NCBI RefSeq assembly: GCF_005311025.1
Contig: NZ_CP031747.1
Coordinates: 1,116,001-1,180,000 of the forward strand
Origin: Alcaligenes faecalis
GTDB lineage: Bacteria; Pseudomonadota; Gammaproteobacteria; Burkholderiales; Burkholderiaceae_B
DNA: 64,000 nt
Direction: 5' to 3'
Shown here: piece after piece, positions 1 through 64,000 of the stretch
Numbering within the stretch: the first letter of the stretch is position 1
Layout of the letters: each line of letters opens with the position of its first letter
Program-made: the position numbers and the translations under genes
The notes under the pieces: model-generated
Database searches by the model: none
What the model was told of the DNA's origin: nothing
Seen by the model: only the letters and a program-made list of their open reading frames with translations

Positions 1-105
1 ACCTTTCTGAACGGTCATGGACACGTCCGCGAGCACGGTAAAGGCACCGTAGCCCAGCGAGGCGGAGTCCAGATTTAGTACGGCTCGGTCAGTATTTACA
101 ACCAT
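1..105 (-). CDS. ABC transporter ATP-binding protein, N-terminal fragment
   Basis: Translating the minus strand from the ATG at 105 gives 35 codons in frame to the window edge. The peptide includes LGYGAFTVLADVSMTVQKG, which matches the first strands of ABC ATPases just before the Walker A loop (A-loop aromatic Tyr, then 'L.dvs..v..G'). The Walker A itself would lie beyond position 1. No clear Shine-Dalgarno precedes the ATG. The substrate cannot be told from this fragment. The family-level call is fairly safe because the spacing of these residues is typical. Confidence 0.7.
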   Translation of the reverse strand, partial: MVVNTDRAVLNLDSASLGYGAFTVLADVSMTVQKG

Positions 106-291
106 GTCGCGGGCAAAAGGGGATAAAAGGACCTGCCATTGTACCGCTTGCAGCTCTGGCGTCTCAATGTCTTGCGCGCGATGGGGGCGGGATCGTGGCG
201 CTTTTATGAGCCATTTTGTGGCTCTTGATACAGCCACTTACTTCAAACCGGCTTTGGTGGTGAAGTCGCCCTTTTTTGTGTCGAATTTGTT

Positions 292-822
292 TTAGATAGC
301 GGGTTGTATCAAGGCGAACAGCAATCCGCCGCCTGCCAGCAACCATAAAGGGTTGATGCGACTTAGCAGCAAAATGGCCGTACAGGCCAGAGCCGTGCCC
401 CAGGCCCACAGTCCGCCCTGGGCCGCTTTCAGAATTGTGCCGCTGGCAGCCAGGATCATGCCGGCGGCAATGGGCAGCAGACCAATTTCAATGGCGTGGA
501 TGATGCGTGTGCCCTCATAGCGCTTCCAGATTGTTGCCAGGTAATAGATCAGCAGGGCAGAGGGCAGGAAAATGGCGACGGATGCGGCCAGGGCACCGGC
601 CCAGCCAGCCGCCTTCCAGCCCACCAGGGTGACAAGCAAGGATTTCGGGCCGGGTGTCAGGCGCGACAGGGCGAACAGATCCAGAAATTCCTGATTGCTG
701 AGCCAGCCATGGATTTCTACCGATTGCCGGTGAATCTCCGGGATGATGCTTTGCCCGCCCCCTATGGTCAGAAAAGACAGGGGCGCAAAGACGCGCATGA
801 GCTGGAGCAAAACCGTGATCAT
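292..822 (-). CDS. Chromate transporter family protein (CHR domain), second half of pair
   Basis: A 176-residue hydrophobic protein with about five to six membrane segments. The N-terminal motif FLTIGGGQSIIPEI and the downstream SRLTPGPKS are hallmarks of the CHR (ChrA) family. In this family a short-chain protein of one CHR domain works with a partner of opposite topology. The start chosen (MITVLLQLMRVF) overlaps the stop of the upstream partner by 4 bp (ATGA), which implies translational coupling. An upstream in-frame start would add 30 residues inside the partner gene and is less likely. CHR pairs are linked to chromate efflux, but many have unproven substrates, so the function is a family inference. 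Confidence 0.85.
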   Translation of the reverse strand: MITVLLQLMRVFAPLSFLTIGGGQSIIPEIHRQSVEIHGWLSNQEFLDLFALSRLTPGPKSLLVTLVGWKAAGWAGALAASVAIFLPSALLIYYLATIWKRYEGTRIIHAIEIGLLPIAAGMILAASGTILKAAQGGLWAWGTALACTAILLLSRINPLWLLAGGGLLFALIQPAI

Positions 823-1394
823 GATTGCTCCACCGCTTTGTCTCCAAGTTGCAGCCAGGCATACCAGACGGACAGCGGTGCACAGATCAGAATAACGGGG
901 ATCAGGCTCCATTCCATGACGAAAATGCCGACAAAAACGGCCAACATGAGGGCAATGGGCACGATTCCGGTGGCGGCGCTGCGCGCCGAGCGTACGCCCA
1001 TTTCAAGAGACAGGCCAATAGCGGCGGCGGCAATTCCGGCCATGACTTGAGGCACCAGGGTAGAGCCCGTCAGTTGTTCCAGACCAATCAGCATCAAAAT
1101 GGCCAGCAGTAGCGGGGGAAGCACCATGCCCAGCGTGGCAACTAACGCCCCAGGCCCGGCCAGCAGACGATAACCAATCCATATAGAGAGGTTCACCACA
1201 TTGATGCCGGGCAGTGCTTGGGACAGCGCCAGACCGCTAAGAAAATCCGCCTGGCTCATCAGGCGCCGCTGAACAACAAACTCACGCATTAACCAGCCAC
1301 TCAAGCCCCCACCAAAGCTGGTCAGGCCAATGCGGGCAAAGATCAGAAATAGAGCGCTTAAGGATAAAGGGGCAGCTTCTTGAGACCGGGTCAT
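819..1394 (-). CDS. Chromate transporter family protein (CHR domain), first half of pair
   Basis: About 191 residues, mostly transmembrane. It carries the CHR signatures FARIGLTSFGGGLSGWL near the N-terminus and GLALSQALPGINVVNLSIWIG. It is the promoter-proximal partner of the downstream CHR gene, and the two probably form a heteromeric inner-membrane transporter. The start at MTRSQEAAP puts the first conserved motif about 20 residues in, as usual for the family. In-frame ATG (1442) and TTG (1454) codons upstream are possible alternatives, and none has a convincing ribosome site. No ChrB or ChrF gene is adjacent, so a role in chromate resistance specifically is not shown. Confidence 0.85.
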   Translation of the reverse strand: MTRSQEAAPLSLSALFLIFARIGLTSFGGGLSGWLMREFVVQRRLMSQADFLSGLALSQALPGINVVNLSIWIGYRLLAGPGALVATLGMVLPPLLLAILMLIGLEQLTGSTLVPQVMAGIAAAAIGLSLEMGVRSARSAATGIVPIALMLAVFVGIFVMEWSLIPVILICAPLSVWYAWLQLGDKAVEQS

Positions 1395-2039
1395 AGAGCA
1401 ATGAAGGCGGATAGGGCTCGTCAAAAGTGGAAGTTTGAACATTCTGGCATACAAATTAAGCCGTTTTTTCCCTCTTGTGCGCTCGGGTGGCGGCCTGATC
1501 CTTCTTGCTGGGGGTGCGGCGTGGCCTTTATTGGCAAGAAAACGGCTGTCGGGCAGCGGTCGTTCAAATTTTTTTCTACCCTCAAGCGCTGCTTATTTGT
1601 TTGAAATATTTAAAGATAAAAATTAATTAAAGTGGGAGCAGAAATTAAATAAAAAATGAATTGAAATAAATAAGAAAAGAATTAAAAAAATAACTTGAAA
1701 CCATGTGTGATGCCCGCTTGAGGGGACGGGTGCTTCCGGCGGCTAATGAAGGGTGTAATGAGCTTTTTATGGGTTCAATCTGTTGAAATAAAAGAGATTG
1801 AAACGATCGTTTGAATTTATGGTGGCTTGCTGGAGCGGCTGATCAGCCCGATCCGGATCCAAACATGGACAGTTTCATGAAGATGGATTTGATCTATACC
1901 CATCTTTGATTGAAAATAAAAAAGACTTTATGGTCGTAAAAGCGGTTGTGCGTGTACGATTATTCGATTGCCTCGCATCGTAGAGCGTCCGTTTGGGACC
2001 TTATGCTGCGTGGGGTTTCAGTTTCCTGGAGACAAACCT
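1395..2039. other. Intergenic region, divergent promoters
   Basis: About 645 nt without a supported gene, between the minus-strand CHR pair and the plus-strand beta-oxidation operon. The stretch from about 1570 to 1700 is very AT-rich, with many A-runs. Promoters for both directions should lie here. The clearest signal is the palindrome at 1800-1813, listed separately. Confidence 0.6.
1800..1813. promoter_or_regulatory. PsrA-like operator (GAAAC-N4-GTTTG)
   Basis: The sequence GAAACGATCGTTTG contains the perfect 12-bp palindrome AAACGATCGTTT. It matches the published PsrA box of pseudomonads, [G/C]AAAC-N2-4-GTTT[G/C]. PsrA is a TetR-family repressor released by long-chain acyl-CoA that controls beta-oxidation genes. 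The site lies 227 bp upstream of the dehydrogenase/hydratase start, next to a beta-oxidation operon, which fits that role. A chance match is possible for so short a motif. Confidence 0.45.
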
Positions 2040-4472
2040 ATGACATCTAGTTCAGCCAGTGCAGTGACGGGCAGTGCCCGTACCTTGCGTCGGGTCGCCG
2101 TGTGCGGTGCCGGCGTCATGGGCGCGCAAATTGCCGCCCATTGTGTGAATGCAGGCATACCAGTAGTTCTGTTTGATCTGCCCGCCCGCGAGGGGCCCAA
2201 AAATGGCATCGCCCTGCGTGCCATTGCCAATCTGCGCAAAATGAATCCCGCTCCTTTGGGTACGCCAGACCTGGCCGACCTGATCGAGCCCGCCAACTAC
2301 GACGACAATCTGGACCGTCTGGCCGATTGCGATCTGGTGATCGAAGCCATTGCCGAGCGTCTGGACTGGAAACAGGATCTGTACCGCAAGATCGCGCCAG
2401 CACTGAACCCTAATGCCATCATCGCCAGCAACACGTCCGGCCTGTCCATCACTTCCCTGGCAGATGTTTTGCCGGAAGCGCTGCGCCCACGTTTTTGCGG
2501 CGTGCACTTTTTCAATCCGCCACGCTACATGAGCCTGGTGGAGCTGATCCCCACGAAATACACCCAGCCAGAGCTGCTGGATGTTCTGGAAACCTTCCTG
2601 GTATCGCAACTGGGCAAGGGCGTGGTTCGCGCCAAAGATACCCCCAATTTCATCGGTAACCGCATTGGTGTTTTTGGCATTCTGTCCGTGTTCGAGCAGG
2701 CTCGTCGTTTCTCCCTGACTTACGAGCAGGTTGATGAATTGACGGGTACACGTCTGGGTCGAGCCAAATCGGGTACTTACCGTACCGCTGACGTGGTTGG
2801 CCTGGACACTCTGGCACACGTGATCCGCACCATGCAGGATCAGCTGCCCGATGATAGCTTCAAAGCACACTTTGGCCTGCCACCAGAAGTGCAGGGCCTG
2901 ATTGATGCAGGTGCTTTGGGTCAAAAGACCGGTGCCGGTTTCTTCCGCAAGAAGGGCCGTGAAATCCAGCGTTTCGATGCTCAACAGCGCGATTACGTGG
3001 CTGCTGACCAGAAAATCGATCCTGATGTCGCCGCCATTCTGGCTGTACGTGACCCGGCTGAGCGCCTGCGCCAGCTGCGCGAGTCCGACAAGCCTCAGGC
3101 TCAATTCGTGTGGGCCGTACTGCGCGATACCTTCCACTACAGTGCCATTCATCTGCAAGACATTGCCGACAACGCCCGTCAGCTGGATCTGGCCTTGAAA
3201 TGGGGCTTTGGTCACAAGCAAGGCCCGTTCGAGATCTGGCAGGCTGCCGGATGGCGTCAGGTGGCCGAATGGATCAACCAGGACATTCAAGACGGCAAGA
3301 CACTGAGCAGCCAGGCGCTGCCAGACTGGGCGACTCGTGGTCCTGTGTGGGAAGCGCAAGGCGTGCATACCGCTGCCGGTTCCTGGAATCCGTCGCAAAG
3401 CCGCTTTGAAGGCCGTAGCGATCTGCCTGTTTACCTGCGCCACATTGGCACACCTTTGCTGGTGGGCGAGGTCGAGTCTCTGGAAACCACCACGGTTTTC
3501 GAAGATGGGTCGGTTCGCTGCTGGACGCTGCCCGCACCGCACCCACAAGACGTGCTGATCGTGTCCTTCAAGACCAAGATGCACACGCTGAGCCCTGGTG
3601 TGGTCAATGGCATGTTCAAGGCGATTGAGCTGGCTGAAGCCTCGTATCAGGCTCTGGTGGTGGCCCAGGATGGTGATCCATTCTCCGCTGGCGCTGACCT
3701 GAAAGCCATTTTGCCCGTGTTCGAGAAAGAAGGCGTGGCCGGTGTTGAGCCGGTAGAGCGCGCCATGCAGGACATGGTTCTGCGTATCCGCTACGCCCAG
3801 GTGCCTGTGGTGGCTGCGGTTGCCGGTCTGGCTCTGGGTGGTGGTTGCGAACTGGCTGTGCATTGCGCGCACCGCGTCGCTCACTTCGAGTCCTACATTG
3901 GTCTGGTTGAAGTGGGTGTGGGTCTGGTTCCAGGCGCAGGTGGTCTGGCTTACTCGGCTCGTCGCTCGGCTGAACTGCAAGCCATGGGTGCACCTGATGC
4001 CCCGTTGCTGGCCTACCTGAAGCGTTTTGCTCTGGCTATCGCCAGCGCACAAGTGTCGCGCTCCGCTCTGGATGCGCGTCAGCTTGGCTTCCTGAAAGAG
4101 TCCGACACCATCGTCATGAACCGTCAGGAACTGGTTTATGTGGCCGTTCGTCAGGCACAGGCTCTGGCCAGCGCCGGTTGGCGTGCTCCATTGCCACGTC
4201 GCTTCCCGGTTGCCGGTCGCGATGGCATTGCCACGTTGAAAGCTCAACTGGTGAACATGAAAGAAGGTGGTTTCATCTCGGAATATGACTTCCATATTGC
4301 CGAGAAGGTCGTAACCGTGATCTGCGGGGGCGATGTGGATCCAGGCTCGCTGGTGGATGAAGCCTGGATGATGGCGCAAGAGCGGCAGGCCTTCCTGGAG
4401 CTGCTCAATTCCCCCAAGACCCAGGAACGTATTACTGGGATGCTGACCACTGGCAAGCCAGTGCGTAACTAG
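2040..4472 (+). CDS. fadB: 3-hydroxyacyl-CoA dehydrogenase / enoyl-CoA hydratase fusion
   Basis: An 810-residue bifunctional beta-oxidation enzyme. Residues about 17-320 form a 3-hydroxyacyl-CoA dehydrogenase with the NAD-binding motif CGAGVMGAQIA and the C-terminal helical domain. A crotonase-fold enoyl-CoA hydratase module follows from about 480 onward, with AGLALGGGCELAVH and EVGVGLVPGAGG. The order dehydrogenase-then-hydratase is the reverse of E. coli FadB and matches the longer form common in Burkholderiales. The ATG at 2040 has GGAGA about 8 nt upstream; an upstream in-frame start would lack this. It hydrates 2-enoyl-CoA and oxidises the 3-hydroxy product for the downstream thiolase. 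The gene symbol is by function and does not imply the E. coli domain order. Confidence 0.93.
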   Translation: MTSSSASAVTGSARTLRRVAVCGAGVMGAQIAAHCVNAGIPVVLFDLPAREGPKNGIALRAIANLRKMNPAPLGTPDLADLIEPANYDDNLDRLADCDLVIEAIAERLDWKQDLYRKIAPALNPNAIIASNTSGLSITSLADVLPEALRPRFCGVHFFNPPRYMSLVELIPTKYTQPELLDVLETFLVSQLGKGVVRAKDTPNFIGNRIGVFGILSVFEQARRFSLTYEQVDELTGTRLGRAKSGTYRTADVVGLDTLAHVIRTMQDQLPDDSFKAHFGLPPEVQGLIDAGALGQKTGAGFFRKKGREIQRFDAQQRDYVAADQKIDPDVAAILAVRDPAERLRQLRESDKPQAQFVWAVLRDTFHYSAIHLQDIADNARQLDLALKWGFGHKQGPFEIWQAAGWRQVAEWINQDIQDGKTLSSQALPDWATRGPVWEAQGVHTAAGSWNPSQSRFEGRSDLPVYLRHIGTPLLVGEVESLETTTVFEDGSVRCWTLPAPHPQDVLIVSFKTKMHTLSPGVVNGMFKAIELAEASYQALVVAQDGDPFSAGADLKAILPVFEKEGVAGVEPVERAMQDMVLRIRYAQVPVVAAVAGLALGGGCELAVHCAHRVAHFESYIGLVEVGVGLVPGAGGLAYSARRSAELQAMGAPDAPLLAYLKRFALAIASAQVSRSALDARQLGFLKESDTIVMNRQELVYVAVRQAQALASAGWRAPLPRRFPVAGRDGIATLKAQLVNMKEGGFISEYDFHIAEKVVTVICGGDVDPGSLVDEAWMMAQERQAFLELLNSPKTQERITGMLTTGKPVRN

Positions 4473-4491
4473 AGCGGATCAAGGAGTAGAC

Positions 4492-5685
4492 ATGACTGTA
4501 CAACAAGCTTATATCGTCGCTGCCAAGCGTACGCCCATTGGAAAAGCGCCTCGCGGTGTGTTTTCGTCCTACCGTCCTGACGAGCTCTTGGCAGAAGCCA
4601 TTCGCGGCATGCTGGCCGATGTGCCCAAACTGGACCCTGCCGCCATTGAAGAAGTGGTGGCTGGTTGCGCCCTGCCTGAAGGCCCGCAAGGTTTTAACGT
4701 TGCGCGTATTTCTGCCTTGCTGGCAGGCCTGCCGCATACCGTGGCCGGGATGACCGTCAACCGCTTCTGCGCCTCGGGTTTGAGCGCCATTGCGATTGCT
4801 GCCGACCGTATCCGTACGGGCCAGGCAGACATTATCGTGGCTTCGGGTGTGGAATCCATGAGTCAGGTGCCGGTGATGGGCGTGAATACCACGTTCAGCC
4901 CCGAGATTTTCACTTCGGACGAGAACTACGGGATCGCTTACGGCATGGGTCTGACCGCTGAAGAAGTAGCGCGTCAGTGGAAAGTCTCCCGTGAAGATCA
5001 GGACGCGTTTGCCCTGGCCTCGCACCAGAAAGCCGTCAAGGCGTGGGAATCGGGCGAGTTCACGGGCGAAGTCTTGCCTGTGACGGTGACACGTCGTCAA
5101 CCGAACCTGAGCACGCAGGAAATCTCCGTCAAAACTCAAGTGGTTGATCGTGACGAAGGTCCACGCCCTGATACCAGCCTGGAAGTGCTGGGCAAGCTGC
5201 GTCCCGTGTTTGCAGCGCGTGGTTCGGTCACGGCTGGCAACAGCTCGCAGACGTCGGACGGGGCAGGTGCCTTGCTGGTTGTTTCCGAACGCGCCTTGCG
5301 TGAACACAATCTGACTCCGCTGGCCCGTTTCGTGACTTTCTCGGTCCGTGGTGTGCCACCAGCAATCATGGGTATCGGTCCTAAAGAGGCCGTGCCTCAT
5401 GCGCTGGCCTTGGCTGGCCTGAAGCAAGATCAGATGGACTGGATCGAGCTGAACGAAGCCTTTGCTGCTCAATCTCTGGCGGTGATTCGTGATTTGGGTC
5501 TGGACCCCGAGCGCGTCAATCCGCTGGGTGGCGCTATTGCCATGGGTCACCCTCTGGGTGCGACTGGTGCCATGCGTGCCGCCACCGTGGTTCATGCCTT
5601 GCAGCGTCGTCAGCTGAAATACGGCATGCTCACCATGTGTATCGGTACAGGCATGGGAGCCGCCGGGATTTTCGAGCGGACATAA
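4492..5685 (+). CDS. fadA: Acetyl-CoA acyltransferase (3-ketoacyl-CoA thiolase)
   Basis: A 397-residue thiolase that cleaves 3-ketoacyl-CoA with CoA to give acetyl-CoA and a shortened acyl-CoA. The nucleophile Cys lies in NRFCASGLSA, the NEAFAAQ loop and the His in GGAIAMGHPLGATGA follow, and the second active Cys is in MCIGTGMGAA. The length is typical of the family. The ATG follows AAGGAG by 6 nt and lies 19 nt after the dehydrogenase/hydratase stop, so the two genes form one operon closed by the terminator at 5723. Confidence 0.95.
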   Translation: MTVQQAYIVAAKRTPIGKAPRGVFSSYRPDELLAEAIRGMLADVPKLDPAAIEEVVAGCALPEGPQGFNVARISALLAGLPHTVAGMTVNRFCASGLSAIAIAADRIRTGQADIIVASGVESMSQVPVMGVNTTFSPEIFTSDENYGIAYGMGLTAEEVARQWKVSREDQDAFALASHQKAVKAWESGEFTGEVLPVTVTRRQPNLSTQEISVKTQVVDRDEGPRPDTSLEVLGKLRPVFAARGSVTAGNSSQTSDGAGALLVVSERALREHNLTPLARFVTFSVRGVPPAIMGIGPKEAVPHALALAGLKQDQMDWIELNEAFAAQSLAVIRDLGLDPERVNPLGGAIAMGHPLGATGAMRAATVVHALQRRQLKYGMLTMCIGTGMGAAGIFERT

Positions 5686-5722
5686 TTTCCGATCTGCTGC
5701 TGTTTCTATCGTTGCTGGACAC

Positions 5723-5745
5723 AGCCGCCTTCGGGCGGCTTTTTA
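5723..5745 (+). terminator. Rho-independent terminator of the beta-oxidation operon
   Basis: AGCCGCC-TTCG-GGCGGCT forms a 7-bp GC-rich stem with a stable UUCG tetraloop, followed directly by TTTTT. It lies 38 nt after the thiolase stop. Confidence 0.9.
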
Positions 5746-5787
5746 TTGGGGCGTCCCCCGCATCGGTGGGCAATAGCACAATACGTG

Positions 5788-5803
5788 TAAGCAAATTTGC
5801 TTA
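5788..5803. promoter_or_regulatory. 16-bp perfect palindrome upstream of the T6SS accessory operon
   Basis: TAAGCAAATTTGCTTA is a perfect 16-bp palindrome located 108 bp before the DUF3540 gene start and after the upstream terminator. It is AT-rich and could be an operator or simply part of the promoter region. No regulator gene lies nearby to support a specific assignment. Confidence 0.3.
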
Positions 5804-5910
5804 AAACCCGCTAAATGTCAAAAAAGTAAAGTTTTGTTGTTGTCATAGAGTAGACATGGGCTCGGGCCATAGTCCTTTTCATTGTGTTGAACAGCTCACA
5901 CGGAGGATGT

Positions 5911-6507
5911 ATGGGATTGCCCTCGCGCATGGTGTCCAGCCTGCACGTTCCCCCCATGTTCTGGCAGGGACGGGTCAAGGCTCGTCTGGAGTCGGGGCAG
6001 TTTGAAGTCGACTGCGGCGAGCGCTGCTGGATTGTGCCGCAGGCCGTCAGTTGCCTGGTGCAGCCGCAAGTGGGCGACAAGGTCTGGGTAGGCGGTGCCG
6101 ATGGCGAGCAGGCCTATGTGTTCGCCGTGCTGGAGCGACCCGAGGGCGGGGCTTTGCATCTGATCGCCGAGCAGGGCTTGCATGTGCAGGCGGCGCAGGG
6201 TGGGGTACATATCCAGTCCGAGGCGGACCTGACTTTGCAGGCAGGTGGCCATTTGCGCCAGTCTGGCCGGGAGATGAGCCTGACCGCAGGCACGCTGCGG
6301 ATTTTGTCGCGCGTGCAGGAAACCGTGGCGGATCGCCTGTCCCAAGTGTGCAATCACGTATTTCGTCTGACTGAAAAAGAGGAGCGTTGGCGTGGGGGCC
6401 GTATGGATGTGCAAGCCCAGCATCAAATGCGTTTGCATGCCCGCCATACCTTGATGACTGCGCGCGAGCTGGTCAAAGTCGACGCTGACCAAATCCATAT
6501 GGGGTAA
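5911..6507 (+). CDS. DUF3540-like T6SS accessory protein
   Basis: A 198-residue soluble protein with an early region that looks like a small beta-barrel (QGRVKARLESGQFEVDCG) and a middle region rich in beta strands with repeated HIQSEADLTLQAG-type segments. It resembles the DUF3540 family, which is found next to DUF2169, pentapeptide and DUF4150 genes in T6SS effector islands. The ATG at 5911 follows GGAGG by 4 nt. It is the first gene of the effector-delivery operon and sits 2 nt before vgrG, so a role in spike or effector assembly is inferred from context. The biochemical role is unknown. Confidence 0.7.
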   Translation: MGLPSRMVSSLHVPPMFWQGRVKARLESGQFEVDCGERCWIVPQAVSCLVQPQVGDKVWVGGADGEQAYVFAVLERPEGGALHLIAEQGLHVQAAQGGVHIQSEADLTLQAGGHLRQSGREMSLTAGTLRILSRVQETVADRLSQVCNHVFRLTEKEERWRGGRMDVQAQHQMRLHARHTLMTARELVKVDADQIHMG

Positions 6508-6509
6508 GC

Positions 6510-8861
6510 ATGCTGACAGAACGCCTTGTACAAGTGCATAGCCCGCTCGGGCCGGAGGTCTTGCTGTTTCAGGCTCTGCAAGGTCGGGAAGCCTTGTCAC
6601 AGCCTTTTGAATTGCAGGTGGATGTGGTCTGCAATACCCCCTTGCTGGATTTGCGCAGCTTGCTGGGCGAGTCCCTGAGCCTGGAAATCAAAACACCTTT
6701 TGCGGTGCCGCGCTTTCTGGATGGCCGCATCAGCGCATTTCGCCTGATGGGTAAAACCGGCCGCAGCGACCGCTTCTACACGTATCGGGCCACCTTGCGC
6801 CCCTGGCTCTGGTTCTTGAGCCAGAACATGGACAGCCGGATCTTTCAGGAAAAGACCGTGCCCGAGGTTTTGCAGGACGTGCTGGGCCGCTACCCCTTTG
6901 CCTGGGAGTCGCGCCTGACGCAGGACTATCCGCGTCAAACCTATTGCGTTCAGTATCAGGAAAGCGACTTTCAGTTTGTTAGCCGCTTGATGGAGCGCGA
7001 GGGGATTTACTACTGGTTTGAGCATCGTAATGGCGCCCATACCCTGGTGATGGCCGATGATGCCGGTCAACATGCGGCTGCGCTCTGGCTTTCTGAGCTG
7101 CCCTTTGTTTCCCCCGATCGGGTAGCGCATCCCGATGTTGAGCATATCCATGCCTGGCACCCGTATGAGCAAGTCACTCCGGGCCGCTACGCGACCGCTG
7201 ACTACGACTATTGCAAGCCGGGAGCCAGCCTGGACGCCACGCGCAGCAACCCGGCTGAACACGCCTTGGGTGATCTGGAAGTCTACGAATGGGCGGGTGG
7301 CTACACCGAGCCTCAACATGGTGAACATTACTCCCGCTTGCGGCTGGAAGCCTTGCAAGCAGTACGTAGCCAGGCTCAAGCCCAGACTAATGCGCGTGGT
7401 GTCGCGCCGGGTTATTTGCTGTCCGTACGCAATCATCCGCGCCCCGAGGACAACCGCGACTATCTGGTGACGCAGGTCGATTACGACTTTCTGGATGTAG
7501 GCCATACCGGCGAGAGCGGCATGGCCAGCCACTACTTCATCGATTTTCTGGTGATCCCGTCCAGCCAGCCGTATCGCCCGTTGCGACGTACACCTATTCC
7601 GCGTACCTACGGCCCGCAAACCGCCAAGGTGGTGGGCAAGAGCGGCGAGCAATTGTGGACCGATCAATATGGTCGCATCAAGGTTCAGTTTTTGTGGGAT
7701 CGCTACGGGCAGGCGAATGAAAACAGCTCCTGCTGGCTGCGAGTCTCCAGCCCGTGGGCAGGTGGCGGCTTTGGTGGCATTCAGCTGCCCCGAGTGGGCG
7801 ACGAAGTGATTGTGGATTTTCTGGGGGGCGACCCGGACCGGCCCATTGCCGTCGGTCGCGTGTATAACGCCAGTAATATGCCGCCCTGGAACCTGCCGGA
7901 CAATGCCACACAGAGCGGCTTTTTAAGTCGTTCCAAAGACGGTGATCCCAGCAACGCCAACGCCTTCATGTTCGAGGACAGAGCCGGGCAGGAGCGTATC
8001 TGGCTACATGCCGAGCGCAATCTGGATACGGAAGTCGAGGGTGATGAAACCCATACCGTCGACGGTAACCGGACTACTGTGGTCACAGGCCACGATACCT
8101 TGAGCGTCATGGCAACCCGCACGACAACGGTGCAGGATCTGGAAACCGAGACATTTAATAGCGGCGTCGTACGTACGGTCATCGGGGATCTGGTTGAAAC
8201 CATAGAAGGCGAGCAGACCCGAACTCATACCGGTGATGTGACGCGTACCGTGACGGGCAATGTCACCGACACCTTGACCGGCGATTTGACCCGAACCATC
8301 ACCGGCGAGGTCACTCATACGGTCACGGGCGATGTCACGGATTCCATCACCGGCACTCGCAACTCCACCCAAACCGGCGATTACACCCGCACGATTACCG
8401 GCGCGGTGGATTACACCGTGACTGGCGATGTCAAAGAAACCATTACAGGTGATGTGGATCTGACCACCACCGGCAATATCACTGACACCCTGACTGGCAA
8501 TCTGACCAAAAGCATTTCCGGTCCTGTGGACATTACCGCCGCAGCGGGCGTGAACATCACCACGCCTAGCTGGAAGGTGAATGTCACAGGTATTGAAAAA
8601 TGGTGGATTCCGCATACCGAAAAAGTGACGGGGTTCCGCCTGAACGGCACGATTTCCTCGCTGGATGCCTGGGGTATTCGGGCGCAGGGCTATCTGGTCA
8701 ATTTCCAGGCTGCCGTCATGAAGATGGACCACTCGGCCTTCAAGGACGAGAAAGCCTACGCCGCGATCAAGACCAGTGCGGTGTATCTGGGCAAGCAGGC
8801 GGTGCGCGTCGGCAGTTCGGCTCTGCGTTTGGCCAAGTCCGGCTTGCACATCTTTTTTTAA
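6510..8861 (+). CDS. vgrG: Type VI secretion spike protein VgrG (TssI)
   Basis: A 783-residue VgrG. It starts with the gp27-like base (LVQVHSPLGPEVLLFQALQG) and has the family motif QYQESDFQFVSRLMEREGIYYWFEH at about residues 147-171. The gp5-like OB-fold (SSCWLRVSSPWAGGGFG; LPRVGDEVIVDFLGGDPDRP) covers about residues 405-450. Then come 14 octapeptide repeats of the form TxTxTGDV (residues 570-681), expected to form the needle-like beta-helix. About 100 more residues follow without a recognised toxin domain. It is the trimeric puncturing tip on the Hcp tube. Its neighbours (DUF3540, DUF2169, DUF4150) suggest it carries the PAAR-like effector encoded at 13077. Confidence 0.95.
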   Translation: MLTERLVQVHSPLGPEVLLFQALQGREALSQPFELQVDVVCNTPLLDLRSLLGESLSLEIKTPFAVPRFLDGRISAFRLMGKTGRSDRFYTYRATLRPWLWFLSQNMDSRIFQEKTVPEVLQDVLGRYPFAWESRLTQDYPRQTYCVQYQESDFQFVSRLMEREGIYYWFEHRNGAHTLVMADDAGQHAAALWLSELPFVSPDRVAHPDVEHIHAWHPYEQVTPGRYATADYDYCKPGASLDATRSNPAEHALGDLEVYEWAGGYTEPQHGEHYSRLRLEALQAVRSQAQAQTNARGVAPGYLLSVRNHPRPEDNRDYLVTQVDYDFLDVGHTGESGMASHYFIDFLVIPSSQPYRPLRRTPIPRTYGPQTAKVVGKSGEQLWTDQYGRIKVQFLWDRYGQANENSSCWLRVSSPWAGGGFGGIQLPRVGDEVIVDFLGGDPDRPIAVGRVYNASNMPPWNLPDNATQSGFLSRSKDGDPSNANAFMFEDRAGQERIWLHAERNLDTEVEGDETHTVDGNRTTVVTGHDTLSVMATRTTTVQDLETETFNSGVVRTVIGDLVETIEGEQTRTHTGDVTRTVTGNVTDTLTGDLTRTITGEVTHTVTGDVTDSITGTRNSTQTGDYTRTITGAVDYTVTGDVKETITGDVDLTTTGNITDTLTGNLTKSISGPVDITAAAGVNITTPSWKVNVTGIEKWWIPHTEKVTGFRLNGTISSLDAWGIRAQGYLVNFQAAVMKMDHSAFKDEKAYAAIKTSAVYLGKQAVRVGSSALRLAKSGLHIFF
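8217..8552 (+). repeat. 14 x 24-bp in-frame repeats encoding the VgrG beta-helix
   Basis: Fourteen consecutive 24-nt units encode octapeptides such as TRTVTGNV, TDTLTGDL, TRTITGEV and KETITGDV. The Gly-Asp/Asn step recurs every eight residues with no register slip. The DNA copies are diverged, so this is an old protein repeat and not a recently expanded tandem repeat. Two looser units precede it (IGDLVETI, EGEQ). Confidence 0.85.
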
Positions 8862-8875
8862 GGACGTCCGCGACG

Positions 8876-9364
8876 ATGCTGGGACAGATTATATGGATGG
8901 CTTTCAGCGCTTTGATGGGAGCCATCATGATTTCGATTGGTATTGCTCTGGAGTGGCGGGATTGGCTGCCTTATCTGGTCATCTTGCCCATGTTGATCGC
9001 AGTGGGTGGTTTTGTGGCTGGGTATAGGGGTTTTACGCGCTATTGGCGTGCTCGTCCTGAAGAGCTCTTGTATCAGCGTCTGCATCGTGCCGAAGTCGTC
9101 CCCCAACAGGCAATGATCGTCTCTCAGGACGAGCTGCTGCCAGAAGTCTTCAAATCTGCTTATCCGCTAGTGCGCCTGGGCCTGGACGTGGATGGTCAGA
9201 AAACCCATGTGGATGTGCTGGTGCAGCCCGAACTGAACAAGCGATTCAAACCGGGTAATTGGGTCAGCGTACTGTGCGATCCGGCCAATGCTCAGCTGTG
9301 TGCTCTGAACCGTGAACAGGTGACCTTGCAGCTGAAACCCGCCGCCAACTCCTATGGGGATTGA
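8876..9364 (+). CDS. Small membrane protein of the T6SS accessory operon, unknown function
   Basis: A 162-residue protein with two N-terminal membrane segments (IIWMAFSALMGAIMISIGIAL and the following LPYLVILPMLIAVGGFVAGY). They are followed by a soluble domain of about 110 residues that ends FKPGNWVSVLCDPANAQLCALNRE. The soluble part is beta-rich in appearance. I do not recognise a family. The ATG at 8876 lies 14 nt after the vgrG stop and 120 nt before the DUF2169 gene, so it is in the same operon. Possible roles are an inner-membrane docking protein or an immunity factor for an effector; nothing in the sequence decides this. Confidence 0.75.
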   Translation: MLGQIIWMAFSALMGAIMISIGIALEWRDWLPYLVILPMLIAVGGFVAGYRGFTRYWRARPEELLYQRLHRAEVVPQQAMIVSQDELLPEVFKSAYPLVRLGLDVDGQKTHVDVLVQPELNKRFKPGNWVSVLCDPANAQLCALNREQVTLQLKPAANSYGD

Positions 9365-9483
9365 TTGATGGTGGCGCTGGCTTCGCAGTTGATCGGGGAT
9401 GACGCACACGCGGGTCCGGAGCAGTCAGGCAGTGCTCCTGCTCCAAGTCAGTCCTGCTCGTGCTCTCCCAAAGGACAAGTCCC

Positions 9484-12006
9484 ATGCGCATCGTAAAGCC
9501 CTTGCGCTTGGGTGTTTTGGCACGCCCCTGGAGCTGGCGCGGACAACACGCGCTAAGCGTGTCGGTACAGGCCTGGTGTTCCATGGATGCCCCGCATGTC
9601 TTGAGCACCGATGCACGTATGTGGCAAAGCGTATCCGGGCTGATGCAGGACGACGATGTGCTGGATCTGGCCTTGCCCAAACCTTGTGCAGAGTTTCTGG
9701 TCTCTGGCCATGCCTGCGCTCCTGGTGGTGAGCCGGTATCCCAACTGGCCGTACAAGCGCGTGTCGGCCCGATAGAAAAGCAGCTGGCTGTATTTGGGCA
9801 ACGTCAGTGGCGGCAAGGCAGACCGGGGGAGGCAGAGCCTTTTACCCGCGTGCCTTTGGATGGCAGCCGTAGCTGGGGCGGGCCGCAGTATCCCGATAAT
9901 CCCGCCGGCATGGGAATGGAAGCAGCCAGTCCGGGCGAACCGCTTTGCTTGCCGCAGGTAGAGCCTTGGGAAGGGCGCTTGCACCGTTCTGGCCAGCAGG
10001 GCCGTCCAGCGGGTTTGGGGCCGGTATCGCCTTTGCGACCACGTCGCTTTCGTTTGGCGGGCCGTTATGACCCCGCCTGGCAGCAAGGCGATCCAGGCAT
10101 GATGCTGGACAGCCTGGACCCACATTTTTTCAATGCTGCTGAACCGGACCAGTGGTGGCGTGAGCAAGGTCATTGGCCCGCAGACAGTTCTTGGGAACTA
10201 CACCATCTGCACGCCCAGCGACCCCGGTGGAGTGGCAGCTTGCCGCAGTGGGAGGCGATCTGCTGGTATCAGGATCGTCGTCTACCTGGTCTGCAAAAGC
10301 TGGACCTGCGGCACACCACCGTTTGGTTCTTCCCTGATTTAGGCCACATGCTTTTGCTGTACCAAGGGAGCGTGCCGGTTCAGGACGCGCAGGCGCAAGA
10401 TGTGAACTTATTAATGCCTGCCCTGGAGCCCTTGGGGCAAGCGCGTGGCCAGGACCATTACGAGCAAGTGCTGCGCTTGCGTAGTGAAGGCGATCAAGCC
10501 GGATTATTTGCCTTACGCGACCAGGATTTGCTACCCGCTGACTGCTGCGCACCTTTGGATGATTTTCAGACTAGCGCAGACGACCCCTTGTCCCTGACCA
10601 TGCGGATGCGCCTGGAGCGCTGGGCGCAGGACGCGGCACAGGAACACCCGGCTTGGCAGAACGAGCTGTTTTCCTTGGCGCAGGCTGGGCCTCCCAAACC
10701 TATGGATGTGGACCGAACGGATTGGGTGCAGGAAGTGCGCCAAGCCAATCGCCAGCAATGGGATGCGCGTCAGCAGATGGAAGAGGGCATGGCGAAAGTG
10801 CAGGACTTGCAGCGTGAATCTCCATTTCAGGATCAGGCCAGCACTCGTGTGACGGCTCGTGATACACAGCGCATGTTGTGCGAGCTGGATGCCACAGCCA
10901 GCGATCAAGCCCCTGTGTCCGGCTTGCTATCCAAACCCATGGAGCAGGCCAGACGTGCGATGCAAGCTTATGCCCCTGCACCGCCTGTTGCCTCTGATCT
11001 GCGTCAGCAGCGTTTGCGCAGGCGAGTGGAGTTGATTCTGGCCGGAACCCGCAATCTGTCTGGCCTGGACTTGAGCGGTCTGCATTTGCAGGACTTCGAT
11101 TTCTCCGGGGTGCGCTGTGTTGGCACCTGCTTTAACGATGCGGTTCTACGGCAAGGCACGTTTGCAGGAGCTGATTGCTCGGGAGCCACATTTGTGCGGG
11201 CGCGATTGGAGCAGGTTCAATTCAATCAGTCCCAATTGGATGATGTGGATTTCAGTGCGGCAGTACTGCAATCCGTACAGTTTCGTCAGGTGCAGGCGGC
11301 CCGATGGCAGCCGCGCGAGTCCAGTTGGCAGGATGTCTTGTTCCAGCAGTCGAACCTTCAGGAGCAGGAGTGGCTGGATGTGGACTTGCTGCGCTGCACC
11401 TTCGAGACCTCGCAGTTAAGTGGCGTGCAATATTTGATGCGCTCGCGCTTGTCCGAATTGTCTTATCTGGATTGCCAGTTGCAGCAATGCGCTTGGCTGG
11501 ACTGTGATCTGCGGGACCTGTCCTTGAGGGGCTCCAGCCTGGAGGACACGTCCTGGCTGCTGGGTCTGTTGGACGGTGTGCTCGATTGCCGTGACAGCTG
11601 CTGGCGTCAAAGCGTGGTGTCCGGCGTGGACATGCCGGGGTCAGACTGGCGCGGTGCCCGCTTGGAAGAAAGCAATTTGCGTGGGCTGGATTTGTCGCAA
11701 TCCTGTTTTGAACAGGCCCAACTGATTCGCTGTGATTTATCCGGTGCCAATCTCCAGGGGTCGAAATGGACGCAGGCCCGCCTGAGTGACTGCATTCTGA
11801 TCGAGACTGACTTTAGCCAAGCCATCATGAACAAGGTGGATATGAGCAATAGCCTGGCCGGGGGCGCGAATGTTCAAGGCACGATGCTGGATACCGTGAA
11901 CTTCTTCCGCGCTGATTTGATGGGTTTGCAAACGGATGCGCGTACCCGCAGCCGCAATCTGTATTTACGCACGGCACGTCGCGATCCTGCCGGGGGACAA
12001 GCCTGA
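9484..12006 (+). CDS. DUF2169 / pentapeptide-repeat T6SS adaptor
   Basis: An 840-residue two-part protein. Residues 1 to about 330 resemble DUF2169 (MRIVKPLRLGVLARPW; RHTTVWFFPDLGHMLLLYQG), a domain found with VgrG and PAAR-like effectors and thought to help load them. A charged linker follows. From about residue 515 pentapeptide repeats of the A(D/N)LXX type appear (LSGLDLSGLHLQDFDFSGV; ESNLRGLDLSQSCFEQAQL) and should form a right-handed quadrilateral helix. The ATG at 9484 follows AAGGACAAGTCCC; the nearby in-frame start at 9460 is weaker. It overlaps the next gene by one base (TGATG). Confidence 0.85.
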   Translation: MRIVKPLRLGVLARPWSWRGQHALSVSVQAWCSMDAPHVLSTDARMWQSVSGLMQDDDVLDLALPKPCAEFLVSGHACAPGGEPVSQLAVQARVGPIEKQLAVFGQRQWRQGRPGEAEPFTRVPLDGSRSWGGPQYPDNPAGMGMEAASPGEPLCLPQVEPWEGRLHRSGQQGRPAGLGPVSPLRPRRFRLAGRYDPAWQQGDPGMMLDSLDPHFFNAAEPDQWWREQGHWPADSSWELHHLHAQRPRWSGSLPQWEAICWYQDRRLPGLQKLDLRHTTVWFFPDLGHMLLLYQGSVPVQDAQAQDVNLLMPALEPLGQARGQDHYEQVLRLRSEGDQAGLFALRDQDLLPADCCAPLDDFQTSADDPLSLTMRMRLERWAQDAAQEHPAWQNELFSLAQAGPPKPMDVDRTDWVQEVRQANRQQWDARQQMEEGMAKVQDLQRESPFQDQASTRVTARDTQRMLCELDATASDQAPVSGLLSKPMEQARRAMQAYAPAPPVASDLRQQRLRRRVELILAGTRNLSGLDLSGLHLQDFDFSGVRCVGTCFNDAVLRQGTFAGADCSGATFVRARLEQVQFNQSQLDDVDFSAAVLQSVQFRQVQAARWQPRESSWQDVLFQQSNLQEQEWLDVDLLRCTFETSQLSGVQYLMRSRLSELSYLDCQLQQCAWLDCDLRDLSLRGSSLEDTSWLLGLLDGVLDCRDSCWRQSVVSGVDMPGSDWRGARLEESNLRGLDLSQSCFEQAQLIRCDLSGANLQGSKWTQARLSDCILIETDFSQAIMNKVDMSNSLAGGANVQGTMLDTVNFFRADLMGLQTDARTRSRNLYLRTARRDPAGGQA

Positions 12007-13067
12007 TGGACGCACATGCTTTGCGTTTGCGCATTCGGCAAGGCGAGCCTTTGCTGGGGCTGGATTTCAGAGATCTGTACTTGCCACCGGGCGATTATTC
12101 AGGAGCGGTGTTCATCGCTTGCCGCCTGCCGCGTGTGCAAGCCTTGGGCGTCAATCTGGCGGGTAGCCGCTTTCATCAATGTGACTTGAGCGGAGCAATA
12201 CTGGACGCCAGTGTGCTGGATGGCTGCGCCTTTATGGAATGCGTCTTGATCGGCTTGTCCTGCAAGCATGTCCAGGCCAGGGAGGTAATGTGGCAGGACT
12301 GTGATTTACAGGGCGCTATCTGGCAAGGCGGAGCCTGGAGCGACACTCACTGGGCGCAATGCATTTTGCAATCGGGCAACTTCGACCAAGCTCTTTTGCA
12401 GCGTTGCACTTGGACTGGCTGCCGCGCAGGGGACTTGTCCTTGCAGTCGACCCGTCTGGAAGATGTGGTGGTCACCGAAATGGATTGGCGGGGCAGCACT
12501 CTGGCCGGTAGTCGCTGGCATAGGGTGACGGCCAAAACCTGCAATTTCCAGGGCATGGACCTGTCGGGGCTGGATTTCAGCGGCAGTGTCTTGATGGAGT
12601 CCGACTTTACTCAAGCGGATCTAAGCCACGCTCGTCTTTACGGCACCAATTTCAAGTCTGCCATCTTGAATCAGGCCGTGCTGAACAAGGTCCAAGCCAA
12701 GCAGGCTTTATTTGTTCAGGCACAGGCTCAAGGACTGCAGATTCGGGAGGCGGATCTGACACAAAGTCTGTGGGCTCAAGCCCACGCTCCCGAGGCAGAT
12801 TTTCGTGGCTCTTTTTTGCAGCAGGCCTACTTCGCGCAGGCAGTGTTGGAGCGGGCCCGTTTCGAGCATAGCCAACTGCGCTATGCGGATTTCTCGTATG
12901 CAGATTGCCGCCGTGCTCGCTGGGATGGCGCACATTTTGAGCGCACCCAGTTTCATCGTTGCTTGCTGGACAAGGCCAGGCAAGAACAGGCCGCAGGCTG
13001 CTTGCCCAATGACCCGGCTTTGCACGAGTCTGAGAGCTGGACCGCGTGTCACATGAATCTTGAATAA
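12006..13067 (+). CDS. Pentapeptide-repeat protein of the T6SS accessory operon
   Basis: A 353-residue protein made almost wholly of pentapeptide repeats from residue 14 on (LLGLDFRDLYL; FQGMDLSGLDFSGSVLMESDF; EADLTQSLWAQAHAPEADFRG). No signal peptide or membrane segment is visible. It is translationally coupled to the upstream adaptor (TGATG) and lies 9 nt before the DUF4150 effector gene. It looks like a stand-alone counterpart of the adaptor's C-terminal half and may act with it as an effector-loading scaffold. That role is inferred from position only. Confidence 0.8.
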   Translation: MDAHALRLRIRQGEPLLGLDFRDLYLPPGDYSGAVFIACRLPRVQALGVNLAGSRFHQCDLSGAILDASVLDGCAFMECVLIGLSCKHVQAREVMWQDCDLQGAIWQGGAWSDTHWAQCILQSGNFDQALLQRCTWTGCRAGDLSLQSTRLEDVVVTEMDWRGSTLAGSRWHRVTAKTCNFQGMDLSGLDFSGSVLMESDFTQADLSHARLYGTNFKSAILNQAVLNKVQAKQALFVQAQAQGLQIREADLTQSLWAQAHAPEADFRGSFLQQAYFAQAVLERARFEHSQLRYADFSYADCRRARWDGAHFERTQFHRCLLDKARQEQAAGCLPNDPALHESESWTACHMNLE

Positions 13068-13076
13068 GGAGCCCTG

Positions 13077-13886
13077 ATGTTTGCCAATTGCCAACGGGGC
13101 GGCATGGATATTGCCTTTCCCGACATCTGCAAGACACCACCGGCTCTGTTGCCGATTCCTTACCCGAATTTTGCGACGGGCCTGATGGGTATTCCCAATG
13201 CCTGGAACATCCTGTTGCAGGGCGGCCCTGCCCATAATCTGCTCACAACGATACCCTTGAGTAATGGTGACAATCCGGGTGTGGCTTTGGGCTTGATCTC
13301 GCAAACCGTGATGTCGCGCTCGCGCTCCATTACCTGCGTACCTAATGTGCTGTGGAAGGGAATTCCGGCGACCCGTCTGACTAGCTTGAGCATGCAGAAC
13401 ACGGTGAATACGGTGGGCATGCGGGTAGTGCCCAGCCAGTTCAAAGTGCTGTTGCTAGGTGGCGGTGGTGCCGGGGGCGGCGCCGGTAAAGGCGGCAAGG
13501 GCGTGTCGGGCAGCGGGCCGGAGGCGGCACGCAAGGCAGCGGCACGCGAAGCCAAGCGGGCACAGCTGAAACGCAACCGGCGTCGGGGTGCGCAGCGAGA
13601 GCGTGAGGTCGAGGCCGAGCTGAAGCAGGAAGGCCACGAGGTCATGGGCACGCAGGTGTCTGCAAAAACCCCATTGACCCGCCGTGTGATCGATATACTG
13701 ATCAAGGACAAGAACACGGGCAAAATCCGGGCGGTCGAAGTCAAGAGCGGGGGAGCGCGCCGCTCCGCAACCCAGAAGGCCAAGGACAAGGCAATGGAGA
13801 GCAAGGGCGCAGAGTTGATTGGCAAGAATGCACCCAAGCAGCCACTTCCCAAGAACATACGCATACCTACGGAGGTACGACATTGA
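13077..13886 (+). CDS. PAAR-like (DUF4150) T6SS effector with C-terminal PD-(D/E)XK-type nuclease domain
   Basis: A 269-residue modular effector. Residues 1 to about 125 match the DUF4150 PAAR-like fold (MFANCQRGGMDIAFPDICKT; NPGVALGLISQTVM), which caps the VgrG tip. A Gly-rich and then Lys/Arg-rich linker (about 127-172) leads to a compact C-terminal domain. This contains RRVIDILI (Asp206) and VEVKSG (Glu221, Lys223), the D...ExK arrangement of PD-(D/E)XK and VRR-Nuc-like nucleases. The domain ends with basic residues, which fits DNA or RNA binding. The predicted target is nucleic acid in a rival cell. The gene directly downstream overlaps by 4 bp and is the expected immunity gene. Confidence 0.8.
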   Translation: MFANCQRGGMDIAFPDICKTPPALLPIPYPNFATGLMGIPNAWNILLQGGPAHNLLTTIPLSNGDNPGVALGLISQTVMSRSRSITCVPNVLWKGIPATRLTSLSMQNTVNTVGMRVVPSQFKVLLLGGGGAGGGAGKGGKGVSGSGPEAARKAAAREAKRAQLKRNRRRGAQREREVEAELKQEGHEVMGTQVSAKTPLTRRVIDILIKDKNTGKIRAVEVKSGGARRSATQKAKDKAMESKGAELIGKNAPKQPLPKNIRIPTEVRH

Positions 13887-14335
13887 AAACGCACACTGAT
13901 CCCGTTAAATATGACGCTGTGGACTGGCATGTGGGCGGGGACTACCCCTCTGATCTGGGCCCGCAAGGTGGTCGCACGCACATCGGCATGTATCTGGCCT
14001 GGCTGGTGGAAAAAGGCCTGCTGGCTAATGCTTTTATGGACCGTTACCCCAACGAGGTGCGCCAGTGCCGTGATCACATGATCAAAGGCTCGCAACTGCT
14101 GCAAGAGTGTTGCGACGATGTGCTGGTCAGCGAAGACATGTCCGAGCAGGGCAAAGCCTTTAGCGACTTTTACTACGACGAGCTGTATCTGGATGATTAC
14201 GTGGATACGCTGGACGACGAGGTTTTGCCATCCATCTATCACGTGCCTGACGATTGGGACAGCTACGAAACCTTGCGGCCGGTTCTGGAGCAACGCTACC
14301 AGCACTGGCGACAGGAGCAGGGGCTGGACGACTAG
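13883..14335 (+). CDS. Probable immunity protein for the DUF4150-nuclease effector (DUF7832-like)
   Basis: A 150-residue, strongly acidic cytosolic protein with no signal peptide. The pattern KYDAVDWHVGGDYPSDL followed by THIGMYLAWLVEKGLL matches a family I recall as DUF7832, often seen beside toxin genes. It starts with TTG at 13883, placed 7 nt after a strong GGAGG, and overlaps the effector stop as TTGA. The coupling, small size and acidity all fit an immunity protein that neutralises a basic nuclease. Direct proof of the pairing is lacking. Confidence 0.75.
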   Translation: MKTHTDPVKYDAVDWHVGGDYPSDLGPQGGRTHIGMYLAWLVEKGLLANAFMDRYPNEVRQCRDHMIKGSQLLQECCDDVLVSEDMSEQGKAFSDFYYDELYLDDYVDTLDDEVLPSIYHVPDDWDSYETLRPVLEQRYQHWRQEQGLDD

Positions 14336-14359
14336 CTTCTCGCCAATTTTTTTCCTTTG

Positions 14360-14394
14360 AAAAGCGCTGCCTGCGGGCGGCGCTTTTGCTTTAT
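14360..14394 (+). terminator. Terminator closing the T6SS accessory operon
   Basis: AAAAGCGCTGCC-TGCG-GGCGGCGCTTTT forms a 12-bp stem with one G-T pair, then T-rich sequence. It lies 25 nt after the immunity gene and separates the effector module from tssA. Confidence 0.85.
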
Positions 14395-14422
14395 TTGCTT
14401 CAAAAAGAGCGTAAATACATCC

Positions 14423-14471
14423 ATTTTGCAAAATAAGTAAGGAAAAATTTTCGTCAAAAAGGTGTCACCTT
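14423..14471. promoter_or_regulatory. Two palindromes upstream of tssA
   Basis: The region between the terminator and tssA contains ATTTTGCAAAAT (14423-14434, perfect) and AAGGTG-T-CACCTT (14459-14471, 6-bp arms around a central T). They lie 83-94 and 46-58 bp upstream of the tssA start, in the expected promoter zone of the structural T6SS operon. Either could be an operator. No regulator of T6SS expression is encoded nearby. Confidence 0.3.
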
Positions 14472-14516
14472 CAGTTCCTAGACTGGCTCCGTGATCAGTT
14501 ATCCGAGACGACAGCT

Positions 14517-15587
14517 ATGGTCGAAGGAATACAGGAGCAGTGGCAGCCAGCCTGGATTTTGGCTCCCGAAAACGCCCACTACGGCGAGAACCTGGAATAC
14601 GAGACAGACTTTCTGGCCTTGATGCAGGCTTTGCAAGTACAGGGCGAGCAGCAGTTTGGCCAAACCATCATCCCGGCTCAGGTTCCGGAATGGACGCGCA
14701 TCGTGCGCCTGGTGCAGGACTTGCTGGACCGCTCGGCAGATATTCGCTTGCTGGTGGTGCTGGCCCAGGCGCGTTTGCAGACAGGCGGGTTGCCCGCCTT
14801 GGTGGAGGTGTGCGATTGGCTATTGAGCGCCCTGCAACAAGGCTGGGAGCACGTTCATCCGCGTCTGCACGACGATGGCGAGCTGGACCCCTTGCCGCGC
14901 GTCAATGCGCTGGCCGGGCTGTCGGCTATTGATGGTCTGGGTCGCCTGATGCGTGAGGCTCCCGTGGTCAGCCTGGGGCATCGTCAACTGAATTTACGTG
15001 AAGTCGGCTATGTGCTGGATGGCAGCCAGAAAGATAGCGGCCTGCCGGGTCGTGACCGTCTGGTCGAAGAGTTGCGCCGTGCCTTTGCCGCCGGCCAAAG
15101 TCAGACCGTGGCCTTGAGTCGTTTGCGTCAGTTCCGCCAGGAGCTGGAGGCCCTGGTGCATCGTCATCTGGATGCCGAGTGGTCCGTGCGTCTGGACGGA
15201 GCCTGGGACACCGTGGAAGCCGCCTGCGCAGTGCTGGACGCGGCAACCTCACTATCTGTCCCTTCCGCTCCCGAGCCTGTGCAGGCAAGCGACCCCACCA
15301 TTCCTGTGCTCCCGCAACCTGCTCATCAGGTACCCCCGGTGATGGGCTTGGCGAGTTGGCAAAACCTGCATGTTTCATCCCGCGAAGAGGTGGTGTTGTT
15401 GCTGGACAAGCTGGTGGCGTATTTCGAACAGCACGAACCCAGCCATCCTGCCCCTTTGCTGCTGCGTCGTGCCCAGCAACTGGTGCCCATGGGTTTTCAC
15501 GAGCTGATTCGTGATCTGGCACCCGCCGCCTGGGATCAGATCCAGGTTTTCATGCCTCGATCCGAAGCGGCCTCTGCCGCTTCTTAA
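14517..15587 (+). CDS. tssA: T6SS baseplate/sheath assembly protein TssA
   Basis: A 356-residue protein with the ImpA N-terminal domain: PEWTRIVRLVQDLLDRSADIRLLVVLAQARLQTGGL at about residues 58-93 and the WEHVHPRLHDDGELDPLPRVNAL motif at about 114-136. A proline-rich linker leads to a C-terminal helical domain with PLLLRRAQQLVPMGFHELIRDLAP. TssA organises the baseplate and primes tail polymerisation. It is the first gene of the structural operon and lies 27 nt ahead of tssB. The ribosome site before the ATG is weak. Confidence 0.92.
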   Translation: MVEGIQEQWQPAWILAPENAHYGENLEYETDFLALMQALQVQGEQQFGQTIIPAQVPEWTRIVRLVQDLLDRSADIRLLVVLAQARLQTGGLPALVEVCDWLLSALQQGWEHVHPRLHDDGELDPLPRVNALAGLSAIDGLGRLMREAPVVSLGHRQLNLREVGYVLDGSQKDSGLPGRDRLVEELRRAFAAGQSQTVALSRLRQFRQELEALVHRHLDAEWSVRLDGAWDTVEAACAVLDAATSLSVPSAPEPVQASDPTIPVLPQPAHQVPPVMGLASWQNLHVSSREEVVLLLDKLVAYFEQHEPSHPAPLLLRRAQQLVPMGFHELIRDLAPAAWDQIQVFMPRSEAASAAS

Positions 15588-15614
15588 TTCCATAAATCAA
15601 CTGGAGAAGACCTG

Positions 15615-16172
15615 ATGTCTGTGAAATCCAATTCTGGCAGCGGCCAGAAATTCCTTGGGCGCAATCGGGCTCCGCGTGTGCAAATTGAGTACGACGTTGA
15701 ACTGTACGGCGCCGAGCATCGTGTGCAACTGCCTTTCGTGATGGGTGTGCTGGCGGATCTGGCCGGGCACAACACGGAGAGCCAGCCGGAGCTGGGCGAG
15801 CGCAAGTTTATGGAGATCGACGTGGACAACTTCGATGACCGCATGAAGTCCATCGCACCCAAGTTGAACATGCAGGTTCCCAACAGCCTGAAGGGCGATG
15901 GCGTGCTGGGAGTGGAAGTGTCTTTTGATTCCATGGACAGCTTCTCCCCGGCTGAACTGGCCCGTCAGATCGAACCTCTGGCCCGCCTGCTGGAAGCTCG
16001 TACCCAGCTGGCGAATTTGCTGACTTATATGGATGGCAAAAGCGGAGCGGAAGAACTCTTGTCTCGTCTCCTGCAGCAGCCCGAACTCTTGCGCGCCCTG
16101 GCTGGCCGCCCGCCCCAGGCCCTGACGATGGACGAGTCCCAGCCCTATCAGGACAACGAGCCCAAAGCATAA
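15615..16172 (+). CDS. tssB: T6SS contractile sheath small subunit TssB
   Basis: A 185-residue VipA/ImpB-type protein. The family pattern is clear: QKFLGRNRAPRVQIEYDVEL near the N-terminus, LPFVMGVLADLAGH, then a helical C-terminus with LLTYMDGKSGAEELL. It pairs with TssC to form the contractile sheath around the Hcp tube. GGAG lies upstream of the ATG, and tssC begins 12 nt after its stop. Confidence 0.96.
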   Translation: MSVKSNSGSGQKFLGRNRAPRVQIEYDVELYGAEHRVQLPFVMGVLADLAGHNTESQPELGERKFMEIDVDNFDDRMKSIAPKLNMQVPNSLKGDGVLGVEVSFDSMDSFSPAELARQIEPLARLLEARTQLANLLTYMDGKSGAEELLSRLLQQPELLRALAGRPPQALTMDESQPYQDNEPKA

Positions 16173-16184
16173 GGAGCCCATCCC

Positions 16185-17678
16185 ATGACTTCCACCCAGA
16201 CCTTGACCGCCACTCGCGATACGGCCCAACTGGATGAACTGTCCAGCCTGTTGCAGCAAGAGTTTCGTCCCAAAACCGAGCAGGCTCAGCAGGCGGTTGA
16301 GTTTGCCGTCACCACGCTGGCCGAGCAGGCGTTGGACCAGTCCGTGACCTTGAGCGACGACGCTTATCAAACCATTCAGGCAGTGATTGCCCAGATCGAT
16401 CAGAAGATGACCGAGCAGATCAATCACATCCTGCATCACCCCGAATTTCAGCGCCTGGAAGGGGCATGGCGGGGCCTGCACCATCTGGTCAGCAATACCG
16501 AAACTGATGAGCTGCTGCGTATCCGCGTGATGCCTGCGACCAAGAAGGAATTGGCGCGCAACCTGAAGCGCTACAAAGGGGTGGCTTGGGATCAAAGTCC
16601 CTTGTTCAAGAAAGTGTACGAACAGGAATACGGCCAGTTTGGTGGCGAACCCTTTGGTTGCCTGGTGGGGGATTATCACTTCGACCACAGCCCGCCTGAT
16701 GTGGAAATGCTGGGTGAGCTGGCTCGTATCGGCGCTGCCGCGCATAGCCCCTTTATCGCCGGTGCTGCGCCGTCCGTGATGCAGATGGAATCCTGGCAGG
16801 AGTTGGCCAATCCGCGTGATCTGACCAAGATTTTTTCCAATACCGAGTACGCCGCCTGGCAAAGCCTGCGCGAATCTGATGATGCCCGTTATCTGGGCCT
16901 GGCCATGCCGCGTTTTCTGGCGCGCTTGCCCTATGGCGCACGTACCAACCCGGTTGATGAGTTCGACTTCGAGGAAGACACCGACGGAGCCAGCCATGAC
17001 CGCTACACCTGGGCCAACTCGGCCTATGCCATGGCGGTCAATATCAACCGATCCTTCAAGCATTTTGGCTGGTGCACGGCAATTCGCGGAGTGGAGTCGG
17101 GCGGTGCGGTCGAGAACCTGCCTTGCCATACCTTCCCCACGGACGATGGCGGTGTGGACATCAAATGCCCCACGGAAATTGCCATCAGCGACCGCCGCGA
17201 GGCCGAGCTGGCCAAGAACGGATTCATGCCCTTGGTACACCGCAAAAACTCCGATTTTGCGGCTTTTATCGGTGCTCAGTCCTTGCAGAAGCCCCAGGAG
17301 TACTACGACGCAGACGCTACCGCCAATGCCCGTTTGGCGGCGCGCTTGCCGTATCTGTTTGCCTGCTGCCGTTTCGCGCATTACCTGAAGTGCATTGTGC
17401 GCGACAAGATCGGTTCCTTTCGCGAGCGCGACGATATGGAGCGTTGGCTAAACAGCTGGATCATGAATTACGTGGACGGCGACCCGACCAACTCTTCGCA
17501 GGAAACCAAGGCACGCAAGCCGCTGGCCGCCGCCGAAGTCTCGGTGCAGGAAGTGCCGGACAACCCCGGTTATTACGCTGCCAAGTTCTTCTTGCGCCCG
17601 CACTACCAGCTGGAAGGCCTGACGGTTTCCCTGCGCCTGGTGTCCCGCTTGCCGTCACTGAAAGGCGAGCAGAACTGA
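16185..17678 (+). CDS. tssC: T6SS contractile sheath large subunit TssC
   Basis: A 497-residue VipB/ImpC-type protein. It has RLEGAWRGLHHLVSNTETD, GEPFGCLVGDYHF, GRARF-like ALPRFLARLPYG spacing and the C-terminal sheath strand region ending LEGLTVSLRLVSRLP. The N-terminal helix (LDELSSLLQQEFRPKTEQAQ) resembles the segment recognised by ClpV in systems recycled by that ATPase, yet no ClpV gene is in the window. It forms the sheath with TssB. Confidence 0.96.
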   Translation: MTSTQTLTATRDTAQLDELSSLLQQEFRPKTEQAQQAVEFAVTTLAEQALDQSVTLSDDAYQTIQAVIAQIDQKMTEQINHILHHPEFQRLEGAWRGLHHLVSNTETDELLRIRVMPATKKELARNLKRYKGVAWDQSPLFKKVYEQEYGQFGGEPFGCLVGDYHFDHSPPDVEMLGELARIGAAAHSPFIAGAAPSVMQMESWQELANPRDLTKIFSNTEYAAWQSLRESDDARYLGLAMPRFLARLPYGARTNPVDEFDFEEDTDGASHDRYTWANSAYAMAVNINRSFKHFGWCTAIRGVESGGAVENLPCHTFPTDDGGVDIKCPTEIAISDRREAELAKNGFMPLVHRKNSDFAAFIGAQSLQKPQEYYDADATANARLAARLPYLFACCRFAHYLKCIVRDKIGSFRERDDMERWLNSWIMNYVDGDPTNSSQETKARKPLAAAEVSVQEVPDNPGYYAAKFFLRPHYQLEGLTVSLRLVSRLPSLKGEQN

Positions 17679-17728
17679 TTCCCACCCTGGCCTTTTGATG
17701 GCCTTATTCGACCTCCAAGGAGAAAAGC

Positions 17729-18211
17729 GTGTCTGTTGATATGTTCATGAAAATTGAAGGCGCCAATGGCGAATCCAAAGATTCCAACCACAAGGATTGG
17801 ACCGATATCCAGTCCTTCTCGTGGGGCGCTTCGCAACCCGGCAGCATGAGTTCGGGCGGCGGTGGCGGCCAGGGCAAGGCCAATTTCAACGATCTGCATG
17901 TGGTCGCCCGCATCGACAAGGCCGCCCCTGCCGTGATGAAGCATTGCGCCAGCGGCAAGCACCTGGGCAAGGTGGAGCTGTCGGTGTGCAAGGCCGGTGG
18001 CGAGCAGGTGGAATACTCCAAAATCACCCTGGAAGAAGTGCTGGTGACTTCGGTTCAGCTCAATGCCGAGCGCGATGTGGAAAGCGTAATGGTCAATTAC
18101 TCCTTCCAGGCCGCACGCGTCAAACAGCAGTACTGGGAACAGTCCGACCGCGGCAGCAAAGGTGCTGAAACGCTGGTGGCCTGGGACATCAAGCAAAACA
18201 AAGAAGCCTGA
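17729..18211 (+). CDS. hcp: T6SS tube protein Hcp (TssD)
   Basis: A 160-residue Hcp1-type protein (DMFMKIEGANGESKDSNHKDW; IQSFSWGASQPGSM) that forms hexameric rings stacked as the inner tube. Translation starts with GTG at 17729, 6 nt after AAGGAG. The gene lies between tssC and tssE, as in the Pseudomonas H1-type and Burkholderia order. The C-terminus (AWDIKQNKEA) is short and has no fused effector domain. Confidence 0.96.
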   Translation: MSVDMFMKIEGANGESKDSNHKDWTDIQSFSWGASQPGSMSSGGGGGQGKANFNDLHVVARIDKAAPAVMKHCASGKHLGKVELSVCKAGGEQVEYSKITLEEVLVTSVQLNAERDVESVMVNYSFQAARVKQQYWEQSDRGSKGAETLVAWDIKQNKEA

Positions 18212-18240
18212 TCGGGCTTGGGTTTTCAGGCAGGGCCGCT

Positions 18241-18783
18241 ATGGACCGCTTTCGCTTACCGGGACGCCGCGGGGCCGCGCTGATGCGCGGTCAGGCGGAT
18301 CGCTTGCAACCTTGTCTGCTGGACAGGCTGACCGACGAGCGGCCCGATCAAACCTGGGAGCCTCCTCAGCCCATGAGCCAGTACCAGATGCGTCAGGCAG
18401 TATTGCGCGATCTGGGCCATTTGCTCAACACGCCCAATCAGGGGGCCACCCCCTTGATGCAGGCCTTGGCTCATGTGCGCCGCTCCTGCCTGAACTACGG
18501 CATGAGCCCGCTGGCGGGCAAGACCATGAGCGAGGTGGAGTGGCTGGATGTGGAAGAAGCGCTGCGTACCGCCATCCTGCATTTCGAGCCTCGCATTTTG
18601 CCCGATACCTTGCAGGTGCATTGTCTGGATCACAGGGCTCAGCGTGATTTGCATAACGTCTTGAGCTTGCGTATTCAGGGCCATGTCTGGTGCGAGCCGT
18701 ATCCGCAGGAATTCTTGCTGCGCACCAGTATTGATCTGGAAAGCGGGCAGTTGGACCTTGAAGAGAGTTACGCGTCGGGATGA
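18241..18783 (+). CDS. tssE: T6SS baseplate protein TssE (gp25-like)
   Basis: A 180-residue member of the GpW/gp25 lysozyme-like baseplate family. The LQPCLLDRLTDERP motif near the N-terminus and the central LRDLGHLLNTPN...LNYGMSPL are typical. It is the baseplate wedge component that starts sheath growth. The stop overlaps the tssF start as ATGA. Confidence 0.92.
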   Translation: MDRFRLPGRRGAALMRGQADRLQPCLLDRLTDERPDQTWEPPQPMSQYQMRQAVLRDLGHLLNTPNQGATPLMQALAHVRRSCLNYGMSPLAGKTMSEVEWLDVEEALRTAILHFEPRILPDTLQVHCLDHRAQRDLHNVLSLRIQGHVWCEPYPQEFLLRTSIDLESGQLDLEESYASG

Positions 18784-20666
18784 ATCCGGAGCTGCTGCAT
18801 TACTACAACCGTGAATTGGCTTACCTGCGCGAGCTAGGAGCCGAATTTGCGCAAGCCTACCCCAAAGTGGCGGCCCGTCTGGGCGTGCACGATACGGCGG
18901 TGGCTGACCCCTATGTCGAGCGTCTGCTGGAAGGATTCAGCTTTCTGACTGCTCGCATTCAGATGAAGATGGACGCGGAATTTCCCCGTCTAAGCCAGCA
19001 GTTGCTGGATGTGATTCAACCTTCCTGGTTGATGCCCACCCCCAGTATGGGACTGGTGCAGTTTCGTCCCAGCATGAGCGAAGGTGCTCTGGCCAAAGGT
19101 TTTACCATGCCGCGCCACACCGCCTTGCGCTCCCGTATTCCAGCCGGAGAACAAACCGCCTGCGAGTTTTCTACTTGCCATGCCGTGGACTTGTGGCCCA
19201 TGAGCTTGTCGCAGGTAAGTTTAGGGGATGTGGCGGCTGATCTGCCTCTGGCGGCTTTAGGTAGCCGACAGGCCGCACAAGCCCGTTCGGCCTTGAAACT
19301 GGACTTCACGGTGCATGGCGGTTTGACACTGGAGGAGCTGGCTCTGGATGAGCTTAGCCTGCATCTGGACGGCCCGGAATCTGACAGCAGCTTGCTGCTG
19401 GATGCCTTGCTGCGGCAGGCGTTGGGGGTGTTCATCCAAATGGAGGGCGAGGCCCCACAATTTCTGGCTACGTCTGATTGTCTGACACACGATGGCCTGG
19501 AAGATGATCAAGCCATCTTGCCCATGGTGTCTCACGAGTTCTCCGGCCATCGCTTGCTGCGGGAGTATTTCGCCTTGCCGGGCCGTTTTGCTTTTGTACG
19601 GCTGCGTGGTCTGCAAGCAGCTATCGCCAGAAGACGTGCGCAGGAGCGAAAAAGCCGCCGCTGGAGCCTGCATATTGTCCTTAAGCAGGCTTGGCCCGAT
19701 CTGGCGGCACGCGTTGGCCCTGGCCATGTGCGTTTGTATTGCACACCGGTCGTGAATTTATTTCGTCGACGCAGTGAACGCATGGCCTTGCGCCCTCAGG
19801 CAACAGATCATCATGTGGTCATGGACAGAACGCGTCCCATGGACTTTGAAGTTTGCTTGATGGAGCAAGTGCAAGGACATGGCCGACAGGGAACAGACGA
19901 TGTGCTGTTTCGACCCTTGTATGCCAGCACGGCGCAGGATGCAGGACGCTATGGCAGTTACTACACTGTGCGACGCGAACCGCGTGTCGTGTCTGATACC
20001 CAGAAACGCTGGGGTGGCCGCAGCAGTTATGGCGGTAGCGAAGTGTATTTATCGCTGGTGAATCAGCACGAGCAGTCCGAGTTTTTTGGCATGAATCAGA
20101 TCAGTGTTACGGCCTGGTGCAGCAACCGTGATTTGCCCTTGTTGCTGCCGCGCTCGCCCGAGTCTGACTTCAGCCTGCAAGTCTCGGCGCCCGTAGCCGG
20201 TGTCAGTTTATTGGGTGGTTTGACCCGTCCTCGACCTGCATCAACCGGCGGCCGTCAGGCCTGGGATTTGATTTCACAGATGAGTCTGGCCCAGTTGGGT
20301 GTGGCCCAGTCCGACCCTAAGCAGGCAGCAGGACGCTGGCGTGCCTTGCTGGCCCCGCATGTGGATAGCGCGGATGCCGGTGCCTTGCGTCAGTTGGCTT
20401 CCATTGTGGCGGTGCAGGCGCGGCCTGTGCAGAGGGCCATGCCGGTGCCAGGACCCTTGGTGATGGCGCGTGGCGTGCATTTTGAGGTCACGCTGGACCA
20501 AAGCGGTTTTCCCGGTGGCCGTCCTTTTGTTCTGGCCGCCGTGCTCAGTCGTTATCTGGCCCGTCATGTCAGCCTGAACAGTTTTGTCTCTACCCAGTTT
20601 CTTTCCGAGACAGGGGTGGAACTGGGAGCGTGGGGGCCGCAAGCAGGTACGCGGGCGGTGCTGTGA
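18780..20666 (+). CDS. tssF: T6SS baseplate protein TssF
   Basis: A 628-residue baseplate wedge protein. It begins with the canonical MNPELLHYYNRELAYLRELG, followed by AYPKVAARLGVH and DPYVERLLEGFSFLTARIQ. Further matches include HIVLKQAWPDL and YLSLVNQHE, and near the end RPFVLAAVLSRYLARHVSLNSF. It works in a wedge complex with TssG, TssE and TssK. It overlaps both neighbours (ATGA with tssE, GTGA with tssG). Confidence 0.96.
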   Translation: MNPELLHYYNRELAYLRELGAEFAQAYPKVAARLGVHDTAVADPYVERLLEGFSFLTARIQMKMDAEFPRLSQQLLDVIQPSWLMPTPSMGLVQFRPSMSEGALAKGFTMPRHTALRSRIPAGEQTACEFSTCHAVDLWPMSLSQVSLGDVAADLPLAALGSRQAAQARSALKLDFTVHGGLTLEELALDELSLHLDGPESDSSLLLDALLRQALGVFIQMEGEAPQFLATSDCLTHDGLEDDQAILPMVSHEFSGHRLLREYFALPGRFAFVRLRGLQAAIARRRAQERKSRRWSLHIVLKQAWPDLAARVGPGHVRLYCTPVVNLFRRRSERMALRPQATDHHVVMDRTRPMDFEVCLMEQVQGHGRQGTDDVLFRPLYASTAQDAGRYGSYYTVRREPRVVSDTQKRWGGRSSYGGSEVYLSLVNQHEQSEFFGMNQISVTAWCSNRDLPLLLPRSPESDFSLQVSAPVAGVSLLGGLTRPRPASTGGRQAWDLISQMSLAQLGVAQSDPKQAAGRWRALLAPHVDSADAGALRQLASIVAVQARPVQRAMPVPGPLVMARGVHFEVTLDQSGFPGGRPFVLAAVLSRYLARHVSLNSFVSTQFLSETGVELGAWGPQAGTRAVL

Positions 20667-21706
20667 ACCGGGCCGAGCAGGAGCTGCTAAAGCCTCAGGC
20701 TTCTTTGGAAGAGCTGGGCCGGATCATTCAGCAATGGCCTTATGGCCATGATCTGTTTCGGGTTTTGCGGGCCGTCGATGCCTTGCAAGCCGCCCAGGGC
20801 CAGCCTCGTTTGGGAACCGCGCCTACGCCTCGCCAAGAAAATGTGCGGGTAGGCCAGCCGCCTAGTTTGGCTTTTGCGGCCTCCAGTGTGCAAACCGCTC
20901 GTTGGGACGATGAACAACTGCATCTGGATGTGCAGGGCTTTGGTTTGTGGGGGCCCAATGGCCCTTTGCCGCTGCATATGACGGAGTACTTTTTTCAGCG
21001 CAGTCGTAACTTTGGTGACCGTGCTGGTGTGGCCTTTCTGGACCAGTTTCATCATCGTCTGTTTTTGCTGTTTTTCAGAGCCTGGGCACAAGCGCAGGCA
21101 GTCTGTGACCTGGAACATGACCAGGACGGTTTTACACGCTGGCTGGCCAGCCTGGTCGGAGTCGGGAGCCAGAGCGAATCGGCTCCCATGAGCGACCATG
21201 CGGTCCATTTTCAGGCACCCGCGCTGGCGTCTCAAACCCGTAGTGCGCCTGCTCTGCAATCGCTACTGGCCAGCTATTTCCAATTGCCCGTCAGCATTCA
21301 GCAGAACGTGCCGGTTTGGGTGCCGCTGGATGATCAAACTCAGGTCAGCCTGGGCCGCAGTTGTTCGGGGCTTGGGAAAAATTCCGTTCTGGGTGCACGT
21401 ATTCTGGATGTGCAGCAAACCATACGAATAAGGATTGGCCCTTTGAGTCGGCAGGACTATGGCCGCTTCTTGCCAGGTCGTCCGGCCTGGCGGCAATTGC
21501 GCTATTGCCTGGCTTTGTATCTGGGCTTGGAGTGGTCGGTTCAGTTACAACTGGTGCTGCAAGCCAGCGAGCAGCCTGATCTGGGTTTGGGGGCGGGCTT
21601 GGGCCTGGGTCAGGAAACCTGGCTGGGCTCGCCCGGCACGCAGGACAGAGCGGATCTGTGCCTGTTTCTGGACAGCCGTCCAGATTGGCAAGATCCGCGC
21701 AGCTAA
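20663..21706 (+). CDS. tssG: T6SS baseplate protein TssG
   Basis: A 347-residue TssG. It carries GRIIQQWPYGHDLFRVLRAV at the N-terminus, then GLWGPNGPLPLHMTEYFFQR and FLDQFHHRLFLLFFRAW, all typical. The start is taken as the GTG at 20663, which overlaps the tssF stop as GTGA. A longer start at 20630 would lie inside tssF. It is the last gene of the first structural cluster and converges on the minus-strand FHA gene with a gap of only 3 nt. Confidence 0.92.
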   Translation: MNRAEQELLKPQASLEELGRIIQQWPYGHDLFRVLRAVDALQAAQGQPRLGTAPTPRQENVRVGQPPSLAFAASSVQTARWDDEQLHLDVQGFGLWGPNGPLPLHMTEYFFQRSRNFGDRAGVAFLDQFHHRLFLLFFRAWAQAQAVCDLEHDQDGFTRWLASLVGVGSQSESAPMSDHAVHFQAPALASQTRSAPALQSLLASYFQLPVSIQQNVPVWVPLDDQTQVSLGRSCSGLGKNSVLGARILDVQQTIRIRIGPLSRQDYGRFLPGRPAWRQLRYCLALYLGLEWSVQLQLVLQASEQPDLGLGAGLGLGQETWLGSPGTQDRADLCLFLDSRPDWQDPRS

Positions 21707-21709
21707 GGC

Positions 21710-22300
21710 CTAGGCCTGACGCATTCCCTGCAAAAGATCGAACTCGTTTTCCTTGTCGGACAAGGTGCTGACCCACTCCGGGGCGTGGCCCAACTCTGGC
21801 TGCCAACTGGCTGCCGGAATGGTGCTGTCGGTGCTGGGTGAGCTGGCTGGTTTGGCTGCTGTATCGAAGGGGTGCTTGTCCGAGGGCGCAGGCATGGGAC
21901 CACCGACCGGGACCATGCCGGGAACATGCAGATCTGCGAAAGGATCGGCCGCCGGCGCAGCTGCCAAAGGCGTTTCATCCTGTGTGACAGGGCTGACTCC
22001 CGATTCCACCCGGTAGTGCATTTCCCCCAAGGTCAGGCGGTCCCCATTCTGCAAGGTCTTGACCTGTGCCAGTGCCAACTCGATGCCATTCACGGCGACC
22101 TGACCGTCTGAGCTGGCTCGTTGAATCGTCAGCACATCGTGCTGGCGACGCAGGTAAGACAGCACGGGCGGCGTTTGATTGTTATCGGGCAAAACCAGAT
22201 CAGCCTGAGTCCAGGAACCGCAGACCAGACCGGGTTCAGGAACAGGGCGCGCAGCTCCACCGGACTCTGCTTGCAAACGCCAATCTACAGTTGTGCTCAT
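21710..22300 (-). CDS. FHA-like T6SS-associated protein, degenerate
   Basis: A 196-residue protein. The first 90 residues have the strand pattern of an FHA domain, ending VNGIELALAQVKTLQNGDRLTLGEMHYRV, and a Pro/Ala-rich tail contains DPFADLHVPG. The usual phosphothreonine contacts are poorly kept: the Gly-Arg pair is CGS here, the Ser three residues before His is Arg (RRQH), and only VNG is conserved. It probably represents the TagH/Fha component of this T6SS in a form that may not read phosphorylation. Its start overlaps the TssQ-like gene by 4 bp, so the two form a minus-strand operon inside the plus-strand locus. Confidence 0.75.
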   Translation of the reverse strand: MSTTVDWRLQAESGGAARPVPEPGLVCGSWTQADLVLPDNNQTPPVLSYLRRQHDVLTIQRASSDGQVAVNGIELALAQVKTLQNGDRLTLGEMHYRVESGVSPVTQDETPLAAAPAADPFADLHVPGMVPVGGPMPAPSDKHPFDTAAKPASSPSTDSTIPAASWQPELGHAPEWVSTLSDKENEFDLLQGMRQA

Positions 22301-22686
22301 GGCTGTGCTCCTGCCACTTTTTCATAAACCGGGCCCCAGGTGGGATGACCGCGCTCGGCCTGGGCCAGGGTAAAGCCAGGGTCTACAGCCCGTGCCTGCT
22401 TGAAACGCTCTTCACACAAAAAAGTGTAGTCGCGCACGCAAAAGCTGAAGGCCTGCAGTTTCAAGGCTTCGCTGTATTGATTGGGCGCGGCAGCAGGCAG
22501 GGTGCTGGAGCGGCCTACTTGCCGGATCACGGTGCTGTAGTCACCTTCATTAAAGGCAGAGCGTATTTGCTCCAGTTCAGCTTCGGCAGCCGGGCTGAAA
22601 ACAGCCACTGGCTTGTTCTGGGTTTGGGCGCAGGCTGTCAGTAAAAGGGCCAGAGCCGGAACGATCAGGCGGGCAGGTAAATACAT
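22297..22686 (-). CDS. TssQ-like T6SS-associated lipoprotein
   Basis: A 129-residue lipoprotein. The start MYLPARLIVPALALLLTAC gives a signal peptide with lipobox LTAC (Cys19). The mature part is a small TPR-like helical fold (EAELEQIRSAFNEGDYSTVIRQV; EALKLQAFSFCVRDY; CEERFKQARAVDPGFTLAQAE). This matches the TssQ family described from Burkholderiales T6SS loci. It is expected at the inner leaflet of the outer membrane, near TssJ. It is transcribed divergently from tssJ across a 186-bp shared promoter region. Confidence 0.8.
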   Translation of the reverse strand: MYLPARLIVPALALLLTACAQTQNKPVAVFSPAAEAELEQIRSAFNEGDYSTVIRQVGRSSTLPAAAPNQYSEALKLQAFSFCVRDYTFLCEERFKQARAVDPGFTLAQAERGHPTWGPVYEKVAGAQP

Positions 22687-22872
22687 GGCAGGAAAAAGAA
22701 AAGTTGTACTTGCCCTCAAGACTAGGAAAGGAAAAAGACAGCCACATGACATGACGCGGACGGTTTTGTAAGAGTTGTTGCGCAAGGGTAAGCACCGAAA
22801 CACCCCGTGTCCTTAACAAAGTTGTCGTATTCATGCTTTTAGATGGGGCGCATTGCCATTCAAGGAGACATC

Positions 22873-23376
22873 GTGACCGTTCGCCGATTGCTTCGTTTGT
22901 GCGCGCTGCTGATGCTGGGGTTGCTGGCCTCGTGCGCGTCCACCTCCAGTCGCATGGCCGTGCCCTACGAGATTGTTCTGACTGCGGATGAACAGCTCAA
23001 CCCGGATGCCACGGGTCGGCCTTCCCCGGTACAGGTGTTTGTGTTCGAGCTGCGCTCGGGCAGCACCTTCGAATCCAGGGACTTCTTCGCCCTGCAGTCC
23101 GACCCGCAACAAGCCTTGCAGGCGGATCTGCTCAATGTGGAGCAGATCGTGCTGCGCCCCGGCCAGACCCATACCTTCAAACGGCCAGGCGATTTGCAAG
23201 CCACCGCTGTTGGCGTGGTCGTAGGGTATCGCGACCTGGATGCCAGTGTGTGGCGTGTCCTCTTGCCGCTGCCCGAGTCGCGCACCACCAATATCTACAA
23301 GTTCTGGCAGTCGGCCCCGGATGCCGTCCAGGTCAGCCTGCAATTACGCAAGAACGCCATTCATGTCGTTGATTGA
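22873..23376 (+). CDS. tssJ: T6SS outer-membrane lipoprotein TssJ
   Basis: A 167-residue lipoprotein with signal MTVRRLLRLCALLMLGLL and lipobox LASC. The transthyretin-like beta-sandwich of TssJ follows (PSPVQVFVFELRSGSTFESRDFFALQSDP; GVVVGYRDLDASVWR). It anchors TssM to the outer membrane. It starts with GTG at 22873, 5 nt after AAGGAG. An upstream in-frame start would lack the ribosome site and extend the signal peptide oddly. Confidence 0.93.
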   Translation: MTVRRLLRLCALLMLGLLASCASTSSRMAVPYEIVLTADEQLNPDATGRPSPVQVFVFELRSGSTFESRDFFALQSDPQQALQADLLNVEQIVLRPGQTHTFKRPGDLQATAVGVVVGYRDLDASVWRVLLPLPESRTTNIYKFWQSAPDAVQVSLQLRKNAIHVVD

Positions 23377-23399
23377 TGGGCGTGGAACGGATTATTTCA

Positions 23400-24722
23400 A
23401 TGGATAAAGTCATTTGGACCGAAGGGCTGTTTTTACGGCCTCAGCATTTTCAGCAGATGGAGCGCTATCTGGAGCACTATGCCCACGCCGGAAGGCGGGC
23501 TGCGCAGCCATTTTGCTGGGGCTTTGAAACCTTGAGTCTGGACGAACAGGCCCTGAGTATGGGCAGTGTCGCATTGCGCGAAGCGCGCGGCTTGTTGCCG
23601 GATGGCACGCCCTTTGATTGCAGGCCGGGAGCGATGCAGATTGTGGCCTGGACGGCCCCCGAAGTGGTGCGTCCCGAGCGTCTGATGCTGGTGCTGCCTC
23701 GTCGTCAGGCCGGGCGGGCAGAGATTCAGTTTGATGGGCACAGCTCGCGTCGTTCGCGTTATGTGGTCAGCGAGCAGGATTTGTATGACAGCAGTGGTTT
23801 GTCACCTGAACCGTGCCTGTCGCAACTGGGGCGTTTGCAGCCTGTTTTGCTGCCCGAATCCGAGGTGTATGAAGAAAGTGTTGCCATGCCCGTGGCCCGC
23901 ATTCTGGAGCGCAGACCCGACCGCTCGCTGGTGTTGGACCCGGATTTCATTCCCCCTATCTTATCCATTCAGGCCCATGCCCGGCTAAGTGCTCTAAGCG
24001 CGGATGTGCAGGCTTTACTGCAGGCCCGTGCCCAAGCTCTGGCAGAACGCCTGGGGCCGGGAGGGCGCGGGCAGGGCGATGTGGCCGACTTCATGATGCT
24101 GGAGCTGGTCAATCGCTATCGGGCTGCCTTGTGGGCCATGGAGCAGCGCGTACACGTACATCCTGGCGAGCTGTATCAGGCCTGGATGGAATTATATGGT
24201 GCTTTGGCTACCTACACCCAGGACGGGCGTCAGCCGCTGATCTGGCCTTCCTATCAGCATGACGATCTGGCCCAGTCCTTTTTGCCGCTGGTGCTGGAGT
24301 TGCGCCGTGCTCTGTCCGTGGTCCTGGAACAGCAGGCCGTGTCGATTGCGCTGGAGGACAAGGGGCAGGGCGTACGTCTGGCCCAGATTGCGGATCGTGC
24401 GCTCTTGCGACAAGCGGGTTTTGTATTGGCCGTGCAGGCCGATTTGCCCGCCCAAACCGTGCGGCAGCATTTTGCGGCCCAGGTGAAATTGGGGCCGGTA
24501 GAACGCATCCGCGATCTGGTGCATCTGCAATTGCCGGGCATCGGTTTGCAGCCTTTGTCTGTCGCGCCACGAGCCTTGCCGTATCACGCAGGATTCACCT
24601 ACTTCGAGCTGGAAAAAGGCGGCGAGCTGTGGCGTCAGCTGGAGCAGAACGGCGCATTGGCCCTGCATTTGGCTGGAGACTTTCCCGGCCTGCAACTTGA
24701 GTTTTGGGCGATACGCCGCTGA
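23400..24722 (+). CDS. tssK: T6SS baseplate-membrane connector TssK
   Basis: A 440-residue TssK. The N-terminus MDKVIWTEGLFLRPQHFQQMERYLE is diagnostic, and the C-terminal domain ends YFELEKGGELWRQLEQNGALALHLAG. It links the baseplate to TssL and TssM. The start MDKVIW matches family convention. An ATG at 23376, overlapping the tssJ stop as TGATG, would add eight residues and is an alternative. Confidence 0.96.
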   Translation: MDKVIWTEGLFLRPQHFQQMERYLEHYAHAGRRAAQPFCWGFETLSLDEQALSMGSVALREARGLLPDGTPFDCRPGAMQIVAWTAPEVVRPERLMLVLPRRQAGRAEIQFDGHSSRRSRYVVSEQDLYDSSGLSPEPCLSQLGRLQPVLLPESEVYEESVAMPVARILERRPDRSLVLDPDFIPPILSIQAHARLSALSADVQALLQARAQALAERLGPGGRGQGDVADFMMLELVNRYRAALWAMEQRVHVHPGELYQAWMELYGALATYTQDGRQPLIWPSYQHDDLAQSFLPLVLELRRALSVVLEQQAVSIALEDKGQGVRLAQIADRALLRQAGFVLAVQADLPAQTVRQHFAAQVKLGPVERIRDLVHLQLPGIGLQPLSVAPRALPYHAGFTYFELEKGGELWRQLEQNGALALHLAGDFPGLQLEFWAIRR

Positions 24723-24736
24723 TCCGGAGCATGGCT

Positions 24737-25993
24737 ATGAATGAGACAGTTTCCTGGAGTAACGGCCCGGTCCCGGACGAGCGCCGATCGCGGGCGGATG
24801 CACCGCGTTTTGTTGCGCAGGGGGCCAATCCCCTGTTGGAGGCCGCCAACCCTTTGCTGGTGATGGTGTCCGATATACGCCGCAGCGCCCGACATGCAGA
24901 CCCGGCAGGTCTGCGTGCCAAGCTGGTGGCTGAAATCCGTCAATTTGAGTTGCGCGCCCAGGCCGTGCCCGTGGCCAATGAAACTATTTTGGCGGCTCGT
25001 TATTGCCTGTGCACGACCTTGGATGAGGCGGCCGCGCTAACCCCTTGGGGGCAAGCCGGAGTCTGGTCCTCGCACACCTTGCTGGTCACTTTTCATAATG
25101 AAACCTGGGGCGGGGAGAAGTTCTTTCAGCTTTTGGATAAATTGATGCAAAGCCCGGCAGCGCATTTGCAGTTGCTGGAGCTGATGTACTTTTGCCTGGC
25201 TTTGGGTTTTCAAGGCCGCTATCGCGTGCATGAGCAGGGCACCAGCCAGCTGGAAACCGTGCGCCAACGACTGTACATGAGCTTGCGCCAGTATGGGCAA
25301 ACGGTGCCAGCCGCTCTGTCCCCGCATTGGCGCGACAACCCGGCGCAGAAAGTTGGCAAGCCTTTGCCTGTGCCTATCTGGGTGGCCGTTTGTGTGGCCT
25401 TGCTGCTGTGCTTATTGATGTACCTGGGTGCCAGTCTGTTGCTGAACCGGCAGTCTGATCGGGCTTTCGAGGACATTGTGGCTTTGCGCCTGCCGGCCTT
25501 GCAGACACAGGGCCAACCACCGTCCAATGGCGTTGCGCCGCAGGCACCCTTGGCCTTGGCAGAGCTGCTGGCCCCCGAGGTGGCCGAGGGCCTGCTGACC
25601 GTCCGAGATCAGGCCGATCGCAGCGTCATTATCTTGCGAGGTGACGGTCTGTTCGACTCAGGAGCCGACCAGATCCGTGCGCCGCTGCTCCCTGTCATTG
25701 CTCGTATTGCGGATGCCGTTGAAGCTGCACCGGGCCTGGTACTGGTGGATGGCTATACCGATAACGTCCCCATACGCAGCGTGCGCTTTCCTTCCAATTT
25801 CCATCTTTCGCAGGCACGTGCGGATTCGGTTAAAGCCGTCTTGCAGGAGCGCTTGAGTCAGCCGGAACGTGTACGCGCACAAGGCCGGGCCGATGCTGCG
25901 CCTGTGGCAGACAATGGCACCGCTCAAGGTCGGGCACAGAACCGACGGGTGGAGATCACGATCGTGCCCTTGAGCAAGGAGGCCGGGCAATGA
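24737..25993 (+). CDS. tssL: T6SS inner-membrane protein TssL with OmpA-like peptidoglycan-binding domain
   Basis: A 418-residue evolved TssL. Residues about 30-205 form the cytoplasmic DotU domain (NPLLVMVSDIRR; ARYCLCTTLDEAAALTPWG; WGGEKFFQLLDKLM). One membrane segment sits at about 212-235. A periplasmic OmpA domain follows (VDGYTDNVP; SNFHLSQARADSVKAVL; GRAQNRRVEITI). The OmpA module binds peptidoglycan and anchors the complex. The start at 24737 has GGAG 7 nt upstream; the ATG at 24731 is too close to it. It overlaps tssM by 4 bp. Confidence 0.95.
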   Translation: MNETVSWSNGPVPDERRSRADAPRFVAQGANPLLEAANPLLVMVSDIRRSARHADPAGLRAKLVAEIRQFELRAQAVPVANETILAARYCLCTTLDEAAALTPWGQAGVWSSHTLLVTFHNETWGGEKFFQLLDKLMQSPAAHLQLLELMYFCLALGFQGRYRVHEQGTSQLETVRQRLYMSLRQYGQTVPAALSPHWRDNPAQKVGKPLPVPIWVAVCVALLLCLLMYLGASLLLNRQSDRAFEDIVALRLPALQTQGQPPSNGVAPQAPLALAELLAPEVAEGLLTVRDQADRSVIILRGDGLFDSGADQIRAPLLPVIARIADAVEAAPGLVLVDGYTDNVPIRSVRFPSNFHLSQARADSVKAVLQERLSQPERVRAQGRADAAPVADNGTAQGRAQNRRVEITIVPLSKEAGQ

Positions 25994-28900
25994 CACGTCT
26001 TTTGAGTCTGGTCTTTAGCCGTAGCGTCTGGACCTTTGTGGGTGTGCTGATCCTGCTGGTGCTGATCTGGTTGCTGGGGCCTTTGTTGGCGATTGGCCAA
26101 ACCCGGCCATTGGAAACCGAGCTGTCGCGCTGGATTGCGATGGCTGTGGTGGTGGTGTTCTGGTTGCTGCGCTTGTTGTGGCGCAGCTGGCGTGAAGGCC
26201 GCCTGAACGCGCAGTTGCTAGGCCAATTAAGCCGCCCGGCGCAGAAGGCATCAGCATCGAGCAATACGGCTACGCCGCATCCTTTGCAAAGCCAGTTTGA
26301 TGAGGCGATCGAACTGCTCAAGCGGATTCGCTTTGGTTCGCATATGGGCGGACGTTTGCGCTCCTTGCTGTCGCGCCAGTACGTGTATCAATTGCCCTGG
26401 TATGTCTTTATCGGGGCACCCGGAGCGGGCAAAACCACGGCGCTGGTCAATTCCGGCTTGCAGTTTCCCTTGTCGGAGCGCTACGGAAAAACGTCGCTGC
26501 GAGGTGTAGGGGGCACGCGCAATTGCGACTGGTGGTTTACTGACGAAGCCGTCCTGCTGGATACGGCAGGACGCTACACCACGCATGAAAGTGATCCGGT
26601 AGGGGATGAGCAGGAATGGCGTGGTTTCCTGGGCCTGCTCAAGCGCTATCGCCGCAGGCAGCCGATTAATGGCACTTTGTTGACCATCAGCGTGCCCGAT
26701 TTGTTGTCCAGCACGGCCGCGCAACGTCACGATCATGCGCAGGTCTTGCGCCAGCGCCTGGCCGAATTGCGCGAGCGTTTGGGGATTCAGTTTCCTATCT
26801 ATGTGCTGGTCACCAAAATGGATTTGCTCCAGGGCTTTCAGGAGTATTTCGACCATTGTGATCGTCAGGAGCTGGAGCAGGTCTGGGGCTTCACCTTGCC
26901 TTATGAAAGCTCGCGCGAAGCGGGATTTTCCTTGTCGCATACCTATGGGCGCGAGTACGAAGCCTTGCATCAACGCCTGGAGCGTGGTCTGGCGGCCGTG
27001 ATGGCCGAGCAGCCCAACGAAAGCGTGCGTGCCGAAGCCTATCTGCTGCCACAACAGTTTGCTCGCCTGGGGCCGGTGCTGGAGGAGTTTCTGGAACAGG
27101 TGTTTAGCCAGTCCCGCTTCGAGGCACCCCTGTTGCTGCGCGGCGTGTACTTCACCAGTGGTCGGCAAGGAGGTGTGCGTCTGGATCAGGTGCGGGACTC
27201 CATGCGCGAGTATCTGGAAGTGGATGTGCAGGCGGATCAAGCGCAGCCGGTGGCCGGTCAGGGCCGCAGCTATTTTCTGACCCAGCTGCTGAAAGAGCTG
27301 ATCTTTCAGGAGGCCGGTGTTGCAGGCCGCGACGAGCGCTGGGAGCGCCGCGTGCGCTTGCGTCATTTTCTGGTCTACGGTCTGGTGGCGGTGGGTGTGT
27401 TGCTACTGGGGCTGGCCTGGAGTCGCAGCTTTCTGTTGAACCGCAGCTATGTGGAGCAGGTTGAAGGACGTGTTCCGCAGGCTCAGCAACAGGCGGACCA
27501 AACACAGGTGCTGGATACCACACCGGCGGTCGGCTTGCTGCCTTTGCTGGATATGTTGTCGCTGCTACCGCAAAGCGATCAGTTTCCCTTGGATGCGCCC
27601 GGTCTGGAGCGGCGCATGGGCCTGTATCAGGGCGACAAGATGAAGGCCGCCGCCGATACCGTTTATCAACGCGCCTTAGAAAAACTGCTGGCCCCCTTGC
27701 TGGCGCGTCGTATCGAAACCGTGTTGCGTAGCGAGCAGGCGCAGGATCTGGAGTACGGCTACGAGGCCCTGCGCGCCTATCTGATGTTGTACGACACGCG
27801 ACGTTATGACGCGGCCCATTTACAGACCTGGTTGCTGGGTAGTTTGAAGCAGGACTTGCCGGCAGGCTTTACCCAGTCGCAATACGACAGGCTGGAGAGC
27901 CATGTCCGTGCAGTGACACAGGCGGGCTTGCTCTTGAATCCCTTCCCGCGCAATGAAGCCTTGATTGAGCAAAGCCGAGAACGTCTGGCGCGTATCAGCC
28001 TGGAGCAGCGCACTTACAGCCGCATGCGCCGTATTCTGGCGGCCACGCCCGGTTTGATACCTATGTCGGTCTCAGGCATGGCCGGGCCCTACGCGGCCTC
28101 TGTATTCAAGCGCGACAGCGGCAAGCCGTTAACCGAAGGGATAGACGGTCTGTACACCTACGAGGGTTACTGGACCGTGGTTGAACCACGTATCGACAGC
28201 GAACTGCAGCAGATGCGTGAGGATGATCGCTGGATTCTGGGGCTGGATACGGGAGCCGGACAGTCCGAGGCGGCGCGTCGTGCGGCAAGCCAGGAGCTGC
28301 GTCGTCTGTATCTGCTGGATTATGTGCGTGTGTGGGATGAGTATCTGGCTGACTTGCGCCTGTTGCAAGGCGGCAGCTTGCTGGAAAACATTCAGCTGGC
28401 CCGCACCCTGTCCATGGCCGATTCTCCCTTGAAGCAGTTGGTCCAGCAGGTGGCTTTGCAAACTCGTCTGTTGCGAGAGGATGCGCAGCAGGGGGCCTCT
28501 TTGGGGGCACAAGCCAAAGTGCGGCTGGACGATACCCGGCAGGCGCTGGAGCAGATGTTTGGCCCGGTCGGGTTGGAGGGGAGTCGTCGTAATGAGCCTC
28601 AGGCCAAGCAGGTAGAGGCCATCGTGGATCAGCATTTCGAGCCTTATCACCGCCTGGCTTCCAGTAGTGGCGGGGCACCAGCGCCTATTGATGGCACCCT
28701 GGAATTGCTGGATGAGTTCTATGCTTTTTTGACCTCCTCGGATGCTGCTCTGCGCAGCGCGGGTACACCGCCGCAGTCCAATGTCTTGACCAAGTTGCAG
28801 GCAGAGGCAGGTCGGTTGCCTGGGCCTTTACGTGATGCGCTGGATCAGTTTTCGGTGGGTGCTTCTGCCGAGATCGCGTCGCGGACTCAAGCCAGTTTGG

Positions 28901-29589
28901 GGCAGTTGGTAAACGCCACTATCGGTCAGTTTTGCCGTAGTGCGATTGCGGGGCGTTATCCCTTCGCCGCTCAATCCAGGCAGGATGTCGCACCTAACGA
29001 TTTTGCCCGCATGTTTGCGCCGGGTGGCTTGATGGATGCCTTTTTTCAAGAGCATCTGATGCACCAGGTGGATATGTCAGGTGGGCGCTGGCGTTTCAAA
29101 CCGGGCATAGATGGGCAGGCGGCGGCCAACTTCCGTTATCTGGATGCGTTTCAGCGTGCGACTGTGATTCGGGACGTGTTCTTCCCGGCAGGCAGTAATC
29201 AACCGCGTATTGATATGGCGTTCACCCCGGTTCAGCTGGATGCAGAACTGTCGCAAGTGCTGCTGGATGTGGATGGTCAGGTGCTGCGTTATGCCCATGG
29301 CCCGCAGGTCGCCATGGGCGTGCAGTGGCCGGGGCCGCGCGGGGGCCGTCAGGTCAGTCTGGAGGCACAGCCACAATCCGAAGGGTCAGGGATGAGGGCG
29401 ACAGGTGCCTGGGCGTTGTTGCGATTGCTGGACAAGGCACAGCCTGTATCGGGTGCGTCTGCTGGGGCACAGCGCTTGTCTTTTGCTTTGGGGAGTCGTC
29501 AGTTTGTGGTGGATGTGGTGGCCAATAGCTCCAGGAATCCGTGGCGTTTGGCGGAGATGAGAGGGTTTAGCTGCCCAGGGAGCCATTGA
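25990..29589 (+). CDS. tssM: T6SS inner-membrane protein TssM (IcmF-like)
   Basis: A 1199-residue TssM. Two N-terminal membrane helices (about residues 8-30 and 45-62) lead to a cytoplasmic GTPase-like domain with Walker A GAPGAGKTTAL (Lys148) and LLDTAGRYTTHES. A third membrane helix (about 459-478) precedes the large periplasmic domain. That domain contains DRFPLDAPGLERR-like SDQFPLDAPGLERRMGLYQG and, near the C-terminus, WPGPRGGRQVSLEAQP. It is the core of the trans-envelope channel, binding TssL and TssJ. The Walker A appears intact, so nucleotide binding is likely. Confidence 0.96.
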   Translation: MTRLLSLVFSRSVWTFVGVLILLVLIWLLGPLLAIGQTRPLETELSRWIAMAVVVVFWLLRLLWRSWREGRLNAQLLGQLSRPAQKASASSNTATPHPLQSQFDEAIELLKRIRFGSHMGGRLRSLLSRQYVYQLPWYVFIGAPGAGKTTALVNSGLQFPLSERYGKTSLRGVGGTRNCDWWFTDEAVLLDTAGRYTTHESDPVGDEQEWRGFLGLLKRYRRRQPINGTLLTISVPDLLSSTAAQRHDHAQVLRQRLAELRERLGIQFPIYVLVTKMDLLQGFQEYFDHCDRQELEQVWGFTLPYESSREAGFSLSHTYGREYEALHQRLERGLAAVMAEQPNESVRAEAYLLPQQFARLGPVLEEFLEQVFSQSRFEAPLLLRGVYFTSGRQGGVRLDQVRDSMREYLEVDVQADQAQPVAGQGRSYFLTQLLKELIFQEAGVAGRDERWERRVRLRHFLVYGLVAVGVLLLGLAWSRSFLLNRSYVEQVEGRVPQAQQQADQTQVLDTTPAVGLLPLLDMLSLLPQSDQFPLDAPGLERRMGLYQGDKMKAAADTVYQRALEKLLAPLLARRIETVLRSEQAQDLEYGYEALRAYLMLYDTRRYDAAHLQTWLLGSLKQDLPAGFTQSQYDRLESHVRAVTQAGLLLNPFPRNEALIEQSRERLARISLEQRTYSRMRRILAATPGLIPMSVSGMAGPYAASVFKRDSGKPLTEGIDGLYTYEGYWTVVEPRIDSELQQMREDDRWILGLDTGAGQSEAARRAASQELRRLYLLDYVRVWDEYLADLRLLQGGSLLENIQLARTLSMADSPLKQLVQQVALQTRLLREDAQQGASLGAQAKVRLDDTRQALEQMFGPVGLEGSRRNEPQAKQVEAIVDQHFEPYHRLASSSGGAPAPIDGTLELLDEFYAFLTSSDAALRSAGTPPQSNVLTKLQAEAGRLPGPLRDALDQFSVGASAEIASRTQASLGQLVNATIGQFCRSAIAGRYPFAAQSRQDVAPNDFARMFAPGGLMDAFFQEHLMHQVDMSGGRWRFKPGIDGQAAANFRYLDAFQRATVIRDVFFPAGSNQPRIDMAFTPVQLDAELSQVLLDVDGQVLRYAHGPQVAMGVQWPGPRGGRQVSLEAQPQSEGSGMRATGAWALLRLLDKAQPVSGASAGAQRLSFALGSRQFVVDVVANSSRNPWRLAEMRGFSCPGSH

Positions 29590-29590
29590 G

Positions 29591-30334
29591 ATGCGCCAGG
29601 ATGATTTCGACTCCAGCCCGGAGGTGATGTGGTACGGCAAGATTCCGGCCATGGGGGACTTTGTGCGCAGACGTATGCCCGAGCCGATTTTGTTGCCGTG
29701 GGAGCGCTGGTTCAGCAGTGGTGTCAGCCAGATTCGTTCGCCCCACAAAACGGCTGGAGCCAATATGCCCAGCTCGCCTGTCCATGCCTGGGGATTTCTG
29801 ATGTCCTTGCCGCAAGGGGGCGTGCAAGCAGGAGCGGTCATGCCCAGTCAGGACCGGGTTGGGCGCGAGTATCTGGTGTGCGCTTTGGTGCCTTTGAATG
29901 CCGAGCAATGTCAGCGTGTCCGTCTGCCTGTACTGGCCAATATGGTTGAGCAATTGGGCCTGTCCTTGCAGCAAGGGGTGCGGTTTTGCTGGGCGGCAAC
30001 CCAGTTGGATCAGACTTTGTGTAGTGCCGTGCCTTATGCCGGTTTGCTGGCGGAGAGTGCCGCCGCCCAGTCCGAGCAGCGTGATGCCGGGCAGGACATT
30101 CTGGATGTTTTGTATGGCTCTCGTGCGCCGTCTGTGCCACAAGACCCGTGGGCTGTCCTGCAGCCTTGTCTGGAGCCCGGCTCCCACCGTAGTTACTGGT
30201 GGTGCCTGGGCATGAACAATCCTAGCTGGCGCAGCGTGACGCACAGTGGCGAGCTAAGTCTGGCCCTGTTTCGGCGCTTGTTCGTGTCAGCAACAGCGGC
30301 AGATGCAGCAAACCGCGCCTATCAACCATGGTGA
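29591..30334 (+). CDS. tagF: T6SS post-translational repressor TagF
   Basis: A 247-residue protein with the TagF pattern: WYGKIPAMGDFVRRRMP at the start, WERWFSSGVSQIR, then VMPSQDRVGREYLVCALVP. It lacks a fused phosphatase domain. In Pseudomonas and Agrobacterium, TagF holds the T6SS off by binding Fha. Here the FHA protein is encoded on the opposite strand and looks degenerate. The gene starts one base after the tssM stop and overlaps the next gene by 7 bp. Confidence 0.9.
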   Translation: MRQDDFDSSPEVMWYGKIPAMGDFVRRRMPEPILLPWERWFSSGVSQIRSPHKTAGANMPSSPVHAWGFLMSLPQGGVQAGAVMPSQDRVGREYLVCALVPLNAEQCQRVRLPVLANMVEQLGLSLQQGVRFCWAATQLDQTLCSAVPYAGLLAESAAAQSEQRDAGQDILDVLYGSRAPSVPQDPWAVLQPCLEPGSHRSYWWCLGMNNPSWRSVTHSGELSLALFRRLFVSATAADAANRAYQPW

Positions 30335-31908
30335 GATCCCTCATGAAACGTACAAACTCTGCCAAGGATGTCCAGGGTCGCCCTTTGGGGCAGATTCTGG
30401 ACTCTTTGCTGCTGGACCAACGGCTGGTGATTCTGGATCAATTGGCTTTGCAACTGGCCGAGCTGCATGAGAGCCAGGAATGGTATGGCGCGCTGGGGCT
30501 GGATACGGTGGTTTTGAGTGATGAAGGTCTGGTTCAGTTATTGCCGCTGGAGCAGAACATGCACAAGCGCAGTCTGGCACAGGCGCGTGCTCAGGGTATG
30601 GCCTTTGATGAGCCTTGCGCGGCCCCCGAGCAATATGTGGATGATCCTGTGCGGCCTGCCGGTCCCTGGACGGATGTCTACGCTTATGCGGCCTTGCGCT
30701 GGCAACTGACAACGGGCTTTCCTCTGATGGCCGCCCCTTGGCGGCAGTTGAAAGATCCTGTGGTGATGGACGAGGACGCGGACGGTCCGACGCAGGCCAT
30801 GTTGCAGGGCCTGGCCCTTGACTGGGTGCAGCGGCCTCAGTCCATGGCTTCTTACCGAAGGCTGGAACGATTGGGGCAAGTGCCAGAGCCTGTGCCCGCA
30901 CATGCTCCCGCTGCGCAAACTGTGCTGCCGATTACGCCTGAACGCCGGTCTTCCTTGCCATTGTGGCTGGCGGGTTTGGCAGTAGTCGTTCTGGCAGGGC
31001 TGGGGGCGGCGTATTGGAGCGGTGATGGCGATACTTCCGGGCCCGCTGTTGCAGCGTCTGATTCCAATCGTCCGGCGGTGGTGGGCGCCACGCCTGAGGA
31101 GTCCACATCAAGGCCGGGACCGGGATCAATCACGTCGGAGTTGCAGGGCGGGCTGGTGGCGGCTGGGGAGTCCAAGCCGAATGATGTAGCTGTTTTGGGG
31201 GCAGGGGGGGCGTCTGCACCTCAATCGGGGCAGCCTTTGGAGGCAGGATCAGATCAGCTTGGGTCGCAGTCGACAGGTGCACAAAATGACTCGGTGGCAG
31301 GGCAGCAATTAGCCCAAGCTTCGGGCTCGCAAGCCGCGACAACACCGGAGTTGAAACTGCTGGCCGAGTCGGGAGCTTTGCAGCCTGCTTTGCCAGTTCA
31401 AACACAAAACACATCGGATGATGCAGCTCGCCTGGTTTTGGCCGATCATGCTGCCGGAACAGCCGATACAACTGGCGCCTCTGGAGCTACGGGAGGAGAA
31501 GTCGCAGCAACGGGAAGCCCGGGTGTTCGTGAAACCATCGGAGCCGCGGGAAGTGCCGGAGCAACGGGAGCTACTGGGATTAACACGTCCGCTGCTTCAG
31601 GAGTTGCCACAAGCACGCAAGCCGAATCCTCAGCACCTTCCGCGCAAGTTGATCATGTGGAACAACTGGAACCTGTCGCTGCCAAGCCTGCGCCACCTGC
31701 CAAGGGCACAATCGCCCTGGATATACGGCCTTGGGGAGAGGTCTATGTGAATGGCCGAAAGCAAGGTGTCAGCCCGCCTTTGAAGTCCTTGTCACTGGCT
31801 CCAGGCTCGCACCGCATTGTTGTCAAGAATGCGGGATTGCCAGAGTTCAGCACAACAATTCGAGTGCGCTCAGGAAAGACGGCCAGCGTCAGTCACGAGT
31901 TCAAATAG
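30328..31908 (+). CDS. Membrane pseudokinase-PEGA protein (PpkA-like remnant)
   Basis: A 526-residue protein in the position where PpkA kinases occur. Residues about 20-200 align with the C-lobe of a Ser/Thr kinase: LAELHES, a catalytic-loop equivalent YGALGLDT (53-60), APEQY (99-103) and the helix-F Asp in WTDVYAYAALRW (Asp116). The N-lobe with the glycine loop and catalytic Lys is missing, and the HxD...N motif is replaced (Tyr53, Ala55, Thr60). A membrane helix follows at about 210-231, then a long low-complexity Ser/Ala/Gly linker and a PEGA domain (about 460-526) predicted to be periplasmic. It cannot be an ordinary active kinase. It may be a scaffold between the cytoplasm and the envelope. 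Confidence 0.8.
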   Translation: MVRSLMKRTNSAKDVQGRPLGQILDSLLLDQRLVILDQLALQLAELHESQEWYGALGLDTVVLSDEGLVQLLPLEQNMHKRSLAQARAQGMAFDEPCAAPEQYVDDPVRPAGPWTDVYAYAALRWQLTTGFPLMAAPWRQLKDPVVMDEDADGPTQAMLQGLALDWVQRPQSMASYRRLERLGQVPEPVPAHAPAAQTVLPITPERRSSLPLWLAGLAVVVLAGLGAAYWSGDGDTSGPAVAASDSNRPAVVGATPEESTSRPGPGSITSELQGGLVAAGESKPNDVAVLGAGGASAPQSGQPLEAGSDQLGSQSTGAQNDSVAGQQLAQASGSQAATTPELKLLAESGALQPALPVQTQNTSDDAARLVLADHAAGTADTTGASGATGGEVAATGSPGVRETIGAAGSAGATGATGINTSAASGVATSTQAESSAPSAQVDHVEQLEPVAAKPAPPAKGTIALDIRPWGEVYVNGRKQGVSPPLKSLSLAPGSHRIVVKNAGLPEFSTTIRVRSGKTASVSHEFK

Positions 31909-31913
31909 GCTGC

Positions 31914-31982
31914 GAGAACCGAGAACCGAGAACCGAGAACCGAGAACCGAGAACCGAGAACCGAGAACCGAGAACCGAGAAC
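31914..31982. repeat. Heptanucleotide tandem repeat, (GAGAACC)9 plus GAGAAC
   Basis: Nine exact copies of GAGAACC and a tenth lacking its last base lie head to tail, starting 5 nt after the stop of the pseudokinase gene and ending 29 nt before the stop of the convergent EamA gene. The copies are identical, so the array is recent or unstable. Seven bases is not a multiple of three, so copy changes would shift any frame read through it. No real gene runs through it. Confidence 0.97.
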
Positions 31983-32010
31983 GAAGACGCTTGAAGGCGG
32001 CGTAGCTGAC

Positions 32011-32886
32011 TTACGTCGTCTTGCGCTTGCCGATCAGCCCTGTAGCCAGCAATGTCCCGAACAGAACGGTACTCATACCGATCAGCATCTGCGCGGTCAG
32101 GGCCTCGTCCAGCAACAAGGCACCCCACAACACCCCAAAAGGTGGCACCAAAAAGGTCACCGTAATGGTTTTGGAGGGGCCGACATTGGACAGAAGGCGG
32201 TAAAAAATCAGATAGGCGACGGCCGTGCACAGCAGGGATAAGGACAGCGCAGCCCCCCAGGCATGCAGGCCCGGAAACTGTGCGGGCCACCAGTAAATGG
32301 CTGCGGGCAATAGAACCAATGTTGCGCTGACCATGCTGCCTGCTGCTACTGCCTGTGGCTGCACGCCGCGCAGATAGCGGGCGGTAAAGTTGGCGGCAAT
32401 ACCGTAAAACACTGTGGCCAGCAAAGATGCCAGCACAGCCCAGCCTTCGGCGCCTTTATTGAAGCTGAGCTTGTCGTACACCAGAATCAGAATGCCCAGG
32501 AAGCCCAGACACAGGCCCAGAATGCGGCTGGGTGTCAGGCGCTCTTTCAACCAGACTCGTGCCACCAGTGCGCCGAACAAGGGAGCCATGGCATTCAAGA
32601 CGGCCAGCAAGCCCGACTCCAGTCGCAAGGCTGCGAAGGCGTATAAGGAGAAGGGCACGGCGGCATTTAGAATGCCCAGCGCAAAGATGGGTTTCCAGTT
32701 CGCCAGAAAGATGGGCAAGCGTCCCGTGGCGGTGATGTAGCTCATCAAGGCCAGGGCGCTGACACCGACCCGTATGGCGGTCAGGGGAAAGGGGCCAAAG
32801 TCGGGGACCGCTTGCAGCGTAAATAAAAACGAGCCGCCCCAGATGGCGGCCAGCAGGAATAAATCGCGTAAGTCTTTGGGGGACAT
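32011..32886 (-). CDS. EamA-family (DMT) transporter
   Basis: About 291 residues with ten predicted membrane helices in two EamA repeats: AIWGGSFLFTLQAVPDFGPF at the start, ALRLESGLLAVLNAMAPLF, and the second-half TVTFLVPPFGVLWGALLLDEAL. The family exports amino acids, nucleotides and similar metabolites from the cytoplasm. The substrate is unknown. The start MSPKDLRDLFLLAAIWGG gives the usual short cytoplasmic N-terminus; ATG codons at 32916 and 32925 are alternatives. The gene converges on the T6SS locus across the heptamer repeat. Confidence 0.9.
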   Translation of the reverse strand: MSPKDLRDLFLLAAIWGGSFLFTLQAVPDFGPFPLTAIRVGVSALALMSYITATGRLPIFLANWKPIFALGILNAAVPFSLYAFAALRLESGLLAVLNAMAPLFGALVARVWLKERLTPSRILGLCLGFLGILILVYDKLSFNKGAEGWAVLASLLATVFYGIAANFTARYLRGVQPQAVAAGSMVSATLVLLPAAIYWWPAQFPGLHAWGAALSLSLLCTAVAYLIFYRLLSNVGPSKTITVTFLVPPFGVLWGALLLDEALTAQMLIGMSTVLFGTLLATGLIGKRKTT

Positions 32887-33009
32887 GGGAGTCAGATTGG
32901 TGGCGGCGGTCCGCATGGGCCGCATAACAGAGCCGATTGTAATCCTCTGGCCGCGACCAGGACACCGATGCGGGACGTTCAAGTGGAAGGTCTGAAATCC
33001 CTTGATGCT

Positions 33010-34401
33010 TTAAACAGACAGCTCGTTGTTCAAAGCCCGTTTCAGGACGTTGAAGACGCGTTTGTCCCCGCATTGAGCGACGTTGAAGCGCAGAAACTGG
33101 GCAGCATCAGGAGCTTGGCTGAAAACAGGGCCAGGGGCCAGCACGATGCCATGGGGTAGACAGGCGCGTGTCAACGTCAGGGCATCATGCCCGGCGGGCA
33201 GGCGCACCCAGAGAAACATGCCCTCGCGGGGGCGCAGCCATGGCGTCAGGCCAAGTTGCTGCAGCTGTGTCACGGCGTGATCCATGGCTTTGGAGAGCCG
33301 GTATCGAACTCGTTCCAGATGTTTGCGATAGCCGCTGTCGCCAAGCGCGCTGTTCAGAATATGCGAGGCCAGGCGGTTGCTGCTGAAACTGGTGGCGGTA
33401 CGCAAGTCGACCAGGCTCTCGATCCATGGAGTCTGGGCTGCGATATAACCGCAGCGCAAGGCGGCCGACAGTGTTTTGGAAAAACTGCCTATCTGTACTA
33501 CGCGGGACAGCCCATCCAGTGCCGCCAGTCGGGTAGCGGGTCGGGTCTCCAGATCTCCGAAAATATCGTCCTCAATAATGTAGAGGTCGGCACGTTGCGC
33601 CATGGCCAGCACGCTATGGGCCGTCATGGCCGAAAGACGTGCGCCGGTTGGATTGTGTATGCCTGAATTGGTGATGTACAGGCGGGGTTTGTGTTCTTTA
33701 AGGGCAGCCTCAAAGGCCGCCAGATCAGGGCCCTGATGGGTATAGGGCACGCTGGCGATTTTGGCCCGATGCGCTCGCAGCAGCGCATGGAAATTGAAGT
33801 AGCAGGGGTCGTCCACCAGGACCGTATCGCCTGGCTCCAGAAAGAAGCGACAAAGCAGGTCAATAGCTTGAGTGCCCGAGTCGGTCAGCATGATGTGATG
33901 CGGGGCAGCATCTATTTCGGACTGCACGAGACGACGGGCCAGCATTTGTCGCAAGGGCTCCAGGCCCAGAGGCGAGCCGTAGTCCGTCAAGTCCGCGCTG
34001 GGGCTACGGGCGGCCTTACGTAAACCGCGGCGCACTCCTTGGTCATACATCCAATCCGAGGGCAGCCACCCGCAGCCGGGCATCAGGACATCGGCCTCGG
34101 CTTCCAGAGATTGGCGCGAGATCCATAAAGGATCGATATCCTTTTCCAGAGCTGGTTCCAGGGCGGCCAAGCTGAGTGGAGCCAAAGGAGCCGTCACATA
34201 AAAGCCGGAACCTGCGCGAGCCTCGATCAGACCTTCGGCGGCCAGCCTGCCATAGGCTTCGACAATCGTGGACACCGACACGCCCGCCGATTTTGCTTGT
34301 GCGCGTACGGATGGCAGGCGGGTGCCGGGCGGGTAGGTCCGTGCCGCGATGCGTTCACGTACGGATTGCATGATGTGGTCGATACGGGTCAAAGCAGACA
34401 T
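33010..34401 (-). CDS. MocR/PdxR-type transcription regulator (GntR HTH + aminotransferase fold)
   Basis: A 463-residue regulator. Residues about 5-70 form a GntR winged helix-turn-helix (YPPGTRLPSVRAQAKSAGVSVSTIVEAYGRL; ARAGSGFYV). The rest is a fold-type I aminotransferase domain. It has DDPCYFNFHALLRAH, NSGIHNPTG and the PLP Schiff-base lysine in SFSKTLSAALRCGYIA. MocR proteins sense PLP or an amino-acid ligand. It is divergent from the EamA gene at 34527, with a strong palindrome between them, so it most likely controls that exporter and itself. Confidence 0.92.
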   Translation of the reverse strand: MSALTRIDHIMQSVRERIAARTYPPGTRLPSVRAQAKSAGVSVSTIVEAYGRLAAEGLIEARAGSGFYVTAPLAPLSLAALEPALEKDIDPLWISRQSLEAEADVLMPGCGWLPSDWMYDQGVRRGLRKAARSPSADLTDYGSPLGLEPLRQMLARRLVQSEIDAAPHHIMLTDSGTQAIDLLCRFFLEPGDTVLVDDPCYFNFHALLRAHRAKIASVPYTHQGPDLAAFEAALKEHKPRLYITNSGIHNPTGARLSAMTAHSVLAMAQRADLYIIEDDIFGDLETRPATRLAALDGLSRVVQIGSFSKTLSAALRCGYIAAQTPWIESLVDLRTATSFSSNRLASHILNSALGDSGYRKHLERVRYRLSKAMDHAVTQLQQLGLTPWLRPREGMFLWVRLPAGHDALTLTRACLPHGIVLAPGPVFSQAPDAAQFLRFNVAQCGDKRVFNVLKRALNNELSV

Positions 34402-34438
34402 GGGGCGGGCTCGGGCACGGTGTACGGGTCTGGTAAGC

Positions 34439-34462
34439 AGTACAGTTTTTTAAAACTGTACT
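34439..34462. promoter_or_regulatory. Operator-like inverted repeat between MocR regulator and EamA gene
   Basis: AGTACAGTTTT-TT-AAAACTGTACT has perfect 11-bp arms around a 2-nt centre. It lies 38 bp from the regulator start and 65 bp from the EamA start. A further ACTGT half-site follows at about 34465. Its position and the local repetition of ACTGT fit a MocR binding region with more than one half-site. Confidence 0.65.
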
Positions 34463-34526
34463 GGACTGTGCCTGTGTATGCTGGCATAGCTGTGTTGTAC
34501 TGACAAGCATCTTTGTTGGAGAGTGA

Positions 34527-35393
34527 ATGATGGATAGCAAGGCAGTCAGCTGGCTAAATGGCTTTATAGGCGTAGCAATCTTTGCCGGATCTCTGCCGGC
34601 TACACGTGTTGCTGTGCTGGGCATGGATCCTTTTTTTCTGACTGGCGCGCGAGCGGTAGTCGCTGCCTTGTTGGCAGCTGTCTGGTTGCTGATCGGGCGT
34701 GTGGCACGGCCAAAGCGATCAGACTTGTTACCCCTGGCCGTGGTCGGTTTTGGTGTCGTGCTGGGATTCCCCTTGTTGACGGCGCTGGCCTTGCAGTACA
34801 TCACTTCGGCGCATTCTATTGTGTATGTCGCCTTGCTGCCTTTGTGCACAGCCCTCTTCGGGGTGGTCTTTGCCGGAGAGCGGCATAAGCCCGTGTTCTG
34901 GCTGTGCTCTGTTTTAGGCTGCTTGCTGGTGATGGCCTATGCCGCGCGAGAAGGTCTGGATGCGGCCTGGCAAGGGGACCTGTATATGCTGGCCGCCGTG
35001 GTGGTGTGTGGCTTGGGTTATGCCGAAGGTGGACGTCTGTCGCGTCGTTTGGGTGGCTGGCAAGTTATTTGCTGGGCCCTGGTGCTCTCCTCGCCTTTCA
35101 TGTTCGTCATGATGCTGTGGTTCTGGCCGCAAACATTCAGCAATGTGAATACAGCAGCTTGGTTAGGTTTCGGCTATGTGTCAGTGTTCAGCATGTTCCT
35201 GGGGTTTGTGTTCTGGTATCGGGGGTTGGCGCAGGGCGGGATTGCCGCAGTGGGGCAACTGCAGTTGTTGCAGCCTTTTATGGGCCTGGGATTGGCTGCC
35301 GCCTTGCTGGGTGAGTCCGTCAATGCCAGCATGATCTGGGTGACTTTAGGCGCTGCCTTATGCGTAGCCGGTGCGCGGCGCTTTGCCTCCTGA
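34527..35393 (+). CDS. EamA-family (DMT) transporter
   Basis: A 288-residue membrane protein with ten helices in two EamA halves (NGFIGVAIFAGSLPATRVAV; LQYITSAHSIVYVALLPLCTALFG; GQLQLLQPFMGLGLAAALLGE). It is probably an exporter of a small metabolite. GGAGAG lies 8 nt before the ATG at 34527, with a second ATG directly after it. It is the only gene divergent from the MocR regulator, which suggests that an amino-acid-like or vitamin B6-related signal controls it. The substrate is not shown by the sequence. Confidence 0.9.
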   Translation: MMDSKAVSWLNGFIGVAIFAGSLPATRVAVLGMDPFFLTGARAVVAALLAAVWLLIGRVARPKRSDLLPLAVVGFGVVLGFPLLTALALQYITSAHSIVYVALLPLCTALFGVVFAGERHKPVFWLCSVLGCLLVMAYAAREGLDAAWQGDLYMLAAVVVCGLGYAEGGRLSRRLGGWQVICWALVLSSPFMFVMMLWFWPQTFSNVNTAAWLGFGYVSVFSMFLGFVFWYRGLAQGGIAAVGQLQLLQPFMGLGLAAALLGESVNASMIWVTLGAALCVAGARRFAS

Positions 35394-35411
35394 TGGCAGA
35401 AGCCGGACGAT

Positions 35412-35449
35412 AAAAAACCGGCCTGTCCCATTCATGGACAGGCCGGTTT
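35412..35449 (-). terminator. Bidirectional terminator between EamA and NCS2 genes
   Basis: AAACCGGCCTGTCC-CATTCAT-GGACAGGCCGGTTT forms a perfect 14-bp stem. In the minus direction the stem is followed by six T, so it ends the NCS2 transcript. In the plus direction only three T follow, which may suffice to end the EamA transcript. Confidence 0.9.
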
Positions 35450-35471
35450 CAAGACAAGCTGAGCAAGCGTT

Positions 35472-36962
35472 TTAGGCTTCCGCGTGCTTGGCTGCTTCTA
35501 CCGCTGCATGCGTATCTTCTTTAGCACCATTAAAGAACAAGTTAAGCAGAACGGCAGCAATCGAGGTCAGCAAGATGCCCGATTCGATCAGCGGGTGAAT
35601 GGCGTGAGGCATCCACTGCATGTAGTTGGGCGCAACCAGCGGAATCATGCCGACGCCAATGGAGATGGCCACGATCATGGAGTTGTTGCGGTTGGTTTTG
35701 TAATCCACGTTGGACAGGATGCGAATACCGGTGGCCGTCACCATACCGAACATCACAATCCCGGCGCCGCCCAGCACCACTGTGGGCAGGGACTCAACCA
35801 GGGCAGCCATTTTGGGCAGCAGGCCCAGAATGATCAAAATCACACCCCCGGCCACGCAGACAAAGCGGCTGCGCACGCCTGTCACGGCAACCAGGCCCAC
35901 GTTTTGCGAGAAGCTGGAGTAGGGGAAGGTGTTGAAAATGCCGCCCAGCAAGGTGCCCAGACCGTCGGTGCGCAGGCCGCGTGCCAGATCTTTCTGATCC
36001 ACTTTCTTGCCTGTCATGTCGCTAAGAGCCAGGAACATGCCGGTAGACTCAATCAGCACCACAATCATGACCAGTGTCATGGTCGCAATGTGCAGGATAT
36101 TGAACTTGGGCATCCCGAAGTGGAAGGGCAGAACCAGATCAACCCAAGCTGCATTGGCGACTTTCTCGTAGGTCATGATGCCCATGGCCGAGGCCACAAT
36201 GGCGCCAATAACAATACCCAGCAAGACGGCCACGTTAGCCAGAAAGCCTTTGGCAAATTTGGCGATCAGCAGGATCGAGGTCAGCACGATGGCGGCAATG
36301 CCCAGGCCAGTCAGGTTGGCGTAGCGCGGGTTCGGTACCGTTGCTTTCAAGGCCAGACCTTCTGGAGGTGGGGGCAAGGCCGAGCCGGGCATGGCTGCGG
36401 CCGATTGTGCGTGCTGAATCCAGGCCAGGTGGTCGGGGTTGATGACTGTGGGGGCGGTAGGGCCAACAGGGTTACCGAAAATCCAGTTGATCCCCACTCG
36501 CATCAGCGTAATGCCGATCATGGCAATAATGGTGCCGGTGACCACAGGCGGGAAAAAGCGCAGCATGCGGCTGACGGCAGGGGCGATGATCATGGTGATG
36601 ATCCCCGCCCCGATGACCGTGCCAAAGAGTAACTGGGCTCCTTCCTGGCCGGGGTTGGCCTGTGCCATGGAGACCATGGGGCCGACAGCGGCGAAGGTCA
36701 CGCCCATCATGACGGGCAGCTTGATACCAAAATACTGCGTAAAGCCCATCGATTGGATGATGGACACGATGCCGCAGACAAACAGGTCAGCAGCAATCAG
36801 GATTGATACTTCTTCAGACGTCAGGTTTAATGCCCGGCCCACAATTAGTGGAACCGCGACGGCACCGGCGTACATTACCAGAACGTGCTGCAAGCCCAGT
36901 GCAGCCAGCCTGCCGTTCGGTAATCGTTCGTCGACGGGTGCGGTGGTCGCGTTCGTACCCAT
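35472..36962 (-). CDS. NCS2-family purine (xanthine/urate) permease
   Basis: A 496-residue protein with about 12-14 membrane segments. The first segment holds ALGLQHVLVMYAGAVAVPL with the His typical of XanQ and UacT. FNTFPYSSFSQNVGLVAVTGV and SLPTVVLGGAGIVMFGMV are the NCS2 signature regions. It imports xanthine, urate or a similar purine by proton symport. The start MGTNATTAP has GGAGA 7 nt upstream (minus strand). An insertion of about 30 residues (GSALPPPPEGLALKATVPNP) in one loop is longer than in E. coli relatives. Exact purine specificity is not resolved here. Confidence 0.9.
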   Translation of the reverse strand: MGTNATTAPVDERLPNGRLAALGLQHVLVMYAGAVAVPLIVGRALNLTSEEVSILIAADLFVCGIVSIIQSMGFTQYFGIKLPVMMGVTFAAVGPMVSMAQANPGQEGAQLLFGTVIGAGIITMIIAPAVSRMLRFFPPVVTGTIIAMIGITLMRVGINWIFGNPVGPTAPTVINPDHLAWIQHAQSAAAMPGSALPPPPEGLALKATVPNPRYANLTGLGIAAIVLTSILLIAKFAKGFLANVAVLLGIVIGAIVASAMGIMTYEKVANAAWVDLVLPFHFGMPKFNILHIATMTLVMIVVLIESTGMFLALSDMTGKKVDQKDLARGLRTDGLGTLLGGIFNTFPYSSFSQNVGLVAVTGVRSRFVCVAGGVILIILGLLPKMAALVESLPTVVLGGAGIVMFGMVTATGIRILSNVDYKTNRNNSMIVAISIGVGMIPLVAPNYMQWMPHAIHPLIESGILLTSIAAVLLNLFFNGAKEDTHAAVEAAKHAEA

Positions 36963-37044
36963 GAAATGTCTCCAGAGTGGATTAATTATTAGATGAAGCC
37001 ATTTCAATGTAACGGCGTGCGACAGCCCTGTCATAAGACAATTC

Positions 37045-37073
37045 GTATAGAGCCTAGGTGGACCTAGCTATAG
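37045..37073. promoter_or_regulatory. Operator-like inverted repeat upstream of the NCS2 permease
   Basis: CTAGGT-GG-ACCTAG forms a perfect 6-bp inverted repeat with TATAG/CTATAG extensions on both sides, slightly offset. It is 83-111 bp upstream of the NCS2 start and 17 bp from the terminator-like hairpin at 37090. It may be a binding site for a purine-responsive regulator. No such regulator is encoded next to it. Confidence 0.35.
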
Positions 37074-37089
37074 ATGAGGGATAACCCCC

Positions 37090-37118
37090 AAAAAAAACGC
37101 CCTGATTTGGGCGTTTTT
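37090..37118 (-). terminator. Orphan bidirectional terminator-like hairpin
   Basis: AAAAACGCCC-TGATTT-GGGCGTTTTT forms a 10-bp stem. On the minus strand it runs into eight T, and on the plus strand five. No annotated gene ends here: the NCS2 gene starts 128 bp to the left, and the region to the right is gene-free. It could end an unseen minus-strand RNA or act as an attenuator in a long NCS2 leader. Confidence 0.7.
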
Positions 37119-37604
37119 GATGCGGCTAAGGGAAAACACTGCTTTGGTGACACATGGTCAGGCCATGAGGGAAGGTCGTTGTATACCGGCACCAGTAACG
37201 GGTTTGCGCTCGTCGCGCGTATGTCGTGTTTGTATCAAAAATGAGTTTTTCACTACGACTTGATGGTTGTGTCAGACCTACTGGAACGTCAGCAAGTGTC
37301 AGTCATGGCTGCCTTGTAAGCTGCCTGATAGTCCTGAAAAAGCTCGTCTGGCGGCTTTAGCACAGCATCGGATTGTTACAGTGCGGCCCTGCTCGATTTC
37401 AATTCTTTATAGATTAGAATAACTGCGTAATGGTAACATTCGCAGCTGCTAATCTTTTTGCAGTGCAGCAGGCTACCGCCAAGTAGGCAGGGTTTTTTGG
37501 CGAGGAACAGTCTTTGCTTAATGTCGAGTTGAAGTTTTTATTTCGCTAAAGGTGGCGACGAAATAAAAAAACCTTTGATATTTTGCCTAGTGTCTTGATT
37601 AGAC

Positions 37605-37640
37605 AGCCTTGGTAAATATACCCAAGGCTTTGTTATTTTT
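37605..37640 (+). terminator. Orphan terminator-like hairpin in the capsule leader region
   Basis: AGCCTTGG-TAAATATAC-CCAAGGCT forms an 8-bp stem followed by TTGTTATTTTT. No gene ends upstream of it on the plus strand. It could end a small RNA or be an attenuator if the capsule promoter lies further upstream. Confidence 0.6.
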
Positions 37641-37654
37641 CAAACACTCGTTTT

Positions 37655-37682
37655 TTGTGCTTAACAATAAATAGAATAATAT
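37655..37682 (+). promoter_or_regulatory. Possible sigma-70-type promoter before the capsule operon
   Basis: TTGTGC and TAATAT are separated by 16 nt in an AT-rich context, just after the hairpin at 37605. Both hexamers are imperfect. It is one of several weak candidates in this AT-rich region. Confidence 0.2.
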
Positions 37683-37759
37683 CGTCAGTGAATATTTAAT
37701 TTGGATGTTTTATTTTTGGCATGATTGCTTAAATAAAAATCGAAAATAAATATTATCGG

Positions 37760-37791
37760 ATTACATGGAATTTATATATATTCCATGTAAT
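37760..37791. promoter_or_regulatory. 12-bp-arm inverted repeat upstream of the polyketide synthase gene
   Basis: ATTACATGGAAT and ATTCCATGTAAT are perfect 12-bp arms around the 8-nt spacer TTATATAT, 174 bp before the synthase start. It could bind a dimeric regulator or fold as a hairpin in the mRNA leader. There is no T-run after it, so it is not a terminator. Confidence 0.6.
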
Positions 37792-37964
37792 TAGGGTTTG
37801 TAAATCATAGTAACGGGACGTAAGTTTCGCCATTGTTTACTGGTGTGCTGCCTGCGACACGGCTATGTCAGAAGTCGTTGTCCGAAATAGCGTTTTATCA
37901 AATATGACTATTCCGTGCTCCGCGGTGACAGGGCAAGTCAGTAAAGATCGAAAGGGTAGGGTGC

Positions 37965-40900
37965 GTGTCTCAAAATACAGGCAAGGGTGCTAAGGAGTTA
38001 GAAGCATCCCGTACGGATATTAATAAAAGCAATACTGCGTCTGGAGCAATCGCCATTATTGGTATGGCGTTTCGCTTTCCGGGTGACCTGTCGCAGCCCG
38101 ACCAGTTCTGGAATGCCTTAATTGAAAAGCGCGATCTGGTTACGGAAATCCCCGCGGACCGCTGGGCGACGGCCGAGTTGCAACACGATAAAAGGTCCGA
38201 GCCGGGGCGTAGCATTACTTTTTCGGCCGGTGTCTTGTCGCGCATTGACGAGTTCGATGCAGACTTTTTTGGCATTTCCCCTCGCGAAGCCGCCTGGCTG
38301 GACCCCCAACAACGCTTGTTGCTGGAGCTGTCCTGGGAAGCCATGGAGAATGCGGGCGTCTTGCCCTCCAGCATGGCCGGTAGTGACTGTGCGGTTTATG
38401 TTGGTATTTCCGGCCTGGATTACGGCATGCGCGGTCTGGACGATTTGGCCAGCCTGACAGCCCATATGATGACCGGCAATACCATGAGTATCGCCGCCAA
38501 CCGTCTGTCTTATATCTACGACCTGCACGGTCCGTCCATGGCGGTGGATACCGCCTGCTCGTCTTCTTTGGTCGCTTTGCATCAAGCCTGCTCAAGTTTG
38601 CGCAGTGGCGAGGCTTCTACAGCCTTGGTCGGTGGCGTCAATCTGTTGCTGCACCCTTATCCCTTTGTTGGCTTTACCAAAGCGTCGATGCTGTCGGCAG
38701 ATGGCCGTTGCAAGGCGTTTGATGAAGCTGGTAATGGTTACGTGCGTTCCGAAGGTGGCGCGGTACTGATGCTCAAGCCCCTGGAGCAGGCACTGGCCGA
38801 CGGCGATCAGGTACAGGCCGTTATTTTGGCAACGGGTGTGAATGCCGATGGTGCTCGCAAGACCGGCATTACTATTCCTAGCTGCCAGGGACAAATCGAG
38901 TTGATGCGCTCCGTGCTGGAGCGCAGTGGCCTGACAGCGGCTGATGTGGACTTTGTAGAAGCCCACGGTACCGGTACAGCCGTAGGCGATCCTGTTGAAA
39001 CCACCGCCATCAGCGCGGTGTATGGCAAGTCGCGCGAGCAGCGTTTGCCTATTGGTTCAGTCAAAGCGAACTTGGGCCATATGGAATCGGCCTCCGGCAT
39101 GGCTGGCCTAGTCAAGACAGTGCTGGCATTGCAGCACCAAGCCTTGCCGCCTGCTTTGCACTTGAATACCCCCAATCCCGCCATTGATTTTGATGGTTTG
39201 AATCTGGAGCTGCTGCCCCAGGGCCGCGAGTTGCAACGTACCGATGGCAAGCCTTTGGTCGCAGGACTTAACTCGTTTGGCTTTGGTGGTGCCAACGCCC
39301 ACGTCTTGTTGCAGGCTCCTGTAGCGCCAACTGCCCAATCGGCAACGGTGCTGAACTCGGGTTTGCCGCCTTTGGTCTTGTCGGGCAAGACAGAAGCCGC
39401 TCTGCGTGAGCAAGCGGGTAATTATGCGGACCTGCTGGACGGCAAGACGGCACAAGATTTTTACGATGTCAGCTACGCGGTCACTCACCGTCGTCAGACT
39501 TTGGCTCGTTGTTTGATCATGCAGCCCGAAACGGTTGAAGAAGGCGTGGCGCAATTGCGTGCTTACGCGCAAGGTCAAGCCCCACAAGGTTTGCAAACCG
39601 TAGACGCCCCGAGCAAAGAAGGCCAATTGGCTTTTGTCTACGCCGGTAATGGAGCGCAGTGGCTGGGCATGGGCGTGACCTTGTTGCGCGAGTCCCCTCG
39701 TTTCGCGGCTTTGCTGTCCGAGCTGGACGCCATGATGAAGCCCTTGGCGGGCTTTTCGCTGCTGGAACAATTGCAAGCCGAGCCTGCCGCTTCTCGCATG
39801 GACGACACAACAGTCGCTCAGCCCTTGTTGTTTGCGGTGCAAGTTATTGTGACGCGCATGCTGCGCGAAGATGGCATTGAACCTGATGCCGTGGCTGGCC
39901 ACAGTGTGGGCGAAATCGCTGCTGCCTGGGCCGCTGGTGCCTTGGATCTGGAACAAGCCATACGCGTTATTTGTGCCCGTAGTCAGGCTCAAGGTCTGAC
40001 TCGTGGCCAAGGCCGGATGGCCGTTATCGGTCTGTCGCACGAAGCGGTGAACACCTTGCTGGAAGGCTTGGGTGCGGACTTGGGCGTGAATGTGGCGGGG
40101 GTAAACAGCCCTTCCAATATCACTCTGTCCGGCAGTCTGGAAGGCTTGCAGCGTATTCAGTCTGCTCTGGAAGGACAAAGCGTTTTCTTCCGCCTGCTGG
40201 ATTTGGATTACGCCTTTCACAGTCCCTATATGGATGGCTTGCTGCCGCATCTGGAAAAGAGCCTGGGCGATTTGCAGCCCGGTCAGCAGTCTCCACAAGC
40301 CCGTTTTGTCTCGACCGTTACGGGTGAAGAACTGTCCCCGCAAGAGCTGGGCGTGGATTACTGGTGGCGCAATATTCGCGAACCCGTGCAGTTCGAGCAG
40401 GCTATTGCCTGTCTGGCGAACCAGGGCTGCCGCGTATTTCTGGAAATTGGCCCGCACGCCATTTTGCAGCGCTACATTCGTGAAACCCTGGCTCAGTGTG
40501 AGGTTCAGGGTGTGGTGTTGTCCAGCTTGCGCAAGCATGACGATGGCCCGCAGCGGCTGACTGATACGGCCTTGCATACCCTGGCTTTATTGCCGACCCA
40601 ATTGAAAGCCCGTTTCCCTGTGGCTGGCAATCCAGTGGAGCTGCCCGTTTACCCATGGCAGCGCGAGCGTCATTGGTACAAGAACAGCACAGAAGGGATG
40701 CGCTCCATCGAGCGTCGTCGTGTGCATGATTTGCTGGGTTGGCGTTTGCCGGATAGCGATATCAGCTGGGAAAACGTGCTGGACCCGGTGATTTTGCCTT
40801 GGCTGGCGGATCACAAAGTGGGTGGTGCCATGGTGTACCCAGGTGCCGCTTATCTGGAAATGGCTTTGGCTGCAGCTTGTGAGTGGCTGGGCGAAGCACT

Positions 40901-43900
40901 GATCCTGGTGGACGAGCTGGATATTCTGGCTCCGCTGGTTTTTGATGGTGAACATGCCCGCAGCCTGCGTTTTGTGCTGAGCCCGCGTGATGGTAGCTTC
41001 CATATCAAGAGTCGCCAACGCTTGAGCCAGGACGAGTGGGTGGTACACGCCAGCGGTCGTATTCTGGCTTCGGATGAACGCATGCCCGTGGCGGAACTCT
41101 CGCCCCTGGCCTCGGCTGAACTGCATATTGATCGCGATCGACACTATCGCTTGGCGCATTCCCTGGGTCTGGATTACGGTCCGGCCTTCCAGGGGTTGAA
41201 AGCCTCGCAGGTGCAAGGTACTTATCTGAGTGCCGAACTGGAGATGCCCGTCAGCCTGGAGCAAGATGGCTATCTGTTGCACCCGGCCTTGATGGACGTG
41301 TGCTACCAGTCTCTGGTGGATTTCTTCGCACAAGATATTGAAGCAGGCCAAGGCGTGGCCTTGCTGCCTGTGAAAGTAGGCCGTTTCACCCTGTCTACAG
41401 AAGGGCAGGTAACGCATTTCCGTGCACACCTGCGTCGTAGCAGTGCCCGTTCGGTACTGGCGGATTTCGAGTTGTATGGAGCTGATGGCCGTTTGCTGGC
41501 CAGCGCCCAGGCCTGCCGTTTCCGCGCTGCGTATTTCTTGCGCCAGGATCGCCACGCGGTGTCGAACTGGCAAATTACCCCGTATCTGCGTCCTCATCCT
41601 CGCGATGAGCGAGTTGCCGTTACGCTCTCGCCTGAGCAACTGGCCCAAAGCGGCTGGGCAGCACTGGCTGACCAGCAGCAAGAGCGAGAAACCTGGTTCC
41701 AGCAGACTTTGCCTTTGCTGGATGCCTTGAGCCTGTCCTTTATTTATGAAGCCTTCCAGAACGTAAAGCCTTCCGAACTCAGCACCGAAGTATTGAATAG
41801 CCCGTATGGCCGCTGGCTAAGCGAGCTGTTGCGCGCTGAAGAGCTGCTGCAAGATGACGAAGGCTATCGTGTGGTGGAGCAGGCCGATATGCCTGCCGCC
41901 CAGGACTTGTGGCGCACAATTTTGCAGGATTCGCCTAGCAGCTTGCCGCAACTGACCCAGATTGGTTCGGTCGGACGCCAATTGCCGGCCTTGTTGCGTG
42001 GCGATATTTCAGGCGAAAAACTGCTGGCTTCCTTGCGCCGTTCCCCCGTGGTTGAAGTGCTGTATGACGATGACCCCATGTATCTGGGTGTGCGTCTGGC
42101 ACTGGAAACCCAGTTGCGAGAACTGGCTGCGAACTTGCCTGCCTCCCAGCGACTGCGCGTGCTGGAAGTCGCCGTAGGCCCAAGCGATTTGCCCAAGACT
42201 CTGGCTGCTTGCCTGTCCGAAGACCAGTTTGAATACGTATTGGCTTTGCCAGATGCTGATTTGCAGGCTCGTCAGGCGACGCAGCACCATGCTTTGGCCA
42301 ACGTGCAGGTGCTCGGTTTTGATCTGCAAGACTGGCAACTGGAGCAGGTCGATAAGCCCCAGTTTGATGTCGTGATTTTGCGCCACAGCCTGCACCGTAC
42401 CGTGCATGTTCCTCCCGCCCTGATGCGTAGCAAACAATGGCTGGCGACGGGTGGGGGCCTGCTGGTGGCTGAGTGTCACCCTGACTGGCATGCAGACTTC
42501 TTGTCCGGTCTGGACCAAAGCTGGTGGCACGCCGCCGGCGAGTCGCAATCCTCCTCCTTGTTGTCGCCCGAAGGCTGGCACAAGGCGTTGGAGCAAGCAG
42601 GTTTTGAGCAGGTGCAAACTGCGCAAGAGCCTGCCGCACAGGAATTGAGTGAAGGTGCCTATTTGTTGCTGGCCAAGGCCGCCACAACGCAGGCGATTCC
42701 AAACCAGGAAGCCGTCGCTGCAGCGAAATGGGTCTTGTTGTTTGATGAGGCTTCTCAAGTTCAAGCCCATTCGTTGCAAGCCCGTTTGGAAGCAGCTGGC
42801 CAAACAGTTAACGCTCAAGTCTGGCCGCTCAGTGCCGACATTTTGGCTGATGAGAGTCCTCTGAATGTAGTGCAGATGCTGGGGTGGGCCGATACTGCTG
42901 CTGCGGTCAGTCAGACCAGCGCGCAACTGCTGAGCCTGACGCAGGACTTGTCCGCCCGTACCGCTGCAAGTCGCCTGTTCCTGGTGACGCAAGGCGGTGC
43001 CTTGCCGGCGATGGCAGAGGAATTGGATTGGGCGGTGAATCCCGCCCAGTCGGCCTTGTGGGGCTTTGGTCGCGTCGTGATGAATGAGCTGCCCGCCTTG
43101 TCCTGCACCTTGATTGATCTGGCCGGTGATGTGAATGCCAGCGATATCGCTCAGCGTCTGGAACTGGAGTTGCTGTGGCCGGATGAAGCAACAGAAATTG
43201 TCTTGTCTCAAGACGCACGCCATACCTTGGTGCTGGAAGAGGCTACTGCGGCAGCGACTGCCCAGCTAAGCCAGGACGCCCGCTTCAAGCTGGACTTTCA
43301 GGTGCCCGGACAACTGCGCAATCTGGAATGGCAAGCTGTTCAAGCGTCGAGCCTGGCTGCGGATCAGGTTGAAGTCCGTACCATGGCCGCAGGCCTGAAC
43401 TTCCGTGACGTGATGTATTTGATGGGCTTGTTGCCGGACGAAGCTGTAGAAAACGGTTTTGCCGGTGCCAGCCTGGGCCTGGAGTTCTCGGGTGTGGTCA
43501 CACGCGTTGGTGCTGATGTCACCAATTTGACGGTAGGCCAGCCGGTGATGGGTTTTGGTTCCTCCTGCTTTGCCAGCCATGTGGTGACACGTGCGGATGC
43601 TATCGCTTCCATGCCTGAAGGCTGGGATTTTGAAGCTGCCGCCACCGTTCCAACGGTGTTCTTCACGGTCTACTACGCCCTGACGCATCTGGCTCATATC
43701 CAGCCCGGTGAAAAAGTGTTGATACACGGTGCCGCAGGTGGTGTGGGGATTGCTGCAATCCAGCTGGCCCGTCATTTGGGCGCAGAGATTTATGCCACTG
43801 CTGGCACGGACGAGAAACGCGTATTCGCCTCCTTGCTGGGCGCTGACCATGTGTTCGATTCGCGCAGCCTGAGCTTTGCTCAAGACGTGATGGACGCCAC

Positions 43901-45539
43901 TGGCGGTGAAGGTGTGGACGTAGTGCTGAACTCGCTGGCGGGTGAGGCCATGCGCCGCAGCCTGGACGTCCTGAGTCCTTTTGGCCGTTTCCTGGAGTTG
44001 GGCAAGCGTGACTTCTTCGAGAACACGCCGATTGGTCTACGTCCCTTCAAGAGCAATATCAGCTACTTCGGTATTGATGCCGACCAACTGCTGACGGGAC
44101 GCCCAGCTTTGGCGGGACGTTTGTTCAAGGAAGTCATGGAGCTGTTCCATGATGGCGCGCTGTTCCCACTGCCTTACCGCAGCTTCGGTGCCGAGCATGT
44201 GGTTGATGCATTCCGCGCCATGCAGCAGGCTCGTCACATCGGCAAGCTGGTGGTTTCGCTGAAGGATGCCCAACCCCGTTTGCCTGCAACACAAATCGCT
44301 GCCCCTCTCGACTTGTCCGAACAGGGCACGTGGTTGGTTACGGGTGGCTTGTCTGGCTTCGGTTTGGCTTCCGCCCAATGGCTGGTCAAGCGTGGCGTGC
44401 GCTCTCTGATCCTGGCTGGTCGCCGCGGTGCCGATACTCCTGGTGCACAAGAGCTGCTGAAGCAGTTCCAGGCACAAGGCTGTCGCGTGCAAATTGTGGC
44501 GTGTGACGTCACGGATTTCGCAGCAGTGCAAGCTGTTGTTGCGCAGATTCAGACGGGTGATAGCCCACTGACTGGCGTGCTGCATGCTGCCGCCGTGTTT
44601 GATGACCGCCTGATCGCCAATATGGATCAGGACAGCTTGAACAAGGTGCTGCAGACCAAGTTGGTGGGTGCATGGAATCTGCACCTGGCTACTCAGGATT
44701 TGAAGCTGTCCCACTTCGTGCTGTATTCGTCTGTGACGACCTCTATTGGTAACCCCGGACAGGCGAACTATGTGGCCGCCAATGCAGGCCTGGAAGGTTT
44801 GACGCGCTTGCGCCAGAACCTGGGGCTGGCGGCGTCCTGCATTGCCTGGGGACCGATTGGCGATGCAGGTTACCTGACCCGCAATGAAACCGTGAAGGAC
44901 AGCTTGGGTAAACGTCTGGGCAAGGCACCGCTACAGTCGGATCAGGCATTGGATCAACTGGATCGCGTCCTGGCCGTCAATGGCGAAGTGTCCATTGTGG
45001 CCAACTTCGACTGGAATGCCTTGGCCCGCTTGCTGGCTTCGGCTCAGAGCGAACGCTTTGCCATCTTGAACCGTGCCCGCAAGGATCACGACTCAGGTAG
45101 TGATGGCCAGGATATTCACACCTTGATCGCGGGTAAAACGCCCGAGCAAATTCACGCTTTGGTGGCCGAGTGGGTGGCGCAGGAAGTTGCTAACATTCTG
45201 CGCACCGAAGTAGACCGTATTGAAACCCAGCGCTCCTTGCATGATCTGGGCATGGACTCCTTGATGGCTGTGGAACTGGCCCTGGGGTTGGAGCAACGCT
45301 TTGGCGTGCAGTTGCCCGCCATGGTGCTGAACGATTCTCCCACCGTCTGGAACGTCGCGGCCCGCATTGTGGACAAGTTGACGGCCGGTAGCGAGGACTC
45401 GGCAGAGCAGGACGCTGGGCATTTGGTAGCCGATGTCGTACGTCAGCACGGAGATGATATGTCCGAGGCTGACTTGCAAGGCTTGGCAAAAGATGTACGG
45501 CGATTGGCAGAAACAGGAACATCACTGATCAATGAGTAA
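37965..45539 (+). CDS. Type I polyketide/fatty-acid synthase of the capsule locus (RkpA/WcbR-like)
   Basis: A 2524-residue single-module synthase. Order: ketosynthase (Cys198 in DTACSSS, His334 in HGTGT, His372 in NLGH); acyltransferase (Ser647 in GHSVGE, with AFHS suggesting malonyl-CoA); dehydratase (His950 in DHKVGGAMVYPG, Asp1111); a methyltransferase-like stretch (about 1390-1570) whose SAM motif is degenerate; enoylreductase (about 1775-2100, HGAAGGVG); ketoreductase (VTGGLSGFG, Tyr2269); acyl carrier protein (Ser2432 in GMDSL). All reducing domains look complete, so it probably makes a saturated acyl chain iteratively. Homologues RkpA (Sinorhizobium) and WcbR (Burkholderia) serve capsule production. 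Translation starts at GTG 37965 after a weak GGTAGGG. It overlaps the next gene by 8 bp. Confidence 0.9.
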   Translation: MSQNTGKGAKELEASRTDINKSNTASGAIAIIGMAFRFPGDLSQPDQFWNALIEKRDLVTEIPADRWATAELQHDKRSEPGRSITFSAGVLSRIDEFDADFFGISPREAAWLDPQQRLLLELSWEAMENAGVLPSSMAGSDCAVYVGISGLDYGMRGLDDLASLTAHMMTGNTMSIAANRLSYIYDLHGPSMAVDTACSSSLVALHQACSSLRSGEASTALVGGVNLLLHPYPFVGFTKASMLSADGRCKAFDEAGNGYVRSEGGAVLMLKPLEQALADGDQVQAVILATGVNADGARKTGITIPSCQGQIELMRSVLERSGLTAADVDFVEAHGTGTAVGDPVETTAISAVYGKSREQRLPIGSVKANLGHMESASGMAGLVKTVLALQHQALPPALHLNTPNPAIDFDGLNLELLPQGRELQRTDGKPLVAGLNSFGFGGANAHVLLQAPVAPTAQSATVLNSGLPPLVLSGKTEAALREQAGNYADLLDGKTAQDFYDVSYAVTHRRQTLARCLIMQPETVEEGVAQLRAYAQGQAPQGLQTVDAPSKEGQLAFVYAGNGAQWLGMGVTLLRESPRFAALLSELDAMMKPLAGFSLLEQLQAEPAASRMDDTTVAQPLLFAVQVIVTRMLREDGIEPDAVAGHSVGEIAAAWAAGALDLEQAIRVICARSQAQGLTRGQGRMAVIGLSHEAVNTLLEGLGADLGVNVAGVNSPSNITLSGSLEGLQRIQSALEGQSVFFRLLDLDYAFHSPYMDGLLPHLEKSLGDLQPGQQSPQARFVSTVTGEELSPQELGVDYWWRNIREPVQFEQAIACLANQGCRVFLEIGPHAILQRYIRETLAQCEVQGVVLSSLRKHDDGPQRLTDTALHTLALLPTQLKARFPVAGNPVELPVYPWQRERHWYKNSTEGMRSIERRRVHDLLGWRLPDSDISWENVLDPVILPWLADHKVGGAMVYPGAAYLEMALAAACEWLGEALILVDELDILAPLVFDGEHARSLRFVLSPRDGSFHIKSRQRLSQDEWVVHASGRILASDERMPVAELSPLASAELHIDRDRHYRLAHSLGLDYGPAFQGLKASQVQGTYLSAELEMPVSLEQDGYLLHPALMDVCYQSLVDFFAQDIEAGQGVALLPVKVGRFTLSTEGQVTHFRAHLRRSSARSVLADFELYGADGRLLASAQACRFRAAYFLRQDRHAVSNWQITPYLRPHPRDERVAVTLSPEQLAQSGWAALADQQQERETWFQQTLPLLDALSLSFIYEAFQNVKPSELSTEVLNSPYGRWLSELLRAEELLQDDEGYRVVEQADMPAAQDLWRTILQDSPSSLPQLTQIGSVGRQLPALLRGDISGEKLLASLRRSPVVEVLYDDDPMYLGVRLALETQLRELAANLPASQRLRVLEVAVGPSDLPKTLAACLSEDQFEYVLALPDADLQARQATQHHALANVQVLGFDLQDWQLEQVDKPQFDVVILRHSLHRTVHVPPALMRSKQWLATGGGLLVAECHPDWHADFLSGLDQSWWHAAGESQSSSLLSPEGWHKALEQAGFEQVQTAQEPAAQELSEGAYLLLAKAATTQAIPNQEAVAAAKWVLLFDEASQVQAHSLQARLEAAGQTVNAQVWPLSADILADESPLNVVQMLGWADTAAAVSQTSAQLLSLTQDLSARTAASRLFLVTQGGALPAMAEELDWAVNPAQSALWGFGRVVMNELPALSCTLIDLAGDVNASDIAQRLELELLWPDEATEIVLSQDARHTLVLEEATAAATAQLSQDARFKLDFQVPGQLRNLEWQAVQASSLAADQVEVRTMAAGLNFRDVMYLMGLLPDEAVENGFAGASLGLEFSGVVTRVGADVTNLTVGQPVMGFGSSCFASHVVTRADAIASMPEGWDFEAAATVPTVFFTVYYALTHLAHIQPGEKVLIHGAAGGVGIAAIQLARHLGAEIYATAGTDEKRVFASLLGADHVFDSRSLSFAQDVMDATGGEGVDVVLNSLAGEAMRRSLDVLSPFGRFLELGKRDFFENTPIGLRPFKSNISYFGIDADQLLTGRPALAGRLFKEVMELFHDGALFPLPYRSFGAEHVVDAFRAMQQARHIGKLVVSLKDAQPRLPATQIAAPLDLSEQGTWLVTGGLSGFGLASAQWLVKRGVRSLILAGRRGADTPGAQELLKQFQAQGCRVQIVACDVTDFAAVQAVVAQIQTGDSPLTGVLHAAAVFDDRLIANMDQDSLNKVLQTKLVGAWNLHLATQDLKLSHFVLYSSVTTSIGNPGQANYVAANAGLEGLTRLRQNLGLAASCIAWGPIGDAGYLTRNETVKDSLGKRLGKAPLQSDQALDQLDRVLAVNGEVSIVANFDWNALARLLASAQSERFAILNRARKDHDSGSDGQDIHTLIAGKTPEQIHALVAEWVAQEVANILRTEVDRIETQRSLHDLGMDSLMAVELALGLEQRFGVQLPAMVLNDSPTVWNVAARIVDKLTAGSEDSAEQDAGHLVADVVRQHGDDMSEADLQGLAKDVRRLAETGTSLINE

Positions 45540-46872
45540 GAACGATCTAGCGCCAGGCAGTAAAGCACAACTGATACAGCGCATTCTGGGACGTAAAACC
45601 GGACAAGCGGCCAGCAATGGCCGCATGGCCGAGCAGTCCGCCACTCATCTGGGGGCGGACAGCCATATTCCGGAGTCCTTCACCCGCTTTGACCGCCATC
45701 CCGGTTACGAGAAAATGCTGGTGCCCAAGGCCATGGCTGATCGTATGGGCGTGCGTAACCCCTTTTTCCGCAGCCACGATGGTGTGGCCGCTGCGCACAC
45801 CCGTATCGACGGGCGTGACTATCTGAACTTTGCCAATTACAACTATCTGGGTCTTTCTGCACACCCGGAAGTGAATGCGGCCGCCAAAGCCGCGATGGAC
45901 CAGTACGGCACATCGGCTTCGGCCAGCCGTTTGGTAGCAGGCGAGCGCCGCGTCCAGCGTGAGCTGGAAGAAGAGCTGGCGCAGAACTATGAGGTGGATG
46001 ATTGCGTGGTTTTTGTCAGTGGACATGCCACTAACGTCAGCACCATTGGTTACTTGTTCGGTCCCAAGGATCTGGTGATTCACGATAGCCTGATCCACAA
46101 CAGTATTTTGCAAGGCATCCAGTTGTCGGGTGCCGCCCGCCGTTCCTTCCCTCACAACGACAGCGCCGCTCTGGAGCGCATTCTTGCCGAGATTCGTGGC
46201 CAGTTTGAACGTGTGCTGATTGTGATCGAAGGCTTGTACAGCATGGATGGCGACATTCCGAACCTGCCTGCATTTATTGACATAAAACGGCGGTATAAAG
46301 CGTTTTTGATGGTCGATGAAGCCCACGCCCTGGGCGTGCTGGGCAAGACAGGCCGCGGCTCGCACGAGCATTTTGGTGTGGCAGGCCGCGATGTCGACAT
46401 CTGGATGGGCACCTTGAGTAAGACCCTGGCAAGTTGCGGCGGCTATATCGCTGGCGACCGCGCGCTGGTGGAGCTGCTCAAGTACGCTGCCTCCGGCTTT
46501 GTCTACAGCGTGGGGATTTCTCCCGTGCTGGCGGCTGCTTCGCTTAAAGCCTTGCAGATCATGCGCCGGGAACCCGAGCGTGTGCATACCCTGCAAGAGC
46601 GGGGCAGTCAGTTTCTGAATTCGATGCGCTCGATGGGAATCAATACCGGTTTTGCCGAAGGCTATGCCGTGATTCCCGCGATTACAGGCAGTTCTCTTAA
46701 AGCAGTCAAACTGTCCGGCCAGTTGTTTGATGCCGGCCTGAATGTGCAACCCATTATCCATCCTGCGGTGGAAGAAAAAGCAGCGCGTTTGCGCTTTTTC
46801 CTGTCCTCCACACATAGCCAGGATGACATAGACCTGGCGTGTGAAATCGTTCACACGCTCATGAAGAAATAA
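45532..46872 (+). CDS. Alpha-oxoamine synthase (AONS/SPT family), RkpG/WcbT-like
   Basis: A 446-residue PLP enzyme. An N-terminal extension of about 95 residues precedes the fold-type I core (FANYNYLGLSAHPEV; YGTSASASRLVAGERRVQREL; the pocket Asp in MVDEAHALGVLG; the Schiff-base Lys297 in TLSKTLASCGGYI). This family condenses an acyl thioester with an amino acid and loses CO2, giving a 2-amino-ketone, as serine palmitoyltransferase does. The 8-bp overlap with the synthase gene implies that it takes that enzyme's acyl-ACP product. It is not the biotin enzyme BioF by context. The amino-acid partner (Ser, Ala or Gly) cannot be read from sequence with confidence. Confidence 0.88.
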   Translation: MSKNDLAPGSKAQLIQRILGRKTGQAASNGRMAEQSATHLGADSHIPESFTRFDRHPGYEKMLVPKAMADRMGVRNPFFRSHDGVAAAHTRIDGRDYLNFANYNYLGLSAHPEVNAAAKAAMDQYGTSASASRLVAGERRVQRELEEELAQNYEVDDCVVFVSGHATNVSTIGYLFGPKDLVIHDSLIHNSILQGIQLSGAARRSFPHNDSAALERILAEIRGQFERVLIVIEGLYSMDGDIPNLPAFIDIKRRYKAFLMVDEAHALGVLGKTGRGSHEHFGVAGRDVDIWMGTLSKTLASCGGYIAGDRALVELLKYAASGFVYSVGISPVLAAASLKALQIMRREPERVHTLQERGSQFLNSMRSMGINTGFAEGYAVIPAITGSSLKAVKLSGQLFDAGLNVQPIIHPAVEEKAARLRFFLSSTHSQDDIDLACEIVHTLMKK

Positions 46873-46874
46873 GC

Positions 46875-48074
46875 ATGGCTCAATTACTACACACAGCAGT
46901 AAGCAAGATTGCAGCAATGGGACGGCCAGTACTGGCCAGCACCCTGGTCGCCGTACTGGCCGGATGTGCCACGATGCCCGACTGGATGCCTGCAGACGGC
47001 CCCAGCCGCCAGCAAGTACAGGAACGACGTGAAGGCCGTATCGAAGGCATCACCCTGGTCAACGTGACAGACGAGTTGACCAAGAAGTTGGCCGCTAAAA
47101 AGCGCATGGGTGACTTTGCCGCCCAGTTCCCCAGCACAGGTTCGAACAACTACCTGATTGGCCCCGGCGATGTGCTGGAAGTGTCGGTTTGGGAAGCGCC
47201 GCCGGCCATGCTGTTTGGCAGCATTTCTCTGGATCCCAAGGCAACGGCAGCAACCACCAATGCCGTCGCTTTCCCTCAGCAGATGGTCACGCCCGACGGC
47301 ATGATCAGCATGCCTTTCGCTGGCCGTATTGCCGTCAAAGGCCGCAACACCCAACAGATTGAAGAAAGCATTGCCAAGCGTCTGCAAGGCAAGGCCAATA
47401 ATCCGCAGGTTCTGGTGCGCGTCATTCAGAACAACACCTCGAACGTGACGGTCGTGGGTGAGGTCAATCAAAGCGTCTTGATGCCCTTGACGCCTAAAGG
47501 TGAGCGTTTGCTGGATGCCCTGGCCGCAGGCGGTGGCGTCAAGCAAGCAGTCAACCGCATCGCCATTCAGCTCTCGCGAGAGCTGAACACATCCACCATG
47601 GCGCTGGATACGATCATCCGTAATCCAAACCAGAACATCATGTTGAAACCGGGTGATGTGATTACGGCGCTGTATCAGAACCAGAGCTTCTCCATTTTGG
47701 GTGCCACCGGCAAGAACGAAGAAATTCCATTTGAAGCTCAGGGCATTTCCCTGGTACAGGCCCTGGCCCGTTCGGGTGGTCTGGATACGTCACGAGCTGA
47801 TGCCCGCGGTGTGTTTGTCTTCCGCTTTGAGGATGCTGCGTTGGTGGACGGTGCACCTGAATCGACACTGCTGGACAAGAAGGGCGTCGTGCCCGTGGTG
47901 TATGAAATCGACCTGCGTGACCCGGCTTCTTTCTTTGTTACACAGAACTTCCCGGTGCAGGATAAGGACGTGATTTATGTTTCGAACTCGCCAGCGGCGG
48001 AGTTCCAGAAATTCCTGCGTTTAGTGGTGTCGGTGGCTGTGCCTAGTACGACGTTGAACAACATGATGAAGTGA
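46875..48074 (+). CDS. Capsule polysaccharide export outer-membrane lipoprotein (KpsD/BexD/CtrA type)
   Basis: A 399-residue lipoprotein with signal sequence and lipobox VLAGC (Cys31). Then come the Poly_export domain (NNYLIGPGDVLEVSVWEAP; MVTPDGMISMPFAGRIAVKG) and two SLBB-like beta-grasp domains (VTVVGEVNQSVLMPL; FSILGATGKNEEIPF). It ends with VSVAVPSTTLNNMMK, which resembles CtrA/BexD-type proteins. It forms the outer-membrane and periplasmic channel for the polymer. It starts 2 nt after the oxoamine synthase stop and 42 nt before the permease gene, so it is in the same operon. Confidence 0.9.
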   Translation: MAQLLHTAVSKIAAMGRPVLASTLVAVLAGCATMPDWMPADGPSRQQVQERREGRIEGITLVNVTDELTKKLAAKKRMGDFAAQFPSTGSNNYLIGPGDVLEVSVWEAPPAMLFGSISLDPKATAATTNAVAFPQQMVTPDGMISMPFAGRIAVKGRNTQQIEESIAKRLQGKANNPQVLVRVIQNNTSNVTVVGEVNQSVLMPLTPKGERLLDALAAGGGVKQAVNRIAIQLSRELNTSTMALDTIIRNPNQNIMLKPGDVITALYQNQSFSILGATGKNEEIPFEAQGISLVQALARSGGLDTSRADARGVFVFRFEDAALVDGAPESTLLDKKGVVPVVYEIDLRDPASFFVTQNFPVQDKDVIYVSNSPAAEFQKFLRLVVSVAVPSTTLNNMMK

Positions 48075-48116
48075 TCGTGCGCATGTTTAAGAACAACTCC
48101 TTCAACAGAGGCCGAG

Positions 48117-48905
48117 ATGAGTAAGCAGGTGCGCAGCCCCATGGCCGTCACTTGGGCGGTCTGGCGGGCGTTAGTTTTGCGAGAGTCCCTGGATCGCTTG
48201 TTTGATATGCGGGCTGCCTGGTTCTGGTTGCTGATGGAGCCAGTGCTGCATATCAGTTTCATCACGTTCATCTTCACAGTGATTCGTTTGCGTACAGTCG
48301 GTGGCATTGATGTCACTGTCTGGATTGTGGTGGGGATGCTGGCGTTTTTTATGTTTCGCCGTACTGCGATGCAGGTGATGCATGCAGTCGATAGCAATAA
48401 GCCTTTGTTTGCTTATAGGCAGGTGCAGCCGTTTGATACCTCTGTTGCTCGTGGCGTCCTGGAAGCGTTTTTGATGACTTTGGTGTCTGCAATTATCTTG
48501 ACCGGTGCAGCATTGCTTGGGCATGACGTACGGCCTGATGATCCTCTGCAGGTTTTAGTGACGATGTTTGGATTATGGCTCTTTGGCATAGGCTATGGCT
48601 TGGTTGCCTCTGTGTTGATGGCCTTGGTTCGCGAAACTGAGCACATACTGAAAATCATGATGATGCCTTTGTATTTGATTTCAGGGGTCATCATGCCTAT
48701 TTCTGCTGTTCCTCAACCTTATCGGGATCTGCTTTTGTTTAATCCTTTAGTGCATGGATTGGAGTTAGTGCGCAAAGGCTTTTCGAATTACTACCACATG
48801 GTGCCGGGCATCAGCATGGGATACCTGTATCTGTGGGGGATAGTCAGTCTGTTTTTAGGCCTGATTTTGTATAGACGCTTCACACAACAGTTGGTGATGA
48901 AATGA
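48117..48905 (+). CDS. kpsM: Capsule ABC exporter permease (KpsM type)
   Basis: A 262-residue ABC-2 permease with about six membrane helices. An N-terminal cytoplasmic stretch (WRALVLRESLDRLFDMRAAWFWLLMEP) and the C-terminal VIMPISAVPQPYRDLLLFNPLVHGLELVRKGF are typical of KpsM, BexB and CtrC. It pairs with the ATPase gene, which overlaps its stop by 4 bp, to move lipid-linked capsule polymer across the inner membrane. Confidence 0.93.
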   Translation: MSKQVRSPMAVTWAVWRALVLRESLDRLFDMRAAWFWLLMEPVLHISFITFIFTVIRLRTVGGIDVTVWIVVGMLAFFMFRRTAMQVMHAVDSNKPLFAYRQVQPFDTSVARGVLEAFLMTLVSAIILTGAALLGHDVRPDDPLQVLVTMFGLWLFGIGYGLVASVLMALVRETEHILKIMMMPLYLISGVIMPISAVPQPYRDLLLFNPLVHGLELVRKGFSNYYHMVPGISMGYLYLWGIVSLFLGLILYRRFTQQLVMK

Positions 48906-49564
48906 TCGTCGTCAATGATGTTTATAAGCGCTACAAGACCGCCCATGGCGTGGGCCGTTGGGTATTGGAAGGAGTAAACCTGACAATTCCACCCAAGGTG
49001 AATGTGGGTTTGATCGGCGCTAACGGTGCCGGTAAATCTACCTTGCTACGCTTGATCGGCGGGGTGGACCATCCCAATAAGGGGACTGTGCAGCGGTTGT
49101 GCAGGGTTTCTTGGCCTATGGGGAATGGTGGGCTGGAGGGTACCTTGACGGGCCGTCAAAACGCGAAGTTTGTGTGCCGAGTACATGGGCATCAAGACGA
49201 TTTGGCAGACCGGCTCGCTTTTATTAAAGATTTTTCTGAATTGGGCCGAGCGTTTGAGGAGCCGGTCTATACCTATTCCTCTGGAATGCGCTCCCGCCTC
49301 CAGTTTGCCTTGTCGTTTGCTTTTAATTTCGATGTGTATATTTCGGACGAGGTGACGGCGGCAGGTGATGCAGCATTCCGTAAGAAAGCAGCCGATGCTT
49401 TCAAAACCATGACAAATCGTGCAGGCCTGATCATGGTGGCTCACGACAATAAAACCTTAAAACAATTTTGCCAGGCTGGTGTCTGGCTGCATCAAGGGCG
49501 AGCGCACTGGTTTGACCAGATTGACGATGCGCTCAATGCCTACAAGGATTCACTTCCAAAATGA
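48902..49564 (+). CDS. kpsT: Capsule ABC exporter ATPase (KpsT type)
   Basis: A 220-residue ATPase of the polysaccharide-exporter group. Walker A is GANGAGKSTLLRLI, the signature-region equivalent is YSSGMRSRLQFALSFA and Walker B is FDVYISDEVTAAGD. It is short and lacks a C-terminal carbohydrate-binding domain, as usual for KpsT/CtrD. That means chain capping is not read by this ATPase in the way Wzt reads it in O9a-type systems. It overlaps both neighbours by 4 bp. Confidence 0.94.
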   Translation: MIVVNDVYKRYKTAHGVGRWVLEGVNLTIPPKVNVGLIGANGAGKSTLLRLIGGVDHPNKGTVQRLCRVSWPMGNGGLEGTLTGRQNAKFVCRVHGHQDDLADRLAFIKDFSELGRAFEEPVYTYSSGMRSRLQFALSFAFNFDVYISDEVTAAGDAAFRKKAADAFKTMTNRAGLIMVAHDNKTLKQFCQAGVWLHQGRAHWFDQIDDALNAYKDSLPK

Positions 49565-50751
49565 CAGATACACCTCAAGTCACTACGCAGGCTGCTAGTG
49601 CCGCTCCCGATAAGGCTGTTTCAAAGAAACCATCTTTTGGGGCTCGCCTCCGATCATGGTTTTCATTGCGTTTATTTGATCACGCCGTTAGTGCGATTCT
49701 GATTTTGGCTGTTTTGGCTTCGGCGTACTGGTTAGTTTTTGCCTCGAACCGCTATGTATCCGAGGCTAACGTAATTATTCGAAAGACAGACTCGGTAGGG
49801 GCGCCGTCTTTTGACCTAGGGATGTTGGTATCGGGTGTAGCTACTGTTGATCGCGCGAATCAGCTGTTGTTACGTGATTACTTGTTGTCCGTGGACATGC
49901 TCAAGAAGCTTGATGAGTCTTTGGACTTACGTACGCATTACAGCTCCTCGGACCATGATTTGGTGTCGCGGATGTGGTTTCAGGACGCCTCGCTAGAGTG
50001 GTTCCATCGTCATTATCTGCGTCGTGTAGAGGTGGAGTTTGATGACTTCTCTGGTGTGTTACGTATCAAGGTCCAAGCTTACAACCCCGAAATGGCACAG
50101 GCTATTACCCAGCAGTTGGTCCAGGAAGGCGAGCGTTACATGAACGTGCTTGGCCATGAAATGGCCCAGGTGCAAGTGAATTTCTTGGTTACTCAAGTTG
50201 ATCAAGCTCAGGACCGCTTTCAGAAAGCCAGTCAGGACCTGTTGAACTATCAAAACAAGGCCGGTTTGCTGTCGCCCCAGGCTACAGCAGAAAGCATTAA
50301 TGCCATTGTGGCTGCTTTAGAAGGGCAGCGCGCTCAATTGCAGACGCAACTCGCCTCGTTGCCCAAAACTTTGGATCGAGACCATCCCAATATATTGATG
50401 TTGAAGCAATCCTTGAGAGCTGTGGATGCGCAAATTAAAGAGGAAAAGCTGAAGTTGGCGACGCCATCGGGTGGGACATTGAATAAATATGTAGAAGAGT
50501 TTTATCGCCTTGAAATGAACGTGCAGTTCACCCAAGAGCTTTACAAGTCCTCTTTGAGTGCTCTGGAGAAAGGGCGTATTGATGCAACTCGCATGTTGGA
50601 GAAAGTGTCAGTGTTGCAATCGGCGACTTTGCCTGAGTATCCAATGGAGCCGCGTCGTCTCTATAACACCTTGGTGACCTTGCTGTTGGCGTTGATCCTG
50701 GCTGGGATATTGAAGCTGCTCAAGAGTATTGTGCTTGACCATGTCGACTAA
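49561..50751 (+). CDS. kpsE: Capsule export inner-membrane protein (KpsE/CtrB/BexC type)
   Basis: A 396-residue polysaccharide co-polymerase-like protein. One membrane helix near the N-terminus (about 44-62, AVSAILILAVLASAYWLVFA) and one near the C-terminus (LVTLLLALILAGILKLL) flank a long periplasmic coiled-coil region. The conserved PEYPMEPRRL-type motif (LPEYPMEPRRLYN) lies before the second helix. It bridges the ABC exporter and the outer-membrane channel. From this gene on the DNA becomes less GC-rich than upstream. Confidence 0.92.
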   Translation: MTDTPQVTTQAASAAPDKAVSKKPSFGARLRSWFSLRLFDHAVSAILILAVLASAYWLVFASNRYVSEANVIIRKTDSVGAPSFDLGMLVSGVATVDRANQLLLRDYLLSVDMLKKLDESLDLRTHYSSSDHDLVSRMWFQDASLEWFHRHYLRRVEVEFDDFSGVLRIKVQAYNPEMAQAITQQLVQEGERYMNVLGHEMAQVQVNFLVTQVDQAQDRFQKASQDLLNYQNKAGLLSPQATAESINAIVAALEGQRAQLQTQLASLPKTLDRDHPNILMLKQSLRAVDAQIKEEKLKLATPSGGTLNKYVEEFYRLEMNVQFTQELYKSSLSALEKGRIDATRMLEKVSVLQSATLPEYPMEPRRLYNTLVTLLLALILAGILKLLKSIVLDHVD

Positions 50752-50775
50752 AAAGAAAGATAGGAAATTCATTTA

Positions 50776-53493
50776 ATGTCTATGTCACCTGTTGTGTCGT
50801 CTGAGTTAGGTCAGGAGTGCTCTGAGTCCAAGCAGATGCAGCATATCGAGAAGGAAAACTGCTTGTTGTTAGACCAGTTGCAGGTCGTGCAGGAAGAGTT
50901 GTGTCGTTTGTACGAGAGCCCCCAAGGTGTTGGGAGAGGTTTGACGCAGACAGTCATTAATGTGGCGCCTGTAGATTTGCGACTTGTAGAGTCTCAGGCG
51001 GAAGCTGCCCGGTTGGAGTGCATGCTCAAGGTGCAAACCCAACTACATGATTTAAAGACTCAACACGCCCTAGCCGCTCAGCTAGGCGATATTTTGATTG
51101 AGGGTGTGCAGTCCACTGGCTCGTTAATTTCGGTACCTGGGCGTTTACGCCAAGCTTGGCGTCAAAGTCGTCGTACGCAGCCCCCTGCTGTGTTGGGTGG
51201 AAAGTCTTTCGACAAAGTTATTCAGGCTTATCAGCAAGGTGGGGACCAACAGGTCGAGGCCTTGCTGAATCAAGCTTCTGTTTCAAAAAATGTGCAAGCC
51301 AGTGCTTGGACGGCTGTCGCCCGTACTTACATGACGACTGAGCCTACCCTGGTCGCAACGATGGCGCGCCGTGCGTTTGCTCTGGAGCCACGAGGGTTTC
51401 GTCAAAAGTGGCTGGCATTCCGATTACATGAGTCGGGGGATTTGCTGGAGGCAGAAGCACTCTTGGCGCTCTTGCCGGAAGATGTGACTTTTACTGATTC
51501 TGAGGCGCGTCAACGTGATCGTTTGTTGAAGCAAGCAAAAGAAGTGCGTTTGGCTCAAGCCCGTTCTTTGTCTGGGGTTGAGGCGCAGTATGAGGATGTG
51601 CGGCGCCAATGGGATGAGCTGGCCCAGTCGCGCAATACCTTGGCCGGTGTAGTTGAGCAACAAGGTATACAGCTGTCGAATGCGCGAGATGAGGTGCAGC
51701 ATTTAAGGCAAGAGAAACAAGAGCAACTTGTAATAGCTGAAGAGTTGCGCGCACAGATCCAGCAGTTAGAAGAGGCGTACCAGGAAAGGCTCCAAGAGCG
51801 AAAGCTTGAAGCGGATCAACAGCGACAACTTGTGCTTCAAGAGCAAGACAATACGCAGGCTGCGCTTAAGCAAGTGGCGGACTTGAAGCGTGAACTTGAG
51901 CAAGAAGGACTGTTGAGATCACAGTTGCAGCGTGAGAGCATGGGTTTGCAAGCTGATCTGAAGCGGCTTAAACAAACGCTTCTAGAGAAAGAAGCTCAAG
52001 CGGGGCAATGGTTTGAGCAGTGCGTCACTGTGCAGGGCGGCTTAGCGGAGATGGCTCAGCAATATGAGGGCCTGAAGGCGCAGTTGCATACGCATCATCA
52101 GGACAAAGAGGCAGCTCTGTCACAACTTCAAACTTTGACGATCGCTCACGATGAATTGCTTGTCATAGCAGATCAACGCCTGGAGGAAGTTGGGTCCCTA
52201 TTAGTTCAGTTGGAAGAGTCAGTTGTTGAGTCTGAGGAGCTTCGGGGGCAATTGCGGGAGACGCAGGCAGAGAAGAACTCTTTAGCGTCACAAGTGCAAG
52301 AGTTGGTAGGTGCTCGTGATGAGCTGGCTGGACTTGCTGCCCAGCGCTTGGATGAAGTGCATTCCTTGCAGTCTCAAGCTCAGGCATTAGCCCAGCAACT
52401 GGATGAGGCAAGACAGCAGATCCGTGTGGAGCGAACAGACTATAAGTCTTTGCAGGCTCAGCTGAATCAAGTTGTTCAAATGCGTGATGAGCATATTGCT
52501 TTAGCCGCACAGCGTCAGGGAGAATTGCTGCAGCAAGCTAAAGAGCAACTGAACTTGGAAAAGAGTAAAGCAGCGCTGGAGGCCCGTCAGCTGGAGTTAC
52601 AGCAATCCTTGGCGGCGCAGACTGCGCGTGAAACAGATCTGCTAGAGCGGCTGAGCGCCCAAGTGCAGTCCTTGGTTGCTCGTGACGAGACAGCTCCGAG
52701 AATGCAAGAGGAGTTGTTTAGGAAACAATCTGAAGAACTGCTCCGGGTTCGTCGCCATATTGAAACAACGGTTAAGAACAATAGTGCTAATGCTGTACGG
52801 CAGATACAGTCTTTCGTGGGAATGCAAGAGTATTTCGCTACAGGTGTATTACCTGCCTTCAATAGTGAAGCCCACAGTTGGCCGGTGTCTGCTGATTTCG
52901 CACTGTGTTTGATGCGGTGTTTGACGCTGAAGCCATATGACCTTGTGGTTGAGCTTGGCTCTGGTATGTCTACGGTTATTGTTGCCAAGACGCTGGCCTT
53001 AATGTCGGAGCGTAATGGCTCTCGCCTGATTCCGTTCGTTTCGTTCGAACATTTGGAATCGTACTATCAACAAACTTTAGCCCACCTTCAACAGGCAGGA
53101 TTAGAAAAGGCGGTTCAACTGACGTTAGCACCGTTGGAGGATTGGCAAGCAGCTGACGGTCAAGTCTATCCGTATTACAGCTGTCAAAGCACCCTGGCCA
53201 AACTTGCCAAGCAAAGACAAATGTCTCGAAAGCGCATTTTGGTGATTGTAGATGGCCCACCGGCTGCTACTGGTCCACAAGCTCGCTATCCTGCAGGTCC
53301 TTTGTTCGTGGAGTACTTCCCAAATGCGCAGATTGATTTCTTGATGGATGACTATATCCGTGAGGATGAAAAGCAAGTCGCTCAACGTTGGTTAGCCGAT
53401 ATAGAAGCTCAAGGACTTGCGGGTACATCTACTGAATACAAGCTTGAAAAAGACGCCTGTTTAATAACTGTTCACCCTAAAGACTCAAAGTAA
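50776..53493 (+). CDS. Coiled-coil protein with C-terminal methyltransferase-like domain
   Basis: A 905-residue protein. The N-terminus has the [20 protein letters not shown] motif seen in several capsule glycosyltransferases. A membrane-proximal-looking LGDILIEG...[13 protein letters not shown] segment and a TPR-like helical region (about 145-250) follow. Residues about 255-690 form a very long heptad-rich coiled coil (many Gln/Glu/Leu). The last about 200 residues form a Rossmann-type domain with [11 protein letters not shown] (724 on) and [13 protein letters not shown], consistent with a SAM-dependent methyltransferase. It lies 25 nt after kpsE and 4 nt before wecB. A role as chain-capping enzyme with a coiled-coil ruler, as in WbdD, is my inference. 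No signal peptide is present, so it is cytoplasmic. Confidence 0.75.
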
Positions 53494-53497
53494 GTTT

Positions 53498-54619
53498 ATG
53501 AAAATTTTGACTGTATTTGGCACACGACCTGAAGCCATCAAAATGGCTCCGGTGGTTAAGGCTTTGGCTGCTGACTCTGCATTTGAAGCGCGCGTTTGCG
53601 TCACTGGTCAGCACCGCCAGATGCTGGATCAGGTTCTGGATATTTTTTCCATCAAACCTGATTTTGACTTGAACCTGATGAAGCCAGGCCAGGATCTGTA
53701 TGACATCACCAGCAACGTGCTGTTGGGTATGCGGGATGTGTACAAACAATGGCAACCAGACATGATCCTGGTGCATGGTGATACGACTACCACCATGGCC
53801 GCAGCTTTGTCGGCCTATTACGCCAAGATCAAGGTCGGTCACGTAGAGGCTGGCTTGCGTACTCATAATAAGTACTCGCCGTGGCCAGAGGAAATGAACC
53901 GCCGCCAAGCAGGCGTACTGGCTGATGTGCACTTTGCTCCAACCGAGCAATCACAATCGCATTTGTTGCGTGAAGGTGTAGATCCCAAGACGGTACACAT
54001 TACGGGCAATACCGTCATCGATGCGCTGCTGGATGTGGCAGCACGCGTACGTCAGGACTCGGAACTGCGCAGCCGTTTTGAGGCTCAGTTCTCTTTTATC
54101 AATCCAGCCAAACGCTTGGTTTTAGTGACGGGGCATCGTCGCGAAAACTTTGGCTCTGGCTTTGAAAACATCTGCCTGGCCTTGCGCCAGATTGCCTCCC
54201 GTGGCGATGTGCAGGTGGTGTATCCAGTGCACTTGAATCCAAATGTTCAGGAACCAGTACGTCGTATCTTATCCGACGTTTCCGATGTTCATTTGATCGA
54301 ACCACTGGATTATTTGCCCTTTGTTTACCTAATGGATCGTTGTGACCTTTTGGTCACCGACTCCGGGGGCATTCAGGAAGAAGCGCCTTCTTTGGGCAAA
54401 CCGGTATTGGTGATGCGTGACACGACCGAGCGCCCTGAAGCCGTGGATGCAGGAACTGTGCGTTTGGTGGGAACAGAAACACAAGCCATTGTCAGCGCTG
54501 CCACGCAGCTGCTGGATGACGCTGCTGAATATGAGCGTATGGCACGGGCGCACAACCCTTATGGGGACGGCAAAGCCGCCACCCGCATTAGTGAAATTTT
54601 AAAAACCTTGATCTCTTGA
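53498..54619 (+). CDS. wecB: UDP-N-acetylglucosamine 2-epimerase (non-hydrolysing)
   Basis: A 373-residue epimerase that makes UDP-ManNAc from UDP-GlcNAc. Key segments are present: [12 protein letters not shown] (Arg), [10 protein letters not shown] (Asp), [10 protein letters not shown] (Glu), WPEEMNRR (Glu), TGHRRENFG (His) and [21 protein letters not shown]. The length is typical. It supplies the dehydrogenase gene directly downstream, so the capsule should contain ManNAc-derived sugar. Confidence 0.96.
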
Positions 54620-54633
54620 TTCGGAAGACCAGC

Positions 54634-55899
54634 ATGTTTGAAACTCTCTCCATGATCGGCTTGGGCTATATCGGCCTGCCTACTGCAACATTATTTGCCT
54701 CACGCCGCAAAAAGGTCATTGGCGTTGATGTGAACGCTTACGCGGTCGACACGATCAATCAAGGCCGTATTCATATTGTTGAACCTGAACTGGATATGCT
54801 GGTGCAGGCCGCCGTGCACGGTGGTTACTTGCGCGCTACGCTGACCCCAGAACCTGCTGACGCGTTTCTGATCGCCGTCCCGACCCCCTTCCTGGAAGGC
54901 AACAAGCCTGACCTGAGCTATATCGCCGACGCCGCTAAAGCCATTGCGCCAGTGCTGGCCAAAGGCAATCTGGTTATTCTGGAGTCGACGTCCCCTGTTG
55001 GTACGACCGAGCAATTGGCGCAGTGGCTGGCTGAAGCTCGTCCTGATCTGAGCTTTCCTCAGCAGGCAGGTGAGGAGGCTGATATTCAGGTGGCCTACTG
55101 CCCAGAACGTGTTTTGCCCGGTCGCGTAGTGCATGAGCTGGTTAGCAATGACCGTGTTATTGGTGGCATGACTCAAAAAGCTACCGAGATGGCAATTGAG
55201 CTGTACCGAATTTTTGTGGAAGGTGCCTTGGTACCAACTAATGCTCGCACTGCTGAAATGTGCAAACTGACAGAGAACAGCTTCCGCGACGTGAATATCG
55301 CATTTGCCAACGAGCTGTCCCTGATTTGCGATCGCTTGAATATTAATGTGTGGGAACTGATCAGCCTGGCTAACCGTCACCCACGCGTTAATATTTTGCA
55401 GCCTGGTGCCGGGGTGGGTGGTCACTGCATCGCCGTAGATCCTTGGTTCATCGTGGACAAGACGCCTGAAGAGGCTCGCATTGTGCGCTTGGCTCGTGAG
55501 ATTAACGACTACAAGCCTGAATGGGTTGTAGAGAAAGTTAAAGCCGCTATTGCAGGTGTTTTGTCGTTGCGTCCTGATGCGCGTATGGCCGATATCAAAG
55601 TGGCTTGCCTGGGTCTGGCGTTCAAACCCGATATCGATGACTTGCGTGAAAGTCCTGCTGTTGGTGTTGCCAAGAAAATTGCCAGCCTGGGCTGCAAGGT
55701 GCAAGCCGTAGAACCCAATATCAGCGAATTGCCAGCCAAGCTACAAGGTACGGGTATTGAGTTGTCTGCTTTGGGTAGCGCCATGGCTGATGCCGATGTT
55801 GTCTGCGTTCTTGTTAAACACCGTCCATTCATCGAGCAAGTTGCTGAGATTCGCAAGCATGCTCAGTGCATCGACGTTGTAGGTTTGTTTGCGGAATAA
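54634..55899 (+). CDS. wecC: UDP-N-acetyl-D-mannosamine dehydrogenase
   Basis: A 421-residue NAD-dependent enzyme that oxidises UDP-ManNAc to UDP-ManNAcA. It has the N-terminal Rossmann motif MIGLGYIGLPTA, the SPVGTT loop, TENSFRDVNIAFANE and the catalytic Cys in GVGGHCIAVDPW. The C-terminal domain starts at about VACLGLAFKPDIDDLRESPA. The ATG at 54634 follows GGAAG; an upstream TTG at 54616 would overlap wecB. ManNAcA is a uronic acid, which matters for the lyase gene at 59431. Confidence 0.95.
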   Translation: MFETLSMIGLGYIGLPTATLFASRRKKVIGVDVNAYAVDTINQGRIHIVEPELDMLVQAAVHGGYLRATLTPEPADAFLIAVPTPFLEGNKPDLSYIADAAKAIAPVLAKGNLVILESTSPVGTTEQLAQWLAEARPDLSFPQQAGEEADIQVAYCPERVLPGRVVHELVSNDRVIGGMTQKATEMAIELYRIFVEGALVPTNARTAEMCKLTENSFRDVNIAFANELSLICDRLNINVWELISLANRHPRVNILQPGAGVGGHCIAVDPWFIVDKTPEEARIVRLAREINDYKPEWVVEKVKAAIAGVLSLRPDARMADIKVACLGLAFKPDIDDLRESPAVGVAKKIASLGCKVQAVEPNISELPAKLQGTGIELSALGSAMADADVVCVLVKHRPFIEQVAEIRKHAQCIDVVGLFAE

Positions 55900-55925
55900 G
55901 CGCTAGGAAAGCAGAAAAGGCTGAT

Positions 55926-58900
55926 ATGTTGCAATCAAAAGTAAGTAGTGCTGCGCGGGCATTCCGCGATAAGGATTACGCGAAGGCGATGACCCTTTAT
56001 AAAGAGCTGGGGGAGCAGTTGGGACACCAGTTCTTTGCTGCGAATTTGGCTTTATGTCAGTCACGCTTAGGTGCTTCGGTAGGCCAAGGCGAATTGGCCA
56101 GCCTGCCAGCTAGGCAGCTACGTGTGGCGGGGGTGATGGATGAGTTTACTTTTCACTCTTACGACCCGGAGTGTGAGCTGTTGCAGTTGCACCCCGAGCA
56201 CTGCATTGAGCAGTTAGAAAAGTTCAAACCCCATATACTTTTTATTGAGTCAGCCTGGCAGGGATTTGAACAGCTCTGGAAACTGAAGATTAGTACAAAT
56301 GGGCCTGAAATTAACGCTTGCATCGATTGGTGCAAGCGTAATGGCGTGCCTACCTTGTTTTGGAATAAAGAGGATCCTGTGCACTTTGGCACATTTATCC
56401 CTTTGGCTAAGCAAGTGGACTACGTCTTTACTACAGATATTGATTGCGTGCCTAAATATAAAGCCCGTGTTGGTCACGATCATGTCTACTTCTTGCCTTT
56501 TGCCGCCCAACCCAAAACGCATAACCCTCTGGAGATTTTTGATCGAAAAGATGCTTTTAATTTTGCGGGTTCGTACTATCTCCGTTATCCGGAGCGTCAG
56601 CGCGACTTTGCGGCTCTGATCGGTGCTGTCAAGGGTTTGAGGTCGGTTGATATATATGATCGCAATGCTGACAACCCTCACCCGCATTACACTTTCCCTG
56701 ACGAATACAAGCCCATGATTTTGGGTAAATTGCCATTTTCTGAGATTGATCGGGCGTATAAAGGCTACCGATATGGCATAAACATGAATACCATCAAGCA
56801 GTCACAGACGATGTTTGCTCGACGGGTATTTGAGTTGTTGGCTTCCAATACTGTTGTTGTTTCAAATTTCTCTCGTGGCACTCGCCTGCTTTTTGGGGAT
56901 CTCGTTGTATCTTCAGATAATCAAGAGCAAATTGCTGAACGTATGCGGCCAATCATTAGTGATGAGTTGTATTATCGTAAGCTGCGTCTTCTAGGTTTAC
57001 GCAAGGTGATGACTGAGCATACTTATGCTCAGCGTTTAGCCTATATCCAAGCTAAACTGACGGGGAAAAAATTTGCTATTCATCAGCCTTTAGTTGTTCT
57101 ACTTGCTGAAGTAAAAAATGGGCCGGAGCAGCAGCAGATTCTGGACTCTTTTCAGCGCCAAAATTATAAGAACAAGCAGTTGTACCTCGTTACGCCAGAG
57201 GGTGTGGCGAATGTTGAGGGTGTTACTTGTTACTCCGTTCTCGAGGATGCCTTCCAGGCCACTATGTCATTGTCGAAAGATGATTTGATAGGTGAAATGC
57301 ATGCTGATGACTATTATGGAGAGCACTATCTGACGGATTTAGCCTTGGCAAGTACCTATACTACAGCCTCGGCTTTCGGGAAATCAGCTCATTATTGTGC
57401 CCGTGATGGTGTCCCCGTCCTGCTAGGGGATTCGCATCAGTACCGAGAAGTAGACATATTGCCTTTACGTGCTGCACTGGTGCGAGGTTCAGCGTGGAAA
57501 CATCACCAAGTGGCACGTTCCTGGCTGAATCCAGGGCAGGCCAATATCCAGGTTCCTGGAATGCTGGCGATTGACGAGTTCAATTACATCGCTCATGGGT
57601 CAGCCCTTTCTGATCAAAGCAGGGCTGTAGCCATGGATCTAATGCTACTAGATCAAGGTGTGTCTTTCTGCAATCATCTGGCTGCTGTTGCGGAGGGGTT
57701 GCCAGCATTTTCGCAGGAGGATGCAGACGATAGCAGTAGCCTGCCTCAGTTGGGTGCGAAAGAACTACTGGAGTGGATCCCGTCTAAGGAGGGCGTGACG
57801 CTTTCTATTGTTGATGGACAGATACGGTTAGTGTCTACACTTGAACCCGGTCAGCACCTTTATCTGTACTCCAGAAATGCACGAGTTCGTCAGGACCTGA
57901 ATTTGGTGCTTAATAGCCAGTTTCATCTACATTGTGAGCAATTAATAAATATAAAAACCGTCTTTGAGTTTCAGGACAAACGAGGAAAAAAAATCTCCTA
58001 CCAAATGAATCCGGCAGGGGATAAACATGCACTTGCGATACCTGCACATTGTACAAAGGTTCGCTTTGGTCTTCGCATTGAGGGGCCTGGTGAAATAACA
58101 ATAGAAAAGTTGGTGCTAGGTAGTACAGCGGAAAGACCTGCCGCAGTCATTACGAAATCACCTTATTTAGTGCTTGCTAAACAGTACCCAGCATATGACG
58201 ATCTATATCGTTATGGATTTGTGCATAGCCGTATCCGTGCTTATAAAGAGGCAGGGCAGTTGGTGGATATGTATAAGATTCACAACGGGCCGGCGGAATA
58301 CAGAGAGTTCGCGAATGTTGATGTTGCAACAGGTGATGCGCGTTTGTTGGAGGCAACACTTGCTACCGGACAGGTGAAACATGTTTTAGTCCATATCATG
58401 GATCAGAACATGTGGAAGGCTTTAGAGAAGTACGTAGATAAAATTCAAGTTACTGTGTGGGCGCATGGGTCAGAAATTCAGGCTTGGTGGCGGCGAGAGT
58501 TTGAGTTTGAGTTAATGGATGATTCTGAAATAACTCGTCAGAAAAAGCTTAGTGATAATAGGGTTGGTTTTTGGAAGAGGTTGTTCAGTAACCCGCCTGA
58601 AAATCTCCACGTGGTTTTTGTGTCTTCTTATTTCGCTGAAGAGGTATTTGAGGATTTGAAGGTAAGGCTTCCAAAAGAGAAGTACAGTATTGTTCATAAT
58701 CCAATTGATGCTGAGTTATTTGATTATAAAGAAAAGAATGTAGAGCAAAGGAAGAAGGTTCTTTCTATTCGCCCCTATGCTTCAAAAAAATATGCAAATG
58801 ATTTGAGTGTTCAGGCGATATTGGAACTATCGAAGAAACCAATCTTTAATGATCTTGAGTTTAAGTTGATTGGGGATGGTGTTTTGTTCGAAGAAACCGT

Positions 58901-59300
58901 CGCGCCACTTCGTCAATTTTCTAACGTAGATATTGAGCGTAAGTTTATTACGCACCGTGAAATTGCTCAGATACATAAGGAGTATGGGGTGTTCTTAACG
59001 CCTACTCGCATGGATTCCCAAGGCGTATCTAGAGATGAGGCAATGGCGTCGGGCTTAGTTCCTGTGACGACGGCAGTAACTGCTATTCCAGAGTTCGTTG
59101 ATAACCGCAGTGGGTTTCTCGTGAAGCCTGAAAGTGCAACTGGATTGGCTGATGCAATCGTTCGCATGTATGAAAATCCGGAGGAGTTTTTGGAGAAATC
59201 AATGGAGGCGGCAAGGCGAGTAAGAGGACAATGTGCTGCAGAGTTGATTGCGAAACAGGAGCTTTCGTTGTTCGTTAAACATATGAGCAGTGAAAATTAG
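55926..59300 (+). CDS. Multi-domain capsule glycosyltransferase (CgeB-like + GT2-like + GT4)
   Basis: A 1124-residue protein. An N-terminal TPR-like stretch (FRDKDYAKAMTLYKELGEQLG) leads to a CgeB/DUF3880-type GT-B domain (about 85-380; VPTLFWNKEDPVHF; GSYYLRYPERQRDF; RRVFELLASNTVVVSN). A GT2-like remnant follows (about 385-570; EMHADDYYGEHYLTDLALA), then a beta-sandwich-like region (about 625-735). A GT4 domain (about 741-1121) includes KYSIVHNPIDAELFDY, FLTPTRMDSQGVSRDEAMASGLVPV and EFVDNRSGFLV. It probably adds two or more sugars to the capsule chain. The ATG at 55926 has AAAGG upstream. The last third is visibly AT-richer than the first. Confidence 0.82.
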   Translation: MLQSKVSSAARAFRDKDYAKAMTLYKELGEQLGHQFFAANLALCQSRLGASVGQGELASLPARQLRVAGVMDEFTFHSYDPECELLQLHPEHCIEQLEKFKPHILFIESAWQGFEQLWKLKISTNGPEINACIDWCKRNGVPTLFWNKEDPVHFGTFIPLAKQVDYVFTTDIDCVPKYKARVGHDHVYFLPFAAQPKTHNPLEIFDRKDAFNFAGSYYLRYPERQRDFAALIGAVKGLRSVDIYDRNADNPHPHYTFPDEYKPMILGKLPFSEIDRAYKGYRYGINMNTIKQSQTMFARRVFELLASNTVVVSNFSRGTRLLFGDLVVSSDNQEQIAERMRPIISDELYYRKLRLLGLRKVMTEHTYAQRLAYIQAKLTGKKFAIHQPLVVLLAEVKNGPEQQQILDSFQRQNYKNKQLYLVTPEGVANVEGVTCYSVLEDAFQATMSLSKDDLIGEMHADDYYGEHYLTDLALASTYTTASAFGKSAHYCARDGVPVLLGDSHQYREVDILPLRAALVRGSAWKHHQVARSWLNPGQANIQVPGMLAIDEFNYIAHGSALSDQSRAVAMDLMLLDQGVSFCNHLAAVAEGLPAFSQEDADDSSSLPQLGAKELLEWIPSKEGVTLSIVDGQIRLVSTLEPGQHLYLYSRNARVRQDLNLVLNSQFHLHCEQLINIKTVFEFQDKRGKKISYQMNPAGDKHALAIPAHCTKVRFGLRIEGPGEITIEKLVLGSTAERPAAVITKSPYLVLAKQYPAYDDLYRYGFVHSRIRAYKEAGQLVDMYKIHNGPAEYREFANVDVATGDARLLEATLATGQVKHVLVHIMDQNMWKALEKYVDKIQVTVWAHGSEIQAWWRREFEFELMDDSEITRQKKLSDNRVGFWKRLFSNPPENLHVVFVSSYFAEEVFEDLKVRLPKEKYSIVHNPIDAELFDYKEKNVEQRKKVLSIRPYASKKYANDLSVQAILELSKKPIFNDLEFKLIGDGVLFEETVAPLRQFSNVDIERKFITHREIAQIHKEYGVFLTPTRMDSQGVSRDEAMASGLVPVTTAVTAIPEFVDNRSGFLVKPESATGLADAIVRMYENPEEFLEKSMEAARRVRGQCAAELIAKQELSLFVKHMSSEN

Positions 59301-59430
59301 AGGTTTGATAGCGTGATTTGGAAAGTGGCTTAATTGAAGTGCGTTATTTTAGTTGAGTAATTTTTAAGTCATTATTTTTCAAGAAAGCTTTATTATGTAA
59401 AGAGAAAATTGGGTTTTTGGGGTGGTTTAG

Positions 59431-60996
59431 ATGATGGTTTTTGACGAAGAGTTTGTAAAAAATGCTAAGTTGAAATACCGACTGGTATTGGGTGGGGGGT
59501 ATGAGGCATTAAAGAGTAATGGTTTTTCGCCTCGTGCAGGCGTCACTCCTATCCAGCTATCATTGCCTTTCCCTTGGAGGCACCCAGACAGAAATGTGGA
59601 GTTTAATCTTCATTCGTGGAGATTTATTAATTCATTTCTTGGGAAGTTCTTTTCTGATTTTAATGAGGTTTATTTAAAAGAGGCCTTTGAATATATCAAA
59701 GACTGGAAGCGTTACAGAGATTCGGAAGGGAAAAAGAGCCAGTTTGTTTGGTATGACATGGCTGTTGGTCTTCGTTCGATTATTTTGGGTTTGTTTTTTG
59801 ATCTGCATAATCAAAAAATTGTATCGCTTTCAGCAGATGATTTTTCATTATTAAAATCTCTCGTCGATGATCATCTGAAAAATCTCTCGGACAGGGGGAA
59901 TATTACTGGCGGAAACCATGCTTTGTATCAAGTCATAGGGCTTAGGATACTATCAATTTCCGCAGGGCAGGGTCCTCAGCTTGAGGGATATTGCACTTCA
60001 ATTTTAGAAGGTCTTTTACGCCTTAGTTTTGATGATTATTCCGTGAATACAGAGAACTCGCCGTTTTATCATGGATATAATCTTGACTTGCTCTCAAGGA
60101 TGAGGTGCGGTGTATTCCCGAGCTTGGATGAAAAAATAAATAAGATTCTTAGGGAAGGTTCAGCTATTTCTGGTTGGCTTACAGGAGTTGATGGTAATTA
60201 TTATTCTGTAGGCGATTCTGAGGGTGTGGGTAAAGAGATTAAGAGTGCAGGGCCATTTGATGAGGTGGCCGCTAAGATTAAACATGTGCATAAGGATCTT
60301 AGTCGGTCAGGATATGTTGTTGTTCGTACTCATCCTCGGGCTCCGACATTAGGGAATTTTTCTCTTTTGTTTCATGCAACCAACAAAAGTTATATTCACT
60401 CGCATTCAGATCATTTGTCATTTATTTTTTTTCGTAGTGGTCATGAAATCATTACTGATCCAGGTAAATTTACTTACGAATATGGTGAATGGCGGGATTA
60501 TTTTGTATCTGACAAGGCACATAATGTTATTGGTTTGTCAGGGAGGGCGTTCCTGCCTTCAGATGTGAAATTAGGATCTGCTCATTTAAACCCAGTTAAA
60601 GTTGGTTTAGATTTTTATGAGCTATCTGGCTCGGTTAGGAAGAGCGATGACTTCATGTTTAGTCGAAAGATAGTTTATAAACCTGATTTTGGTTTGTTTT
60701 TAGAGGATTTTATTGATAATCAGTCTGGGTCTTGTTCTGAAATGAGGTTTCACTTTGGGCAAGGTGTTAGTGCTAGTTTTGAAGATGATTTTGTTTCTTT
60801 GAAAAAGGATAATGTCCTTTTGGCGAAACTTAGGCCTGGTCCTGGTTATAAATCTATTTCTATAAGACGTGGTGGTGGGGTAGGGTTTGGATGGGCGAGC
60901 AAGGTTTATAATAAAAAATTTAAAATTGATGTTTTGGTCATAGAGTATGAGGCAAAAGTTACTTCAGTGAAAACCGATATATTTTTTGTAAAATAA
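59431..60996 (+). CDS. Heparinase II/III family polysaccharide lyase-like protein
   Basis: A 521-residue protein without a signal peptide. An alpha-helical N-terminal half (VWYDMAVGLRSIILGLFF; NHALYQVIGLRIL) precedes the beta-sandwich typical of heparinase II/III proteins, with HSHSDHLSFIFFRSGHEIITDPGKFTYE (residues about 321-348), the conserved His-rich active region. These enzymes cleave uronic-acid-containing polymers by beta-elimination. The locus makes UDP-ManNAcA, so the capsule itself is a plausible substrate. The gene is strongly AT-rich (for example, 17 of 60 bases are G or C at 60421-60480). It lies 130 nt after its neighbour, which suggests a separate origin. Cytoplasmic location is odd for a lyase. 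Confidence 0.85.
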   Translation: MMVFDEEFVKNAKLKYRLVLGGGYEALKSNGFSPRAGVTPIQLSLPFPWRHPDRNVEFNLHSWRFINSFLGKFFSDFNEVYLKEAFEYIKDWKRYRDSEGKKSQFVWYDMAVGLRSIILGLFFDLHNQKIVSLSADDFSLLKSLVDDHLKNLSDRGNITGGNHALYQVIGLRILSISAGQGPQLEGYCTSILEGLLRLSFDDYSVNTENSPFYHGYNLDLLSRMRCGVFPSLDEKINKILREGSAISGWLTGVDGNYYSVGDSEGVGKEIKSAGPFDEVAAKIKHVHKDLSRSGYVVVRTHPRAPTLGNFSLLFHATNKSYIHSHSDHLSFIFFRSGHEIITDPGKFTYEYGEWRDYFVSDKAHNVIGLSGRAFLPSDVKLGSAHLNPVKVGLDFYELSGSVRKSDDFMFSRKIVYKPDFGLFLEDFIDNQSGSCSEMRFHFGQGVSASFEDDFVSLKKDNVLLAKLRPGPGYKSISIRRGGGVGFGWASKVYNKKFKIDVLVIEYEAKVTSVKTDIFFVK

Positions 60997-61343
60997 TGCT
61001 TTGTGAGCTTAAAGAGACGCAGTAATTTTAAGTTAAGAATTAGTGATTTTCTTAGGCATTTTGTTCTTTTATGACCTGCACGCCATAGCTTTCCCCATGG
61101 TTTGTATAGGGCCTTAAACAGAGGGCCGGTTGTAGGTCACATGTCTTACGAGTTGGACTTAAAGAGTTCTGTTACATTTTATTGACATAGGATGGACTTT
61201 GGTTTTGGGGAGAATGATATTGTGTATCGCTTAGAGAGATGTGGATGAAATAGCGCGTATGTTTGACGGATATGAGGGCCGATTCTGTTGGCCGCCCTGC
61301 AAGCTCGTAGAAAGCAGGTTTGGTTTATACAGGAGAATTTGAT
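60997..61343. other. Intergenic region between lyase and deacetylase genes
   Basis: About 350 nt with no supported gene. The left part shares the AT-rich composition of the lyase gene, and the right part returns to the GC level of the deacetylase genes. A TTGACA at 61182 has no good -10 partner at normal spacing. The sequence GAGGGCCG occurs twice (about 61121 and 61273). No clear terminator was seen. Confidence 0.5.
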
Positions 61344-62297
61344 TTGGCCAAGCGCTACGCGCTATTGACAGTAGATACTGAGGCTTTGCCCAGGCGTGCT
61401 ATGGATAGCCATATCCAACGCCTGGTCTGGGGTGAGCACCCCACCGGAACTGCTGGTATCCGTGAAATGAGCTCCATTGGTGACGAGTTCGGTGCCAAGC
61501 ATGTGTTCTTTGTAGACCTGTGTGCCACGATTGCGCAGCAGCCTCAGATGTTGGAAGCGGTTCGCTGGTTGGATCAGCAAGGTCAGGATGTGCAACTACA
61601 TGCCCATCCTGAAACTTTACCCAAGTCTTTTTGGGCTAAACATCGTTTGCCTCCCAGTCCCGGTTTGATGAACCAATACAAGGACCAAGCTCGTGCCGAG
61701 TTCGTCTTTCGACACTTTGGCAAGCTGATCTCGGACGTTACCGGCAAACCCATCCTCGCCCACCGCGCAGGCTCGTTCCGCTGGAATGCCCTGACGATCC
61801 GTGCTTTGCAGGCCGTCGGTATTCCTTTGTCCTTCAACCAGTCCATGCGGGCCGCCTTGTTAAAGCGTTGCCCAACAGGCCAGCCTGATTGTTTGCCTTA
61901 TGCCTGGTCGAACGGAACGATTGAAGTTCCGGTCACAGAGCGTTTTAAGCCCGGTGAACCGGGGGGCAAACCAGATCGCTGGTCCAGCCTGACTTATCCG
62001 GAATCTTCTTATTTTCAATATGGTTCGCGGCCTACGACTTTCTGGAAGGATCCCTTGTGGTCCTTGCCCAAGGTCTCGGTGGTATTGATGCACTCCTGGT
62101 CCTTGTTGGATTTGGATGAAAACGGCCATTTCCAGTACACGAATGACCGCTTGCTGGAGGGTTACCGCCTGTTCTTGCAACGAGTTGTTAAGGATTACGA
62201 CGTGATCACCACAGCTGATTTTTTAGATCTGCAGGCGCGGGGTAAAATCCGTCTTTCGCGAACAGTTAACTTAGAGCAGGTAGAAACACAGGTATGA
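61344..62297 (+). CDS. Polysaccharide deacetylase-like protein, copy 1
   Basis: A 317-residue protein with the NodB/deacetylase-type landmarks: TVDTEALP near the N-terminus (Asp), LHAHPETLP (two His) and HRAGSFRWN. It resembles WalW/WbmS-like proteins of surface-polysaccharide loci. A TTG start at 61344 is chosen because AGGAGA lies 7 nt before it; an upstream in-frame start would not use that site. It overlaps copy 2 by 4 bp. Likely substrates are N- or O-acetylated capsule sugars. It has no signal peptide, so it would act in the cytoplasm. Confidence 0.8.
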   Translation: MAKRYALLTVDTEALPRRAMDSHIQRLVWGEHPTGTAGIREMSSIGDEFGAKHVFFVDLCATIAQQPQMLEAVRWLDQQGQDVQLHAHPETLPKSFWAKHRLPPSPGLMNQYKDQARAEFVFRHFGKLISDVTGKPILAHRAGSFRWNALTIRALQAVGIPLSFNQSMRAALLKRCPTGQPDCLPYAWSNGTIEVPVTERFKPGEPGGKPDRWSSLTYPESSYFQYGSRPTTFWKDPLWSLPKVSVVLMHSWSLLDLDENGHFQYTNDRLLEGYRLFLQRVVKDYDVITTADFLDLQARGKIRLSRTVNLEQVETQV

Positions 62298-63274
62298 GGG
62301 ATCGCTACGCAATGATTACGGTCGACACAGAGGCGCTGCCAAAGCGGGCCTCTGACGACCATGTTAATCGTCTGATCTGGGGGCGATTTCCAAAGGGTAC
62401 GGCCGGGGTGGCCGAAATGTGCAAGATCGGTGACGAGTTCGGCGTCAAGCATGTGTTCTTTACGGACTTGTGCGGGGCTTACTCCCGCCTTGACGAGCTG
62501 AAAGAAGTGGTGCGTTGGCTGGATGAGCAAGGCCAAGATGTACAACTGCATACCCACCCGGAGTACTTGCCCGACAGCTTCTGGAAAGAGCATGGTTTGT
62601 CGAACCGTCCGCAGTATATGAACCAGTACACCGAGCAGGCTCGTGCAGAGTTTGTGTTCAGGCACTTTGCAGGTGTGATGTCCGAGGTAACAGGCAAGCC
62701 GGTTCTGGCTCATCGGGCGGGTTCATTCCGCTGGAATGCGGATACGATTCGTGCTTTGAAGGCAGTGGGCATTCCTCTGTCCTTCAATAACTCTGTATGC
62801 GCTGTCCACAATAATCAGTGCGTTTACAGCAAACCCACAAATAATCCTTTTGTTTGGTCTAACGGCGTGATCGAAGTGCCTACGACCGAGAAGCGGATTT
62901 TAGGTAAGGTAGGCAAGCCTGAATGGTGGGCTCGCCTTACTTACCCAGAGTCCAGCTATTTCCGCTTCCGCCCCTGGTGGGGGCAGTTGTTGTTGAATAC
63001 GCTTAGCGGCAACCCTTCATTTGCGGTTTTCTTGCTGCATTCCTGGTCCTTGTTGTTCTGGGACGAGAATGGTCTGGGTGAGTATCGTGATGATAGCCGT
63101 ATGGAGGGGTATCGCAAATTGCTGGCCCGTCTGACTAAGGACTATGACGTGATTACGACGGCAGAGTTTCTGGATTTGAAGGCTCGCGGGAAAATTGTTG
63201 TGCCTGATACGGTGGACTTGTCATTGGCAGAGCTGAAGGCAGAACCGGACAATAAAATTCAGAAAAAGGCCTGA
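62294..63274 (+). CDS. Polysaccharide deacetylase-like protein, copy 2
   Basis: A 326-residue paralogue of the previous gene. The two align over nearly their whole length: TVDTEALPKRASDDHVNRL, GDEFGVKHVFFTDLC, LHTHPEYLP, HRAGSFRWNADTIRALKAVG, and a shared ending KDYDVITTAEFLDLKARGKI. The central loop (about residues 160-215) differs most, so the substrates may differ. The ATGA overlap shows translational coupling. The gene is 5 nt ahead of the glycosyltransferase gene. Confidence 0.8.
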   Translation: MRDRYAMITVDTEALPKRASDDHVNRLIWGRFPKGTAGVAEMCKIGDEFGVKHVFFTDLCGAYSRLDELKEVVRWLDEQGQDVQLHTHPEYLPDSFWKEHGLSNRPQYMNQYTEQARAEFVFRHFAGVMSEVTGKPVLAHRAGSFRWNADTIRALKAVGIPLSFNNSVCAVHNNQCVYSKPTNNPFVWSNGVIEVPTTEKRILGKVGKPEWWARLTYPESSYFRFRPWWGQLLLNTLSGNPSFAVFLLHSWSLLFWDENGLGEYRDDSRMEGYRKLLARLTKDYDVITTAEFLDLKARGKIVVPDTVDLSLAELKAEPDNKIQKKA

Positions 63275-63279
63275 GGAAC

Positions 63280-64000
63280 ATGTTCTTTAAGTTATGGCGT
63301 GGGCTGGTGCGCGAGCCTTGGATGGCTTTGAGCCGGCGTTTGACCTTGTTTACTGTGCGTCGGCAAACCCGACGCGGTCAGCACCGCCAGACACCTTACG
63401 AGCCCGTGCCAGGACGTTTGCTGTATGTGCCGGCTAGTGCCTTGCCGTATCACATCAGTGGCTACACTACCCGAACCCATGAGATTATCCGTGCCATGCA
63501 AGCGGCAGGCGGGGATATCTGCGTGCTGACCCGTCCCGGCTATCCATGGGATCGTAAAGACAGACTGGTGGAGGCCGAGCAGGATGAAACCTTGGTGGAT
63601 GGGGTGCGTTACGCACATGCTCGCAATCCTTCCAACAAGCGCCCCGTCATGCAGTTCGCCATAGAAGCCGCCGCCTCCATTGCTCAGGAAGCCATCAAAC
63701 AGCGCGTTGCTGTCATTCATGCTGCCTCCAACCACGTCAATGCCTTGCCTGCCTTGATCGCCGCGCGCCAGTTAGGTATTCCGTTCCAATATGAAATGCG
63801 TGGCTTGTGGGAGCTGAGCCGAGCCTCCCGCATGCCGGAGTTCCGTGACTCGCAGGGCTTCAAGCAGGGTTTGGAGCTGGAAGGTCTGGTTGCCAGTCAG
63901 GCAGACCGGCTGTTTGTGATTTCCGAGCAGTTGGGGCAGTACGCTCGCGAGCACTGGAATGTAGATCCTGCACGCATGGGCCTGATGCCCAATTGTGTCG
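63280..64000 (+). CDS. GT4-type glycosyltransferase, N-terminal part (runs off the window)
   Basis: From the ATG at 63280, which has GAGGA 4 nt upstream, the frame is open for 240 codons to the right edge. Residues about 45-235 have the N-terminal Rossmann half of a GT4 enzyme: GRLLYVPASALPYHISGYTT with the Gly-rich acceptor loop, RTHEIIRAMQAAGGDICVLT, VIHAASNHVNALPALIAARQLGIP, FQYEMRGLWE and ADRLFVISEQL. The donor-binding half lies outside. It is likely one of the capsule chain glycosyltransferases. Confidence 0.85.
   Translation, partial: MFFKLWRGLVREPWMALSRRLTLFTVRRQTRRGQHRQTPYEPVPGRLLYVPASALPYHISGYTTRTHEIIRAMQAAGGDICVLTRPGYPWDRKDRLVEAEQDETLVDGVRYAHARNPSNKRPVMQFAIEAAASIAQEAIKQRVAVIHAASNHVNALPALIAARQLGIPFQYEMRGLWELSRASRMPEFRDSQGFKQGLELEGLVASQADRLFVISEQLGQYAREHWNVDPARMGLMPNCV

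Follow-up and report, generated by a model that had tools for sequence, protein, structure and literature searches.

Introduction

The capsule locus of Alcaligenes faecalis raises the question of what a long coiled coil and a methyltransferase, joined in one protein of 905 residues, do between genes for polysaccharide export and genes for nucleotide sugars. The locus lies in a stretch of 64,000 nucleotides, here called the window (NCBI RefSeq assembly GCF_005311025.1, contig NZ_CP031747.1, positions 1,116,001 to 1,180,000 of the forward strand), and all coordinates below are positions in the window, with all features on its forward strand. A sequence-only reading had proposed that the protein is a chain-terminating methyltransferase with a built-in ruler, comparable in reverse order to WbdD of E. 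coli O9a. On balance, we take the 905-residue protein to be an O-methyltransferase that depends on SAM and probably on a metal, is tethered by a coiled coil and belongs to the capsule assembly complex. We will examine the locus, the three parts of the protein and its relatives, and we will weigh three other accounts of its function where the evidence for each appears.

The capsule locus

The protein is encoded by a single ORF (50776-53493, ATG start) that comprises an N-terminal module, the coiled coil and the methyltransferase, and the ORF gave the sole match to the protein in the single-contig genome of 4.2 Mb at E ≤ 0.01. Upstream run PKS and BioF-like genes followed by the genes for an outer-membrane polysaccharide export protein of the KpsD/Wza type (46875-48074), a KpsM-type permease (48117-48905), a KpsT-type ATPase (48902-49564) and a KpsE/CtrB-type inner-membrane protein (49561-50751), the last of which belongs to the BexC/CtrB/KpsE family and lies 24 bp from the ORF. 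A WecB-type UDP-GlcNAc 2-epimerase gene (53498-54619) begins 4 bp downstream and is followed by genes for a WecC-type nucleotide-sugar dehydrogenase (54616-55899), a glycosyltransferase fusion, a heparinase-like protein and a deacetylase-like protein; the WecC and deacetylase names come from comparison with an annotated Caballeronia locus. The placement between export and sugar-nucleotide genes, as first read from the sequence, is thus borne out. Homologues of KpsD, KpsM, KpsT and KpsE are all present at the locus, which is a feature of ABC-dependent capsules of the group 2/3 type. Since their matches do not reach the curated cut-offs of the NCBIfam equivalogs, these proteins are treated as homologues and not as named members.

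The KpsT homologue has 220 residues, and its Pfam matches are ABC_tran and weaker ones, mostly to other P-loop ATPase families. No Wzt_C match was found on it, and a search of the whole genome for Wzt_C (PF14524) also gave none, in agreement with the earlier remark that the ATPase lacks a cap-reading domain. For the Kdo-linker enzymes KpsC and KpsS, no PF05159 match was found in the genome, while a control E. coli genome was matched. PF05159 was missing from seven of nine other genomes or records searched and present in E. coli pAL.H8 and in an Oceanisphaera genome; lacking KpsC/S is thus not a trait common to the methyltransferase family. The Vi antigen locus of Salmonella Typhi likewise encodes an ABC-dependent capsule without KpsC and KpsS, but no PKS or coiled-coil methyltransferase is seen in the passages of the source that describe it (PMC12220298), whereas the locus in the window has a PKS and a BioF-like gene. 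In a literature search on Alcaligenes capsules, the locus was not named among the matches listed.

The C-terminal methyltransferase domain

Residues 666-905 (52771-53490) form a class I O-methyltransferase domain with a COMT-like fold, as judged from alignment, profile and model. The alignment holds 57 sequences, the window's and 56 of the 60 ranges from relatives; L045, L076, L078 and one of the two from L024 were left out. SAM motif I, E726-L-G728-S-G730 (52951-52965), has the glutamate and both glycines in all 57 sequences, and position 758, which follows strand 2, is acidic (E or D) in every one of them. Three further acidic residues are putative metal ligands: D826 after strand 4 (53251-53253; D in 55 of 57) and D858-D859 after strand 5 (53347-53352; D in 55 and 56 of 57, respectively). 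We take their positions to correspond to those of the metal ligands of COMT.

Direct searches of the C-terminal region against solved structures gave weak matches only (E of 1.1 and up), while the best match of a profile of 54 sequences was COMT (E 5.3e-4). An AlphaFold model of the domain built from 54 rows (mean pLDDT 89.7) has the class I Rossmann methyltransferase fold, and its best matches in the PDB are catechol O-methyltransferases (VIA, Z 18.5, rmsd 2.3, 167 residues aligned); the mycinamicin sugar O-methyltransferase MycF gave Z 15.9 and rmsd 3.7 over 182 residues. The likeness to COMT and MycF-type enzymes lies in the fold and in the placement of the acidic triad, whereas sequence identity is 9-19% among the matches listed. 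Pfam Methyltransf_24 is matched by 17 of the 54 aligned members (E ≤ 0.01); the window's 905-residue member itself has no Pfam methyltransferase match. The methyltransferase-like end seen in the original reading is supported. A search of a phage collection gave no match.

The domain is under purifying selection. Across five species (10 pairs), dN/dS is 0.05-0.15 in the methyltransferase, 0.07-0.18 in the N-terminal module and 0.15-0.24 in the coil, and the methyltransferase has the lowest value in each of four comparisons with the window. It is also the most conserved domain, with identities to the window of 70% (G003) and 63% (G007) against 39% and 35% for the coil. Given the conserved SAM motif, the COMT-like model, the acidic triad and the low dN/dS, the C-terminal domain is most likely an active O-methyltransferase and is probably metal-dependent.

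The coiled coil

A COILS-type script with the MTK matrix predicts a coiled coil at residues about 251-626 (51526-52653). The probability is at least 0.5 at residues 251-411, 423-456, 467-519 and 521-626, 354 residues in total. The sequence-only reading had counted about 430 continuous coil residues; a long coil is indeed predicted, but it spans roughly 376 residues and has three short breaks. The possibility that the coil is an artefact of composition was rejected, since 343 of the 405 residues between 256 and 660 score as coil, whereas 50 shuffles of the same composition averaged 127.5 and never exceeded 213.

The N-terminal module

Residues 1-250 (50776-51525) form a module that is conserved in relatives and was absent from the sequence-only reading. 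Its model consists of helices (mean pLDDT 83.5, with values below 50 at residues 1-12 and 51-63), and three parts can be told apart. The first is a heptad segment of the EN.LLL.QL..VQEEL type (residues 26-47; 50851-50916), which recurs, in up to three copies by regular expression, in coil proteins encoded upstream of the methyltransferase at related loci. Among the 1672 ORFs of the loci collected, a regular expression of the EN-LLL-QLH-VQEELE type matched 23, a count that includes near copies; it matched none of the reversed sequences. A profile of the segment matched two of 200 genomes sampled from the phylum, one of them the window's own; the other match (L089) has ABC-transporter genes and two coil-rich ORFs nearby, as read from ORF starts alone. 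The string QLHQVQEELE was not found in the literature searched.

The second part is a helical hairpin (residues 98-133; 51067-51174; LG.ILI...S....VP..L...WR) that is possibly membrane-associated. The case for this is weak: the most hydrophobic stretch of the module (residues 103-120) has a mean Eisenberg value of 0.44, which is not above that of parts of the methyltransferase (0.47). The third part (residues 136-250; 51181-51525) is TPR-like by model and profile; from about residue 136 the model matches YbbN (Z 10.3, rmsd 2.2 over 85 residues), and designed TPR proteins were matched in the profile search with the module.

Comparison with WbdD and other terminators

WbdD is the chain terminator of E. 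coli O9a and O8 and of K. pneumoniae O3 and O5. Its order is methyltransferase, kinase, coil, membrane-associated helix and polymerase recruitment site, according to the parts of two papers that describe it (PMC3482155, PMC11231755). The window protein resembles WbdD as described there in that a single protein, encoded at a glycan locus with an ABC transporter, combines a methyltransferase with a long coiled coil. In WbdD the enzyme and the recruitment end lie on opposite sides of the coil, and the window protein would have a docking-type end in the corresponding place. Because its conserved N-terminal module and its enzyme flank the coil on opposite sides, the arrangement of anchor, spacer and enzyme in WbdD is matched in mirror image with inverted polarity; this geometry is supported, and docking itself we infer. 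With regard to the membrane-associated amphipathic helix and the polymerase recruitment site of WbdD, the window protein has a modelled hairpin at 98-133, the hydrophobicity of which is not distinctive.

The two proteins differ in several defining features. The coil of the window protein (about 251-626) comes before the methyltransferase (666-905), and the reversed order proposed earlier is confirmed in this respect. WbdD of the O9a type has a kinase (the O8 type does not), whereas no Pfam kinase match was found in the window protein at E ≤ 1. The WbdD partner Wzt carries a C-terminal cap-binding module that KpsT of the window lacks. Finally, the window protein belongs to a capsule-type locus with KpsD and KpsE and has an N-terminal module with a TPR-like part. 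The window protein is thus not a WbdD by these features, although it may still work like one. WbdD was not among the matches listed in the profile and structure searches with the methyltransferase domain, which by itself says nothing against kinship of the two domains.

A first rival account is that of a WbdD-like terminator and ruler, in which growth would stop once the methyltransferase has capped the non-reducing end, and the length of the coil would set the chain length needed for capping. We judge this account unlikely, but several observations speak for it. The inverted WbdD geometry is one. Another is that a coiled coil on the terminating protein is given as a marker of terminated ABC-dependent O antigens in the relevant passages of PMC11231755, which also place a TPR-like bundle next to the coil in one terminator, ORF7-O4 of K. 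pneumoniae O4. Another terminator described there, ORF6-O7 of K. pneumoniae O7, has a methyltransferase domain and a coil. In both of these the enzymes are N-terminal, unlike in the window protein; the O4 enzyme is a Kdo transferase, and the O7 protein adds a kinase and C-terminal glycosyltransferases. Additionally, the abbreviations in a figure legend on the known E. coli group 3 repeats include no O-methyl group (PMC10433991), which would fit a methyl group outside the repeat. Against termination stands the absence of a cap-reading domain from KpsT and from the genome. In terminated O antigens, as described in the same passages of PMC11231755, Wzt carries the cap-binding module and the exporter reads the cap, and Hib, which has an ABC-dependent capsule, is cited there as being without a terminating residue.

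Relatives of the methyltransferase

A collection of 84,980 species was scanned with two short peptide patterns, which gave 55 loci as a lower bound. The ORF was recovered at 54 of them, in some cases truncated at the end of a contig. Adding sequences from plasmids, from the genus and from the window brought the genes that match the domain to 69; seven were dropped (two duplicates and five weaker than 1e-20), leaving 62. Near copies, from Alcaligenes and from two Chlorobiaceae loci (L035, L036), are included in the locus counts. Among the loci collected, the named relative nearest to the window is Alcaligenes sp. SORT26. The gene is present in seven of ten genomes of the genus, the window's included, with no match in the other three; over all 61 genomes searched, the methyltransferase domain was matched in 10. 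Where the flank was long enough, 37 of 60 loci have a WecB-like gene no more than 500 bp downstream. On the upstream side, 29 of 44 loci have a homologue of KpsT or KpsE, with none in the available flank at the remaining 15.

The coil on the methyltransferase protein ranges from 0 to 423 scored residues across the family. Among the 51 genes with 2.5 kb upstream, 26 encode a methyltransferase protein with 100 or more coil residues and the other 25 one with fewer, and this scarcity of coil in about half of the relatives counts against a ruler. The next ORF upstream is coil-rich for 18 of the 25 low-coil methyltransferases and for 7 of the 26 high-coil ones, compared with a background of 48 of 865 other ORFs, those neighbours included; 7 of the 25 low-coil methyltransferases have no coil-rich upstream neighbour. 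At the Methylobacillus, Accumulibacter, Rehaibacterium and Leeia loci (L040, L049, L053, L058), the N-terminal module and coil have a gene of their own, no more than 0.6 kb upstream of the methyltransferase gene, while in the clade of the window the module is fused to the methyltransferase. Both the coil-rich upstream neighbours and this split of the module from the enzyme speak for a functional link of the parts. The order of domains has also flipped within the family, as two cyanobacterial members (L076, L078) have the methyltransferase first and the coil last; this is the WbdD order and fits a terminator.

In a tree of the methyltransferase with 57 rows, the fused form nests among unfused ones. 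By a quick method, the long-coil label needs four changes, three of them forced by starred branches. Fusions of the window type fall within a starred set of 14 rows, nine with a long and five with a short coil. Achromobacter sp. HZ34, one of the five, has the same architecture as the window protein with a shorter coil. A second group, mostly gammaproteobacterial, has a long coil in 15 of 19 rows, most of them with a different head domain of the "IGAG..LIEP" type. From this pattern, coil and methyltransferase have probably been linked more than once, as would fit a functional connection of the two.

Coil length among close relatives

In four other species the protein likewise has exactly 905 residues and the coil is free of indels, although it is 73-82% identical to that of the window; 18-27% of the coil residues differ while the length is kept, and this favours a ruler. 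Two other members of the genus have 924 and 1013 residues. A constant coil length is what a spacer would show, but shared ancestry and transfer between species would explain it too; in the four pairs compared, WecB is 97-100% identical. In two of the species with 905 residues (G001, G002) the protein is 96% identical and the genes after wecC differ in the stretches compared, with a gene of 653 residues in one giving no match in the compared stretch of the other. The same coil length beside different genes counts against a ruler tied to the polymer.

A second comparison points the same way. The coil region has 373 residues in Bordetella sp. LUAb4 and 224 in Achromobacter sp. HZ34, a difference of 149, while the end domains are closely similar (N-terminal module 88%, methyltransferase 90% identical), as are the neighbours KpsD (94%), KpsM (91%), KpsT (93%), KpsE (88%), WecB and WecC (93% each) and the glycosyltransferase (88%); an unnamed pair upstream is 73% and a pair downstream 81% identical. 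Such a difference next to transporter, WecB/WecC and glycosyltransferase genes that are 88-94% identical also argues against a ruler, which, if true, would predict different chain lengths in these two strains. They form a natural pair for coil length. The coil gaps in this pair are 32, 28, 49 and 40 residues, and the one coil gap of a Caballeronia/Paraburkholderia pair is 35; with three of these five lengths divisible by seven, the sample is too small to carry the idea of heptad-preserving indels, which was set aside.

The drift of coil length and placement among relatives would suit an enzyme that O-methylates a sugar in each repeat unit, with the coil merely a scaffold or oligomeriser. In the passage concerned, the authors of a study on E. 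coli capsules expect the variation in coil length of putative methyltransferases not to be critical (PMC13171606), in keeping with that function. The pair with 96% identical proteins and different genes after wecC weighs on the other side, as it fits an acceptor that is conserved and not specific to the repeat. We regard decoration of each repeat as possible, if rather improbable.

Putative methyltransferases with coils at E. coli group 3 capsule loci

A literature search on coiled-coil methyltransferases of capsule clusters, kpsE and chain length returned PMC13171606 alone, in which, in the passage cited above, putative methyltransferases of E. coli capsules have coils of variable length. In 2023 a gene for a SAM-dependent methyltransferase had been placed first in region 2 of a group 3 cluster (PMC10433991, in the part describing the cluster). 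In the loci examined here, a protein with the methyltransferase first and the coil second follows kpsE at three chromosomal E. coli loci (L092, L093, L094) and one plasmid locus (L096), and we infer that the passage in PMC13171606 refers to these proteins. At L093 the protein is annotated as two ORFs; at another plasmid locus (L095), transposase remnants follow kpsE. The E. coli proteins share with the window protein the slot directly after kpsE and the pairing of methyltransferase and coil, but their methyltransferase comes first (Pfam match at residues 65-181), then the coil and another C-terminal end. At E ≤ 10 they were not matched by the profile of the family to which the window's methyltransferase belongs, and on this ground a grouping of the window protein with them was rejected.

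Other E. coli sequences do match the family of the window protein. Of 5426 E. coli genomes, 40 gave blastn matches to the family member of pAL.H8, all but one of these at 60-80% identity, and the one chromosomal case checked by profile (L090) belongs to the family. Taken with the loci in which the methyltransferase comes first, these sequences indicate that a coil and a methyltransferase near kpsMTE are a recurring theme, with at least two builds unconnected by the family profile. Putative E. coli capsule methyltransferases with variable coils are already in print in the cited part of PMC13171606.

The E. coli loci also bear on a third account, in which the coil protein is an essential assembly scaffold and the methyltransferase an optional rider. 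In the K96 strain M12, a coil protein of 337 residues without a methyltransferase match directly follows kpsE. Two further E. coli loci, found because 7-8% of the coil protein encoded upstream in pAL.H8 gave short blastn matches to them, have no gene annotated as a methyltransferase in the stretch read, going by annotations alone and hypothetical genes aside. In a TnSeq study, as far as the cited portion goes, all kps-locus genes were apparently required except one predicted glycosyltransferase and rmlB, with polar effects possible (PMC13410964). All three observations favour a scaffold. However, the K96 protein was not detected as a relative of the window protein, and the methyltransferase is the most conserved domain with the lowest dN/dS, which counts against a rider. 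We hold this account to be doubtful.

Function and significance

The reading that we prefer is that the window protein is a conserved capsule O-methyltransferase on a docked coil, and that it is probably active. The N-terminal module, with its heptad segment, helical hairpin and TPR-like bundle, would dock the protein at the membrane or at the exporter end, and the coil would keep the C-terminal methyltransferase away from the docking point. The enzyme would then act in the cytoplasm, methylating the capsule chain or some conserved portion of it ahead of export by KpsM and KpsT. Against this reading stand the 15 of 44 loci without a KpsT or KpsE homologue in the available flank, the 7 of 25 low-coil genes that have no coil-rich neighbour, the three genomes of the genus without a match, the unremarkable hydrophobicity of the hairpin and the missing Pfam methyltransferase match of the window's own member. 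The chances that the methyl group sits at the non-reducing end are about even.

A bolder version of this idea is that the family represents an independent form of chain-length control: a membrane-docked ruler of inverted polarity that O-methylates the end of an ABC-exported capsule without a cap-reading ATPase or a KpsC/S Kdo linker, with ruler and enzyme in one polypeptide or in two interacting ones and docked through a shared zipper of the QLHxVQEELE type. We consider this quite unlikely. A coiled-coil methyltransferase that is conserved in capsule loci without a cap reader would put length control by end modification to the test.

Domain order and the slot after kpsE

The order of WbdD, the E. 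coli O9a/O8 chain terminator, in which the methyltransferase precedes the coil, is also present inside the window protein's own family: in two relatives from cyanobacteria, the protein starts with the methyltransferase and ends with the coil (8813-10564 in locus L078 and 7560-8858 in L076; coordinates are those within each fetched locus). The methyltransferase genes of loci L077, L082, L075, L074 and L003 encode an N-terminal head with an IGAG...LIEP or similar stretch. By reading, this head looks like a second Rossmann domain, and thus the coil may connect two methyltransferase-like domains in these proteins.

In E. coli, methyltransferase-first, coil-second proteins are encoded immediately 3' of kpsE in loci L092 (11814-14543), L094 (11814-14543) and L096 (11806-14448), with 348-503 residues scored as coil. 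The profile of the window protein's family did not match these three proteins. The counterpart gene of E. coli F5505-C1 (L093, 11814-14386) is annotated as two overlapping ORFs of 136 and 729 aa and therefore looks broken. In the K96 strain M12 the slot after kpsE is occupied by a 337-aa coil protein without a methyltransferase match (L091, 18950-19963).

Heptad segment and probable gene exchange

Locus L089 (genome G252, C1:1293000-1312000) was located only through the heptad segment of the window protein's N-module. At 8734-11718, two coil-rich ORFs adjoin ORFs that appear ABC-transporter-like from their starts only, which suggests that the segment marks loci of this kind. Two species of the genus share 99.7% identity in WecB (L021, 5449-6570; L019, 12112-13233), whereas the methyltransferase proteins encoded next to it reach only 53% across 489 aligned residues, pointing to recent exchange.

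Start of the capsule locus

A gene run at about 5884-31908 of the window resembles, by reading of its sequence only, a type VI secretion cluster. The capsule locus itself opens with a type I PKS (37965-45539; KS, AT, DH, MT, ER, KR and ACP domains by Pfam) and a BioF-like gene (45532-46872), and the window genome has no KpsC/S match. The PKS and the BioF-like gene perhaps serve an unusual lipid anchor.
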